Assembly (NCBI RefSeq): GCF_037126465.1
Contig: NC_088201.1
Location: 233,811,406-233,875,405, forward strand
From: Ornithodoros turicata
Lineage: Eukaryota > Arthropoda > Arachnida > Ixodida > Argasidae
DNA length: 64,000 nt
Reading direction: 5' to 3'
Shown here: piece after piece, positions 1 through 64,000 of the stretch
How the letters are laid out: each line of letters begins with the position of its first letter
Position numbering within the stretch: the first letter of the stretch is position 1
Notes under the pieces: model-generated
Seen by the model: the letters and a program-made list of their open reading frames with translations, nothing else
The model's database searches: none
What the model was told of the DNA's origin: nothing
Made by a program: the position numbers and the translations under genes

Positions 1-25
1 ACGATGACGTTTCCCGGGTAGAGAT

Positions 26-486
26 CTATTGCACACTGAACTGCCTCGCGAAGCCATTCTTGACACCACGGGCTTTCACTTGCTTCTGACGCCTCTTTGC
101 CTCCGCTTCGTCAGCACGTGTTGCTGGATCTTGCAGCTGAGTCCGCCTTGCCTCTGCTTCGACGGCACGCACGTTGGGATCCAGTCGTCGCTATCTCTCT
201 TGTTCACGGCCTCGTCTGCACGACTAGCTGGGTCTTCGCGATCTCTGCGCTGCCGTTCGCGCGCTCGCGCCCGTCGTAAAGCTTCTCTGTCAGCTCGACG
301 TTGTAGCTCCGTGGCGTCTGAAGCCGAATCACCAATGGTTATATGTACGACAGAGAGAAGTTCACCACAGTTCTCGCACTGAGGGTTGCTCCTCTCCGCG
401 AAGTAAAAACCCACGAGTGATGAATGCATGTCGTATGCCATGATGGTAAGCCTTGATGGCACGACACTCAGCGGACGTTTTTCTGA
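26..486 (-). pseudogene. fragment of a tandem charged-repeat protein
   Basis: On the minus strand the frame runs to a TAG at 26-28. It contains degenerate 15-17 residue repeats rich in Arg, Glu and Ala: REDPASRADEA, then DPNVRAVEAEARR, then QDPATRADEAEAKRRQK. The reading frame slips by one base near 185-190, so a single open frame does not cover all repeats. Upstream residues include CENCGELLSVVHI. I do not recognise a function; repeats of this style occur in uncharacterised arthropod proteins (recollection, not checked). In the DNA it is joined directly to a LINE RNase H fragment, so this is transposon debris or a chimera rather than a working gene. Confidence 0.45.
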
Positions 487-690
487 GCCTCCTCCGTGTC
501 TTTGTCTGTTCGGTTTCATCAGATGGAGCTTGTCATGTCTTTGGGTGTCCCAGAAGTTTTGCCAGTTTGTATAAATTGATTTCATTAGTGCGGATGCAAT
601 GTCCTGTAGGGGTAATTCAAATGGGGTAACATCGCTAGAAACTGCAGCTGCAGCAGCCCTCTCGGCCAATTCATTGCCCTGTATGCCAAC
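487..690 (-). pseudogene. LINE RNase H domain end (I-like clade)
   Basis: The minus-strand translation contains GIQGNELAERAA followed by WQNFWDTQRHDKLHLMKP. GxxGNExAD/ERA is the C-terminal catalytic motif of the RNase H domain in non-LTR retrotransposons, and the WQ..WD....KLH.(I/M)KP block is typical of arthropod I-like and related elements. The fragment stops abruptly after the KP residues, where unrelated charged-repeat sequence follows in frame. On the other side, at 690, it is cut by the tail of a second LINE. A broken retrotransposon remnant. Confidence 0.75.
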
Positions 691-990
691 AATACCACAA
701 CAACAACAACAACTTTATTACGGGATGATGGCTGGGGAGTTTCATCGCCGGGGGCGATGCTCTACCCCATGATGGTGGTGATGTGGGGAATGGAATAATA
801 AGCCCCTTCACAATAAGGATCGAAGTCCTATGATGTACAGAAAGGCGAAGAGAGCCTTGAGGGCAGAGCGTTGGTGTGCTGCATGTGGCCAGGGACCAAG
901 CAATTTTGTGTGTGAGAGAGAGGGCGGGAGTCTAGCTCGTTGAGGGATGCGGAGAGTATGGTTCGGGAATACCACAATACCCAATACCCC
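691..990 (-). mobile_element. 3' end of a LINE with (TTG)n tail
   Basis: On the minus strand the sequence ends with a polyadenylation-like AATAAAG followed by a run of TTG triplets (691-710), the tail form of several arthropod non-LTR elements. The body is non-coding 3' UTR. It abuts the RNase H fragment at 690, consistent with insertion into, or joining with, an older LINE. The left limit is approximate. Confidence 0.5.
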
Positions 991-1052
991 ATAGAACGTT
1001 GACGTACATCTTTTTATGGCAATATTACACACGTTCACGGCGCAAGGGCAGG

Positions 1053-1105
1053 GACGTAGATGTAGAGGTAGACGTAGATGTAGATGTAGACGTAGATGTA
1101 GAGGT
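1053..1105 (+). repeat. GTAGAY hexamer microsatellite
   Basis: An imperfect hexamer array alternating gtagat, gtagac and gtagag, about nine units. In one frame it would read as Asp-Val/Glu-Val repeats, but there is no sign that it is coding. Confidence 0.85.
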
Positions 1106-1252
1106 ACGGTGCACGGTGACTATCGAGACAAAAAAATCCGTGACGTTGAGCAATAGAGACGCAACATACACAATGTCAGATATGACGCTCGTCGCTTAGA
1201 TATAACATATATCGTGACTGCTACAAGAAGCGTGAACGACAACAGACTGCGT

Positions 1253-1326
1253 GATGCATAATGTAAAAACCCCGATACTAGGGAACACGAAGGGACAGAC
1301 ACAACACTGTTTTTACATTATGCATC
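1253..1326. repeat. short foldback (18-bp arms)
   Basis: Perfect inverted arms at 1253-1270 and 1309-1326 flank a roughly 38-bp spacer rich in A and C that contains GGGACAGACACAACAC. Two other hairpins in the window (6694-6785, 44930-45021) have the same layout and a similar spacer. No gene is visible between 1110 and 1440. Confidence 0.75.
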
Positions 1327-1473
1327 ATCTTCACCAGCTCGCTTGCTTCCTAGCCATTTTTTCATTAACATTGCGTGTAACGGTTGGATCTTACTTGGGG
1401 AAAAAAAATCAGCAGGAGCTCTTTTGCTGCACGTATAGCATTATAGCACGTATAGTCAAACATCGCCATGCCA

Positions 1474-1518
1474 GTACTGGACAGCTGTTTCGGCCTTCTT
1501 GGGCCTCATCAGCAGTTC
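1474..1518 (-). ncRNA. hammerhead ribozyme motif (left copy)
   Basis: On the minus strand: GAACTG, then the core CTGATGA, a GGCC/GGCC stem II with a 6-nt loop, GAAA, the short palindromic stem III CAGCTG, the GTC cleavage triplet, then CAGTAC. Four base pairs of stem I are intact and the fifth is mismatched (A against A). It is otherwise identical to the right copy at 1750-1794. Confidence 0.7.
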
Positions 1519-1749
1519 GCAGGCAGGCAACGTTTGAGCGGATGGCGTCAGAATGTCACGTGGCACGTGATGCCTCTCGTCAGGGTGCCATAAGACACCT
1601 CTGAAAGCCCAGTGCAAAGCCAGTCAAGAGGATAAGGGGGAAAAAGCCGGCAGGACCTCTTTGGCTGCACGGGAGGCATCACGTACCATCACGAGGCATC
1701 ATCGTGCCGTGGCCTTCTGACGCCATCCGCTCAAACGTTGCCTGCCTGC

Positions 1750-1794
1750 GTACTGCTGATGAGGCCCAAGAAGGCCGAAACAGCTGTCCAGTAC
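1750..1794 (+). ncRNA. hammerhead ribozyme motif (right copy)
   Basis: All conserved parts are present in order. Stem I 5' strand GTACTG (1750-1755) is followed by core CTGATGA (1756-1762) and stem II GGCC (1763-1766) with loop CAAGAA and GGCC (1773-1776). Then come GAAA (1777-1780), minimal stem III CAGCTG (1781-1786), and TC ending the GUC cleavage triplet (cleavage predicted after 1788). Stem I 3' strand CAGTAC (1789-1794) is a perfect 6-bp complement of 1750-1755. The very short stem III is the form described for retroelement hammerheads, which are thought to act as dimers. Activity is inferred, not shown. Confidence 0.82.
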
Positions 1795-1830
1795 TCGCAT
1801 GACGACGTTTGACTTACAAACAGGTTCTTA

Positions 1831-2480
1831 CTTGGTTCCACTGGGAGCCTGTTGTGCGATCAAGTTCTGTGTTTTGCCAGTACCCATACAACCATGTTAT
1901 ATCCTGCAGATATTCATACAATGTTCGACACTGGACATTTCATACCTTCACGGTATCCCTGAAAATTGAGCTGTTGTCTAATGGATCTCCCATGGATGTA
2001 TTCATTGTCGCTGGATGTCCAGAAAATATCTTGACAATAATTCAGAAACATCCAGTGGACATATTGCGTATGTAAATGTCTTTAAATGTCTAGCATCAGA
2101 TATTTTTTTTACTCCCAGACAGAACAAATGCTCCTAAGGACATCCGCTGGAGATGCCTGCCCTATGGATATCGGCATTGTAATGTTTTTAAGAGGATGAT
2201 CATCCGCATATGATGAGGACTTGTTCAAATGACATTAGACATTTGGATCATTTCTGGATATCCTCAGGAGATTTATGGTTGTCTGGGTAGGAAGCTGTTT
2301 CCTACGTGCAAGTCCTTTTTCCAAGTCTGCAAGTCCAAGAATTTGTGCTTTTAGACCCATGTCAGATACCGTGCCACAGAAGGCGAGCTGCCATTTCCAC
2401 TTGTTGCGACGTGGCCACAAAATGGCTTTCGACATGGATATATACGTGTCATAACGCATTTAAAAACGCGACCTGATTGT
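1831..2480. other. no gene seen; diffuse repeats
   Basis: AT-rich sequence with several dispersed copies of TGGATGTCC/GGACATCCA-like words (1960-2260), probably an old MITE. No coding frame is supported. Confidence 0.4.
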
Positions 2481-2494
2481 CAAATTACTTGCAG

Positions 2495-2736
2495 CTTTGA
2501 CATACAAGTCGCATGATCGCTGCAACCTGACCGCCGTACAGGTCCTTGTACAGACGACGTACTGTAGGCCTCGCATGGAGTACGAAACCCTTCTGTCACC
2601 CTACCTCCATTCTGCCGTCTATCCCGAAGTAGTCCGGGTGGATCGCTGCTCTGGTGGATGTTTTGGAATGGTCACGTGCTATCCAGGCTACACGGAAAAC
2701 GTCACTGTCCCTGTACGTCGCTCCTCTGTTCCTTAA
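2495..2736 (+). CDS. PDGF/VEGF-like (PVF) cystine-knot exon
   Basis: A good splice acceptor (pyrimidine-rich, ending ttgcag at 2494) opens a frame that runs to a stop at 2736. The translation carries CRPRMEYETLLSP, then YPEVVRVDRCSGGC, then FGMVTCYP and ENVTVPVRR. This matches the PDGF/VEGF growth-factor core in order: C-x-P-R, P..V.V.RCSG.C, C.P, then V.V. The Cys of the usual PPC and CC positions are replaced (PEVV, CSGGC), as happens in some arthropod PVFs. The stop right after VRRSSVP leaves the C-terminal knot cysteines unaccounted for. Either an unrecognised intron follows, or a frameshift has broken the gene. Upstream exons were not found, so this is a partial gene or pseudogene of a secreted ligand for a PVR-type receptor. 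Confidence 0.6.
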
Positions 2737-2892
2737 TCGGGGTAGATGCCGAGCGAATAACGATTGTCAGGTTCTTCCTAATAACGACATGTTTAAGTTC
2801 GACGATGACCAAGTCTGCCTAACCTTGAGTAGAACCACAACGACACGTAACGAAACACAACATGATATAAATGCCCAAGCTCAAGCTTCCTC

Positions 2893-3210
2893 GTGATGGA
2901 TCCTAAGGGAGCATTAAAGGGGTATCCAACATGGCCAAAAAACTGCTGTCGTCTTGTAAAGCAGTATGTGAAAAGCATTCCCACCAAATATTTCTGTCCA
3001 AAGTTGTTTCACCGCAGCGCAATTCATCTGCAAAATCGCTGCCGCGCTGACAGGTCGGAGCGCTCCAACTGCAGACCACACCCACTCTACTGTGACGTTT
3101 GCGGTAGAGAGCCCGTTCATTCGTTGGTAGGAAAAACCGTCTGCTACGAACATTGCGAGCTGTTTCCTCTTGACTTCTATTCTGTACATGATTTATATCA
3201 CGTTTTCTAA
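2893..3210 (+). other. Cys-rich ORF downstream of PVF exon
   Basis: A 105-residue open frame with clustered cysteines (KNCCRL, NRCRADRSERSNCRPH, YCDVCG, VCYEHCEL). It lies 160 bp after the PVF-like exon on the same strand, where a PVF gene could have a cysteine-rich tail. I see no clear splice acceptor or known repeat pattern, and a minus-strand frame overlaps it, so the link is only positional. Confidence 0.2.
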
Positions 3211-4080
3211 AAATAAAAAAATAAAAACAAAATCTATATGCAGCTTGACAAAATAACATTGCGATCACAAGAGTAATATATCCGTGGTTTCTGTGCAATC
3301 TCAAAAAGAAAGAAAGCAATGACGGCGTTATTGTGGCGCCACCTGTTAGCCGCTGAACCGATTGTTCGATGAAAACGGTCAGACAGGCTACACATTGTTT
3401 GTAAGCACTGGGGTATCGCTGTGTAACACACAGTTAGATCGGGCTACACCACTCGTTCTTCCCGTGGTGTCAGCGGTCCCCAAAAAATCGAGGTCGTGTC
3501 GTTGACAGACTTCAAATCCTCCGTCTCCGACATCACGCAGCCGGAGAACACCTGGCGTCTCCGAAGCGGTAGCAGACGCTCCTGCCTGCGCGGTGTTGCT
3601 CACCTCGACCATGTGATCCCAGGGCCAATGAGGAGTGTCCCTACCACTCACGTGACGCAGTGACGCGCGTGGCGGCGCTCATCACGTGTCTATCGTGAAA
3701 GCGAAGGGAGGGTGTTTCGCGCTCGAGAGATTCGGGGGGGGGGGGTATTGCAGGCGTCCCAATTTCGCTACGGGTGCATTAATTGTGGGAAAACAGTTTT
3801 CGGCCGCCGAACGTTCCATACCGACAAAAAATAGAAACAAAGTTGTGTGCCTCTACACTGCACCTTTAAGCCCACCAGCTTGCCTCCGTGTATGCTATTT
3901 CACCTGACACGTCTAAGTCCCGGCCATACGCCTGTTTCTATTGCCTGCAACAGCCGGCTGCATGGCACTACATCTTGTTTGTTTGTATCTGTCCCTTCTA
4001 TGTTGTTCCAGCCTCAGAACATCAGTTTCTCTCTTGTTCAACAGGTGCCGCTTGCGTCGATTTCCGTCGTATGAATGTGT
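3211..4080. other. no gene seen
   Basis: Mixed sequence with CpG-rich stretches (3430-3690) and a 9-bp G run near 3737. No supported coding frame, RNA or TIR element. Confidence 0.35.
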
Positions 4081-4094
4081 GTATGAGTGAGCAA

Positions 4095-4290
4095 AAAATG
4101 TAAGAGTGAAAGGAGGGTGAGTGAGAGTGAGTGGCTGGTTTGTCGTCCCTTCAGATGGCGCACCCCGAAAGTCGCTGGAGAGGCGTATTAGCTTAGCTCA
4201 ATTGGTAGAGCCCTGGACCGGTAATCCAGAAGATGTGGGTTCGATCGCTACAGCTGGCTAACCTTTTCACTGACTTTCATCTTTCATCGT
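4095..4290 (+). repeat. tRNA-containing dispersed repeat, copy 1
   Basis: A roughly 200-bp unit with a GTGAGTGA-rich left part, a conserved flank (GGCTGGTTTGTCGTCCCTTC), a tRNA-Thr-like core and a right flank ending in TTCATCTTTCATCG. It recurs in inverse orientation at about 24584-24790 with the flanks conserved, which marks it as a dispersed repeat and not a simple tRNA gene. Confidence 0.7.
4187..4259 (+). tRNA. tRNA-Thr(GGT)-like sequence, decayed
   Basis: The D-arm TAGCTCAATTGGTAGAGC, anticodon stem CTGGA/TCCAG with loop CCGGTAA (anticodon GGT) and a T-arm with GGTTCGATC are all present. The acceptor stem has an A-C mismatch and G-U pairs, and the T-stem has a G-G mismatch. Position 33 is C instead of the near-universal U. 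A tRNA-derived pseudogene inside a repeat is likelier than a working tRNA. Confidence 0.6.
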
Positions 4291-4378
4291 TGACTACATC
4301 TTGACGAGCACCTACACCGAAATTACGGAAGCCCTAGACTAGATGGCGCTGCAGAATATCTCGGAAGAAACACGGGTG

Positions 4379-4768
4379 CAGTGAACTAGAAGAGGCATAG
4401 TGCAGCGAACGGAAGGGACTGCGCTTTGGGGCGGCTCTCGGTGCAAGTGGCGAAAGTGTCGGCGGCGCTGTGATCACCAAGTACACTGCGCTGCCGGATC
4501 GCACGGGCATGCCTTCCAAACCGTGTCGTTTCCGTCTCAAGAATTTTGCGAATTTAGATCTTTGTTCTCTTCTGTTCTGCTGGTAACAATTAATTACCAT
4601 TGTAATTAAGTGCAATTTAAATAATAATCGTATTCTCATTCTGCGCTTCATCCTTACTAACTCTGTGGCGTTTCCATAGTCGTCAATTGCAGCACCGCCG
4701 CTTGCTGTCGACGCCGCGATAGTCACGTCAAGGGGGAGGTCGTTCCACTACATTCTTCTAGTTCACTG
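4379..4768. mobile_element. 390-bp TIR element
   Basis: The ends are perfect 15-bp inverted repeats (CAGTGAACTAGAAGA at 4379-4393 and its complement at 4754-4768). No target duplication is evident in the immediate flanks. No ORF is supported, so this is a non-autonomous DNA element of uncertain superfamily. Confidence 0.6.
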
Positions 4769-4799
4769 TAGCACGGAGCAGTCTTCAATCATCATCGAA

Positions 4800-6260
4800 A
4801 CCAAGTGTCATCGAATGTGCGTGCTATACCACCAATCGTCTAACGTGTCCACTTCCCAATGGGCATTAGATGAAATGCTCTCTGTGGCAGGTTGACACGT
4901 TACAGCCTTGATTGCACCCGTGTGACAGGGTGTCGCAAAATTACCCCTCAAAACGAAACTGCGAAGACGAGGAAGAAAACGCTGAAGTTTCCTCGGCACA
5001 CGAGCATCCTTCTTCTACACATAGTGTTCGCCTGATGTTTATACCTATTGAGGCGTGTATAAAGATTTCTCTAGGCTTGGAACGCGGAGTGGCTAAGGCT
5101 CATTCTACAACTATAGGCAGCTCTTTTGGAGTCACCTTGAGAAGGAGTCTGAGCGTAGAAACGTAGGCAATCATACATGAGGAGGAAAGGATAGGCATGA
5201 TAGAACCCAAGGATAACATACACGCGAATCCGCTCGTGCCATGTTCACTCGAAGGCGTGTACGAGATTGCCCCAGCCGTGGAGGGATATACCGGGTGCAG
5301 ACAGGTAGGTGGCGTAAACGAGAGGCTTGAAGAACGTAGCAGAAATACTAAAGGCACTCCTCAATGTAAGTTTAGGCCCATACATTAGTCGGTGCGCTGA
5401 AACATCCATTTGGTCTTGTTGGTACATTTCATTGACGAACGCAGTAACGAAAATACGTCCTTTCCCTGCACAGTATTTCGTTGCACCTTACATACGCTAA
5501 AGCTAGATCATTCCGAAAATGACCACTTTCACAGTGTATATTCTCATCTGTGCAGGTGCTCCTGTTCAATCTCGTGGAAGGGGGCACTCTTCAGTGCGCG
5601 AAGATGACGGTCCTCAGGCACAAGAACTGTAAATGTGACTGCATTCTACAGCCACGTGACTGCACTGTTTATCAGGTATTCGTCATGGGCATGCTACGAT
5701 ATTCCAGCGTTCAAAATCCCATATGTCGAAATACACAAATCACAAATTGCAAAATCAGAGGTCTGGAATGACCGGGTTTCAAACTGTTCGTGTTTCGCGC
5801 TTTTGGACAGTGCAAATCTTAAGTCAAAGCTTTATGTTAGTTGAACTTACTCCTGTTTCTGTAAAGGTATATCGCAAAACTGTTGCAACCAACTAGGCCG
5901 AACTGCTCGTCATGTTGCCCTTGCTAACTAAAGCTGGCCAACATAACTGAGAAAGCAGTACAGGCAGCACTGTCATTCGACAGATTGTCTCATTTCAGAG
6001 TATGATGCCAATGAGTAACGCGCCAGCTCCGCGTGTTTTCCATGTTCATCGAAACCGTTTTAGAGGAAGAAATGCACATTTTAGCGACGGTTAAGGCGCA
6101 GATATAGTCCGACGTAACTGGGCTGCGCGTCCGCGCGCTGCACATTTGCGCTGCGCCGGTGGAAATCACACCCTCTATACTCTAGCGGCTAGCGCGGCAA
6201 GTGGCACTCAACGCACTAGGACGTCGCCCGCGCGGAATCGAACATGTTCAATTTTCCGCC
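4800..6260. other. no confident gene
   Basis: No TIR, SINE or RNA signal. Minus-strand frames between 5100 and 5427 have hydrophobic stretches (LSLGSIMPILSSSCMIAYV and AFSISATFFKPLVYATYL) in two different frames. These could be a decayed membrane-protein exon, but no family is recognisable. Confidence 0.3.
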
Positions 6261-6263
6261 GAC

Positions 6264-6440
6264 CAGGGCTGGGCAGGAATACCCAAAATTTGTATTATAA
6301 TACAAATACATAATACTTGCTAAAAATTGTATTATAATACTAATACACAATACATTTTATTTTATTTTATTTTCATTATTATTATTATAATACATAATAC
6401 AATTACTTCCCTGTATTACTTAAGTAATACTAGTAATACT
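6264..6440. repeat. AT-rich palindromic repeat, probable MITE end
   Basis: Begins CAGGGCTGGGCAGGAATAC and continues with many ATTATAATAC and TAATACAATAC words. This start is common for hAT-type MITEs, but I cannot see a matching right end. Confidence 0.4.
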
Positions 6441-6693
6441 TTTGTGCCGTGGAAGACAGTTACTAGAAGAGGAATCCCAGACATAATTCTGAAGCCACCG
6501 GTCCGGTCACCAAAGTGACTAACTGACAGCTCTCAGGGCATTCTCTCGCGGGACGCAGGTGTATGTGTGTCTATAATCCCCTTTTTTTCTGCCTTACTTT
6601 CTGACGCACCGACCCTGGCTCCATTCTATGATATATCACCCCCTAAGGACTCCGAGTTCACCCAGAGTGAACTTGCTACTACATTGCTACTGA

Positions 6694-6785
6694 ATACTTT
6701 AAAAGCGATAAAACCCCCGTGCCGGGGAACAAGTCAACAGACGACACAACACACAGGCACAGGGGTTTTATCGCTTTTAAAGTAT
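6694..6785. repeat. short foldback (24-bp arms)
   Basis: Inverted arms (ATACTTTAAAAGCGATAAAA at the left and its complement at the right) surround a spacer with CAACAGACGACACAACACAC. Same design as 1253-1326. Confidence 0.75.
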
Positions 6786-7296
6786 GCTGTACCGAACAGC
6801 CCAATTTTTAACCATTTTCGATGTACTGAATACAACACTGCCATTCTGAGTACCACACATTGCTATTATCATTACATTTTGGCTCAACTTCCAAGTAGAG
6901 AACGGCGGAGATTGTCACGCTTCGACCGGTTACTGGTGATGTAAGCACAACACGCGGACGCTGGGCTTGCGTCGGCGAGACAGCCGTACCCTCCAGCTCA
7001 AGGAAGACTGAAAAACCGTGTGCTGGCCGGAACCCTCCCTCCCCGGCAACGACTGTGGGCTCCTGCGTTGCGCTGGCAACTTTTTGCGGACTGAAGCTTC
7101 AAGGAGTGAATCGACGGAATTAATTAATTGGGGGTTTACGTCGCGAGGCAACTCGGATCATGAGCGACGCCACAGCAGTCGGTCTGTGGATTGTTTTTTC
7201 CCACCTGAGGGTACGAATCAACGGAACCAGCGTTTCCATCAAACTACGTCCTGCAGCTCCTGCACAGAGCCTGCAAGTTGAAGCCATAGGGGCTGC

Positions 7297-7397
7297 TTTT
7301 GATATCCCGCAATCCCGGGATTTTCGGGATCGAAAAATCGTGCGGGATCGCGGGATCCCGGGATCCTGGGACATCGGGATCCCGGGTTCCCAACTCT
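7297..7397. repeat. GGGATC-rich low-complexity block
   Basis: About 100 bp of near-tandem CGGGATCCCGGGATC and related palindromic words. It may be one end of a TIR element, but no partner end is seen. Confidence 0.6.
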
Positions 7398-7408
7398 AGC
7401 CACGAATA

Positions 7409-7767
7409 CACTGTAAACTTTTTCACACCTTTAAAGGTGTGCGCTATGCACATTCAATCTGGTTGCGTAACATTGCATCTCCAGGATGATATTTTACAAA
7501 ATTCGGAAAGCAATACTAAAGATCGAGTGTCAGTGCAAATCTTGCTTTCATTATGTCTTGGATAATCGTAGGTACGAGCTAATGCATATATGCATCGCTA
7601 TCGATAATCGAGCACGTTCAAGTGTCTACAATACTGTTGAACAATGTTGAGATGTTGCAAGACTGAATTTTTGGAGGACAGACAACACTCGAGTTAAGAA
7701 AATTTGTGCGAAAGGCGTGCGCCATGCACGCTATTACACCTTTAAAGGTGTGAAAAGATTTAGAGTG
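7409..7767. mobile_element. 359-bp TA-target MITE
   Basis: Ends CACTGTAAAC/CACTCTAAAT continue into TTTTTCACACCTTTAAAGGTGT and its complement, giving inverted repeats of about 40 bp. TA dinucleotides flank both ends (7407-7408 and 7768-7769), as for Tc1/mariner-type insertion. Non-coding. Confidence 0.75.
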
Positions 7768-8117
7768 TACTGTATAAGATGATTATTTAGGTATAGACCA
7801 GGCAAATGTTTACTGTCCTCTTCCCTTACACCCGTCTTCATCTTCTCTGTCGTAGTGGTACAACAAAGACAGCTGTGGATGCGAGTGTGGAAAGTTCACG
7901 GAAAAGTCCCGTTGCCTTTCCGACACGCGACTGATCTGGGAGTGGGATGAGCGCAAGTGTAAATGCGAGTGCAGACACAAACTGGAGTGCTCCACGTCAA
8001 ACTACTTTGACGACGAAGAATGCAAGTATGTTATCAATTAGTCTATCATACGGCATATCAGTGTAGCAAATACAGGAAACCGGTAACGACGTACGAAGGT
8101 AAGAGTATCCAGGACGA

Positions 8118-8800
8118 GAGCTGCCGATATTTCGAACAAGGACTGTTCTTCCGGGCACGGTTCTCATCATTGGCACGGTGTTTAAAGGGTTAGGGATGAA
8201 ACGTTGACACGTTAAAGGCTCGTGCAGGTCCCCCAAACTCACCTCGGAAGAGCGTGCAACGAAGAAGGCCGCCACTAGATACCCACTGTTGCCGTTCCGG
8301 ATCACTTCAGCGCGCTAAGTTTAGCGGCAAAATGTTTTTGTTGTTTCTGCGAATGAATCTAGTCTTTATATGTCCAAATAAGACGCGTATAACAACTTTC
8401 TCTGTCGTGTTTCACGTTTTGGTCCCGTTTTTAAACGTGTTGAGCGATCGGAAGGATCTAGTGTACGGCCGCGTGCATCACATAGCGTACCTGTCGTACC
8501 AGGCGCCGCGGGCGCTGCAGTCGTCCATTTCTCCTTCGGTGACTTGGCCTGGCTTGGATTGTGCTTGAACTGGATCTTTAGCGCGCTACAATCCACGCAA
8601 GCCAACTTCTGGTAACAATGGGGTATCTAAGGGCGGCCTCCGGCATTGCACGCATCGGGATAGGAACAAATAGATGGGAAAATGGCGACGTTGGGGGACC
8701 TGGGCTCGTGCGAATTGTGTGTCGATTCACAATTCACATGAACCTTTAACACGTCATCCCCCAACACTTTAATAGGGGCACTAAAATACCACCGCAAGGG
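8118..8800 (-). mobile_element. retroelement 3' end split by a hAT MITE
   Basis: The outer parts (8118-8216 and 8711-8800) match, in reverse orientation, the conserved sequence after the Penelope-like ORF at 31590-31890. They share TTCGAAATATCGGC, GATGAGAACCGTGCCC and the ACAATTCACATGAACCTTTAA block. The hAT-type MITE at 8225-8702 interrupts it. Confidence 0.6.
8225..8702. mobile_element. hAT-type MITE, copy 1
   Basis: Termini CAGGTCCCCCAA and TTGGGGGACCTG are perfect inverted repeats. The flanks carry an exact 8-bp duplication GGCTCGTG (8217-8224 and 8703-8710), diagnostic of hAT insertion. The 478-bp body is nearly identical to 23524-24002. Long open frames inside occur in both copies on both strands and are not transposase. 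Confidence 0.92.
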
Positions 8801-9118
8801 TCTCTTCAAGCTGCGTTACACGCTGCGTTAACTTCGCGTTTGTTGTCGTCATTAAAAAATAAGATTCCATTATGAAGCTACAATCAAAATTATATCGGAC
8901 TCCTCCCTGCTTCGGCACTACAGAGTAAACGTCGTTTCGGCTCGCGCATCGGGTACACATCGGGTACACATCGGGTGCACATCGGGTGCTTTTAGTCCAT
9001 GCTGCCCGTGAACGCTGCGGGTGAACGTGCCTGCCACGCCATGGAGCAGTTCCGGCGAAAAACATTGCGCGACATACGAAGCACGCTGGTGTCGCTGCCC
9101 GAAGCAAATTCCCAAGCA

Positions 9119-9330
9119 GCACGCCAATATTGGTCCAATATTGGACACATATGGGCTGCCAAGATTGCCGATATTGGCCCAATATGGGCTGCCAATATTG
9201 GACCAATATGGGGAGTGCAACTAGTCTCCATATTGGTCCAGGAAACCAGGAAATATTGGCAATACTGGCGCAAAACGTTTTACCAATATGGGTGGCCCAT
9301 ATTAATAAGCGCATTTTGTGCCAATATTGC
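9119..9330. repeat. CCAATATTGG-rich palindrome array
   Basis: At least ten near-palindromic words of the type CCAATATTGG or GCCCAATATGGG at irregular 15-25 bp spacing, preceded by CCAAGCAGCAC at 9112-9122. Related arrays occur at 10160-10360 and 56475-56660. Open frames through this array on both strands are by-products of the repeats. Confidence 0.75.
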
Positions 9331-9528
9331 CAATATTTCTCTGATAACGCCAACAGGGAGTTCGTGTAATAATAAAGCATTATCCGGTTTAACATCCACA
9401 ACTGATATTACTTCTCTCTTTTCGCGTTTTCATTTATGCAGATCTCATTGATCCACGTCGCATACAATTGCACAAAAAGAAAACACTGCATCGCCCCAAA
9501 AGCGAAGAACGGGTGCTACGCCCGTTCT

Positions 9529-10372
9529 GCAGGAGGACACATGCAGTCCCACGGAACTGCCAATGTCAAAGATCCCTCAGAAGCCTTGATTGGGATCGCA
9601 ATTTTCTACGAACCAAAAATTTTCAACCCGATCCAATAGTAGAAAGGAGCGAAACAGTTTCGTGACGGTGACGGACATACGCCAGAGCAACTCACACTGC
9701 TTGTAGCAGCTTGAAAGCACCTAACTTTACAAAAGAGCCATTCCTTCCTATCAAACATTGCGTTTTTTGCTTGACCTGCAGCAATTCCGTTATCATTACA
9801 GGAACCAGCGACATTTTAGCCCGCATGAAACGTCCAATCCGATTGTCGCGCATGCGCACTAGTTGTAGGACGCGTGATTTCGCTTAAACGACCCGCTCGC
9901 TCTCAGTTAGCTCGACCGATTGGCATTGGCATCGCGAAGCAAGATGGCGGCTGCTTCCAGAACGTGGAAGTTGAGTTGTCGAGTTCTAGTGAACGTTACA
10001 ATGGGATTCCGACGTACGTTGACTGTTTCGAACGATGTGTATGATCTGCGCGAAATTGTTGGATGTAACGACGTACTGAATTCGGCATTTCACACGCTTC
10101 AACGTGCAATCTTGCCGTGCTGCTTAGGCATTCGTGCAACATGGGTACGTACCATTTTCTGTATTTTCAGTCAATATGGGGTGTACAAGGGCAATATGGG
10201 GCCCATATCGCCAGGATTTTCCCAATATTGGCTCGAACTGGGCAATATGGGACTCATATTGGCCAGTTTCAGCCAATATGGGGTAAATCTTGGCGAGACG
10301 GGCCCCATATTGGACCCGTATCGCCAATGACCAGCCAATATGGGCCCAATATTGTGTGCTGCATGGGTTGTT
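9529..10372 (+). mobile_element. 0.84-kb element with ATG exon and AATATTGG array, copy 1
   Basis: The whole stretch recurs in inverse orientation at 56463-57297. In order it has a promoter-like CpG-containing part, an ATG exon (9944) and an AATATTGG-type array, ending GTGTGCTGC. That end is the complement of the CCCAAGCAGCAC-type terminus seen in other elements of this window. The transfer of promoter, exon and array as one unit suggests a non-autonomous element that kept the first exon of its parent. Confidence 0.6.
9944..10144 (+). CDS. candidate first exon, unknown protein
   Basis: ATG in strong context (caagATGGCGG) opens MAAASRTWKL... and continues through DLREIVG and LPCCLG. A GTACGT donor-like site follows at 10145. 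The inverted copy (56654-56890, minus) keeps the frame with many substitutions (DLREVVEF, HEFQRPILPCCLG). Frame preservation despite divergence argues for past coding function. I do not recognise the family; it may be exon 1 of a transposon protein. Confidence 0.45.
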
Positions 10373-10682
10373 GTCACCAGAAGACCTGTGACTACTGCTG
10401 TAGGCTCCAATTCAGTAAATCCGTATTGAAAAATGCAGCAATGCGCATAATGCCGCGCATGTACACAACGCTACGACTCGACCGGTTCCACATCCACACG
10501 TGCACTATAGGCATGCGCGCTTATTTCTCCTGCTATCTGATTGAATAGCGCCGATCTTTCCTTCCTGTGGAATTCATTCGTTGTCGGCAAAGATGCCTCT
10601 GTTTTTTGCGTCGAACTAATTTTGCGTCTGTTATAGTAATTGAAACACAGACTTCCATTTGAGAACAAGTTGTGTTTGTATT

Positions 10683-10762
10683 TGAGTGCCCTTTTAATAC
10701 AATGCCAACGATGAGGACAGTGCCCAGAATTAGAACAGTCGCTGCCCGAAATATAGGTGGCT
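10683..10762 (+). mobile_element. short retroelement-end fragment
   Basis: Contains AATGCCAACGATGAGGACAG, GTGCCCAGAA and CCCGAAATATAGGTGGC. This is the same block as in 31800-31860 and 60615-60675, diverged. Confidence 0.5.
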
Positions 10763-10844
10763 CTCTTCCAGAGACACTTCACTTCGTAGGGCATATCAGT
10801 CAGGGAATGTGTTGCTATACCATTAACTGTGAAACGTGCTGTCC

Positions 10845-10930
10845 AAGTGAGTGAGAGAGAGGGAGAGAAGAGGGAGAGAGGGAAGAGTAAAGGAATGAGA
10901 GAGGAAAACAGAGGGAGCAATGGAGTAGAA
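10845..10930. repeat. GA-rich tract
   Basis: Purine-rich simple sequence, with gagagaggga-type words over about 85 bp. Confidence 0.7.
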
Positions 10931-11039
10931 GAGAGAGAAGCGCTACAAGTAAGAAAGGAATCGTTCAAAAGCGTGGACAAATATTAGCTGTCTCCCTGCT
11001 GATGAAAGAAGGAGTAAAGCGACAGCAATCGTCCAATAG

Positions 11040-11215
11040 ACCTCTCCTCCTTTGTAAACAAATGACGTCATAGTATTCGACAGCGCCACCAATTTGCTAG
11101 AGTTGGACTACGCTCAAAGCTATAGGGGCGAACAAGATCGTACCCGAAAGGCCACGGTCTTCAGGGGATTACCATAGTCCCTGAAAGGGACGCGACCTTC
11201 GGTCCAACTTTTCTT
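11040..11215. repeat. dispersed repeat (copy of 47530-47668)
   Basis: Shares AAATGACGTCATAGT, CAGCGCCA, GGGGCGAACAAG, CCACGGTCTT and GGGACGCGACCT-type blocks with 47530-47668 at roughly 80% by eye. At 11150-11205 a self-complementary stretch (ACCGAAGG, GGTCC, GGGACT) could fold. Type unknown. Confidence 0.5.
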
Positions 11216-14200
11216 TCAAAAGGAGGCAGCGAACAAGTTCCCATTCGTGGAATGCAGCCACGGAGGAAGGAAAGAGAGGAGGAGCCCTCTTGCTCTGAGA
11301 AGTGAAGCCGAGATTGGGGGCCACTCCAGTGACGTCACCGCTCGCCTTTTTCGGTTTCGGTCACGTACATCTCTATCGGAGACCCCAACGCATAGTTTTG
11401 GAATACTTGGAGAGGTGTGGTGGTAGCGCGCCGAAGTGGCCCCCAAAGTGGCCTGATTGGGCAATTCGGGTAACGTGACCCCCGCCAGGCTCCAAAGAAG
11501 CTACAGCTGACCTCCTATCCCCACGTCACTTGCCCCCAGGCTTCTCTCTTCTGTCGAAGAGTTGTTGGGGCACCTCCTTTTCTGCTTTCCTCCATGAATG
11601 CAGCCTTCCCCTTCCCACAATTGTTTCGGTTTCAGTCGGTTTCAGTTTCGGGTTCAGTTGTGCTTTTGCCGGTGGCGGGCAACTCGAGTGAGCGGAGCAT
11701 AAATTACACTTTTTTTCTTGCGATGTATGCTCTGAAGCATTCACTTGCGTCCTGGGGGGCCGACGACACGACAATCCTCAGTGGATTTAAGGAACGCGTA
11801 CACAACAGCTGACGCGTCCCGAGGCGATTTTGCGGCCAGGGAGGGGCAAATCTGAAGCGCCCCCCTCTCCCGTTTCCCTCAGAAACCGTGTAAACAAAGA
11901 AAAGAAAACGCTTATGTGCAGTGCCGAGATCGTAGATTCAAATTATCTTCATTCCCGCTTGATACTGTCCAACAGACTTGCCAGGGCGTGCCGTTCGGCA
12001 CCCTCTTTGGCGAGGGCACCAAGGGGGGCTGCCCCCCTCGCGGCCCCGTCGCTACGGCTCTGCACAACAGCCACCAACATGGCAAGTCGGTAAACGACCG
12101 TTGTTGCATAGAGGGACGTGCCCCAGCACCCTCCCCCTAATTCCCTTCAAGAAACCTGGCAACGCCCTTCAAAATACCGACCAGAGGGGGCAAAAACATC
12201 ACGAAAGCAGTGCGGAAATTTGGGCTAGTTGGTACATACTACAACAGGAATACACGCATACAGACGGGACAAGAAGAGGAGGCACACACACACCAAGCGC
12301 TTTACAACTAAACTGTAATGACAGAAAAAACCCATACAATCATGTGCACCAGCGCAATGCCATCACACAGCGTCGAAACAAGTATGTCAGATAACAATCG
12401 TGTGTCAGATAACAATCAAAGATCAAAATGACAGTTTTGTGCACGTGCTAACATACTCTAATGGACAAGATAAGTGGTGATACAGGCGGAATAATTTCTG
12501 TGATTGAAATACAAATTCACGCTCATTGTCCACCAGAAAAGTGAAAGCTTCGCTAATACAACTGGAGCCATTTCTTCTTATCTCAGCCAGTTCGACTTGG
12601 TGTGTGTGGGGGTGCCTCCCCTCTTCTTTTGTACAATAAAAGCAGTAGATACGGGCGTGACGCACCACCCACTCGACACTCCCCCCTGGCACGGAGATGA
12701 AAATCCTGCGGATATCCTATGGTCATGCTGGCAGTCCAGCACCACAACAGAAGCAAGGCGTCGCCTTCGGCGCCGTCAAGTCTCGCTTTCAGAATGTTGA
12801 GCAACATAGCATTCTAATGCCCGAATCTGGAGGGGCGGACTCGGACGCGGAATACCTGCGATAAACTTTTCGATGCTTACGGTTCCCGTGGCGCCACCTG
12901 TCCTCGGAGCGGAGTTTTCGGCGCAGACAACCGAAATTTCTGAGGAGCTGGCCCAATACAGCTGTCGCGTTAAAAAAGAAAAAAAGTTGCAGAAACCACT
13001 TCCCTTGTTCTCTACATATGCAAAGAATCTTGTATGAAGACTCATGACGTCACGTTGAAGAGTAGGCCAGATTTTGTTACGATGCCAGATGGACAGGTCT
13101 CAACTCACGACGCAGCTCACTATAGGGCTGTTGCAGTGAAGTTTGCATAGCATCATTTCGGGCCCAAACGACCACGGATCCCAACAGTCGCTCGTTTCAT
13201 TAGCGGCTTTTGCCTGGTGTCTCAAACGGTATGGTGCCAATGAAAGCTAGAAAACATGTAAGAAATACACAGAGAAAGCAGTGCTTCTTCAAAAGTGCGA
13301 ACAACTCGAGACCGTGTATTTGAAAGTGCCGCGACGTCTGCTAAACTACCGCGTGTTGCATAATTTGGGGTCGCTGATGTTGCTGGTCACTCGCGCCACC
13401 TGGCCCAGTGAAACAGGTCTATGAATACCAGGACGCAACTGCGCCGGCACCTCCGATGCGACGCTCGTGAACGTCTTTGCGTTTTTGTCTGCCTTCCTAC
13501 AGGCATGCTTCAGTATTGGGTTGAGTATAAGAGTTTTTTTTCTCATGGGCAAGAACTGCGCATTGAAGCGGCACACAGACTACACACAAGTATTGTCCTG
13601 TCACCGTGCGCCATTTCCTGTCGAGGGACTCCTCTTCTGTGGGTGGTGGTCTTCTTGCGAGGCCCCATCCCATCCGACACGAGTGCCTCAAGATCGGGTT
13701 TTATAAACGGTTTATTATAAACAGTTTACGACACAGTCACTGACGTCAGTGCCACTACAGCGCGGCACTTAGAAACAGGTTTTGCATTGGTCGGGGTGCG
13801 AATGTGAATGAGTGCGTACTACTGCTCCGTTTACACGCGGTGCATGTACACCTCCTAGTTTTATTACGAGGCCAGAACACATACCGCGTTTCGGCGTTAG
13901 TAGTTAAAGAACGCTCCGCGTTAACATCAAACTGTCAGTTCCGTTCGTACTGTTGTGTGCCACCCCGCCGGCTGGCAACCCGAGTCAGGTGCCGTGCGCA
14001 CTAATAACGGAACTTCAACTCTGGTAAATGCTCAGGACTAACCTACCATTCACAGTCGTTTTCTTTTGTTATCTTTGATGTTGAAAACGGGAGGTAGACG
14101 CTTTTTTTGTGGCAAGTTGGACCAGTGCCTCCTCTATTCCTCAATGCCTGTCCATTTGCAGATGCGCCGAGTCGCTTCCCTTTCCCCCGGAGGGCACGTA

Positions 14201-14703
14201 GAGGGCGCCACTTCCCTATACCCCTTGTCGTCTGCTATGCACTCTTGACTGATTTCGATAAGCGCGGTTTCGAACGTTTCAAAAAATGCGGTACTGCGTA
14301 CTCCCTTCTGCCATTTTTTTTTTTTACTTCTGGGACCAAGAAAAAAGAGCAAGGGTTATCGTTTCACGAGGTGCCTGCGGATCTCGCGTTACGAAAGAAG
14401 TGGTAGAAAGTGATAGCCAGGAAAGATTAGGAGCCGAACACTACTTCCAACTGTTCTGTTGTGTGCAGCAAGCACTTCCTTGCGATTGATTACAAAGAAA
14501 ACATCACAACACGAACACGTGCGGCAGGTGACGTCAGCGCGCGTCAGACCTGGGTGTAGGGTAGTGGCGCCGTCAAACGAGAGAACGTGAACTAATACGC
14601 ATGCGCAGTACAGCACCTCTGACCAAATGGAGAGGCATTGAGTAATAGAGGAGGCGCTGGTTGGACGCACGTGAACTGCAACCCAAAGCTGTACGCTCCA
14701 TTC
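11216..14703. other. 3.5 kb without a recognisable gene
   Basis: No domain, TIR or RNA is recognised. At 12230-12700 a block with multiple CACACACAC, GGGACAAGAAGAGG and an AATAAAAGC resembles the untranslated end of a retroelement read on the minus strand, but I cannot name it. At 12020-12045 there is a GC-rich hairpin (GGGGGGC/GCCCCCC). Confidence 0.3.
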
Positions 14704-14876
14704 TCTTCTGATGATGATGATGATGATGATTCAGGTTTTCCTGGCGCATAAGCGACGAAGGCCATAATGCGCCAAGACAATGGTAATAAAAGTACAAGTT
14801 AAAAGTATAGTGATTTAGTTAAACAAGACTTTACAGTTACACTATCAAATGACATAAAAATCAAATAATAAAACTA
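14704..14876 (-). mobile_element. LINE 3' UTR with (TCA)n tail
   Basis: On the minus strand this continues the LINE at 15458-15837 after the inserted MITE and ends in a TCA triplet run (14708-14730), the tail type of I-like elements. It contains TTGGCGCATTATGGCCTTCG, a G-rich 3' UTR block. Confidence 0.7.
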
Positions 14877-15457
14877 CAGGGTGTGTGCAGAAAAACATGA
14901 CCCGCATTTAGGCACATAGCTTGTTGCCTACCTAACTAACGAACTTCCGGTGGCGCACGATGGCGCATTTATGCGTGCGAAATCTGTAGAAAAATTGTGG
15001 AAGCCATACCCAGCTTAAAAAATAAACGGAACAACGAAAACGTCGGCTTCCGTGCATCAGAATAGGACAACATGGTGGGCAACAGGGTGTACGTGAAAGG
15101 GCAACATGGTGCACGTAGGAGAGTTGTGTTCAAGTACCGCTAGGGGAGCTATCGGTGCATAAATCGAAACGATGTCCCACATGGATGCTAATCGGCAGTT
15201 CCCCTAGCGGTGCCTGCACATAACTCTTATGAGACGGAAATACACTACCATGCAGTGTCATGACCGCCCTATTCTAATGCATGGAAGCCCATGTTTTCGC
15301 GCTTTGTTTATTTTTTTACATTGAGTATGGCTTCCAGGATTTTTTCGTAGCTTTCGCACGCATAAATACGCCGTCGTGCGCCACCGGAAGTTCCTCGGCT
15401 AAGTAGACAACGAGTTACATGTAAAAATGCGGGTCATGTTTTTCTGCACACACCCTG
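14877..15457. mobile_element. 581-bp TA-target MITE inside the LINE
   Basis: Ends CAGGGTGTGTGCAGAAAAAC and its complement, continuing as imperfect TIRs for about 190 bp (the blocks around 14941-15050 and 15270-15400 pair). TA flanks both ends (14875-14876, 15458-15459). Inserted exactly at the LINE stop codon. Confidence 0.85.
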
Positions 15458-15837
15458 TACAATGCTGTTAAAATGCCAATGTCTTGAAAGAAGTTAAAAA
15501 CCCGTTCAAATGGTAAGAGAGCCTCATCCCCCAGCAGAAGGGAGGGATCTAGAGGTGTATGGTATGTGTACAGCTCGTGAAAATGGTGAAGTCTGTGTGT
15601 ATCGTATGATGGACATGTAATCAGCATGTGAAGGACAGATTTCGTCTCGTTGCATTGCATGCAATGCGGAGCCTCTTCATTGCGGAGGAGGTGGCTGTGG
15701 GTCAAATGCGTGTGCCCAATCCTCAGCCTGGCAGAAACAACTTCATGAAGACGACTGTTAAAAATTTCTGTCCGTTTTACAATGGTGGGCTTAACTAGAT
15801 GAAGTTTCATTCTCTTCTTAAATCATAAGCGATAACT
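15458..15837 (-). pseudogene. C-terminal end of LINE ORF2 (I-like)
   Basis: The minus-strand frame contains KLHLVKP, then RLRIGHTHLTHSHLL and CMQCNETKSVLHMLITCPSY. This last block, a CxxC...H....C cluster, follows the RNase H domain in I-like and Jockey-group elements. The frame runs to ILTAL, where removing the inserted MITE restores a TAG stop. The element is 5'-truncated near 15837, so it has no reverse transcriptase or endonuclease left. Confidence 0.85.
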
Positions 15838-16308
15838 GAGATTTCTAAGTTAGCAGTGAGGTGACTTTTAACACGGTTCGAAATCTTCTCTTATCTGTCA
15901 AGCTTTTTCCATCAGTAGTACCTTGCAAACTATTTTCGCTGTGCCGTATTTTCTCACTTCACAATCAACTTTACCACAAACAGCAGGAAGAAGTGACGGC
16001 AGACGTGTATATGGTTACGAGGAATACGTCATGGTACAATTCCACCACCGTCGTCCTCCTGATATAGAAATGAATGTTTCCTTCTTCATTGCAGATGCCT
16101 CCCGTTCAAGCACAGGAAAAATACCACTGCTGTCCAGATGAGCATGAATGCCATGAAGCCCCTCGACTGGAGACGACTACCACCGCCCCGGTGAAGATGG
16201 TTGTAGTGAAAAATAAATCCAACAAAGTATTCGCGTACATGCCTCAGATTTTCGGCGCTGCCGATTGTGTAACCGGCATTTGTAGGGATTGGGACGATTC
16301 AAGCCAAA
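15838..16308. other. no gene seen
   Basis: Unique-looking sequence between the LINE and the hAT MITE. No supported frame, although a plus-strand frame through 16074-16322 contains KYHCCPDEHECHEAP, which I could not assign. Confidence 0.3.
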
Positions 16309-16316
16309 CTTATACC

Positions 16317-16966
16317 CAGTGATGGCCACTAACTACTTCTACAGTAGTTTAACTATAACTACTAACTACTTCGCGGTGGAGTAGTTTAACTAGTAGTTCA
16401 ACTACTTTTCAGGTGAGTAGTTAAAACTACTTCTTTAACTACTGCAATGTAGTTTAACTACATCTATAACTACTTAACCTTGTCCATCAACACCAATCCC
16501 TTGTAGTGTTCTTGGACACCTAAACATGAATCACACGGAATGATAAACTTTGGCTCAAGCCACTGCTACGACAGTCAAATACAAAGCTTGCGGCGGGATT
16601 CTTTCTGTGCCTACGCGATAAACTAAGTTGCAGAATTACTTCACAGCAAATGAGGCTTCACTGGACAAGCATTAAAAGTGAAGATTTAGTACACATGCAC
16701 GACACAATTGCTCTGCACCTCCGTTCTCATCAAACAAGTAGCTCGAGGTAAAAGTCGGAAGCACAATCGTGCCGTAAAGCTTGCGGCAAAATCGGAAGTA
16801 GTTGGCGCCTTCAGTAACCTAACTACTGTAGTTAACTACTTAAAATAGTAGTTTAACTAGGAGTTGCCACTACATTTCTGCAAGTAGTTGATAACTACTT
16901 TTTAACTACAATCTGGTAGTTTAACTAGTAGTTTAACTACATGTAGTTAACTACTGGCCATCACTG
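16317..16966. mobile_element. hAT-type MITE rich in AGTAGTTTAACTA
   Basis: Termini CAGTGATGGCCACTAACTAC and the complementary right end are flanked by an exact 8-bp duplication CTTATACC (16309-16316 and 16967-16974). Subterminal regions are packed with AGTAGTTTAACTA-like words. Length 650 bp, non-coding. Confidence 0.92.
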
Positions 16967-16974
16967 CTTATACC

Positions 16975-17429
16975 TATAGGGTCCTCGGTTTTCGGTGCTT
17001 AGTTTTTCAGAGAAATCGGTTCGTGAAATCTGTAGCTATTTCGCTCACCAGGAATAAGTTTGTTGGCTGTAAGTAATAAGGGTTGTAATAAATAATAAGT
17101 AATTCTAATAAGGGTATGTAATAACAGCAGTAATAATGGGTTGTAAGTAATAAGTATAGCCCGGATTCCTAGGCAAATGCCTATTTTTTTTCGTGTGGTT
17201 CTAATAGCGCCTTTTCGATGCATGAGCACGATTTGAGTGCTGGGGAACATCCTGTATCGATTTGCTAGTGCCTATAAATGCCTATTCCGGCGTTAGTGCC
17301 TATTTTGAACCTGAAACTCCGATTAAACACGAAAAAAAAAAGCCTATGTCCCTAAAGCGGTGGCGAAACACGTCATTTTGAAACCATCGATCATTTGCTA
17401 AGCAGCTAGTATAAAGCTATTCGAATGTA
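16975..17429. other. no gene; repeated TGCCTATT words
   Basis: Contains repeated GTGCCTATT/ATGCCTATT words (17170-17310) and TAATAAG repeats (17075-17155). Probably transposon-derived, type unknown. Confidence 0.4.
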
Positions 17430-18031
17430 CAGGGTGTTACCCTATAAAAGTCTACCCGCGTCGGCATGCCGTGCTCGCCAATTACTCAATGCAGGCGGTA
17501 CAATGTGTTGTCTACGTATAAACCTCATAAGGACATTCATCCATGGCAAATATCGAAGTGATTGAGCACCGTTACGCAAAGTTATAGCGCAAAACGTGAG
17601 GTTCCCGTAGGCAAAACAGTCAAGATGGCGCCTCTCAGTAAGCAGACGACATCACTTTTGGGTGTCGTCTGCTGAGTACGTCGGCATTTTTCGTACCTCA
17701 CGTTGCTTACTTCTGAGCAAAATACGACAGTTACACGAAAGCGAAATCAAAACTGCAGTTCCATCCGGCTGGCAGGATATGCGACACGTCGTCGTCTGGG
17801 GAGCAGCATGGCAAGTGCTCTTCTCAGCGCCGCCATCTTGATTGTTTTGACTACGGGAATTTCACGTTTTGAGTTATAACTTCGTGTTGCGGCGCTTAAT
17901 TACTTTCAAATTCACCAAGATTAAATGTCCTTATGAGCTTTATATGAAGATCGCACAATGTGCCACCTGCATTGAGTAATTGGCGAGTACGGCATGGCGG
18001 CACGGGTAGACTTTTATAGGGTAACACCCTG
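17430..18031. mobile_element. 602-bp TA-target MITE
   Basis: Ends CAGGGTGTTACCCTATAAAA and its complement, with TIRs of about 100 bp, flanked by TA (17428-17429, 18032-18033). The loop contains AAGATGGCGCC and its counterpart, so the inverted symmetry reaches far inward. Tc1/mariner-type target site. Confidence 0.9.
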
Positions 18032-18720
18032 TAAGTTGAGAATTCCAAATCGATTACTGGTACAGAGCTCACTCGTTCTTACTCTGCATTCCAGATATTG
18101 TGGTGTCCTGTGGGTCTTTATTAAAAAAGTATAAGCACGTTTCGTAACGGTTTTCTGTCAATCTAGAACACGCATTGTTATGCCTGCTCACATTTAGAAG
18201 AGTCCCCGAAACTTTCTATATTTTCTTTCTTTTTTTCTTTTTTTGTCAACGAGAGGGCGTGACGTATGAAGGTAGGTATACAAGCCCCTACAGTTTGGCA
18301 ATTTGTCCGATTGTGACCGATCTACGTCTTGCAGCTTTCTTCTCTTCTTCTTCTTCGTCTCTTCTTTTTCTTCTTCGCTTCGTTGCTTCTAATCTGTGTT
18401 TCGGCGATGCGACACACGAGACAAGATTTTTACGAAAGTCAACCATTAGCAGCTCCCGCTGTAAAAGCATTTAACAAGACCTACAAGACTGTTCTGGGTG
18501 TTTCCGCCCAGAGGCTAAGGCTACTCCATATTTCACGGTGATTCTTCAAACCCTGCACTAAACCCGAGACAAGGAGTACAGACAGATTCTCGTTAACTGT
18601 ATTAATATATTTTTATTAAAAAATAATCGGTCGTCCTTGTGTGTCGTCGTACCTCACAGGAACCACACAACACCGCAGCTTTAATTGGCGAGGCTCCCTC
18701 AATCCTATTGTTTTGTTCGG

Positions 18721-20618
18721 CTACATCGTCGCATTCCATATCCTGAGTCCATAGTCTTGCTCGAACGGTGATGACACGTTCCGCTAAAATCGTCGATGTC
18801 GTACACCAGGATGCATCTTCTTCGAGAAAATTTATGTTTCAGGGACTCTACAGACGGAACTAAAAATGCTTCGACCAGTCCTTTCTGATGCCAGTTTATG
18901 TCGCAGTTATGAAATGCGAATTTCGAAACACTTAGTGTACAAAACTCAAACACCAGCGGCATGGCCGAGTGGGCTAAGGCGTCCGCTCGTTGGTGGTAAC
19001 CAAGGTCGTGCTCTAGACTGGGAGGTGGTGGGTTCGAATCCTACCTCCGGCTGTGCTGTCTGAGGTTTTCCCTGGGTTTTCCGAAGACTTTCCAGACGAA
19101 TGTCGGCACAGTTCCCCCTGAAGTCGGCCCAGGACGCATACTAACCCCCCTGTCCCCCACTCCTTCCTGCTATCCTCTCTCCGTCTGTCCACATCTGTAC
19201 GTCGCTCATAGCCACAGTTGCTTCGCGGCGCTAACACGCAATCAAAAAAAAAAAAAAAAAAACTCAAACAGCGCAGCTCTGCCGCTTTCATTTGAGATTT
19301 CATCTGGCATCCGCGGTTTCCCTCCCAGGTAGGTTGCTGCTTCAAAGAGCAGGCTGACGCTGAAGCAAGCGTTCACTGGTGCAAGAGTGCTCACTGCGTT
19401 CCAGCCAACATCGAAATTCTTATTCAATTCATTACACCGTTCGCCTAAACTTAGCACCGTCGTGAACGTTGTAACCCGCGTGTCGAAGAACAAGGTATCA
19501 ACCTTATCACGAAGGAGGGAAATATTGAAATGCTGCTGAGCTACGCTTGCGGTTCCGGGCAGCATCGGCGTAATATTGAAATGACGTCCAACGTGCGTAT
19601 TGAGATGGAACAGTTCTTTCAGTCTGTCCAGGAGGTCAGCCAGCGTCTCTCCATTGGATGGAAGTCCGCAAGGATCCTCAGGATACACCCAATGTATGTT
19701 GACTCCATCCAGGTGGGAACGAAGGACGGTGTCTAGAATGTCCACAGCGATTCTTGCCATCATTCGCTTGTCCCAACCGAGCCGAGCGAATTCAAAGCTG
19801 TCCTCAGGATATCCTCCCACTGAAAGGATAATCATGTTCCACTTCCGCTTGAGGGATCCAAGCTGTCGAAGACCATAAGAGTGATCGAAACTGGGAGCCC
19901 TACTGACCAGCTGACCAGCATCGACGCCCACTGACCAGTAGATCACGCAAGAGCAGAGATGGAACGGTACGTGTTTCGGTAGGTAGTCGTATTGTTTCGG
20001 TTTTCGGAAACAGCTGCTGTTGTAAACTCAGCAAAATACGACGTCCTTACTCGGCTGAGTAATGTTGTTCCGTACGATGTCAGAGTCGGCTACGTCAGTG
20101 ATGTTGTCGGAGATAGCTGCGCTCTTCAGACACGTAGGTGGGAGTCCCTCCCAGTGCTCCGGGACCGTGACGTGGTCAAAACTCGACGTCGAAGAATGGC
20201 TCGCGGAATCTCCGGTCAACGATGTTACGCTTACAGTTTCGACGTCGCTGGAACCACTTCGGAGGAAGTTAAGGAAGAGGATTCCAGAGGGTAAAATCAT
20301 AACGCTACATACGATAGTGCAGAAGGTCCAGACATAGAAGGTGTTGTCGTGGTCTTCTTCTGGATATGGTTCGCTTTCTTCGGGTGTCTCTAAGCTCCTC
20401 AGCGAATAGAACGGAGGACTTCTGACAGGCGTTGACCCCAGGTGTGCTGCAGGCTCAGATGAGCTCCCACTGGGTGCCGAAGAACCAGAAGTGTGCTGGC
20501 GGGACTGAGGGCTTCCTGATACATTACCAGAGGCTGTCTCCTTGTTACTCGACGGGTAAACAGGGGTAGCTGACATGCAAGGTGGTTCGGGGCTAATGGG
20601 CGTTTCGTTCGACTGCAT
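18721..20618 (-). pseudogene. GH18-like membrane protein, copy A (broken)
   Basis: Start ATG at 20618 (MQSNETPISPEPP). The N-terminal 195 codons are intact: Ser/Pro-rich tail, transmembrane segment FYVWTFCTIVCSVMILPSGI, and stalk. A TGA at 20028-20030 replaces the second Cys codon of the conserved CC-Y-NNS block (TGC TGT in copy C). The frame then continues through CSCVIYWSV, LSVGGYPEDSFEF and DGVNIHWVYPED. A SINE (18953-19258) splits the gene after AALFEF. A one-base loss near 18765 shifts the last 20 codons, and the expected TAG is at 18721-18723. Three lesions make it a pseudogene. Its N-terminal half is almost identical to copy B, while the C-terminal half is more diverged. Confidence 0.9.
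18953..19258 (+). mobile_element. tRNA-derived SINE in GH18 copy A
   Basis: The head has an A box (TGGCCGAGTGGGCTAAGGCG) and B box (GGTTCGAATCC) like a tRNA-Ser, followed by a non-tRNA body and a poly(A) tail. A 12-bp direct repeat AAAACTCAAACA flanks it (18941-18952 and 19259-19270). Copy B shows the uninterrupted sequence at 32796-32812. Similar to the Ruka-type SINEs described in ixodid ticks (recollection). Confidence 0.92.
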
Positions 20619-21825
20619 AATATCACCGGCCGTCGTCATGGGAAGACTGGAAATAGGGTGTCAGACAAGGCACATCATATGGAGCGCGATCCGCTTGCTG
20701 TCGTCCTCTTCTTCCTCAGCTGTGTACTTACTCCTTCCGCGTTATGGCGTAGGGCTACAACATTTTTCGATACCGCTCTTACCAGCTGCCTACCTAAGAA
20801 TTATTTTTTTTCTTACAGAGACGTTTCGAGGGGGACTCAAGTGGGGGGGGGACGTGCCGGCCCCTTTTCTTAGAGTGGGCGCAAGAGGAAAGGAACCAGG
20901 ATACGGTAACGTATCGTAATAATATGACAGTCGAGAGATACATGCAGTGTAGAACTCAAAATGATATTCTTCAGTTATATTCTTCGCTATTTCGCATTGA
21001 TCATTTAGGGCATTTCTGCTGAGCTGTCAAGTGCAGGACATTGATGCAGAATAATTTCCGTGCAATGTACGTGTAATAAAAATAGGAGTAGTGCATGCGC
21101 AAATTTTAATCATTGCAGTCAGTCATTTGCAATCAGTGCAAATACAACATTGTTCTGCCAATTGTTGTACAATCCGCTTTGGAAAAGCGCTCCCCGAGTG
21201 TCGAAGGAACGGCGGCGTACCTAGAAATGCAAAATTTTGAATCGCCCGAAAAAAAAAAACGGTTTTCAGGCTCCAGTGAAAGTCCTAGTCCTGGCTAGTC
21301 CTAAGTTAGCTAGTCCTAAGCTAGAAAGGCTAGTCCTGGATAGATTGTCTTCATATTTTAACAGTTCGTGGCTTTACGCCGCGAGACAACTGTGACGATT
21401 GATCATGAATGACGTCACGGTAGTGAGGCTGCGGATTAATTTCTCCCACCTGGGGTGCTTGTTCACGTGAGCTGCAAGACGCCTAACAACTATTACGCCT
21501 TCGTATGAGGCCATGCAAGACAATCCCTTTTCAGATTTTGACATTTATTGAAGAGGTTTCGATATTACTCACGAAGTCAGTGGCAAGGAGAGACGAACAG
21601 CGGAAGAACAAATCACCGGCCGACTGCTGACAGTCTCATGGAATATTTATTAACGGCACGAAGTATAAACCAACCACAGACAAAAACCGCCGTGAACAGT
21701 TGTACGTTATAGAAAAACACAACATATAAATACGACTATTCACTGTAGGCAACTGAAGGTGCTCCACATCTAGCAGCCCGTCCCTCAGTCCCTCAGATCA
21801 CTGTACGTTGGTTTCGGCGGAATAT

Positions 21826-22060
21826 CATCGGGCGCGGCCATGACGCACCCACAGTGCTGTGATTGCGACCGAGTGACGCCAGGCAAAATAGCTTCTCTCG
21901 AGGGAACTGCGGTATTGGTTGCGGCGCATATCAGTGGGCGCGGCTATGACGGCCCCACGCTGCCGTAATGGTTGCAGCGCATATAACTGGGCGCGGTCAT
22001 GACGCTCCCACAGTGCTGTAGTGGCACGGTGGTACTGTAGTAGCAAGGTGGCTGCTCTCG
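21826..22060. repeat. minisatellite, about 3-4 units
   Basis: Units of about 65-70 bp, each with GGGCGCGG(C/T)(C/T)ATGACG, then CCCAC and TGCTGT or TGCCGT, repeat across the region. It is absent from the matching position in the later units (around 35825 and 48862), so it expanded or inserted only in this copy. Confidence 0.7.
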
Positions 22061-22134
22061 AGGAAACTGCCGTATAGATCTAGAGAAAGTGTAGTGCTGG
22101 ACACAAAGCCACCGGAACACGCTCCGGCGCATCT

Positions 22135-22255
22135 GGGTGATGCTGTTGGCGGTGAAAGGGGTCGGCCTCACAGAGGTGGGCAAGGTCACGACTGACGCCC
22201 TGGGCATATGTGAGTCCTGGGCCGAGTTCTAAGGGAACTGTGCCGACATATGTCT
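22135..22255 (-). mobile_element. 5'-truncated SINE, copy A flank
   Basis: Carries only the 3' body of the SINE type found at 18953 (minus orientation; TATGTCGGCACAGTTCCC and GACGCC blocks). It lies between two copies of GGCGCAT(C/T)T. The same insertion point is used at 48925-49133, while 35878-35885 is uninterrupted. Confidence 0.75.
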
Positions 22256-23523
22256 GGCGCATTTCTTCCTCTGGGTGAGACGCTAGCAGCCAATGCTATT
22301 GTTCGGACTTACAGACAGGTGACAGACCTAGTCACATATTTGTAACTCCGTACGGTACCATTCGCGGCTAGCGTGTCACTCTGAGGGACGAAGGGTGCCG
22401 GAGCCTGTTCCGTAAACTTCTGTCCAGCACTGTACATTCAGTATAAGGGTCATTCTTCGGGAACTGTTCACATTATTTTATTACTGTTTCTATGTCGGCT
22501 TTCGTGTCTCTAATAAATCTTAAAGTGGAGACCCAGCAATCGCCCTGCGTTCTTCCTCTGCTTGTCTCCCTTTCGTAGTGCTTTTATACCAACACGGCTG
22601 ATTTCTGTATGATAACTGATATGAAAACTTCCACGACTCTTCCAAATCGAGTTACCGATACTCACCATGAAACACGACTTGGTGTTGTTGCCATAGAACG
22701 TACTGGCGCCGCGAAGTTTGGGAGTCGCCCCCTGGTGCTCACTGAACGAACCGTGTCGTGGGGATATTCCCGGGCATTACTCGCGCATTGCATTGCGTAC
22801 CAAGCCATTGCACGTGCAAGAGGCTGTACCAGCGTTGATCTTTCCTGATAATGTATGACGAAAACGACATATGTGTTCCAAGTAAGTCACATTTTGATTC
22901 GAATGTGACAGTTTTTACTGTGAGTAACAGAAACGAAACCGAAACCAGGATCCCCACCAAGAGGCGGCACAGTGCCGCCCCTAGTGAGGGTCTGGCCGCC
23001 AATAGCCCTCAGCACTCCGCAGAGTGGCACTGCGTACTACACACGACATGTTCGTTTGACGCTCTCCTCATTCTGCCTTCCACTGATAACGTGTCCTGTA
23101 TGGGATAGGAAACGTCTCTTTTCCCTGTACTGTCAGTTCCCAGTTATTCTTTTGTTTTGTACATTGTGATTGCGTTGCGTGTGAAGGAGCGTTTTTGCTG
23201 AACGTCACATGCATCTTATTTTTCCAATAAAAATCAGCACCACTTGAAAACTCAGTACGCAAAATACAGTTACCCGTATTCACCAGTCCTACTTAGCCAC
23301 TGCTCTAGTGACGTCTGGTTTAAGTTGATCACGTGATATCTCCGTCTCTGAAGCCCTTTGACCACAACGCATGCGCATTATTCGCATTGATTGTCACGAG
23401 ATGGTTGAGGGGAGGGAGAAATTAGCAGACGACGGAAGGGCCGCGAAGAGGAAGACGCCCGTTTTTTTTCTTATGAGGTTGACAAAGAAAAGTTCAGGCG
23501 GCGCTGCTACAGGTGGTTGCGGG

Positions 23524-24002
23524 CAGGTCCCCCAAACTCAACTCGGAAAAGCGTGCAACGAAGAAGGCCGCCACTAGATACACCACTGTTGCCGTTCCGG
23601 ATCACTTCAGCGCGCTAAGTTTAGCGGCAAAATGTTTTTGTTGTTTCTGCGAATGAATCTAGTCTTTATATGTCCAAATAAAACGCGTATAACAACTTTC
23701 TCTGTCGTGTTTCACTTTTTGGTCCCGTTTTTAAACGTGTTGAGCGATCGGAAGGATCTAGTGCACGGCTGCGTGCATCACATAGCGTACCTGTCGTACC
23801 AGGCGCCGCAGGCGCTGCAGTCGTCCATTTCTCCTTCGGTGACTTGGCCTGGCTTGGATTGTGCTTCAACTGGATCTTTAGCGCGCTACAATCCACGCAA
23901 GCCAACGTCTGGTAACAATGGGGTATCTAAGGGCGGCCTCCGGCATTGCACGCATCGGGATAGGAATAAATACATGGGAAAATGGCGACCTTGGGGGACC
24001 TG
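23524..24002. mobile_element. hAT-type MITE, copy 2
   Basis: Nearly identical to 8225-8702, with the same termini CAGGTCCCCCAA/TTGGGGGACCTG, and flanked by an exact 8-bp duplication GTTGCGGG (23516-23523 and 24003-24010). The near identity of the copies and intact target duplications indicate recent movement. Confidence 0.93.
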
Positions 24003-24583
24003 GTTGCGGGATGGTGTGGGTGTAGCCGGCGGTTCAGCCTGCCTTTGTGTTTGCTAATGTGATCGCTAAAACAACGCACAAAAAGCGCGTTTGCCATGTT
24101 ATTGAAGAGGCAGGAGTACGTATTCTCGTGGAGGCGATCGTTGTACTTTTGTCAGTGTTCGGTCGTCGATTGTGGTTGCGTGTGATAACTGCACCTCCAT
24201 GGACCATCTCTTGTTTATCGTTTGTTGTGCGGCCTGTGTGGTGAATTGCAACGACCCAGATAGCCTTTCAATCGCTGGGGCCATGTCAGCAGCGTGTCTG
24301 TACGCTTTCAAGTCTGGTGTCATGTGCGTAGCGTGTGCGCAGCCGCATCATCACGGTAGGCTGCCTGTAAGTAAACAGCAATAACATTGATGCAAGGGTG
24401 GCCATATGGTACGTCGGATTCCCACACGCATAACTTTTATAGTGTTATGCTTTTAAGAAATAGACGTGGTACTTTACAAGGTGTCACAAATCTGCAACGC
24501 GTTAAAGCATCGCTTCGCTGGCTGCGTTTGTTCGGGCGCACGACCGAAAACGAACTGTGCAGTCCTAGAGATCAACGATGAAA

Positions 24584-24790
24584 GATGAAAGTCACTGAAA
24601 AGGTTAGCGAGCTGTAGGGATCGAACCCACATCTTCTGGATTACCGGTCCAGGGCTCTACCAATTGAGCTAAGCTAACACGCCTCTCCAGCGACTTTTGG
24701 GGTGCATCATCTGAAGGGACGACAAACCAGCCACTCACTCTCACTCACCCTCCTTTCACTCTTACCTTTTTTGCTCACTCATACACAGAT
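24584..24790 (-). repeat. tRNA-containing dispersed repeat, copy 2
   Basis: Inverse copy of 4095-4290, with the same 5' flank (GGACGACAAACCAGCC on the plus strand) and the GTGAGTGA-type tail (ACTCACTCTCACTCACCC on the plus strand). Confidence 0.7.
24607..24678 (-). tRNA. tRNA-Thr(GGT)-like sequence, better preserved
   Basis: A 72-nt cloverleaf: acceptor GTTAGCT against AGCTCGC (one mismatch, one G-U), D-arm TAGCTCAATTGGTAGAGC, anticodon loop CCGGTAA (GGT), and T-arm GTGGG/CCTAC with TTCGATC fully paired. C instead of U at position 33 is unusual for a working tRNA. It sits inside a repeat with conserved flanks, so it is probably a tRNA-derived repeat core. Confidence 0.65.
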
Positions 24791-24799
24791 TCCTGTCCT

Positions 24800-27700
24800 G
24801 TTTACATCCGCAGTCCTGTTTACATCCGCGTCCTGTGTGTGTGTGTGTTAGCGCTGTTTTCGTTATGTTACCCAGGGTGGCCCTGCCTGTGAGCTGTGTG
24901 GAAGTTGCCATTGTCGTGACCTTCTGTCGTTCTATCAGTGCGGTGCTATGGTTAATTGTGAACTCTTTTAGCTGCGTATGTCTGCATATAACATTTTTGT
25001 ACAAATCATCAAGCACTGAATTGATTTATTCTGTTTAGCTAACAAAGACTGTCTGTGCTGTGACTCTCACTTGCTGGAACTTAATATAATGGGAATGTAC
25101 ACACTTGTCCTACAGCCATATATTGAGCGCACTTTACATCACAGATGCCATTACTGCAAAAATAAAGTGGGCACACTTCAGTGTCATTTCATAGATCCGA
25201 GCCATTCAGAGTGTGTTTGTTTATTGAGACCACGTACACAAAATACAAACAATATTCTCGTTGCAGTTAAAATGGATCAAATATCTCGTACAGAAGGTCT
25301 TATTTGTCTCAATAATGGCGTTTCAAGGTGGGAGCAAACATACAATGGACAAAGGCAAACACGTACAATAACAGCTGCAACATCAGCTACGAGCAAATCC
25401 GTGCTACTATTTGCATTGTGCTTGCTTGTTCAGAGCCATATATTATTCAGGAAACACTTTTACATACCTGGTCAGGAACTTATGTATTTTTCCGCGCTCA
25501 TTCTTTATAAGCTCCTCTCTTGACTTCATCCTGGCATTGTAAACAACATCACTTCCATTATCATTGCATCATTACATGCCAAACAATCACCACCACCAAT
25601 GCCTAAAAACTCTCCACACCTGATGCCATGCTATAATATGCCAGCTGAGGCTTTTAATTTAGGCTTTTTGTTCAGAAAGAATTTGTATGGTGATGCTGTT
25701 GCAGTTACCACTTCACTTTGACACAGATAGCTGAACTTTAACAGTAAAATCACATAAGAGGCCCGTGTGAGCTCTACTTCTCCTTTGGAAAGGCTGCTCT
25801 GAGAACTGCCACTGTTCACTTGTGCAAATTATGGTATTGTATGATTACATCAGCAGCTCTATACAGCGTTCTTGAGAATTTTCTTTTTTACTTTTTAAGT
25901 CATGTTATAGTTCTCTGACTGTTCCAAGTTTTGTACACTGTCCTGTATTGAAGACAACCTGAAATACAGATGGAAAAGCTCTGAAAAATTTATGCATGTG
26001 CCCCATGCATTTGTGCACTGCGTAATTACGCAGTTATAAACTGCACAGCTGTGTGCTGAGAGATTGTGCTATTTCTTGAGAAACAACACCGTGGAATACC
26101 AATGCAAACAGCAGCACTGATCATTGCCTGCTAGCTTTCTGTATTGATATGTAATGGACAGCAAGTGGAAGGCTGCAATGGACAAATGAATGCAATGCAA
26201 ATAAGCCGGTATAAAGAAAAGAATGAAACTTGAAATCAGATGCATCTTATCTACAATGTGCTGCTATTATTTTTTAGGAAATAGAGGATTGTATAACTTT
26301 CTTCCACATTTTCTGTTATCTTTGAGACACTTTGGCAGTTGTAACTTTGCAAAAGCCGACATATTCATTCAGCTGTGTCAGCACAAAGCTACACAACCAG
26401 ACAGTATACTAGTGTAATGAACGCGGTGTACTGCATCACCAAGGACAAAGTATGGGAGCAGAAATGTGGGACATTGCTTAATACGCAGGAAAATAACATC
26501 GATGTTTTTGCATGGCTGACCACCTAACTTAAATAGCCAGTGATGAACATGCGATGTCTTCAGCTGGTGTATTCTGGAAATTAATAGGTGACGTATGGGG
26601 AGGTGGGAGGATGGTTTGCAAGTTAACAGCACCCAACAGCAACAACAGTTTCACTGATTTTGGGCAAACACATCAATGTTGGCACACACGAAGGGCATAT
26701 AGTTATTTCATTACACTTTATTGAACTTTATGTACCCATATGGGTGCATTACAAAAATAAGTGGGAGGGGGCAGGGTTACAAAAAGTAACAAAGGTAGAG
26801 GTAGTGCGAAACTCCTCTTTAGAAGAAACGAAAAATTCCGCACACACAACCACAATATTCCTGAAGAAATGGTTTCTACTCTTACAATGACATGTTTTCC
26901 ATGCATTTAAGCAGGGTTAGTCACGTTCCAGCCACATATCTGTACGACAATTAGTTTTCTTCACGTACTGCATTGAAGAACTGCTTTCCTGGAACCAACT
27001 AAATAAGGTGTATCATATGTCACAGGCATTTTGTGCTGGTTATGCAGTAAAACTAGTACGCTTGAGGCACCACGTATTCTCCTGGTGATGATGTGAAGCA
27101 AGGGAGCTTCAATCTTTCCAAATGTAAATCAGTGTCGTGGTGCCTTGCATTGTAACAGCATCTAGGCACTCTTTCTTTTGTGCTTCCGAGTGACAGATTC
27201 ATACATACTAGAATCATTTGTAATGGTGCTGATAATAACACTCATCAGAATTTTGTGACGGTAGTACGCCCATATTACGTTCATCCTTCATTCACTGGTG
27301 TGCATTCAAGGGTGGAGTGTGACGAAAGGCAGAGGTGAGCTAGTACGAAATGGGAGTACCTGTTCCTACCAGGTAACGTACAGGACATCTCAAAAAAGGA
27401 AGAACCGTGGGCACTTAACACGTACCTGTACTGGTGTAAGAAGAACAAAGTTGCAACATAATTGAAAGTACAGTGAAGTGAAGTGTATATTAGAAGTGGC
27501 CATTGGTTTGGTTCATGCAGTATTACTACAATTTCTACTATTCTATACATATTGCTCGAACTCAGCTATTTAGAACACATTGAAGACAGACAGAACAGAA
27601 CGAAATTACAGGCATTGGGACATTCATGATAAATAGAGGCATGGTTGAAATGTGGACGTGAACGCAGATGTATATAATAAATCTTGTGACCTGATTACAC

Positions 27701-30600
27701 AGGAACGTGTTTTTCTATCCTTCAAGATTTGCCTTACAGCATATGAGACTACACAACAAGTGCACAGATCACCCCAGTGTAAAGCTGGAGTGTCGCTAAC
27801 ATCCGTGTCGCCACCATGTCATGACATCAGTGTCATGACAGCTGTCAACAATGCATAGCATGTGAGATTTGCCAGGAAATCTTGCAACAAAATGAGGATG
27901 TCTGTGTTCTCAGATCACGTGATCTGCAATACATCTGCAGTCACATCATAATGATACCCATGATTTAGTACAGATGATACAAATGTCAATCTGCCACGTG
28001 GTGACTGTCCTCAGAATAGCTGCGTTTCAGACCGATCGATGTACTTGTGCGACGTAGTGAAAGGTCGAAAAACAGCATTACCAGTAACAACAGGTCCCTG
28101 TGATCTACATATATTTCAGGGTACTGGTAATTGTGTTACTGGTTCTCTTTGCATCGGCTCAGACACACCCTACATGTCCTTCCGTGTGTAACAGACAGCA
28201 TTTCCGGTATTCGATCACACTTCATGTCGAATGTACAGCAGTAATTTGAACTGTTCAGTGTTGGTACTTCCTGTGCCAGTAAGAGTGTCAGCTAGTGGTT
28301 CTGCTTTTCGTGCTAAACTGCCCAATAGAATTCCGCTCTGTTGCACTAACAATGCATTGGAGTTGTGTCTCCATGCATAATGTAGTAAACATTTCTTCTT
28401 TCCATATCATGTGGCATGGGGACAAACATCTGTACTTCACAACTAATACTTGATATCCCTAATAATAATAATCCTTGCGGAAATGTGGAACAAGTTTTAT
28501 TGATTTAATGCAAAGAAACAACTCAAAAGCATGAGGTACAGGCACTGCTGTGCCCATAACAGATAATTTGGAAGGAAAGAAACAAGGTGTTGGGCATACA
28601 CAGTGCTGCTCACACAATAAAAGGGAACACTGTGTGAATCATGGTCATGGGCTTGTATTGGCAGAAACCGCATCACAGAAATAAGTTGCTTTGATAAAGT
28701 CTGCTGCCAGATTTCTTGTGTTTTGTGTCTTGCGGTGGCAGTCTACAAAGCCACATCTACTGTTAGCAGATGATAAATGTGAGCATAAAAGCAATTAGCT
28801 GTCAACTTGAATATTTTCTAATATTACGGTGCATCATCATTGCAGAAATGTTGGTTGTTCGCATATTTGCCCTCCCCTTCTGGTGTGGTGTGCTGGAAGC
28901 GGAAGAGCACACATTTGAGATACACATGTACTTACATGTGCGTCCTTATAAAATTTTAAGACCTTCACTTCTCTGTGGATTTTCTCCTGAACCGGCAAGG
29001 TGAAACCCGCACACAATTTTGCACGCAGTATCTGCACAGTCCTGACAGTGGTATGGACATCATGAGTACATGGGCTGCTTGACACTCGACAGTGTTGTGT
29101 ATATATGTCCCCGTCAAGGCTCTCATTTGTCCATACAAATTCGTTGACACAAAACACTGCTCGCAATATTTCCTTGTATGCCTCTGCGGGATATTTCTAC
29201 CTGTACTTTTATCGAATAACCAAGTCTGATATCCTAAAGACACGCTGTTTTGTTAAAATTTCTCCCAGTCGACATATACAGCAGCACCCTGCGTTGAAGC
29301 CGATAAGCATAGCTAGATCTTACCACTACAAAATTGTGCAAAGAAACATGCTCATAGCGATTTCCAAAAAAAAACAAAAAAACATTAGTGCTTTCATAAT
29401 GACAGAACGCAATAGTGCTTTCCTATGGGGCTTGCATCTTTCTGGGCAAGCAAATCAAGCTTCCAAGGGGATCTTGAGCTTCCTCCATATGGTGCCCTTT
29501 CCAGAGTCAGATCTGAAATATTGTACCTTGTTAATGCACTGGGACATCCAACATATAAATCCAGGTACCCTCTCAATGCTACTATTTTGGAATGTCACTC
29601 GCACATTACAAAGGCGAGCTACGTGTTTGATATTTGTGCCTTTACATGCTGGGTAACATGTACCATACTCCGTTGTATGGCTGTAAGGCACATGGAGGTA
29701 TAACTGCTCCATGGAATCCCCGCTCCCTCTTGTGACCTCCGTTTAGTTTAGAAGACAAACATGATGGATGCATTTTCAACAGGAAATACTTAACAGTAAT
29801 CTAGGAACACAAAGGCCGTTCACAAGTACCGGCGATCACTGCAGTGTGCAGCAAGTCGTTAAATGTAACAATCAGAACCAGCAACGGCAGCACAGCACAA
29901 ACTATTGTTAGTGGTGTATAACACAGGCACTAGGGGCTGTATTAAAAGTACCACGCACAATCAGCGTCGTTTTGTAAACAGCTGTTTGTGCACGACCTCC
30001 GGCAGCTTTGGATCGGAAAGTGACTTGTGTCTGTAGCTGCCAATGTTGACATCACTGACATTGATGATGTTGGTCCTAAATTAGGAGAGCGAATTTGAAA
30101 ATTCACTTCATATAGATCATTGACTTTTTATCGACTGCGGGTTCATTACTTCACTTGCTTCGCTCACGGGTTCCTCACAACGTTCTTTTTGCTGAATTTG
30201 CGAAATTTCGACTTGAGACAACAGCGTCCAGCAAAAACTATTTTTGGCATTTGACATGGCTATTCTTGACATGGCTATATATTTGGCATGGCTATTCTTT
30301 CACATGAGTGCGTCATATCACGGCCGTCATTGTGCGAAGACTGGAAAAGAGAGCGCTCGTTGTTGTAAATTTTTGGGTTGTTTCTTGAAAGGCTCATTCA
30401 CAGCTGCTCCGCGGTAGATCGGCTTTAAACTACCCCCACCCCTAGTTTAAATCAGTCCAACGCAAATACATGTGAGTTAGACCATCGCTAGGCCGCCGGG
30501 TTTACGTCGTGCGAACGCCGAACGACATGAGACGTTGAGGGCAAATATTGATTGGAGTGCAACAACATTCGCCTTACGAACGCTTCTAGTAGCTTTACAA
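24800..30600. other. 5.8 kb without a recognisable gene
   Basis: AT-rich, with a short GT run at 24833-24848. Several 60-180 codon open frames exist on both strands (for example plus 25071-25523 and 29105-29656; minus 28837-29243), but none shows a domain, a start context or consistent codon use. It could be intron, long untranslated sequence or decayed transposon interior. Confidence 0.4.
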
Positions 30601-30610
30601 GTCAACTTAC

Positions 30611-30690
30611 CTGTATTTCGCCGAAAAATTTCCGGCGAAGCGTAGATTAGGCTTATGCGTTGTGCACACAAACTCCATGGAGGCCGACAT
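30611..30690 (-). CDS. candidate first coding exon, unknown protein
   Basis: Two in-frame ATGs (30690 and 30678; MSAS then MEFVC...) open a short frame that reads MEFVCTTHKPNLRF and AGNFSAKY. It ends at a near-perfect donor, CAG at 30611 followed by GTAAGT (30605-30610). A CCAAT-type box (CGCCAATCACG, near 30733-30743) lies upstream. The exon lies 60 bp inside the right inverted repeat of the 7.5-kb block and reads inward, as expected for a gene carried by that block. Family not recognised; downstream exons not found. Confidence 0.45.
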
Positions 30691-31136
30691 GGCCCTCACG
30701 GTAGCCGGGCTAGACCAGCGGGGTGGTTGTTCGTGATTGGCGGACGAAGTACTCACGTGACCAACTTAAACCAGACGTCACTAAACCAGTGGCTAAGTGG
30801 GACTGGTGAATACGGGCATCAATGTCTAAGGTTAGACGGCTGTTAGTGTTACATTAGCACGTCTACTGCTATGCTAGAGGACGGCTACTAGACATTAGGT
30901 CTAGCCTCAGACATTCTATAGTGATCCCAGATGTCTAAGGTTAGGCATCACATAGGCATCTATTATCCCACTATGTGCTGTCTGGTACTACTCAATGATA
31001 CTGTATTGCCGCGAATCCCCGGCTGGGGGGACGGCCGCGGCAAGACCGACGAGGAGGGAAGACTCCACCAAGCCCAACGTCCATTGAATCTGCAAAGATA
31101 GCCGCCGTGTGGCTTCAGGTCTGACAAACCCCCATT

Positions 31137-31382
31137 ATGGGGACCCTAAGATCGCCCTCGGGAGCAGCAAGCGTAACAAACAAACTCCCCAAAGCAGTCG
31201 CCGAACACTTTAACGTTCCTGGTCACAATTTTGACAACATTAAACTATATATTCTAGAAACCGGGTTTAGATCCACACGTGACAGACGTGATAGGGAGTC
31301 TTATCTCATATACAAGTTCAACGCTCTTCACCCGTCCGGTATCGACAAATCACAAGGCACCCTAGAAACACTTCACAAATAA
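31137..31382 (+). pseudogene. GIY-YIG endonuclease tail of a Penelope-like element
   Basis: The frame reads AVAEHFNVPGHNF, then LYILETGFRS and RDRRDRESYLIYKFNALHP, ending with a stop at 31382. This is the C-terminal half of the GIY-YIG endonuclease of Penelope-like retroelements: the AEHF..PGH block, then the R...RE..LI.KF block, whose Glu is the metal-binding residue. The reverse transcriptase and the GIY-YIG part itself are not present upstream in frame, so the element is 5'-truncated. Confidence 0.85.
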
Positions 31383-31589
31383 AATATGCTTTTCGCATCT
31401 ACGTCCATTATCATCTGTTATGTTCTGCATGGCCACTGCTTTCTGCTCTCTTTATTGCATGCCACAACTTTGTATTACAAATATATATTAAATAAAAAAA
31501 TAAAAATAAAAAACTTGCTCGTTCTGGAATTTTCCCCACGTAACCACTAACCTCCTTATCTTTCGCTATGCTTGCGAATTCTTGCCTGT

Positions 31590-31895
31590 TGTCCCGTTTC
31601 GTCCACGTGTTCGTGAACCTTCCATTTTTCTGCAACCGGTCTGTAGCCTAGATCACTACGTTCACATAATCCCCTCCACACTCTAACAAAGCAGCCATTC
31701 ACTCCCGCCGTAAAAACCCGTACGGACCTTTCTTCCCTCCGGGCTGTTGACCCACAATTCGCATGAACCTTTAAACACGTCACACCTAACCCTTTAAATA
31801 CCATGCCAATGATGAGGACGGTGCCCAGAAGAAGAACAGTCTCTGTTCGAAATATCGGCGGCTTCTGTCCTGAGGCAACTCCCTTACTCGGGAGC
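31590..31895 (+). mobile_element. 3' region of the Penelope-like element
   Basis: About 200 bp after the endonuclease stop lies a block with CACGTGTTCGTGAACC, CACAATTCGCATGAACC, GATGAGGACGGTGCCCAGAA and TTCGAAATATCGGCGGC. The block recurs almost complete at 60410-60703, split at 8118-8800, and as a fragment at 10683. It ends GAGGCAACTCCC. Confidence 0.6.
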
Positions 31896-32562
31896 AGCAA
31901 GGCTCCTGAAACGGCTTTTGTTTCTTTTGGATGTGGATTCGCCCTCTGCCTGTGTTCTTAGGGACAGTGGGAATCTCGTTAATCCATTGCGTTTTGGGTA
32001 TTAGTTGAAATACCGCCACAATCCCGACATAAAATTAGGCCGCGGAGCACACTGAGCGCCTGGCAAGCGGCGCCGAGACCGCCGTGGCAGACAGCGGAAG
32101 TGACGCACGTTGTCTCTCCTGTTGGAGTTCCTGACTTTCATTTCGCGGTTGTTTTGCGATCGGAGGTTGATTTTCGCGACAAGAAAAATTGTACATGCCT
32201 GTGAAGTCTTTCCTGGCTGTGCTACAGCATGTTGCCGACTTACCTCTTGGCCAAGCGATACTTAACACTTACGTACGCGTTACCTGGTATAGGGTGTGTA
32301 GATCAAACTAACGGGGTACAAGGTGGTGATAGCCAGGGTGTGAGCCAGGCAATTGCGGAAGTCACGAATAAACTAAAAGCGTTTATTAGGACATCCCACA
32401 TGGTTCGAGCAAGCACTTCTCCGGGACGTTTCCACCGAGATGCAATAGTCACATAAAACTGTATATTTCACGTTGTTTCTTGAAAATTGTGATATATTTA
32501 TTCATTTGTATTAAAAACTCTCTCCAACGTTACCGCTCCTTCTATTCTGTGATTTTATTCGA

Positions 32563-34161
32563 CTACACTGTGGCATTCCGTACCCTTTTTAGTCCATAGT
32601 CCTGCTCGAAAGGTGATGGACACGTTCCATTGTAATCGTCGAAGTCGATGTGGTACACAAGGACGCATCTTCCTTTTGAAAATTTACGTTTCAGCAAGGT
32701 CAAAGATTCAACGAAAAACATTTCGCCCTGCGTTCCTTTCCCATACCTGTATGCCTCGCAGCCACGAAAGGATGTGAACTCCCACACACCTAGTGTACAA
32801 AACTCGAAGAGCGCAGCTTTGCCGCTTTCATTGGATATTTCGTGTGGCATCCACGGTTTGCCTCCAGGGTACGCTGCTGCTTCAAAGAGCAGGCTGACGC
32901 TGAAGCAAGCCTTCACTGGGGCCAGAGCGCTGATTGCTTTCGAGGCTGCATCGAAATTATACTTTGCCAGCAAACACTGCCGGGCGATATCTTGATTAGT
33001 CGAAAATGTGGAAACCTTCGTGTCGAAAAACAAGGTATCAACCTTATCGGCAAGGAGGGAAATATTGAAATGCTGGTGAGCTATGCTTGCGGTGCCGGGT
33101 AGCATCAGCGTAATATTGAAATGGCGTCCAACTTGGGCATTGAGATGAAACAGTTCTTTCAGTCTGTCCAGAAGGTCTGCCAGCGTCTCTCCGTCGTATG
33201 GAAGTCCGCAGGTGTCCTCAGGATACACCCAATGTATGTTGACGCCATCCAGGTGGAAACGAAGCACGGTGTCCAGGATGTCTACGGCGATCCTTGCCAT
33301 CATTCGCTTGTCCCAACCGAGCCGAGCGAATTGAAAGCTGTCCTCAGGATATCCTCCCACTGAGAGCAAAATCGTGTTCCACTTCCGTCTTAGTGATCCA
33401 AGCTGTCGAAGACCATAGTAGTGATCGAAACTGGGAGCCCTACTGACCAGCTGACCAGCGTCGATGTCCACTGACCAGTAGATCACGCAAGAGCAGAGAT
33501 GCAATGGTACGTGTTTCGGTAGGTAGTCGTATTGTTTCGGTTTTCGGAAACGGCTGTTGTTGTAAATACAGCAGAATACGACGTCCTTACTGGGCTCACT
33601 GATGTTGTTCCGTACGATGTCAGAGTCGGCTACGTCAGTGATGTTGTCGGAGATAGCTGCGCTCTTCAGACATGTAGGTGGGAGTCCCTCCCAGTGCTCC
33701 GGGACCGTGACGTGGTCAAAACTCGACGTCGAAGAATGGCTCGCAGAATCTCCGGTCAACGATGTTACGCTAACAGTTTCGACGTCGCTGGAACCACTTC
33801 GAAGGAAGTTAAGGAAGAGGATTCCAGAGGGTAAAATCATAACGCTACATACGATAGTGCAGAAGGTCCAGACGTAGAAGGTGTTGTCGTGGTCTTCTTC
33901 TGGATATGGTTGGCTTTCTTCGGGTGTCTCTAAGCTCCTCAGCGAATAGAACGGAGGACTTCTGACAGGCGTTGACCCCAGGTGTGCTGCAGGCTCAGAT
34001 GAGCTCCCACTGGGTGCCGAAGAACCAGAAGTGTGCTGGCGGGACTGAGGGCTTCCTGATACATTACCAGAGGCTGTTTCCTTGTTACTCGACGGGTAAA
34101 CTGGGCTAGGTGACGTGCAAGGAGGATCAGGGCTATTGCATGTTTCGTTTGACTGCATCAT
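32563..34161 (-). CDS. membrane-anchored GH18 chitinase-like protein, copy B
   Basis: Intact 532-residue intronless frame starting at the doubled ATG (MMQSNETC, 34161); upstream in-frame codons lack an ATG. Residues 1-92 are Ser/Pro/Thr-rich and probably cytosolic. Residues 95-119 form one transmembrane segment (YVWTFCTIVCSVMILPSGIL), giving a type II protein. Residues 195-530 resemble GH18: VVFCCIYNNSRF (first strand), CSCVIYWSV, ILLSVGGYPEDS (the SxGG motif) and DGVNIHWVYPED at 305-316. The chitinase signature DGxDxDWEYP has lost two Asp and the catalytic Glu (to Asn, His and Val), so hydrolysis is not expected. Vertebrate chi-lectins show a comparable loss (YKL-40 reads DGLDLAWLYP). At least five N-x-S/T sites lie after the membrane segment. 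An AATAAA lies within 10 bp of the stop. Likely a surface glycan-binding or structural protein. Confidence 0.88.
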   Translation of the reverse strand: MMQSNETCNSPDPPCTSPSPVYPSSNKETASGNVSGSPQSRQHTSGSSAPSGSSSEPAAHLGSTPVRSPPFYSLRSLETPEESQPYPEEDHDNTFYVWTFCTIVCSVMILPSGILFLNFLRSGSSDVETVSVTSLTGDSASHSSTSSFDHVTVPEHWEGLPPTCLKSAAISDNITDVADSDIVRNNISEPSKDVVFCCIYNNSRFRKPKQYDYLPKHVPLHLCSCVIYWSVDIDAGQLVSRAPSFDHYYGLRQLGSLRRKWNTILLSVGGYPEDSFQFARLGWDKRMMARIAVDILDTVLRFHLDGVNIHWVYPEDTCGLPYDGETLADLLDRLKELFHLNAQVGRHFNITLMLPGTASIAHQHFNISLLADKVDTLFFDTKVSTFSTNQDIARQCLLAKYNFDAASKAISALAPVKACFSVSLLFEAAAYPGGKPWMPHEISNESGKAALFEFCTLGVWEFTSFRGCEAYRYGKGTQGEMFFVESLTLLKRKFSKGRCVLVYHIDFDDYNGTCPSPFEQDYGLKRVRNATV

Positions 34162-34431
34162 GTTAAGGCCGTCTTTGTGCGAAGACTGGAAAATGGGTTC
34201 ATACGAGACGCTTCGGATGGAACGCTCGTTGCTGTTGTCGTCTTCTTCTTCTTGAGTGTGCACTCTCTTCTTCTACGGCGTAGCGTCGAAGGCACAAAGT
34301 TTGTCGAAACTGCTCATATACAAGCTGCTCGATTCGGCAGTTTTTGTTTTGCGGAACCGTTTCGAAGGAGGATATTTCGAAAGAATTTTCGTGTTGTGAG
34401 GGCGTAGTAGGAACATGAAGAGCGCATCTGT
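34162..34431 (-). other. 5' leader of GH18 copy B
   Basis: Homologous to the leaders of copies C, D and E (39800-40052, 52130-52371, 63015-63257). They share CCTCCTTCGAAACG, a GAAGAAGAAG purine tract and TTTTCCAGTCTTCGCACA. The pyrimidine-rich stretch before TTTTCCAG could be the 3' end of a 5'-UTR intron. Open frames through it are not conserved in phase with the protein. Confidence 0.45.
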
Positions 34432-34467
34432 AAATGTTAATTATGAAACTTCCTAACAGGCTGCAGT

Positions 34468-34549
34468 TTTCCTTGTTGCTCGACGGGTAAACAGGGGTAG
34501 CTGGCGTGCAAGGCGGTTCGGGGCTAATGGGTGTTTCGTTCGACTGCAT
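34468..34549 (-). pseudogene. N-terminal stub of an A-type GH18 gene
   Basis: ATG at 34549 begins MQSNETPISPEPP and runs through VYPSSNKE, matching the first 27 codons of copy A. It then switches to unrelated sequence at CTGCAG. The same truncation point is present at 47703, so the deletion predates the unit duplication. Confidence 0.85.
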
Positions 34550-34551
34550 TA

Positions 34552-34724
34552 CAGTGAACCCTCGTTATTATGACCATGGTCGTCCCCAGAAATTTCGGTC
34601 ATAATGAGGAATTGTCACATTAACGGGGGGGATTTGCAGAGGTTTCACAGGATTGTTCCTCAAGAGTATGGTCGTAAAGCGCGTATGTCAGATTATCGGG
34701 GGTCATATTAACGAGGGTTCACTG
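34552..34724. mobile_element. 173-bp pogo/Tigger-like MITE
   Basis: Termini CAGTGAACCCTCGTTATTA and its inverse, flanked by TA (34550-34551 and 34725-34726). The CAGT(G)AACCCTCGTTA start is typical of pogo-type elements. The paralogous site at 47786 (gcaTTATATCACC) is empty with one TA. It sits directly in front of the stub ATG. Confidence 0.9.
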
Positions 34725-35953
34725 TATATCACCGGCCGTGTTTTTGCGAAAACTGGAAATATAGGGTGTCAGACAAGGCGCGTCAGATGGGGCGTGTTCC
34801 GTTTGCTGTCGTCCTCTTCTTCCTCAGCTGTGTACTTGCTCCTTCCAAGTTATGGCGTGGGGCTACAACATCTTTCGATACCGCTCTTACCGGCTGCCTG
34901 CTTCAGAAATTTTTGTCTTACAGAGACGTTTCGAGGGGGGCTCAAGTGGGTGGGGGGGAGAACGTGCCGGCCCCTTTTCTGAGAGTGCGCGCAAGAGGAA
35001 AGGAACCAGGATACGGTAACGTATCGTAATAATCTGACAGTCGAGAGATACATTCAATGTAGAACTCAAAATGATATTCTTTCGTTATATTCTTCACTAT
35101 TTCGCATTGATCATTTAAGGCATTTCTGCTGAGCTGTCCAGTGCAGGACATTGATGCAGAATAATTTTCGTGCAATGTGCGTGTAATAAAAATAGGAGCA
35201 GTGCATGTGCAGATTTTAATTATTGGAGTCAGTCATTTGCAATCAGTGCAAATACAACATTGTTCTGCCAATTGTTGTACAATCCGTTTTGGAAAAGCGC
35301 TCCCCGAATGTCGAAGGGACGTCGGCGTATCACGCTTTTTTTTTAGGCTCCAGTGGAAGTTAGTCCTGGACAGATCGTCTTCTGATTGTAATAGTTCGTG
35401 GGTCTGCGTCGCGAGACAACAGTGATGATCGATCATGAAGAACGCCACGGTCGTCAGTCTGCTGATTAATTTCGCCCACCTGGGGGGTTTGTTCACGTGA
35501 CCTAAATGACGTGTTCCGACTATTACGCCTTCGTATGACGCCATGCAAGAGAAGCCTTTTCAGATTTTGACATTTATTCAAGAAGTTGCGAAATCACCCA
35601 CGAAGACAGTGGCAAGGAGAGACAAAGACACGAAGAACACATCACAGGCCGACTGCTGACTGACTTATGGAATATTTATTAACGGCACGAAGCATAAATC
35701 AACAAAAGATAAAACCGCCGTAAACAGTTGCATGTTATAGAAAAACACAACATATAAATACGACTATTCACTGTACGCCAACTGAAGGTACTCTGCATCT
35801 AGCACCCCGTACCGCAGATCGCTAGATGTAGAGAAGGTACTGTGCTGGACAAAAGCCTACGGAACATGCTCCGGCGCATTTCTTCCTTAGAGGGACACGC
35901 GCTAGCAGCCAGTGGTATCGTACGGACTTACAAACAGGTGACTGGGTTACTTA

Positions 35954-36893
35954 GGGTGGGTTCACACGAGGGACGCATCCCCAGGATAAGTCCGCGGATG
36001 GTGTAAACGTCACAGCCTACGTCATCAAAATGTGCGTCCTCTCCGGTCCGCGGAGGACCGGAATCCCACCGCGGACCATTCGTCTCCGACCCACAAACGG
36101 TCCCCGTGTTGGCGGGGGACTTGAGGATGGAGCAGCGTCTTTTGACTTTTTTTTCTTTTTTCGACTGGCTGTTTTACAGCTCTGACCGCTGAAGCAGAGG
36201 GTATTCGAGGAACAGCGTAATAAAAGAGAGGAATCGTGTACGGGTCTTCACGAAGCAAGAAAAAATGGGGAAAACGAGGGTTTTGCTACGAGCAAGCGGA
36301 TCGCCAAATACGATACCCACTATAGCACGGCGTGGAAATGTGACCTTACTGCACGATAGAACAGTGACAGATAAGTTATGATTATGATAGGTTTTACATA
36401 TGCATTTGTCGCTTTGTACTGTAAATAGCTTTTACTACGTGTCCAGACTCGAGAACTCACAGTTGTCTGTTTCCTTCGCTGAAAACTCAGTGCAGTTTGA
36501 GTTATTCCTTTTCAACGAAGTGGACATTTTATGATTCCGTGGCACGGCAACACTGCTCGTACGCAAAGGCGGCGACCGCGAAATGTGTGTTGTCATCGAC
36601 GTAGCAGTTTCTTTTTTATTTCGCTAGTGCAGTGGTTCCCTCCATTGTGGGATGCTAGAGGTGCAATAATGTACCGCAACGTATAAAATGTCATTTTTTC
36701 TGTTCAACCACAGTGCAGAAAAGTGAGAAAACTGGTTCACGCAGCCTGATAAGTGTTGTTGGAGACGGATTTATCCGCTCCCATCCCTCGTCCCGTGTGA
36801 ATGCTCAGCGGGGACGGGGACTTCTCCGTCCACGTGACGTCACCGCCCGCCGCGGACTTATCCCGGGGATGCGTCCCTCGTGTGAACCCACCC
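35954..36893. mobile_element. 940-bp Harbinger-type TIR element
   Basis: Ends GGGTGGGTTCACACGAGGG with about 45-bp inverted repeats reaching TAAGTCCGCGG. TTA duplicates flank it (35951-35953, 36894-36896), matching the TWA target of PIF/Harbinger. The site in unit 2 (TTACTTAGTCACAT near 49205-49217) is empty. Short frames inside are not recognisable as transposase. Confidence 0.88.
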
Positions 36894-37169
36894 TTACTCA
36901 CATATTTGTAACTCCGTACGGTACCAATCGCTGTTAGCGTGTCACTCTGAGGAAAGAATGCGCCAGAGCCTGTTCCGTAAACTTCTGTCCAACACAGTAC
37001 CTTCAGTACAGGGGAATTTTTCGAGAACTGTTCACATTATTTTATTACAGTTTGTATTTCAGCTTTCACGTCATTAATCAATCTTACAGTCGAGACTCAG
37101 CAATTGCCCTGCGGGCTATTCTTTATCCCCTGCGTGGTGCTTTTATACCAACACGGTCGGTTTTTCTAT

Positions 37170-37713
37170 GGGTGCGTTTTTTATTTTACCCGGGTAACTC
37201 GGGGGTAACCCTTACTGGGCGAAAAATCGAGGGTGACGGAAGTGACGTCATAACTAACCGGCGAAAAAATTCAACTCTCGTCGCTCGAGGGTTACTCTGG
37301 GTACCTACTCTCACTGACCCAGCTCTGCTGGTGGGTAGCAGAGGGTTATGACGTCACACGACGTCAAGTGAGAGTCCCGCGTCTTTTAACTTTCGGATTC
37401 CGATGATATATTGCGGTGGCTTTAGCACGACTGTTGTTTCGTTGGATGCATGCCTTTTTCTTCCTTCGTCATCATCTTCCCCTTCGTCAAATGCGTCAAG
37501 CAGCGCAAGTGCCGCAACTTCTACAATCATGACCTCGTCGAAAACGTCGTCTGCCTCTGCCGCCATGTTCGCTGAGACGGGCGGGCGTAACTCGTAATGG
37601 GCGAAAATTTCTAAACTGGGGTACCTACCCACAGGTCACGTGACATCTCACTCGAGTCACGTGGTGCGTAACCCGGGGGGTTACCCTGGTGGAATAAAAA
37701 AAAAAACGCACCC
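37170..37713. mobile_element. 544-bp Harbinger-like element, unit 1
   Basis: Ends GGGTGCGTTTTTTATT and its inverse with about 35-bp imperfect TIRs, flanked by TAT (37167-37169, 37714-37716). Copies lie at 49486-50024 and, truncated, at 61064-61316. The copy A flank has the empty site. Carries one ATG-start frame on the minus strand. Confidence 0.85.
37354..37566 (-). CDS. short acidic ORF inside the Harbinger-like element
   Basis: ATG at 37566 in strong context (aacATGGCGG) opens MAAEADDVFDE and continues with VAALALLDAFDEGEDDDEGR and KRHASNETT, 70 codons in all. The layout (short hydrophobic helix, acidic run, basic run) resembles the start of Harbinger transposases. The rest is missing, so it is probably exon 1 of the parent transposase kept in a non-autonomous copy. 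The unit 2 copy keeps an almost identical frame. Confidence 0.4.
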   Translation of the reverse strand: MAAEADDVFDEVMIVEVAALALLDAFDEGEDDDEGRKRHASNETTVVLKPPQYIIGIRKLKDAGLSLDVV

Positions 37714-38039
37714 TATGATAAGTGATATGAAAAGTTCCACGACTCTTCCAAATCCATGAAACACGAGTTGGTGTTGTTGCCATAGAACGTATGGCCCTAA
37801 GCACTCCTGAGCGTGGCACTGAGGAGTTCTAAACACGACATGTTGGTTTGTGGTTCTCCTCATTCTGCCTTCCACTGATGACGTGTCCTGTATGGGGTAC
37901 GAAACGTCTGTTTTTCCTGTTATGTCAGTTCCGAGTTATTCTTTCGGAGTATTTTTGATAAACACGACATGTGTCTTATTTTTTAAAATAAAAATCAACC
38001 GCCACTCGAAAAATCGGTACGCAAAATAGAGGGTTTTTA

Positions 38040-39070
38040 GCGTTTACATAATATTTATTTAAAAAAAAAAAAAAAAAACTACGAGAGCAGCTTAGACGTC
38101 GTTTGTCCAGTTGAGTTCTACGGCCAGGCGGACGCCCTCTCGAGGAACGTGTGCAACTACGAGGTGATTAATGAGCTAAAATTGATTAATTAACTTTTTT
38201 AGTTAGGGGATTTCGATCGAAAGTGAGATGGCAGATTGAGAGATTATCCTCGTTGCAAGCCCTTCCACGTTTAACAAATGCTGAAAAAACGCATGTGCGT
38301 TTAAATATCCATCCTCAAATATTTATATGCAAATGAGCCGGAACCGAAACCGCGACGACCGGGAGCCCGGGGAGTACAGCGCTCATTTCACGTTAGATGG
38401 TCACGTGCTTTGGAGCGATGAGAATGATTGGAGTAGGTGCCGCTCAGCTGGCCACGTAAACCGCTTTCTGACCCGGATGAGCCTTCGTCGGAGAGGGTGA
38501 TCCGCTCCCCAGGCGCGCTTTTTCGGTTTCGGCTCATTTGCGTATCGCACATTCGGAGATGGACATTTTAACGCGCGTGCGTGTTTCAGGATTTTTTAAA
38601 CGTGGAATGGCGTTCAACGAAGATAGTCAATCAATCTGCTACCTCTCTTTTGCCCGAAATTCTCAAATTAAAAAGTTAATTTTTGAATTTCAGGTAATTA
38701 GTCATCTGGTAGTTACGTACTCTCTTCAAGATGTTGTCGGCCTGGTCGTAGAACTCAAATACAAAAAAAAAACATCTATGCTGCTGCCATAGTTCTTTTT
38801 ATAGAAATGCTTTAAAGTATCAAAATAAACACCTGGTATAAAAGCCACCAGAGAGCCTTCCAGGAATTTTCGAAATAAATCGCAAAACATCACAGGGCTC
38901 TTGAAGGTGAGGTACCGTCATCCTGACGACTTTCCTAGCGACAGCACGTCCTGCGATTCGCGCTCTTCTTCACGTTGGATGCCTACTAGCAGTTACGCCG
39001 ATCAGATAGAAATTGCTCCTTGAGACACAATGTTGCCAGTCGAAAAACAGATTGTGGGCCTTATCACGTT
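38040..39070. other. upstream region of GH18 copy C
   Basis: Repeated at 50370-51388 and 61660-62676, with conserved ATGCAAATGAGCC and GGTTTCGGCTCATTTGCGTA (inverted relation) and TTAATTAACT words. No gene seen; it may hold promoter elements of the C-type copies. Confidence 0.4.
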
Positions 39071-39073
39071 GTA

Positions 39074-39471
39074 CAGGGTGTATGCTATAAAAGGTCAGTG
39101 ACATTTTCGCGCGTGACACTGTATCTATTTGAGAGACGGACTTGTGCTGCCATACAGTGAATCACTTATGCCAGAGAAACCTACGAAAAAATTGTGGTTA
39201 CCATTCACTGCGTAATAAAGTAAACACGGCCACGGAAACTTTCGTCTTCATGTGTTTCCTATGCGCAATACCGATGGATGGAGGTGAAAGTTTGCATGGT
39301 CATATTTATTTTATTACACAATGCTAGGTAACCACAATCGTTTCGTAGGTTCCTCTAGCATAAATGATTCACTTTGAGGCAGAGAAAGTCTTTTCGTGAT
39401 AGAGGTGTAGCATCAAGGAGGTATCACTTTTTGCACGAAAATGTGACTCACCTTTTATAGCATACACCCTG
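39074..39471. mobile_element. 398-bp TA-target MITE, unit 1
   Basis: Ends CAGGGTGTATGCTATAAAAG and inverse, flanked by TA. An identical insertion lies at 51393-51790. Unit 3 has the empty site (gcgttgTAtttctc at 62671-62684). A 61-codon frame inside is conserved only because the copies are near identical. Confidence 0.92.
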
Positions 39472-40052
39472 TATTTCTCAAGAGTAGAAATTCAGTTTAG
39501 GACACCTTCGTGTCAGCCACAGGAGCAATACCGTAGGAAGGTACAGTCTCAAACACGTGGGATGTAGTGACGTCAATTCGAGAGGATTCTGATGACGCGA
39601 GATTAATACCGACATCACACGTACGGACAGTTTTCAATGTTAATTGGAACCAATGGTCAATGACATGCGCGTACTATCACCTTTGAAGCGGTAAATGTGA
39701 ACCAGTGCAAAAGCAATACAAAAATGTCATTCTAAATTATACACTATATGTTCCTCTCAACTCGCATTTTATTATACAATGTTATCATGTTACCTGTCGC
39801 TCGGCACCCCTTCTAATAAATGCGACCGATGCGGTCGCCCCCTCGGTCCTCCTTCGAAACGTATCCGTAAGACAAAAAGTGCCGAATCAAGCAGCTTGTA
39901 TGAGCAGCTTCAACAAACTTTGTGCGTACGACGCTACCACGTAGAAGAAGAGCGTGCACAGTTGAAGAAGAAGAAGACACAGCAACGAACGTTCCATCTG
40001 AAGCGTTTTGTCTCACACCTTTTTCCAGTGTCCGCACAGAGACGGCCCTGAC

Positions 40053-41636
40053 ATGATGCAGTCGAACGAAAGATGCATTAGCCCTGATCCTCAAGGCACG
40101 TCACCTAGTCCTGTTCACCCGTCGAGCAACAAGGAAACAACGTCTGGTGAAGTTTCAGGAAGTCCCCAGTCCCGCCAGGACACTGCCCCTTCTTCTGCGC
40201 ACAGCGGAAGATCCTCTGAGCCTGCATCACACTTCGGGTCAATGCCTGTCAGAAGTCCTCCCTTCTACTCGCTGAGGAGTTTGGAGACGCGCGAAGAAAG
40301 CGAACCATACCCAGAAAGAGAAAACTACAACTTATTATATGTGTGGGTATTTTGCACCATAATATGTAGCCTTATGGTTCTACCCACCGGAATCATCTTC
40401 CTTCAGTTCCTCCGCAACGTCGAAACTGCGAGCGTGACACCTTTGACCAAAGCTCCCACGAACCATCCTTCGACGTCCAGATTTGACCACGTCACGGTTC
40501 CGGAGCATTGGGACGGACTGCCAGCAACGTGTTTGAAGAGCGCCGCAATCTCCGACAATATCGCCGACGTAGCCGACTACGACATCGTAAGGGACAACGT
40601 CAGCGAGCCCAGTAAGGACGTCGTATTTTGCTGTGTTTACAACAACAGCCGTTTCCGAAAACCGAAACAATACGACTACCTCCCGAAGCACGTACCATTC
40701 CATCTCTGCTCTTGCTTGATCTACTGGTCAGTGGGCATCGACGCTGGTCAGCTGGTCAGTAGGGTTCCCAGTTTCGATCACTATTACGGTCTTCGACAGC
40801 TTGGATCACTCAGACGGAAGTGGAACAGGATCCTGCTCTCAGTGGGAGGATATCCCGAGGACAGCTTTCAGTTCGCGCGGCTCGGTTGGGACAAGGGAAT
40901 GATGGCAAGGATCGCCGTAGACATCCTGGACACCGTCCTTCGTTTTCACCTGGATGGCGTCAACATACATTGGGTGTATCCTGAGGACGATTGCGGACTA
41001 CCATCCGATGGAGAGACGCTGGCTGACCTCCTAGACAGACTGAAAGAACTGTTTCACCTCAATGCCCAAGTGGGACGTCATTTCAATATTACAGTGATGC
41101 TACCAGGAACCGCAAGTGAAGCTCGACAACATTTCAATATATCTCTCCTTCGTGGTAAGGTTGATACCCTGTTCTTCGACACGAAGATTTCGACGTTTCC
41201 CCCCGGTAAATATTTCGCTCAGCGGTGTTTGCAGGCCAGGAAGAGTTTCGATGCAGTCTGGAAGGCAATCAGCGCTCTGGCACCGGGGAATGCTTGCTTC
41301 AGCGTCAGCCTGCTCTTTGAAGCCGCTTACACGGGAAACGTACCGGGTGTACCGGACGAAATATCCAATCAAAGAGGCAAGGCTGCGCTGTTTGAGTTTT
41401 GTACACTCGTTTTGTCTAGATACACGGCCTTCACTGACTGCGAGGCGTACTGGCATCTGGGAGGACCACAGAGCAGGGTCTTCTTCGTTGAGTCCCTGGC
41501 GTCCCTGAAACATAAATTTTCGAAAGCAAGATGCGTCCTGGTGTACGACATCGACTTCGACGATTTGAACGGAACGTGTCCGTCACCGTTTCGGCAAGAC
41601 TACGGACTACACCGGATCTGGAAAGCGACGATTTAG
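40053..41636 (+). CDS. membrane-anchored GH18 chitinase-like protein, copy C
   Basis: Intact 527-residue frame from the doubled ATG at 40053 (MMQSNERC) to TAG 41634-41636, with AATAAA at 41640-41645. Same layout as copy B: Ser/Pro-rich tail, transmembrane segment LLYVWVFCTIICSLMVLPTG, stalk (VPEHWDGLPATCLK), then VVFCCVYNNSRF, CSCLIYWSVGID, ILLSVGGYPEDS and DGVNIHWVYPEDDCG. The dead active site is identical to that of copy B although the stalk is five residues shorter (LRNVET instead of the longer LRSGSSDVET). Copy C lies 5.9 kb from copy B, start to start, and is transcribed away from it. Promoters for both may lie in the shared interval. The gene is intronless in its coding part. Confidence 0.88.
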   Translation: MMQSNERCISPDPQGTSPSPVHPSSNKETTSGEVSGSPQSRQDTAPSSAHSGRSSEPASHFGSMPVRSPPFYSLRSLETREESEPYPERENYNLLYVWVFCTIICSLMVLPTGIIFLQFLRNVETASVTPLTKAPTNHPSTSRFDHVTVPEHWDGLPATCLKSAAISDNIADVADYDIVRDNVSEPSKDVVFCCVYNNSRFRKPKQYDYLPKHVPFHLCSCLIYWSVGIDAGQLVSRVPSFDHYYGLRQLGSLRRKWNRILLSVGGYPEDSFQFARLGWDKGMMARIAVDILDTVLRFHLDGVNIHWVYPEDDCGLPSDGETLADLLDRLKELFHLNAQVGRHFNITVMLPGTASEARQHFNISLLRGKVDTLFFDTKISTFPPGKYFAQRCLQARKSFDAVWKAISALAPGNACFSVSLLFEAAYTGNVPGVPDEISNQRGKAALFEFCTLVLSRYTAFTDCEAYWHLGGPQSRVFFVESLASLKHKFSKARCVLVYDIDFDDLNGTCPSPFRQDYGLHRIWKATI

Positions 41637-41830
41637 TCAAATAAACCGATAGGATAGAAGGAGCCACGTTAATCAATACCGTACCGTACTGTTCACGGGC
41701 ATCTACGTTATCTCCGATAAGCTACGGTGGTTTCAGGTTCAAAACTTGCACTCGTACAAGTAAACAAATAAATTAGATAAAATCACCTGCCTGTCTGTAG
41801 TTCTAGTTACGTATGCAGATGTCATGAGCA

Positions 41831-42200
41831 CCCAAGCAGCACAATGTACTGAAAGTCGAGTGCAATAGGGGTGGACGGTATGTGTCTCATCGATGTTCTT
41901 TAATGTCAGGAGTCTGTTCAAGGCCTTCCATCTACCCGTCAACCCCTATTGCACTTGTTTTTCAGTACGTAACATGAAAAACGGTTAGGAGCAACTAATA
42001 TTTATTCGAACAAGAACTTTCGTGCAAGAGACTGCACTTCTTCAGGTTGCACTTCTTCAGGTTCTTGCACGAAAGTTCTTGTTCGAATAAATATTAGTTG
42101 CTCCTAACCGTTTTTCATGTTACGTGTGTGATTTGCTCTTCGCGGGCTCCTTGACAGTGTTTTATTTTGTTTTGTTTTTCAGTACATTGTGCTGCTTGGG
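41831..42200. mobile_element. 370-bp foldback element, unit 1
   Basis: Ends CCCAAGCAGCACAATGTACT and the inverse. Inside, a nearly perfect palindrome (41967-42124) has arms of about 75 bp, with a smaller inverted pair around AGTGCAATAGGGGT and ACCCCTATTGCACT. The diverged copy in unit 2 is 54152-54521. The end CCAAGCAGCAC also appears at 9112, 56467 and 56706. Confidence 0.75.
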
Positions 42201-42756
42201 CAATACACACTTGGTTTATGATTGAACAGGCGCACGATAGGACGAGGGGACAGCGGCTTCGCGGGGTGATAAGTCGAGCTAATCTAATCAAGTAATCAGG
42301 TAAACGTTGTTCTCCAGATCAATGTATCTTGCTCGCGCGTGCTGCTTCCTCTGTCTTGCATACGGCTTACCAGGAGCCACTTGAGTAAGCTTATTTAGTG
42401 ACTCAAGTCTTACCAATTGACTTGGTGGGGAAAGGACGTATTACCTTACATCATTCTGGTAGTCAATGTGTTTGGACAACGGTTTCTACCTCTTGAATCA
42501 GGGTTTGTTTCGCGTGTTGATAAAGGAGTGTAGAGGAATGTACGTCAGACGGCGTTCGTAGGAAATATCGAACGCCTCCGTGGAAAGTGCGAAGTGGCCC
42601 CAGGTAGCACAAAAGTTTGCAGCAACGTTGTCTAACTGTCATCTCGTAACATTGCTCAGATGTTGCTGTGCGTTTCAGAGCTGGCTGCGCACCGAGAGCA
42701 GCGCTACCCTTTCTCGTAACGTGCGGTAAATACCCCTAATTCGTGGCGTGAATGCT

Positions 42757-42876
42757 TTACGAACCAACGCTGATGTCCAATAATTCGAAGTCAACAGCGT
42801 CACACTCAAGCGAAGCAGCGGACAGCGGGTTCTTATGTGGCGCGGCCCAAATGTCAATGCCGTCTGCTGTCGCCAT
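42757..42876 (-). CDS. 39-codon ORF in a possible TIR element
   Basis: ATG at 42876 (caacATGGCGAC) opens MATADGIDIWAAPHKN and ends LLDISVGS with TAA at 42757. The flanks contain CACGTGGT, GTCACGTGACC and GGGTTACC words like those in the Harbinger-like element at 37170, so it may be another carried first exon. Function unknown. Confidence 0.3.
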   Translation of the reverse strand: MATADGIDIWAAPHKNPLSAASLECDAVDFELLDISVGS

Positions 42877-43229
42877 GTTGAGAATCGTACTCGCGCCCGT
42901 ACCACAACCTACCCGAGGGTTACCTTACTCCCGTGGTCACGTGGTACAACTCTGTCACGTGACCGACTCCTACTCGACGGTTAGTTGTGGACCGTACCCT
43001 TTGTAGCAGACGAACAATGTTGGGTGACGTCACAGTAACTTCCTCGGCGCGAACCGCTGTGCGCTTTGGATGTTGGTTTCGGTTTCGCGTTGTCATCATT
43101 TACGAATTAATTAATCGCACGAAACGAATGCGAATCTTTATGCGAATGTTGTATTCGGTATCAAGGGAGCGATCTGTGTTTGGCATAATGTTCACCCCTT
43201 TTTTTTATTCTTGCGAAGTCTCCCTTTAA

Positions 43230-44057
43230 AGGGACCATGAAATGATTTTCGAGAAATCTGAGTACTCTGCAGGAAACCGTTCACATGATCCATCACTATC
43301 GTACACACATCGACTATTGGCCGTATTCAGTACAACGGAGGCGCAGTTATCAGACAAAAATAGCAGGGCGTGACCGCTGGATATATGCCTTCGAAGTGGG
43401 CTTACGTCATCGCCATCCAATCCTTTCAACCAACTGTGAACGACGAGGAGGACACACCCCGCCGGACCACGTGGGTGCATGGTTTCGGTTTGGACAACAC
43501 CGACGTTGTATATCTCCCTTCGAAATCACTTGAAATATGGCGAAAGGCAAATTATCAGCAATGGAGGAAGAGGTTATGCGACGCACACAGCGTCTATGGA
43601 TCGTTTGGTACGCAGCAGCTCAAAAAATGACACCGACGAAGGTTTGTTCTGACGAAGATGAAGTTAAAAGGGGAAAACGTGCTCCGGTAACCATGCTGAC
43701 AGTCAACGGCTATATTACATTTCTCGTAGGGTTCTGTCTAAACGGTTAGTTACAATCTTGTCTCCAAGTCAAATTAAAATATATTTCATGACGAAGTACA
43801 CAAGCTTGTTTGAAAATTTCGCACTTTGCTCACAAAAGCCCGTCCGCGAATCGGCAACATGTTCTGTGTATGATGTCACGGCCAGTTCGCCTCGGAGGCG
43901 GGCCGTAGCAGCTGCTGTTCATGCCTGTGGTAAATATCGAATATTTTCTATATTTGTACGATTTTCAACTTAATATTTCACAGCTAGTGAATGCTTTAGT
44001 ACAGGGGAAGTAATTAAAAATGATCGTGAGCTTGTCAAATATCGTTTCATGGTCCCT
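43230..44057. mobile_element. 828-bp element with TTAA target site
   Basis: Ends AGGGACCATGAAA and its inverse, flanked by TTAA (43226-43229 and 44058-44061), the piggyBac-type target. Contains one ATG-start frame (43537). Non-autonomous. Confidence 0.7.
43537..43749 (+). CDS. short ORF inside the TTAA element
   Basis: ATG at 43537 (tgaaATGGCGAA) opens MAKGKLSAMEEEVMRRTQR and continues to a stop at 43749. A possible donor (AAG followed by GTTTGT) lies at about 43640. Basic and acidic residues at the start suggest a nuclear protein, but no family is recognised. Confidence 0.35.
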   Translation: MAKGKLSAMEEEVMRRTQRLWIVWYAAAQKMTPTKVCSDEDEVKRGKRAPVTMLTVNGYITFLVGFCLNG

Positions 44058-44169
44058 TTAAGGTCAGCGCCTCTGTTTCTTTTCCCGTGTGAGGGCTTTC
44101 TTCTTTCGAAGTCGGTAAGCCTGGCTCCCTCGGGGGATAGGGGGAATTAGGAATTGAAAGGGTAACCGT

Positions 44170-44500
44170 AGAGGATTTCGATGCTGGGCGGGCGTTTCCA
44201 TGTGGGCAATCCGTCTTGAGACCCCTGAACAGATGTCTTCCGGACGATACTCAGAACCAATCAGCGACCCTGGACCCTCTAGCGTCAGGGCCAGGTACTT
44301 CTCTCCACCGTCGTTGCGCACGGTCGCTTATTTGTGCCGTACGTTTAACCCAATTTCTGCGATCATCGCTCCTTTTACTGGACAGCTTACCGTTTTGTAT
44401 AGAACAAAGACAGGGTGCTAAAAATGACTTCAGGGCTACCGTAAATTATTTGGGTTCAGTGTGAAACGATACTGGTAATCAATATGCTTTATTTTGTATT
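44170..44500. repeat. block duplicated at 58250-58500
   Basis: Downstream of the GMC exon; shares GACGATACT, ACCAATCA and GTGAAACGAT(A)CTGG-type blocks with 58290-58490 at about 75% by eye. Two minus-strand frames share PGSLIGS(E/Q)YR, which looks coincidental to the repeat. Confidence 0.5.
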
Positions 44501-44569
44501 TTTACTGTATGGTTTTCTTTGCCCTCTCAAACTTCGTGTCAGGTGACTGCCTTGTTGGGATACATCGCG

Positions 44570-44723
44570 CTAAGGTGCTATTTGACCTAGATTGTGCTCT
44601 TCGATGATCATGTCGGACGCCTTGGCTGCGATGGCATACACCGTTGCCATGATATTCCCCGACACGACGCTTGGCATAATGGAAGCATCCACAACTCGAA
44701 GGTTCTGCAGGCCACCTCGAACT
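44570..44723 (-). CDS. last exon of a GMC oxidoreductase
   Basis: After an acceptor (tttcag, ending 44724) the frame reads VRG, then [33 protein letters not shown] and [10 protein letters not shown], with TAG at 44570-44572. The [11 protein letters not shown]...SGN......IAEKASDMI block is the C-terminal signature of FAD-dependent glucose-methanol-choline oxidoreductases such as glucose dehydrogenase. The block carries the FAD/substrate-proximal segment. SGN is kept, but the usual N-x-x-T after it is changed to IMATV. No other exon of the gene is seen in the window; the rest must lie at higher coordinates behind a long intron, or the copy is a fragment. Confidence 0.75.
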
Positions 44724-44929
44724 CTGAAACAGTATTATTAAGTGCACGTTACTTATATGAACACGTTATAATAATAATTATTTATTTATTTGGTCACAAA
44801 ATTTACCGAAGACAGCGACAAAAAGTCACACCGTGACTTGAAGAGGTCACTGTTCTCGTAGAGCATCATCACATATTATTTTATTTACGAAAGGAGTGCG
44901 AGAAGGTGTAATGCGTGTTGCTTGGGACA

Positions 44930-45021
44930 GAACATGATTAAGAGCGCGGAGGGACAGGGACAAACAACTGAACTCCCCCCTGTGTGTCTGTCCCTGTCCC
45001 TCCGTGTTCTTAATCATGTTC
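44930..45021. repeat. short foldback (about 30-bp arms)
   Basis: Inverted arms (GAACATGATTAAGAGCGCGG, then AGGGACAGGGAC, and complement) around a spacer with CCCCCCTGTGTGTCTGTCCC. Third member of the small foldback type. Confidence 0.75.
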
Positions 45022-45448
45022 TTTTTTTTCTTACAGAAAATTGAGGTATTACGACGCTGCACCCTACAAAAAAAAGGAAAAACAGAAACAAAAGGATACA
45101 CTTAATCAACGCACTTCTTAACTTGTAAAATATTTCCCTAACAGATTTCCTTGTGTGGCTCCTAGTAAGTTAATGGAAATGTTATTTAACAATGTAGGCA
45201 CAGCATGTTGTATCTGTTGTTCACCATATGATGATCTACATTTTAGAATGTTCCATTCATGCTGATGACGATCAAAGTATGCATATATAGCAGGTGAGAG
45301 GGTGGCGATATTAAGCAGAACAGGGTCCGCTTCCGTCGTGGCTATAGAATATGGTTACAGCCTTAGCGAAGTCACTAGGGTATTCTGCGCGGTTATGCCA
45401 ATGCGGAAATTACTTCCGAAGTCTGTTAAACGATTTCTATATACACGG

Positions 45449-46341
45449 TGTTTTTTCTAAATACAGATTTCTCATAAAAAAAACTATAAGAGCTATAGAT
45501 ATCTGTATTCACTTCTATTATGGCCGGCGGACGTTCTTGGCCATCTGTTGCTCAACCGTTGAATGAATACTAACCTAAAAATCGTTAATTAACCTTTTTT
45601 TCTTTGTTATAAGAGCTACAGGGTCGTGAAAACTTCAGGTCCCTTCGGTCACCTGATATCTTTACCGTTTTCAGAACAAAAGTCCGTTCGATAGATCGCC
45701 CACGAAAAAATCGTAAAATAACACATTTTTTTTTCTTTATTTTGCTCATTGCGCATCTTCGGAGACGCGTCTTTCCTTCACCCCTATTGTGAGAGGGTGA
45801 AAGAGCGCAGTTCCGCCCCATGCGTGGAAGATGAGCTCAACTTGCGGAAACGAAACTAAAACGCAAGCATCGGGTGACGCTATCCAAACTGCCCTTATCT
45901 TGGGTTGCATTTTCTGTTTTCGTTTCACCTTCTTCCAGGTCGCTAGAGGGGATAGTGTGCTCTTTCACCCTCTCACATTACGGGTGAATGAAAGACACGT
46001 CTCAGAAAATGCGCAATGAACAAAATAAGGAAAAAATCGTGTTCACTCACGAATTTTTTGCCAGCGATCTAATGAACGGATTTCTGTTTGATTTCAGGTG
46101 AACCAGAGGACCAGATATTCTCATTGGGACGACCTTGTAGCTTTTTTAATGAAAAACTTAATTAACAATTTTTACGTAATTAGCCATTCGACGGTTGAGC
46201 AACAGATGGCTCAGTACGTCCGCCGGCCCAGAGAGGCGGCGGAATATGGGCGGATATTAAGAAAGGCGGCAATAGAAGTGAAAACAAGATGTTTATAGCC
46301 CTAATAGTTTTTGTTATGAAAAAATCTGTATAGAAAAAGGC
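45449..46341. mobile_element. 893-bp foldback element with long arms
   Basis: Left arm (45449-45790) and right arm (about 45960-46341) are imperfect inverted copies. They share TTTTTCTA.ACAGATTT ends, ACTATAAGAGCTATAG, GGCCGGCGGACGTTC, CATCTGTTGCTCAACCGT and TTAATTAAC. The loop is about 170 bp. Part of the same element lies at 60340-61063. Confidence 0.8.
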
Positions 46342-46344
46342 GCC

Positions 46345-47529
46345 CTCTATAACTCCATCGTAGCATCACATATAGTGTATTGTTATCTAGTCTCGGGGTA
46401 AACACCGCATAACAATTTATACATCTTTATACATCGCATACATTCATTATTTATATTGCAAAACATGTATCTTCCTACCATTGTTAATCTGCATTACGAC
46501 CATCAAACTGGTTCGCTTTTTTGAGATGATTAACATAAGATACATCAACTTTATTCATTCAGGCTCTACAATACACTGACGGGGCTTACCGACTACTTCC
46601 CAAGTGTGAACGTTCCTTAGTAAAACATGGACTACACCCACTCTGCTTATATTTTACTGCTTTTCTGCTATATATTTCTTACATTTATCTCTGTCGCCTT
46701 CTCTACACATCACAACACGACGCAAAACGACGCAACGGCATCTGGCGGATGTAAAGGAAAGTTACTGCTCTGAGGCCGGAAGACGCAAAGGAATGAACAC
46801 AATACAAGCGGCAAGGTGCCGCAGAAGGTGAGAATTCGAAATATTGAAATGTCGCAGTCCTCGATATCACGATACGAGTACAGCAATGTCAATATTTCAG
46901 TATTTAATTACTTTCCAACACACGTCTTCTGTTCTGTGTTGTTCATCAGTCCCAATCGTTTGTTGGACTTGATCCTGGCAATTTATAACATAATTACGTA
47001 TCCATAATTGATACAGTACGCCCTATTATTCTGATCGTCAACGTCAACGATATGCCCCATTCTTTCGATGCTGATCTGAATCATTGTTTAAGCAGGACGC
47101 GTTCCCTAGGATGATGTCCTTTATGGCGTCCCTTTATTTGAATACATCTGTCTACAGGCGTAATCTGTGCCTAATCACTTGGTGCAGAAACATCGTGCGT
47201 GAACGAAAAGAAAACAGCAAGACGCGGATATGGGAGCGGAACACTAAACATCAAAACAGTATGGAGTGCACCTCGAACAAGAGCATGCGCAGCGGCGCCT
47301 GCTTCTCCCAGCCTCATCTATCATGTTGTGACGTCAAATCATCCGAACATTTTTATTGGCTCTCGACAACCGTGTTCTACGGCGCGCTAGGAAGGCGACC
47401 GTTTATTTCCTCTCCCTTACATGCAGCTAGGGTGTACAACAGCAAACAGAGAGACGATTGCACGCCCGGCATTATTGGCCCGGTGATGTGACGTCGCAGG
47501 CTGGCAGCCGAGGGAAATCGGAAGGGAAC
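46345..47529. other. no gene seen
   Basis: AT-rich without recognised repeats or domains. A 135-codon plus-strand frame at 47084-47491 shows no domain or conserved copy. Confidence 0.35.
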
Positions 47530-47667
47530 AAATGACGTCATAGTGTTCGCCAGCGCCATCAATTTTGATAGAGTTGAACTGCGCTCGAAGCTAGGGGGCG
47601 AACAAGGTCGCGTCCGAAAGCCACGGTCTTGCGAGGATTACGATGGTCCCTGATAGCGACGCGACCT
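47530..47667. repeat. dispersed repeat (copy of 11040-11180)
   Basis: Second copy of the 11040 repeat; it ends exactly where duplicated unit 2 begins (GACGCGACCT then AAATGTTAATTATG). Confidence 0.55.
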
Positions 47668-47702
47668 AAATGTTAATTATGAAACATCCTAACAGGCTGC
47701 AG

Positions 47703-47785
47703 TTTTCCTTGTTGCTCGACGGGTAAACAGGGGTAGCTGACGTGCAAGGCGGTTCAGGGCTAATGGGTGTTTCGTTTGACTGCAT
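47703..47785 (-). pseudogene. N-terminal stub of a GH18 gene, unit 2
   Basis: ATG at 47785 and 27 codons matching the start of copy A, with the same break as in unit 1. Confidence 0.85.
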
Positions 47786-48924
47786 TATATCACCGGCCGT
47801 GTTTTTGCGAAAACTGGAAATATAGGGTGTCAGACAAGGCGTGTCAGATGGGGCGTGTTCAGTTTGCTGTCGTCCTCTTCTTTCTCAGCTCTGTCCGTTC
47901 TCCTTCCACGTTATGGCGTGGGGTTACAACATTTTTCGATACAACTCTTACCAGCTGCCTGCTTCAGAATTTTTTGTCTTACAGAGACGTTTCGAGGGGG
48001 ACTCAAGGGAGGGGGAACGAGCCGTCCCCTTTTCTTAGAGTGGGCGCAAGAGGACGGAAACCAGGATACGGTAACGTATCGTAATAATATGACAGTCGAG
48101 AGATGCATTCAATATAGAACTCAAAATGATATTCTTCACTATTTCGCATTGATCATTTAGGGCATTTCTGCTGAGCTGTCCAGCGCAGGACATTGATGCA
48201 GAATAATTTTCGTGCAATGTGCGTGTAATAAAAATAGGAGCAGTGCATGTGCAAATTTTAATTTTTGGAGTCAGTCATTTGCAATCAGTGCAAATACAGC
48301 ATTGTTCTGCCAATTGTTGTACAATCCGTTTTGGAAAAGCGCTCCTCGAATGTCGAAGGGACGGCGGCGTATCACGCTTTTTTTTTTTGGTTCCAGTGGA
48401 AGTTAGTCCTGGATAGATCGTCTTCTGATTTTAATAGTTCGTGGCTCTACGTCGCGAGACAACTGTGATGATTGATCATGAAGGACGCCACGGTCGTCAG
48501 TCTGCTGATTAATTTCGCCCACCTGGGGGGTTTGTTCACGTGACCTAAATGACGTGTTCCGACTATTACGCCTTCGCATGACGCCATGCAAGATAACCCT
48601 TTTCAGATCTTGACATTTATTCAAGATGTTGCGAAATCACCCACGAAGTCAGTGGCAAGGAGAGACGAAGACAGGCAGAACACATCACAGGCCAACTGCT
48701 GACTGACTTATGGAATATTTATTAACGGCACGAAGCATCAATCAACAAAAGATAAAAGCGCCGTAAACAGTTGCATGTTATAGAAAAACCCAACATATAA
48801 ATACGACTATTCACTGTACGCCAACTGAAGGTACTCTGCATCTAGCACCCCGTACCGCAGATCGCTAGATGTAGAGAAGGTACTGTGCTGGACAAAAGCC
48901 TACGGAACATGCTTCGGCGCATTT

Positions 48925-49133
48925 GGCGGTGGTGATGATGATAGGGCTTGCCGTTGTCGGCCTCCCGTAAGTGGGCAACGTCACGACTGACGCCCTGGGG
49001 AAATGTGCGTCCTTGGCCGACTTCTAGGGGAACTGTGCCGACATATGTCTGAAAGCGTCTGAGGAAAACCCAGGAAAAACCCCAGACAGCACAGCCGGCA
49101 CCGGGATTCGAACCCGGGTACCTCCCAGTCTCT
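48925..49133 (-). mobile_element. 5'-truncated SINE, unit 2
   Basis: Minus strand: begins inside the tRNA part (GACTGGGAGGTACCCGGG, B box GGTTCGAATCC) and continues through the body to the TATCATCATCACCACC tail. GCGCATTT flanks both sides. Same target as 22135-22255 but longer; unit 1 is empty here. Confidence 0.85.
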
Positions 49134-49485
49134 GCGCATTTCTTCCTCCATGTGGCACGCTAGCAGCCAATGGTATCGTACGGACTTACAAACAGGTGAC
49201 TGGGTTACTTAGTCACATATTTGTAACTCGCCGTAGGGTACCATTCGCTGCTAGCGTTTCATTCTGACGAAGGAATGCGCTAGAGCCTGTTCCGTAAACT
49301 TCTGTCCAGCACAGTACCTTCAGTACAGGGAATTCTTCGACAACTGTTCACATTATTTTATTACAGTTTGTGTTTCAGCTTTCATGTCATTAATAAATCT
49401 TACAGTCGAGACTCAGCAATTGCCCTGCGTGCTATTCTTTATCCCCTGCGTGGTGCTTTTATACCAACACGGTCGGTTTTTCTAT

Positions 49486-50024
49486 GGGTGCGTTTTTTAT
49501 TCTACCCGGGTAACTCGGGGGGTAACCCTTACTGGGCGAAAAAGAGAGGGTGACGGAAGTGACGTCATAACCTAGCGGCGAAAATTCAACTCTCGTCGCT
49601 CGAGGGTTACTCTGGGTACGTACACTCACTGACCCAGCTCAGCAGGTGAGTAGCAGAGGGTTATGACGTCACACGACGTCAAGTGAAATTCCGCGTCTTT
49701 TAACTTTCGGATTCCGAGCATATTTCGGTGGCTTCAGCACGACTGTTGTTTCGTTGGATGCATGCCTTTTTCTTCCTTCATCATCATCATCTTCCCCTTC
49801 GTCAAATGCGTCAAGCAGCGCAAGTGCCGCAACTTCTACAATCATGTCCTCGTCAAAAACGTCGTCTGCCTCTGCCGCCATGTTCGCTGAGACGGGCGGG
49901 CGTAACTCGTAATGGGCGAAAATTTCTAAACGGGGGTACCCACCCACAGGTCACGTGACATCTCACTCGAGTGACGTGGTGCGTAACCTCGGGATTACCC
50001 GGGTGGAATAAAAAAAACGCACCC
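49486..50024. mobile_element. Harbinger-like element, unit 2
   Basis: 539-bp copy of 37170-37713 with the same ends and TAT flanks. Confidence 0.85.
49669..49881 (-). CDS. short acidic ORF, unit 2 copy
   Basis: ATG at 49881; reads MAAEADDVFDEDMIVEVAAL and DAFDEGEDDDDEGRKRH, with one extra Asp codon. A compensating upstream/downstream indel pair keeps the frame to the same final residues (SLDVV). Two in-frame changes between copies suggest little or no recent frame loss. Confidence 0.4.
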   Translation of the reverse strand: MAAEADDVFDEDMIVEVAALALLDAFDEGEDDDDEGRKRHASNETTVVLKPPKYARNPKVKRRGISLDVV

Positions 50025-51392
50025 TATTATAAGTGATATGAAAAGTTCCACGACTCTTCCAAATCCACGAAACACGAGTTGGTGTTGTTGCCATAGAACG
50101 TATGGCCCTAAGCACTCCTGAGTGTGGCACTGAGGAGTACTAAACACGACATGTTGGTTTGTGGTCCTCCTCATTCTGCCTTCCACTGATGACGTGGCCT
50201 GTATGGGGTACGAAACGTCTGTTTTTCCTGTTATGTCAGTTCCGAGTTATTCTTTCGGAGTATTTTTGATAAACACGACACGTATCTTATTTTTTTTTTA
50301 AATAAAAATCAACCGCCACTCGAAAACTCGGTACGCAAAATAGAGGGTGTTTATTTTTAGCGTTTACATAATATTTATTTTTAAAAAAACTATGACACCA
50401 GCTTAGACGTCGTTTGTCCAGTTGAGTTCTACGGCCGGGCGGACACCCTCTCGAAGATCGTGTGCAACTACGAAATGATTAATGAGCCAAAATTGATTAA
50501 TTAATTTTTTTAGTTAGGGGATTTCGATCGAAAGCGAGATGGCAGATTGACAGATTATCCTCGTTGCAAGCCCTTCCACGTTTAATAAATGCTGAAAAAA
50601 CGCATGTGCGTTTAAATATCCATCCTCAAATTTTTATATGCAAATGAGCCGGAACCGAAACCGCGACGACCGGGAGCGCGGGGAGTACAGCGCTCATTTC
50701 ACGTTAGATGGTCACGTGCTTTGGAGCGATGAAGATGATTGGAGTACGTGCCGCTCAGCTGTCCAGACAAACCGCTTTGCGACCCGGATGAGCCTTCGTC
50801 GGAGAGGGTGATCCGCTCCCCAGGCGCAATTTTTCGGTTTCGGCTCATTTGCGTATCGCACATTCGTAGATTGATATTTTAACGCGCCTGCGTGTTTCAG
50901 GATTTTTTAAACGTGGAATGGCGTTCAACGACGATAGTCAATCAATCTGCTATCTCTCTTTTGCACGAAATTCTCAATTAAAAGTTAATTTTTGAATTTC
51001 AGGTAATTAGTCATCTGGTAGTGACGTACTCTCTTCAAGAGATGTTGTCGGCCTGGTCGAAGAACTCAAATACAAGACAACATCTATGCTGCTGCCATAG
51101 TTCTTTTTATAGCAATGCTTTAAAGTATCAAAATAAACACCTGGTATAAAAGCCACCAGAGAGCCTTCCAGGAATTTTCCAAATAACGCTCAGAACATCA
51201 CAGGGTTCTTGAAGGTGAGGTACCGTCATCGTGACGTCATCGTGACGACTTTCCTAGCGACAGCACGTCCTGCGATTCGCGCTCTTCCTCACGTTGGATG
51301 CCTACTAGCAGTTACGCCGATCAGATAGAAATTGCTTCTTGAGACACAATGTTGCCAGTCGAAAAACAGATTGTGGGCCTTATCCCGTTGTA

Positions 51393-51790
51393 CAGGGTGT
51401 ATGCTATAAAAGGTCAGTGACATTTTCGCGCGTGACACTGTATCCATTTGAGAGACGGACTTGTGCTGCCATACAGTGAATCACTTATGCCAGAGAAACC
51501 TACGAAAAAATTGTGGTTACCATTCACTGCGTAATAAAGTAAACACGGCCACGGAAACTTTCGTCTTCATGTGTTTCCTATGCGCAATACCGATGGATGG
51601 AGGTGAAAGTTTGCATGGTCATATTTATTTTATTACACAATGCTAGGTAACCACAATCGTTTCGTAGGTTCCTCTAGCATAAATGATTCACTTTGAGGCA
51701 GAGAAAGTCTTTTCGTGATAGAGGTATAGCATCAAGGAGGTATCACTTTTTGCACGAAAATGTGACTCACCTTTTATAGCATACACCCTG
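51393..51790. mobile_element. TA-target MITE, unit 2
   Basis: Copy of 39074-39471 at the orthologous position with TA on both sides; the insertion predates the duplication of units 1 and 2. Confidence 0.92.
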
Positions 51791-52371
51791 TATTTCTCAA
51801 GAGTAGAAATTCAGTTTAGGACACCGCTGTGTCAGCCACAGGAGCAATATCGTAGGAAGGTACAGTCTCAAACACGTGGGATGCAACGACGTCAATTTGA
51901 GAGGATTCTGATGACGCGAGATTAATACCGATATCACACGTACGGACAGTTTTCAATGTTAATTGGAACCAATGGTCAATAACATGCGCGTACTCTCACT
52001 TTCGAAGCGGTAAATGCGAACAAGTGCAAAAGCAATACAAAAATGTCATTCTAAATTATACACTATATGTTCCTCTCAACTCGCATTTAATTATACAATG
52101 TTATCATGTTACCTGTCGTTCGGCACCCCTTCTAATAAATGCGACCGATGCGGTCGCCCCCTCGGTCCTCCTTAGAAACGTATTCGTAAGACAAAAAGTG
52201 CCGAATCAAGCAGCTTGTATCAGCAGCTTCAACAAACTTTGTGCGTACGACGCTACGACGTAGAAGAAGAGCGTGCACAGCTCAAGACGAAGAAGACACA
52301 GCAACGAGCGTTCCATCTGAAGCGTTTTGTCTCACACCCTTTTCCAGTCTTCGCACAGAGACGGCCCTGAC

Positions 52372-53950
52372 ATGATGCAGTCGAACGAAAGATGCATTAG
52401 CCCTGATCCTCAAGGCACGTCACCTAGTCCTGTTCACCCGTCGAGCAACAAGGAAACAACGTCTGGTGAAGTTTCAGGAAGTCCCCAGTCCCGCCAGGAC
52501 ACTGCCCCTTCTTCTGCGCACAGTGGAAGATCCTCTGAGCCTGCATCACACTTCGGGTCAATGCCTGTCAGAAGTCCTCCCTTCTACTCGCTGAGGAGTT
52601 TGGAGACGCCCGAAGAAAGCGAACCATACCCAGAAAGAGAAAACGACAACTTATTATATGTCTGGGTATTTTGCACCATAATATGTAGCCTTATGGTTCT
52701 ACCCACCGGAATCATCTTCCTTCAGTTCCTCCGCAACGTCGAAACTGCGAGCGTGACACCTTTGACCAAAGCTCCCACGAACCATCCTTCGACGTCCAGA
52801 TTTGACCACGTCACGGTTCCGGAGCATTGGGACGGACTGCCAGCAACGTGTTTGGAGAGCGCCGCAATCTCCGACAATATCGCCGACGTAGCCGACTACG
52901 ACATCGTACGGGACAACATCAGCGAGCCCAGTAAGGACGTCGTATTTTGCTGCGTTTACAACAACAGCCGTTTCCGAAAACCGAAACGATACGACTACCT
53001 GCCGAAGCACGTACCATTCCATCTCTGCTCTTGCTTGATCTACTGGTCAGTGGGCATCGACGCTGGTCAGCTGGTCAGTAGGGTTCCCAGTTTCGATCAC
53101 TATTACGGTCTTCGACAGCTTGGATCACTCAGACGGAAGTGAACAGGATCCTGCTCTCAGTGGGAGGATATCCTGAGGACAGCTTCAGTTCGCGCGGCTC
53201 GGTTGGGACAAGGGAATGAGGCAAGGATCGCCGTAGACATCCTGGACACCGTCCTTCGTTTTCACCTGGATGGCGTCAACATACATTGGGTGTATCCCGA
53301 GGACGATTGCGGACTACCAACCGACGGAGAGACGCTTGCTGACCTCCTAGACAGACTGAAAGAACTGTTCATCTCAATGCCCGAGTTGGACGGCATTTCA
53401 ATATTACAGTGATGCTACCAGGAACCGCAAGTGAAGCTCGACAACATTTCAATATCTCTATCCTTCGTGATAAGTTGATACCCTGTTCTTCGACACGAAG
53501 ATTTCGACGTTTCCCCCTGGTAAATATTTCGCTCAGCGGTGTTTGCAGGCCAGGAAGAGTTTCGATGCAGTCTGGAAGGCAATCAGCGCTCTGGCACCAG
53601 GAATGTTTGCTTCAGCGTCAGCCTGCTCTTTGAAGCCGCTTACACGGGAAACGTACCGGGTGTACCGGACGAAATATCCAATCAAAGAGGCAAAGCTGCG
53701 CTGTTTTGAGTTTTGTACACTAGTTTTGTCTAGATACACGGCCTTTACTGACTGCGAGGCGTACTGGCATCTGGGAGGACCACAGAGCAGGGTCTTCTTC
53801 GTTGAGTCCCTGGCGTCCATGAAACATAAATTTTCGAAAGCAAGATGCGTCCTGGTGTACGACATCGACTTCGACGATTTTAACGGAACGTGTCCGTCGC
53901 CGTTTCGGCAAGACTATGGACTACACAGGATCTGGAAAGCGACGATTTAG
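52372..53950 (+). pseudogene. GH18-like membrane protein, copy D (frameshifted)
   Basis: Start ATG ATG at 52372 as in copy C, and the first 257 codons are open through QLGSLRRK. Then at least seven single- or double-base indels follow relative to copy C. These are near 53142 (GG to G), 53186, 53218 (two bases), 53370, 53474, 53603 and 53705 (one T gained). All other sequence, including the DGVNIHWVYPED block and the final TAG at 53948-53950, is preserved at very high identity. Most indels are in short homopolymers. It may be a real young pseudogene, but uncorrected long-read errors are equally possible. If the indels are errors, D is a third intact gene. Confidence 0.85.
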
Positions 53951-54151
53951 TCGAATAAACCGATAGGATAGAAGGAGCCACGTCAATCAATACTACTACC
54001 GTACCGTTTCACGGGCATTCTACGTTATCTCCAATAAGCCATGGTGGGTTTTAAGTTCAGAACTTGCACTCGTACAAGTAAACAAATAAATTAGATAAAA
54101 ATCCTCTGCCTGTCCTGTAGTTCTAGTTTACGTATGCGGATGTAATGAGCA

Positions 54152-54521
54152 CCCTAGCAGCACAATGTACGCAAAGTCGAGTGCAATAGGGGTGGACGGT
54201 ATGTGTCTCATCAATGTTTCTTTAATGTCAGGAGTCTGTTTCAAGGCCTTCCATTCTACCCGTCCACCCCCATTGCACTTTTTTTTCAGTACGTAACATA
54301 AAAACGGTTAGGAGCAACTAATATTTATTCGAACAAGAACTTTCGTGCAAGAGACTGCACTTCTCAGGTTGCACTTCTTCAGGTTCTTGCACGAAAGTTC
54401 TTGTCGAATAAATATTAGTTGCTCCTAACCGTTTTTCATGTTACGTGTGTGATTCCCTCTTCGCGGGCTCCTTGACAGTGTTTTATTTTGTTTTGTTTTT
54501 CAGTACATTGTGCTGCTTGGG
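54152..54521. mobile_element. foldback element, unit 2
   Basis: Copy of 41831-42200; the inner palindrome is disturbed by single-base losses (for example TTGTCGAATAA near 54402). Confidence 0.75.
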
Positions 54522-55180
54522 CAATGCACACTTGGTTTATGGTTGAACAGGTAAGGGTGGCCGCACGATAAAGGAGACAGCGCATTCGCGAGGTGATAAG
54601 TCGTTGCTAATCTAATCAAGTAATCAGGTAAACGGTGTTCTCCAGATCAATGTATCTGCTCGCGCGAGCTGCTTCCTCTGTCTTGCATACGGCTTACCAG
54701 GAGCCACTAGAGTAAGCTTATTTAGTGACTCAAGTCTTACCAATGGACTTGTGGGGAAAGGACGTATTACCTTACATCATTCTGGTAGTCAATGTGTTTG
54801 GACAACGGTTTCTACCTCGCGAATCAGAATTTGTTACGCGTGTTGATAAAGGAGTGTAAGAGGAATGTACGTCAGACGGTGTTCGTAGAAAATATCGAAT
54901 GCCTCCGTGGGAAGTGCGAAGTGGTCCCAGGTAGCACAAATGATTTGCGGCAAACGTTGTCTAAATGTCAGCTCGTACATTGCTCGGACGTTGCTAATGG
55001 CCGCAACATCAACGTTATCTCAAAAGTTCATTTCAAGTAATGCCGCAACATCCATTGTTAACATCACATCAACGTTAGGTTGCCACTGTGATGCTTCTCG
55101 ACCACAACAACGTTCCAGTAATGTACATTTGCAACATTACAGCAATGTATGAAATCGAGCATTCCTCAACATAGAGTGTA

Positions 55181-55884
55181 CAGCCAACCCTCGATTTTGA
55201 ACACCCATCGTGTACAAAAAAAAAAAAAAAAGGGTTCATACTAGAAGTACAAGGTGCGCTGGAGGGAAAACGGGCTGAAACACGACATGAAATACACTAT
55301 AGTACGTTTATTTTTGACAATGCTTTGTAATTGTGCACTGCATCCATACGTTCAGCCGTATTTATTCTAGTCAGAAGAGACGATAGAAATGAGGCACTTG
55401 ACTCGTCTTCTGATCCTCAAAGTACTGTATCGCGCTGTGCATGTGATTCCATACTGAGCGAGCTCTCACAACTTCCGAGCAGTATTACTAGTTATCTTCA
55501 CTATCACTATGGTCACCTTCAGCACCATCATTTGACAACTGCACTAAAGCACCATTATCCAGCGGCTCACATACGTGTTCATCGTCAGCACAGGAAATGC
55601 ACACCTGTGTTCTCACTTTCTAATTCTTCTGGCTGTGGGACAATGACGGGTGTTTGACCTTCGTTCTTTCTTCATGTTTATTGAGTTTACCCCAGTACTT
55701 AGTACAATTGGAGTAGTACAGTAGTCTCTGACGTCTCCTTTCATAAATAGACGTCAACAACAGTTCGGAATCAAGGGTTCATAAACTGAGGAGAAATACA
55801 TGAAAAAAGTTTGGTTCCTCGTGACGCCGTTCAATCAACCCAGGAATTCGCGAATCGAGGGATCATAAAACGAGGGTTTCACTG
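55181..55884. mobile_element. 704-bp pogo/Tigger-like remnant
   Basis: Left end CAGCCAACCCTCGATTTTG and right end CGAGGGTTTCACTG, flanked by TA (55179-55180, 55885-55886). On the minus strand, 55640 to 55500 includes an open acidic tail (EPLDNGALVQLSNDGAEGD and HSDSEDN then stop). Another frame has SFLSSLLTRINTAERMDAV, resembling the end of a Tigger transposase. Degenerate. Confidence 0.65.
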
Positions 55885-55886
55885 TA

Positions 55887-56460
55887 TATGATTTTCATTG
55901 AAGGTAACTCCTGATACGTGTACGCGCGCTGGCGGCGCCATCGTATCGAAGAACAACTGATCGAATAAGTCACCAAATATTAGATGGAAGGAAAACACGA
56001 AGCAGTCGTATTACTTAACAGCAAACACCGACTGCAAGTACGTTTTTCCCTCCTTCGAGACCCACGGTTTAGGCGTCACCGCGAATCTATCTACCACCTT
56101 TTGTATCACGACTCAGCGAACTTTTAACCAGTTCGTGGTGCTCGAACTGAGGTGTAATGAAAGGCATTAGTAACTCATAAGGGTTCCATTCATGGCTTCA
56201 CTCTTCAATCTCGAATAAACATATGTTGTATGGTACCATACGGTTGCCTTAGGCCGTGATGGCATCCGGCATCCGTCAGTCGAGTCGTTGACATGAGTGG
56301 GGTCATCACGACGTGAACAGTGATCTAAATACTGCCTGCACACGAACACACGCGGCGAACGCTTTCACCGCAAGTTCCCGGACTGTGCCATGCATTCTGT
56401 GTTTGTTCGTTTTTGTTTGTTTTTGCATGTGTGTGTGAACTCATTCCAGTATTGAAAACA
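55887..56460. other. no gene seen
   Basis: No supported frame, RNA or repeat. Confidence 0.35.
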
Positions 56461-56462
56461 GA

Positions 56463-57297
56463 TCCGTCCCAAGCAGCACACAATGTTGGGCCCATATTGG
56501 CTGGTCATTGGCGATACGGGTCCAATATGGGGCACTTTTTGCCAATATTTCACCTATATTGGTTCCAAGATTCATTTCTCTCGCATGATTGCCAAGTTTG
56601 AGCCAATATTTGAAAAATCATGTCAATATAGGCGCTATATGCCCGTATACAACTCATATTGACTGAAAATACAGAAAATCGTACGCACACGTGTTATACC
56701 AATTGCCCAAGCAGCACGGCAAGATCGGACGTTGAAACTCGTGAAATGCCCAGTTCAATTCGCCATTAAATTCTACAACTTCCCGCAGATGAACACATCG
56801 TTCTGAAACAGTCAACATACGTGGTTTCACTGCACTGGTGGCACTGCAACTCAACAGCTTAACCTTCCACTTGCTGCAAACAGTCGCCATCTTGCTTCAA
56901 GACGCCAATGCGAATCGATGGAACCGACTGAGAGCGTAGTCGTTTCAGCGAAATTCACGAGTACTGCAACTAACGCGCATGCGCTGTACTCGTATCAGAC
57001 GTTTCATTCGGGTAAAATGTCGCTGGTTCCTCTAATGATAAGGGAATTGCGGCAAGTCAAGTAAAAAACGCAATGCTTGATCGAAAAAGATGGTTCTTCT
57101 GTAAAAGTTAGGTGCTTTCAAGTTACTGCAAGCAGTGTGAGTTGCTCTGGAGTATGTCCGTCACCGCCACGAAGTGTTTCGCTCCTTTTACTCTCGGAGC
57201 GGGTTGGAACTTCATAGAATATTGTGATCCTAATGAAGGCTTCTGAGGGATGTTTGGCATTGGCAGTTCCGTGGGACTGCCTGCCTAGCAGTAGTCG
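56463..57297 (-). mobile_element. 0.84-kb element with ATG exon, copy 2
   Basis: Inverse copy of 9529-10372 at roughly 80% identity by eye. Starts TCCCAAGCAGCACACAATG and includes the AATATTGG-type array at 56475-56660. Confidence 0.6.
56654..56890 (-). CDS. candidate first exon, copy 2
   Basis: ATG at 56890 (caagATGGCGAC). Reads MATVCSKWKVKLLSC and HLREVVEF, then FQRPILPCCLG. Aligns without gaps over most of its length with the frame at 9944, although about half of the residues differ. Unknown family. Confidence 0.4.
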   Translation of the reverse strand: MATVCSKWKVKLLSCSATSAVKPRMLTVSERCVHLREVVEFNGELNWAFHEFQRPILPCCLGNWYNTCAYDFLYFQSI

Positions 57298-58240
57298 ATC
57301 CTCTTCTTCCTTTTTAGGGCGAGGGCAGTGCTATTTTTGAAATGTGACGTGGGAAAGCTTGCTTGTCCCATGCTACAGTTAGCTATACGACTGCATGTGT
57401 CCTTCAGTGAAACGGGGCGTAGCATCTGTTCTGTGTTTTTAGGCCGAGGCAGTGTTGTTTTTGTAAAGCTATACTCAACGCTGATAATTAAAATTTGCGG
57501 AAATGAAAAAGCAAAGAGGAGAGATAACTAATGTCAGTTGTGGATATTATACCATATATAATGCATGTACCATCTTTTGAAGTAGGAAAACCTAATCCCT
57601 CGGTGTGTGTGTGTGGCGGCAGGGATGGGATTGAAAAGGTGACCATGGGCATGGAGGATTTCATTGTCGCCTTGCGTTTCCAAGGGACAATGCTTTTTTC
57701 GGGATGTAGTTCTGTATATCGGCACCACTGTTTTTTTTAAGAAAAAGAATAAAAATAAAAATCAAACTCTTTTACGTACCCTGGTATATTGCGTAAAACG
57801 TATAAAAAATAAATTTTTTCGCCGGTTTCTTGAAGGCGATCCGCGATCTTTACTGAGCACCTTCTGATCTAACCCGAGGCACAGTATCGACGCCCGCACC
57901 GCCTAGTGCGTGCCTTGGGGGGGGGGGGCACCCCAGACCCCCCAATCTGTAAAATCTGTAGAACCTAACCTGGACTACCCTCACTAATGTGAGATGAGTT
58001 AGCCCAATTCTACGACCCTACCTCTTGCAAGATGGCAAGTTTCGAATCCGTTAGGCTTAGCATTCCCGTGGTTCTCCTGCGCTAAAAGTTAATCAGACGA
58101 TGGGGTTGTTGAAATGCATATAAAAAACTTCTAGTGCACAGAATTTTATAATTTTTACACTTTTAGATTCAGTATATGACCTTCTTCCACTTCTATGCAA
58201 TATTTACCTTCCTAACCCTTTCCACTATTTTTCTAAAAAC
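57298..58240. other. no gene seen; G run
   Basis: Low-complexity AT tracts near 57735-57810 and a run of 12 G at 57917-57928 followed by CACCCCAGACCCCCC. No supported gene. Confidence 0.35.
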
Positions 58241-58530
58241 CGAGTGATCCCGATACGGAACTACGTCCCTTTTTCGGAGCCCTTCAGAGCTGCCTAGCAG
58301 ACGATACTGGGAACCAATCAACGAGCCCGGATCCTGTTGTGTCAGCGGAGGGTCATAGTCTGGTACTACTCTCCAGCGCCGTCGCGCGCCGTCGCTTTTT
58401 TGCGGCGCTTGCCTGCTTACCTGTCTGTAGAAATGCAATAGCGTTTTAAAATGACTCCTGTGCTAGTGTGAAACGATAGTGGTGGCCAATTATGCTGCAT
58501 TTGTATTCTTTCTTTAGTATTCTTAATGGT

Positions 58531-59553
58531 ACCGGCCTCGGTGGCTCAGTCGGTAGCGTGTTCGCCTTCTGATCCCGAGATCGCGGATTCGAACCCGGCC
58601 GAGGACGCCAGCAACTTGGGGCGTTTATGTTTAATCGCCCGGAGGCGCTCGGAGCGGATATTGTCGTCACGGATCTGGCTCGAGAGCGTATGAGAATTGG
58701 CTCAGATCCGCCCGCTTTGTGTTTGGATATTCGCTCAGAGTCACCTCCGAGGCAGCTCGCTTCGCTCGGAGCTTGGACGGCGAGCTCGCAGATCCTTCCC
58801 ACAATTCCTGAGCTAGAAGATGGCGCTATTTTGAAATTTGAGATGGCTTTCATCCAGACAATCTAGACCGCCGTACCACACGAAACCAGTTTGTGGAATT
58901 AGTGCTTGAAAATGCAAAACTCTCTGACCGATGTCGAGAAACTTTATGTAACACAGGCTTTGATGCAGAGTTTGCAGCCAGCGTCGTGATGGACGAACGC
59001 GCGAGTGGCCCCGCGTGAACGGCAAGCAAATCGGTCGTCGTCGTCTTCCACACACTACGTGCAACATGGAATGAAACATGAAATGATGTACAAAAAGAAA
59101 AAAGAAGGAACACAAAAATCAGAAAAACTGACAGAAGCGAAACCTGCAAGCCACTAAACGGTGCCCTACGACGAACACCAACGGAAGCAGACGACACAGC
59201 AATAGATACTGCGCAAGCGCAAAGCCGTTGTCGCTCGGTCGCGTATGGAGTTTAATTTTCTCCTCGCTTTTACACCCGAACCGATCGATTTCCGGTTCGG
59301 TGACGCACTTCCGCTCAGCTCGGCTCTGCTCCGAGTGAATAAACATAAACGCCCTTGGTGGCAGGGTACAAGTTGCTTAGACACGCCGTCTTCCGGGAGG
59401 GACGTTAAATACGGGGTGCCGTGTGATGAGCTTTCATCACACGTAAAGAACCCTCAGGTGGGCAAAAGCAATCCACATGACCGACCGCTGTGCGTCGCTC
59501 ATGATCTGAGTTGTCTCGCGACGTAAACACCCAATTATTATATTAAATTATTA
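58531..59553 (+). mobile_element. tRNA-derived SINE interrupted by a TIR element
   Basis: The head (58531-58618) has an A box (GGCTCAGTCGGTAGCGTG) and B box (GATTCGAACCCGG). The body resumes at 59355 with CTTCCGGGAGGGACGTTAAA, a block ending GTCGCGACGTAAACACCC, and a TTATTA tail. The flanking direct repeat TTCTT(A/T)ATGGT is at 58520-58530 and 59554-59564. The homologous site at about 44508-44518 is uninterrupted. Confidence 0.85.
58619..59354. mobile_element. 736-bp TIR element nested in the SINE
   Basis: Perfect 15-bp ends GGGCGTTTATGTTTA and the inverse (58619-58633, 59340-59354), flanked by TTG (58616-58618 and 59355-59357). Subterminal GCTCGGAGC words on both sides. A 79-codon plus frame from 58627 has no recognised domain. 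Superfamily uncertain; a 3-bp duplication would fit a Harbinger-like type. Confidence 0.8.
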
Positions 59554-59628
59554 TTCTTTATGGTGGCTTTCTTTATTCTCTCAAATTTCTTGTCAGGTGA
59601 CTGCCTTGTTCGGACACATCACGCTAAC

Positions 59629-59778
59629 CTGCTATTGACCTAGATTGTGCTCTGCGATGATCATGTCAGAGGCTTTGGCCGCGATAGCGTACACGGTTGC
59701 CATGATATACCCGGACTCGAACGCTTGGCATAATTGAAGCGTCCACGACTCGAAGGTTCTGGATGTGACCTCGAACAT
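59629..59778 (-). pseudogene. GMC oxidoreductase last exon, second copy
   Basis: Matches 44570-44723. The acceptor (tttcag) and [15 protein letters not shown] are kept. One extra base after CCAAGCGT (near 59715) shifts the frame, and one base is missing near the end, so SGN and the terminal residues are only recovered in another frame. A duplicated, broken fragment. Confidence 0.75.
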
Positions 59779-59829
59779 CTGAAACAGTATGAATAAGTGC
59801 ACGTTACTCATATGAACAGTTTAAAGCAT

Positions 59830-60339
59830 TACAGAAGTACTAGGGTACTGTGCGCGGTTATTACGAATGGGAAATTATGTTATTTTATTTTTTTATTGGT
59901 AATATTGCTGACCGCCTAGTGCAGCCTATGCAAAGAAACACTAGGCCGAACAATAAAGCAACACAGCAAGGATAACAAGCAGTATTGTTAACATTCGGCG
60001 GTAACAATACGTATGACAAGATGGTAATATCAACGAGTGCGAGAGCTATGTTAAGATGTTCGCAACATACTTGTTATAGTTGAAAATAACGTGTCTGTAT
60101 CATGTAAAGATATGACCTGGTTCAGGAAGCAAATTCCACCCAACTGAGGTTCTGTGTACAAAAGAAAGCTGACAAGCGCTAATGCCAGGCGTAGGCAGAT
60201 AAATATGTCGGCTGTGTCGTGTCTAGTCTCGCACAGGCCAGAGTAGCGGAATAATTGTTTTATAGTCTATCCTCACTTGCCACTATATTTCTCCCGATGT
60301 CTGTTAACGACTTCTGCATGCAGGATGTCTTTTTTTTTC
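59830..60339. other. no gene seen
   Basis: Partly homologous to 45360-45450 (ACTAGGGTA.TGCGCGGTTAT block). Otherwise unassigned. Confidence 0.35.
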
Positions 60340-61063
60340 TTCGATATAGATTTTCATAAAAAACTATAAGAGCTATAGGAAGGGAGTTGCCTCAGGACAG
60401 AAGCCGCCGATATTTCGAACACGTGTTCGTGAACCTTCCACTTTTCTGTAACCGGTCTGTAGCCTAGATCACAACGTTCACATAATCCCCTCCACACTCT
60501 AACAAAGCAGCCATTCACTCCGGCCGTAAAGCCCGTACGGACCCTTTCTTCCCTCCGGGCTGTTGACCCACAATTCGCGTGGACCTTTTAAACACGTCAC
60601 AGCTAACCCTTTAAATACCATGCCATGATGAGGACGGTGCCCAGAAGAAGAACAGTCTCTGTTTCGAATATCGGCGGCTTCTGTCCTGAGGCAACTCCTT
60701 TCCTACATCCCTACCGGTTCGCTGGATTTCTACCCATCTAATAAGAGCTATAGACTTTTATAGACCGTCTTATAACTGCTATAGTCCCTGGGCCGGCGGA
60801 CTTTCTTATCCATCTGTTGCTGAACCGTCGAATGACTAATTACCTAAAAACCGTTAATTAACTTTTTAATTATAAAAGCTACGAAGTTTTGTCCCAATGA
60901 GAACATCAGTTCCTTTCGGTCACCTAATAGTGTAGCCGTTTTCAAAACAAAAATGCGTTCGCTAGATCATCCGCGAAAAAATTCATGAAGGAGCACCAGT
61001 TTTTTCTTTATTTCGTTCATTCGGCATCTTCGAAGACCCGTCTTTCGTTCACCCCCCAATGTG
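60340..61063. mobile_element. left arm of the long foldback element, interrupted
   Basis: Corresponds to 45470-45790 of the first foldback, split at GAGCTATAG by the insertion at 60381-60703. It ends at 61063 where unit 3 begins (AATGTGAGAGG joined to CCTCATCATC). Confidence 0.7.
60381..60703. mobile_element. Penelope-type 3' block with inverted ends
   Basis: The ends are 41-42 bp inverted arms (GGGAGTTGCCTCAGGACAG, then GCCGCCGATATT, and complement). The body between equals 31597-31890 (ACACGTGTTCGTGAACC to GAGGCAACTCC). Only the right arm is present at 31843-31890. Confidence 0.7.
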
Positions 61064-61316
61064 AGAGGCCTCATCATCATCTTCCCCTTCGTCAATGCGC
61101 CAAGCAGCACAAGTGCCACAACTTCTACAATCATGTCCTCGTCAAAAACGTCGTCTGCTCGGCCGCCATGTTCGCTGAGACGGGCGGGCGTAATTCGTAA
61201 TGGGCGAAAATTTCTAAAACGGGGGTACCTACCCACAGGTCACGTGACATCTCACTCGAGTCACGTGGTGCGTAACCTCGGGATTACCCGGGTGGAATAA
61301 AAAAAAAAACCCACCC
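61064..61316. mobile_element. Harbinger-like element, unit 3, truncated
   Basis: Right half of the 37170-type element, ending ACCCACCC with TAT after it. The left half is replaced by foldback sequence. The acidic ORF start is preserved near 61170 but the frame is disrupted. Confidence 0.75.
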
Positions 61317-63257
61317 TATGATAAGTGATATGAAAAGTTCCACGACACTTCCAATCCATGAAACACGAGTTGGTGTTGTTGCCATAGAACGTATAGCCCT
61401 AAGCACTCCTGAGCGTGCACTGAGGAGTACTAAACAAGACATGTTGGTTTGTGGTTCTCCTCATTCTGCCTTCCCACTGATGACGTGTCCTGTATGGGGG
61501 GTACGAAACGTCTGTTTTTCCTGTTATGTCAGTTCCGAGTTATTTCTTTCGGAGTATTTTTGATAAACACGACATGTATCTTATTTTTTCAAAAATAAAA
61601 ATCAAGCCGCCACTCGAAAACTCGGTACGCAAAATAGAGGGTGTTTATTTTAGCGTTTACATAATATTTATTTAACAAAAAAACTATGAGAGCAGCTTAG
61701 ACGTCGTTTGTTCAGTTGAGTTCTACGGCCACGCGGACACCCTCTCGAAGAACGTGCGCAACTACGAGGTGATTAATGAGCTAAAATTGATTAATTAACT
61801 TTTAGTTAGGGGATTTCGATCGAAAGCGATATGACAGATTGAGAGAATATCCTGGTTGCAAGGCCCTTCCACTTTAACAAATGCTGAAAAAACGCATGTG
61901 CGTTTAAATATCAATCCTCAAATTTTTATATGCAAATGAGCCGGAACCGAAACCGCGAGGACCGGGAGCGCGGGGAGTACAGCGCTCACTCACGTTAGAT
62001 TGTCCACGTGCTTTGGAGCGATGAAGATGATTGGAGTAGGGGCCGCTCAGCTGTGCAGACAAACCGCTTTCTGACCCGGATGAGCCTTCGTCGGAGAGGG
62101 TAATCCGCTCCCCAGGCGCGCTTTTTTCCGTTTCGGCGCATTTTGCGTATCGCACTATTCGGAGATGGACATTTTTAAACGCGCGTGCGTGTTTCAGGAT
62201 TTTTTTAAACGTGGAATGGCGTTCAACGAAGATAGTCAATCAATCTGCTAGTCTCCTTTTGCCACGAACTTCTCTAATTAAAAATTAATTTTTGAATTTC
62301 AGGTAATTAGTCATCTGGTAGTTACGTACTCTCTTCAAGATGTCGTTGGCCTGGTCGTAGAACTCAAATACAAAAAAAAACATCTATGCTGCTGCCATAG
62401 TTCTTTTTATAGCAATGCTTTAAAGTATCAAAATAAACACCTGGTATAAAAGCCACCAGAGAGCCTTCCAGGAATTTTCGAAATAAATCGCAAAACATCG
62501 CAGGGTTCTTGAAGGTGAGGTACCGTCATCGTGACTTTCCTAGCGACAGCACGTCCTGCGATTCGCGCTCTTCGTCACGTTGGATGCCTACTAGCAGTTA
62601 CGCCGATCAGATAGAAATTGCTCCTTGAGACACAATGTTGCCAGTCGAAAAACAGATTGTGGGCCTTATCGCGTTGTATTTCTCAAGAGTAGAAATTCAG
62701 TTTAGGACACCTTCGTGTCAGCCAGAGGAGCAATATCGTAGGAAGGTACAGTCTCAAACACGTGGGATGCAATGACGTCAATTCGAGAGGATTCTAATGA
62801 CGCGAGATTAATACCGATATCACACGTGCGGACAGTTTTCAAAGTTAATTGGAACCAATGGTCAATAACATGCGCGTACTATCACCTTCGAAGCGGTAAA
62901 TGCGAACAAGTGCAAAAGCAATACAAAAATGTCATTCTAAATTATACACTATATGTTCCTCTCAGCTCACATTTTATTATACAACGTTATCATGTTACCT
63001 GTCGTTCGGCAACCCTTCTAATAAATGCGACCGATGCGGTCGCCCCCTCGGTCCTCCTTCGAAACGTATTCGTAAGACAAAAAGTGCCGAATCAAGCAGC
63101 TTGTATGAGCAGCTTCAACAAACTTTGTGCGTACGACGCTACCACGTAGAAGAAGAGCGTGCACAGTTGAAGAAGAAGAAGACACAGCAACGAGCGTTCC
63201 ATCTGAAGCGTTTTGTCTAACACCCTTTTCCAGTCTTCGCACAGAGACGGCCCTGAC

Positions 63258-64000
63258 ATGATGCAGTCGAACGAAAGATGCATTAGCCCTGATCCTCAAG
63301 GCACGTCACCTAGTCCTGTTCACCCCGTCGAGCAACAAGGAAACAACGTCTGGTGAAGTTTCAGGAAGTCCCCAGTCCCGCCAGGACACTGCCCCTTCTT
63401 CTGCCCACAGTGGAAGATCCTCTGAGCCTGCATCACACTTCGGGTCAATGCCTGTCAGAAGTCCTCCCTTCTACTCGCTGAGGAGTTTGGAGACGCGCGA
63501 AGAAAGCGAACCATACCCAGAAAGAGAAAACGACAACTTATTGTATGTCTGGGTATTTTGCACCATAATATGTAGCCTTATGGTTCTACCCACCGGACTC
63601 ATCTTCCTTCAGTTCCTCCGCAACGTCGAAACTGCGAGCGTGACACCTTTCACCAAAGCTCCCACGAACCATCCTTCGACGTCCAGATTTGACCACGTCA
63701 CGGTCCCGGAGCATTGGGACGGACTGCCAGCAACGTGTTTGAAGAGCGCCGCAATCTCCGACAATATCCACGACGTAGCCGACTACGACATCGTAAGGGA
63801 CAACATCAGCGAGCCCAGTAAGGACGTCGTATTTTGCTGTGTTTACAACAACAGCCGTTTCCGAAAACCGAAACAATACGACTACCTCCCGAAGCACGTA
63901 CCATTCCATCTCTGTTCTTGCTTGATCTACTGGTCAGTGGGCATCGACGCTGGTCAGCTGGTCAGTAGGGCTCCCAGTTTCGATCACTATTACGGTCTTC
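63258..64000 (+). pseudogene. GH18-like membrane protein, copy E (partial)
   Basis: ATG ATG at 63258 and the same first 20 codons as copy C. One extra C in the run at 63323-63326 then shifts the frame. After it the C-like frame is open to the window end, including the transmembrane segment (LLYVWVFCTIICSLMVLPTG) and CSCLIYWSVGIDAGQ. The single lesion is in a homopolymer, so it may be a sequencing error. The active-site region lies beyond the window. Confidence 0.8.

Follow-up and report, generated by a model that had tools for sequence, protein, structure and literature searches.

What keeps a chitinase-like protein intact in many copies once its active site has been lost, and what could such a protein do? 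These questions are raised by two neighbouring genes, copies B and C, of the soft tick Ornithodoros turicata. We analysed the 64,000-nucleotide stretch that contains them (C1:233811406-233875405, hereafter the window), on a contig, C1, of 235,596,939 bases in a genome of 1.07 Gb and 379 contigs.

Layout, domains and active site of copies B and C

The following features describe the two genes (window positions).

32563..34161, minus strand: copy B, intact single-exon ORF, 532 aa, array subtype B
33811..33867, minus strand: membrane segment of B, residues 99-117, hydropathy peak 2.15
33220..33249, minus strand: inactive motif DGVNIHWVYP of B, from a motif search
40053..41636, plus strand: copy C, intact single-exon ORF, 527 aa, array subtype C
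40347..40403, plus strand: membrane segment of C, residues 99-117, hydropathy peak 2.43
40953..40982, plus strand: inactive motif DGVNIHWVYP of C, from a motif search
41640..41645, plus strand: AATAAA of C, starting 6 bases past the first base of the stop codon

The genes are arranged head to head and, as the original prediction held, are full-length and intronless, internal stops being absent from both ORFs (532 and 527 codons). The Ser/Pro-rich tail and the single membrane segment were also borne out: Ser, Thr and Pro together make up 45% (B) and 40% (C) of the first 98 residues, and the hydrophobic segment covers residues 99-117 in each protein. The assignment of the ectodomain to GH18 agrees with the scores for Pfam Glyco_hydro_18 (PF00704), which are 44.3 bits for B (E = 2.5e-11) and 40.3 bits for C (E = 4.1e-10) against a curated cut-off of 29.6, in a single Pfam stretch per protein, and with structure prediction, which gives a chitinase-like barrel for both. 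Four further ORFs of the window were without a Pfam match above cut-off. Elsewhere in the window, tRNA-Thr (GGT) was called at 4187-4259 and 24606-24678, within 221-base repeats that are 96% alike and in opposite orientation; these may be tRNA-derived short interspersed elements.

The GH18 active-site signature, DxxDxDxE, comprises four acidic residues. Compared to it, DGVNIHWVYP retains the first Asp but has lost the catalytic Glu and both remaining Asp, which corrects the earlier statement that the motif lacks "all three" acidic residues of the signature. The motif occurs at four sites in the window, 19680(-), 33220(-), 40953(+) and 53269(+), in copies A, B, C and D, as had been claimed; however, copy D duplicates another locus, L012, and is not an independent case.

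The arrangement is probably that of a type II membrane protein, in which the Ser/Pro-rich tail would lie in the cytosol and the GH18 barrel, joined to the membrane segment by a stalk, outside the cell or in the lumen of the secretory pathway. In B, C, P0001, P0012, P0013, P0014, P0015 and P0017, a tail-inside orientation is not favoured by the charges flanking the segment. The same topology is usual among Golgi glycosylation proteins, and in B and C no hydrophobic window of at least 1.6 precedes residue 99 (by hydropathy, which is not a signal-peptide predictor); both points would suit a Golgi or ER resident, such as a chaperone or modifier partner, instead of a cell-surface protein. A cytosolic tail of about 98 residues is, however, long for a Golgi enzyme, and we give this location a low probability.

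Copy number, assembly overlap and selection

We searched the genome for GH18 and obtained 126 matches; the census of the array drew on the matches that lie on C1 from 233.73 to 234.06 Mb, in addition to B and C. The array spans approximately 330 kb, the duplicated 26 kb counted in, and holds at least 12 distinct copies that are full-length and intact (L009, L010, B, C, L012, L013, L014, L016, L017, L018, L019 and L021), three of the B type and nine of the C type, with at least 28 substitutions between any two. Outside this intact set are A, D, E (L011), L015, which has a 100-N gap, and L020, in which the match starts at CDS base 540. The window contains the following incomplete or duplicated elements.

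18726..20639, minus strand: copy A, a pseudogene, with two in-frame stops, frame-breaking indels and a 291-base insertion compared to C
34460..34552, minus strand: fragment resembling the gene's first 31 codons, by sequence similarity
47696..47788, minus strand: fragment resembling the gene's first 31 codons, by sequence similarity
41584..64000, plus strand: left part of the apparent false duplication, within a 26,396-base stretch repeated right of a 100-N gap
52372..53990, plus strand: copy D, unmerged duplicate of intact L012 (C1:233890275), aligned over 1582 columns with 7 gaps and no mismatch
63258..64000, plus strand: copy E, running past the window end, unmerged duplicate of intact L013 (C1:233901156)

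The two 31-codon pieces were considered as an alternative first exon and are kept here as fragments. The 26,396 bases left of the 100-N gap at C1:233879385-233879484 repeat 26,399 bases on its right (34 mismatches, 147 gap events), and an unpolished contig end that was left unmerged is the simplest reading. One-base indels in D cluster from about 53140 onward and continue beyond the CDS; E, once the window end is joined with L022, shows 0 mismatches and 2 gaps compared to L013 over 1582 columns. The frameshifts in D and E are most likely sequence or assembly errors, and with such a contig end the two are neither additional copies nor decayed ones. We reject the reading of them as true pseudogenes, in view of the 26-kb overlap and the 0 mismatches to intact L012 and L013. 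Gene models placed at 41584-64000 would appear frameshifted, and the array illustrates the risk of taking an assembly overlap for gene decay. A further pair, L038 on the chromosome-size contig C9 and L050 on the small contig C120, has an identical motif stretch and is possibly an unplaced haplotype copy.

The ectodomain dN/dS between B and C is 0.27 (bootstrap 0.19-0.38, 333 codons). Codon models of the 12 copies, run with kappa fixed at 1 and no gene-conversion term, gave an omega of 0.266 for the whole protein, 0.346 for the tail, 0.341 for the membrane-and-stalk part and 0.220 for the ectodomain, with an ectodomain lnL of -2994.03, compared to -3072.81 at omega 1. Neither ectodomain value is near 1, and the array copies are under purifying selection. 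The original prediction had read selection from the conservation of the dead motif; the sameness of near neighbours is weak evidence for this, and the conclusion is carried instead by the codon models and the tick-wide comparison described below. Omega exceeds 0.5 for some pairs in the short membrane-and-stalk part (up to 1.83, on 7 changes, in L009-L010), where constraint may be looser. Diversification of the array in an arms race is unsupported, given the low ectodomain omega. A second tandem set, L030, L031 and L032 (C3:12.25-12.28 Mb), consists of three anchored copies in which the motif reads DGVNIHWVFP and dN/dS is higher; its ectodomain ratio of 0.45-0.46, in the two pairs tested, is indicative of less constraint than in the array.

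A recent amplification of non-functional copies would be in keeping with the stops and insertion of pseudogene A, with the 5' gene fragments in the window and with the protein database searches. In those made with the whole of B and with alignment A1, the array proteins were absent, though intact, and O. turicata was represented by P0001 alone, which is encoded by locus L028 on C1 (1148.8 bits). Against this stand the 12 intact copies, the B-C ectodomain omega of 0.27 (0.22 by maximum likelihood) and the probable assembly origin of the frameshifts in D and E, which together leave it hardly credible.

Outside the coding sequence, AATAAA is found at the identical offset in 12/12 intact array copies, and a search of the 260 bases upstream detected a TATA-type box in none of them. 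The 450 bases upstream are not more conserved than four-fold sites in the nine C-type copies (0.090 versus 0.056); thus, constraint on a promoter or other regulatory sequence is unsupported.

Tick relatives and a probable remodelling of the barrel mouth

The search with the whole of B returned two tick proteins, and that with alignment A1 returned two tick proteins and a priapulid protein; this low yield is probably due to shared low-complexity words, which filled the 7987 scored candidates. A search with the ectodomain of Ixodes hexagonus gave 15 rows including itself, from Ixodes, Dermacentor, Rhipicephalus and Hyalomma, with two further rows. We combined these 15 rows with B, C and P0001 into an 18-row alignment, in which the models P0006-P0008, P0013 and P0015 are aberrant or cut short. 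The position of the catalytic Glu is occupied by V (7 rows), R (6), K (3), T (1) or A (1), and by Glu or Asp in 0/18. A hydrophobic segment lies ahead of the ectodomain in 17/18 rows. Ten cysteines from C164 onward are each present in at least 14/18 rows; C198 and C223, present in all 18, are the aligned counterparts of the first Cys pair in an insect chitinase.

Other residues are conserved: the G and W (W311) of the motif in 18/18 rows, D274 in 17/18 and His at the third acidic site (H310) in 14. The first Asp of the motif is retained in 11/18. A changed catalytic activity that uses residues such as D274, H310 and W311 could account for this conservation; however, no row has an acidic residue in the catalytic place and H310 is replaced by Asp in four, and we regard this explanation as very improbable. 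The interpretation originally proposed is partly supported: the alignment (Glu in 0/18) agrees with a non-hydrolytic role, whereas the binding of chitin is weakened by the groove sites discussed below.

In an unrooted tree of 44 rows (P0007, P0008 and P0015 excluded), 25 rows are split from 19 with support 100/100. The 25-row side contains 13 O. turicata rows (four array copies and nine others) and 12 hard-tick or other rows; the other 18 O. turicata rows fall on the 19-row side, along with the single active insect chitinase. Glu is also absent from the nine non-array O. turicata genes on the clade side. As judged from these sequences, there is a tick-wide clade of predicted anchored, inactive GH18 proteins, apart from the active insect chitinase.

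We also fetched 68 loci outside the array, 8 from the search and 60 picked by eye for open frames or motif-covering rows. Scored by the best motif per locus, Glu is kept in 14 and absent from 46, the motif being unclear in the remaining 8; loci without Glu outnumber those with it by approximately three to one in this sample. It should be noted that this tally is one of motif loci, not genes, and that it may include assembly duplicates (L085 and L006 are one place, and L050 repeats the L038 motif on another contig). A hydrophobic segment was found in 22/29 ORFs, the subset of loci read as ORFs. Should the majority of tick GH18 loci be inactive and many of them membrane-anchored, "endochitinase-like" annotations mislead, and a set of possibly accessible membrane proteins comes into view.

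Groove sites were mapped by sequence alignment from one insect chitinase, OfChtI. The beta1 Trp site is Ser in 18/18 rows; the GGW site is Y (14), H (3) or F (1) and never Trp; the beta8 Trp site, aligned in 15 rows (3 gaps), holds Y (9), V (4), T (1) or R (1) and never Trp; and among the 16 rows aligned at the MxYD pair, Tyr is retained in one and Asp in none. An aromatic chitin groove with Trp at beta1, GGW and beta8 is a defining feature of chi-lectins, and YKL-40 retains these Trp residues. Consider, then, a membrane-bound chi-lectin whose inactive barrel binds chitin or chito-oligomers, e.g., to hold cells to the peritrophic matrix or to the cuticle. The top two Foldseek matches for the B model are both chi-lectins (SPG-40 and SPS-40), and aromatic residues or His persist at the GGW site; conversely, the invariant Ser at beta1, the lack of Trp at GGW, the mixture at beta8, the near-complete loss of the MxYD pair and the retention of groove Trp in YKL-40 make this reading unlikely. 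These losses argue against ordinary chitin binding, which is weakened, and chitin as the ligand appears less likely than the earlier reading held, insofar as function can be read from sequence.

With no catalytic Glu and the groove Trp lost, binding to a protein or glycoprotein partner is most likely. We therefore propose, with slightly more confidence than doubt, that B and C are type II membrane pseudoenzymes that act in non-catalytic binding via a remodelled barrel mouth, and that their array was amplified for dosage; surface location, binding and dosage are what we infer here, as is the probable topology. The barrel is incapable of chitin hydrolysis by the GH18 mechanism and would serve in a putative surface adhesion, receptor or scaffold protein, and the tandem array would mainly supply more of one strongly constrained protein, not diversified recognisers. 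N201 (17/18 rows) and S203 (18/18), the Ser that occupies the beta1 Trp site, form an N-x-S sequon at the beta1 mouth. A more speculative version, which we put forward tentatively and consider doubtful, is that a GH18 barrel was turned into a surface binding protein, its sugar groove closed by a glycan on this sequon, and that the soft tick then amplified it in the 330-kb array for dosage.

Comparison with known GH18 systems

Active GH18 chitinases differ from this family at the catalytic Glu, present in 0/18 aligned rows. Chi-lectins (CHI3L1/YKL-40, SPG-40, Ym1) are secreted proteins with an inactive GH18 barrel, and B and C resemble them in the inactive site and in a high structural match. 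In contrast, B and C are anchored near the N-terminus, and Trp is missing from all three groove sites. We do not file them as chi-lectins, secretion (judged by hydropathy only) and groove Trp being absent. IDGFs are characterised by an extra loop and growth-factor activity; the signal peptide of a secreted IDGF is not seen in B and C, by hydropathy only and before residue 99. Insect group III chitinases (Cht7) have an N-terminal membrane anchor and two GH18 domains, and are active. They share with B and C the GH18 assignment, the N-terminal anchor and a structural match, whereas B and C have one inactive domain (one Pfam stretch each, Glu absent).

In the literature within reach, which included few subscription journals and no supplements, no title or abstract start described the anchored family. 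The accessible parts of the published reports do show that inactive tick GH18 proteins, one of them membrane-anchored, are already in print. JAT95172.1 of Amblyomma aureolatum, a putative "catalytically inactive chitinase-like lectin" listed from salivary extracellular vesicles, resembles B and C as a tick GH18 protein annotated, by name, as inactive (PMC12031118, in part), and a chitinase-like lectin is mentioned for tick hemocytes (PMC10808623, in part). The chil genes of C. elegans, a defence-induced family proposed to alter the cuticle, resemble the array as a multigene chitinase-like family and differ in being from a nematode, a comparison by description only (PMC7809619, in part).

The closest case in these sources is from Ornithodoros erraticus, where tick GH18 proteins have been studied as chitinases and vaccine antigens and 32 GH18 transcripts are listed for the midgut (PMC6822432, in part). 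OeCHI, a vaccine antigen detected there as transcript and protein, is treated as a chitinase in the accessible text of that paper. Like B and C, it is a soft-tick, single-span membrane GH18 protein whose active site lacks Glu; unlike them, it has a signal peptide, a C-terminal anchor and FDGIALGWCKP instead of DGVNIHWVYP, as far as that text describes it (PMC6822432). The same 11 residues are present in O. turicata at locus L072 (C8:38379200-38379600).
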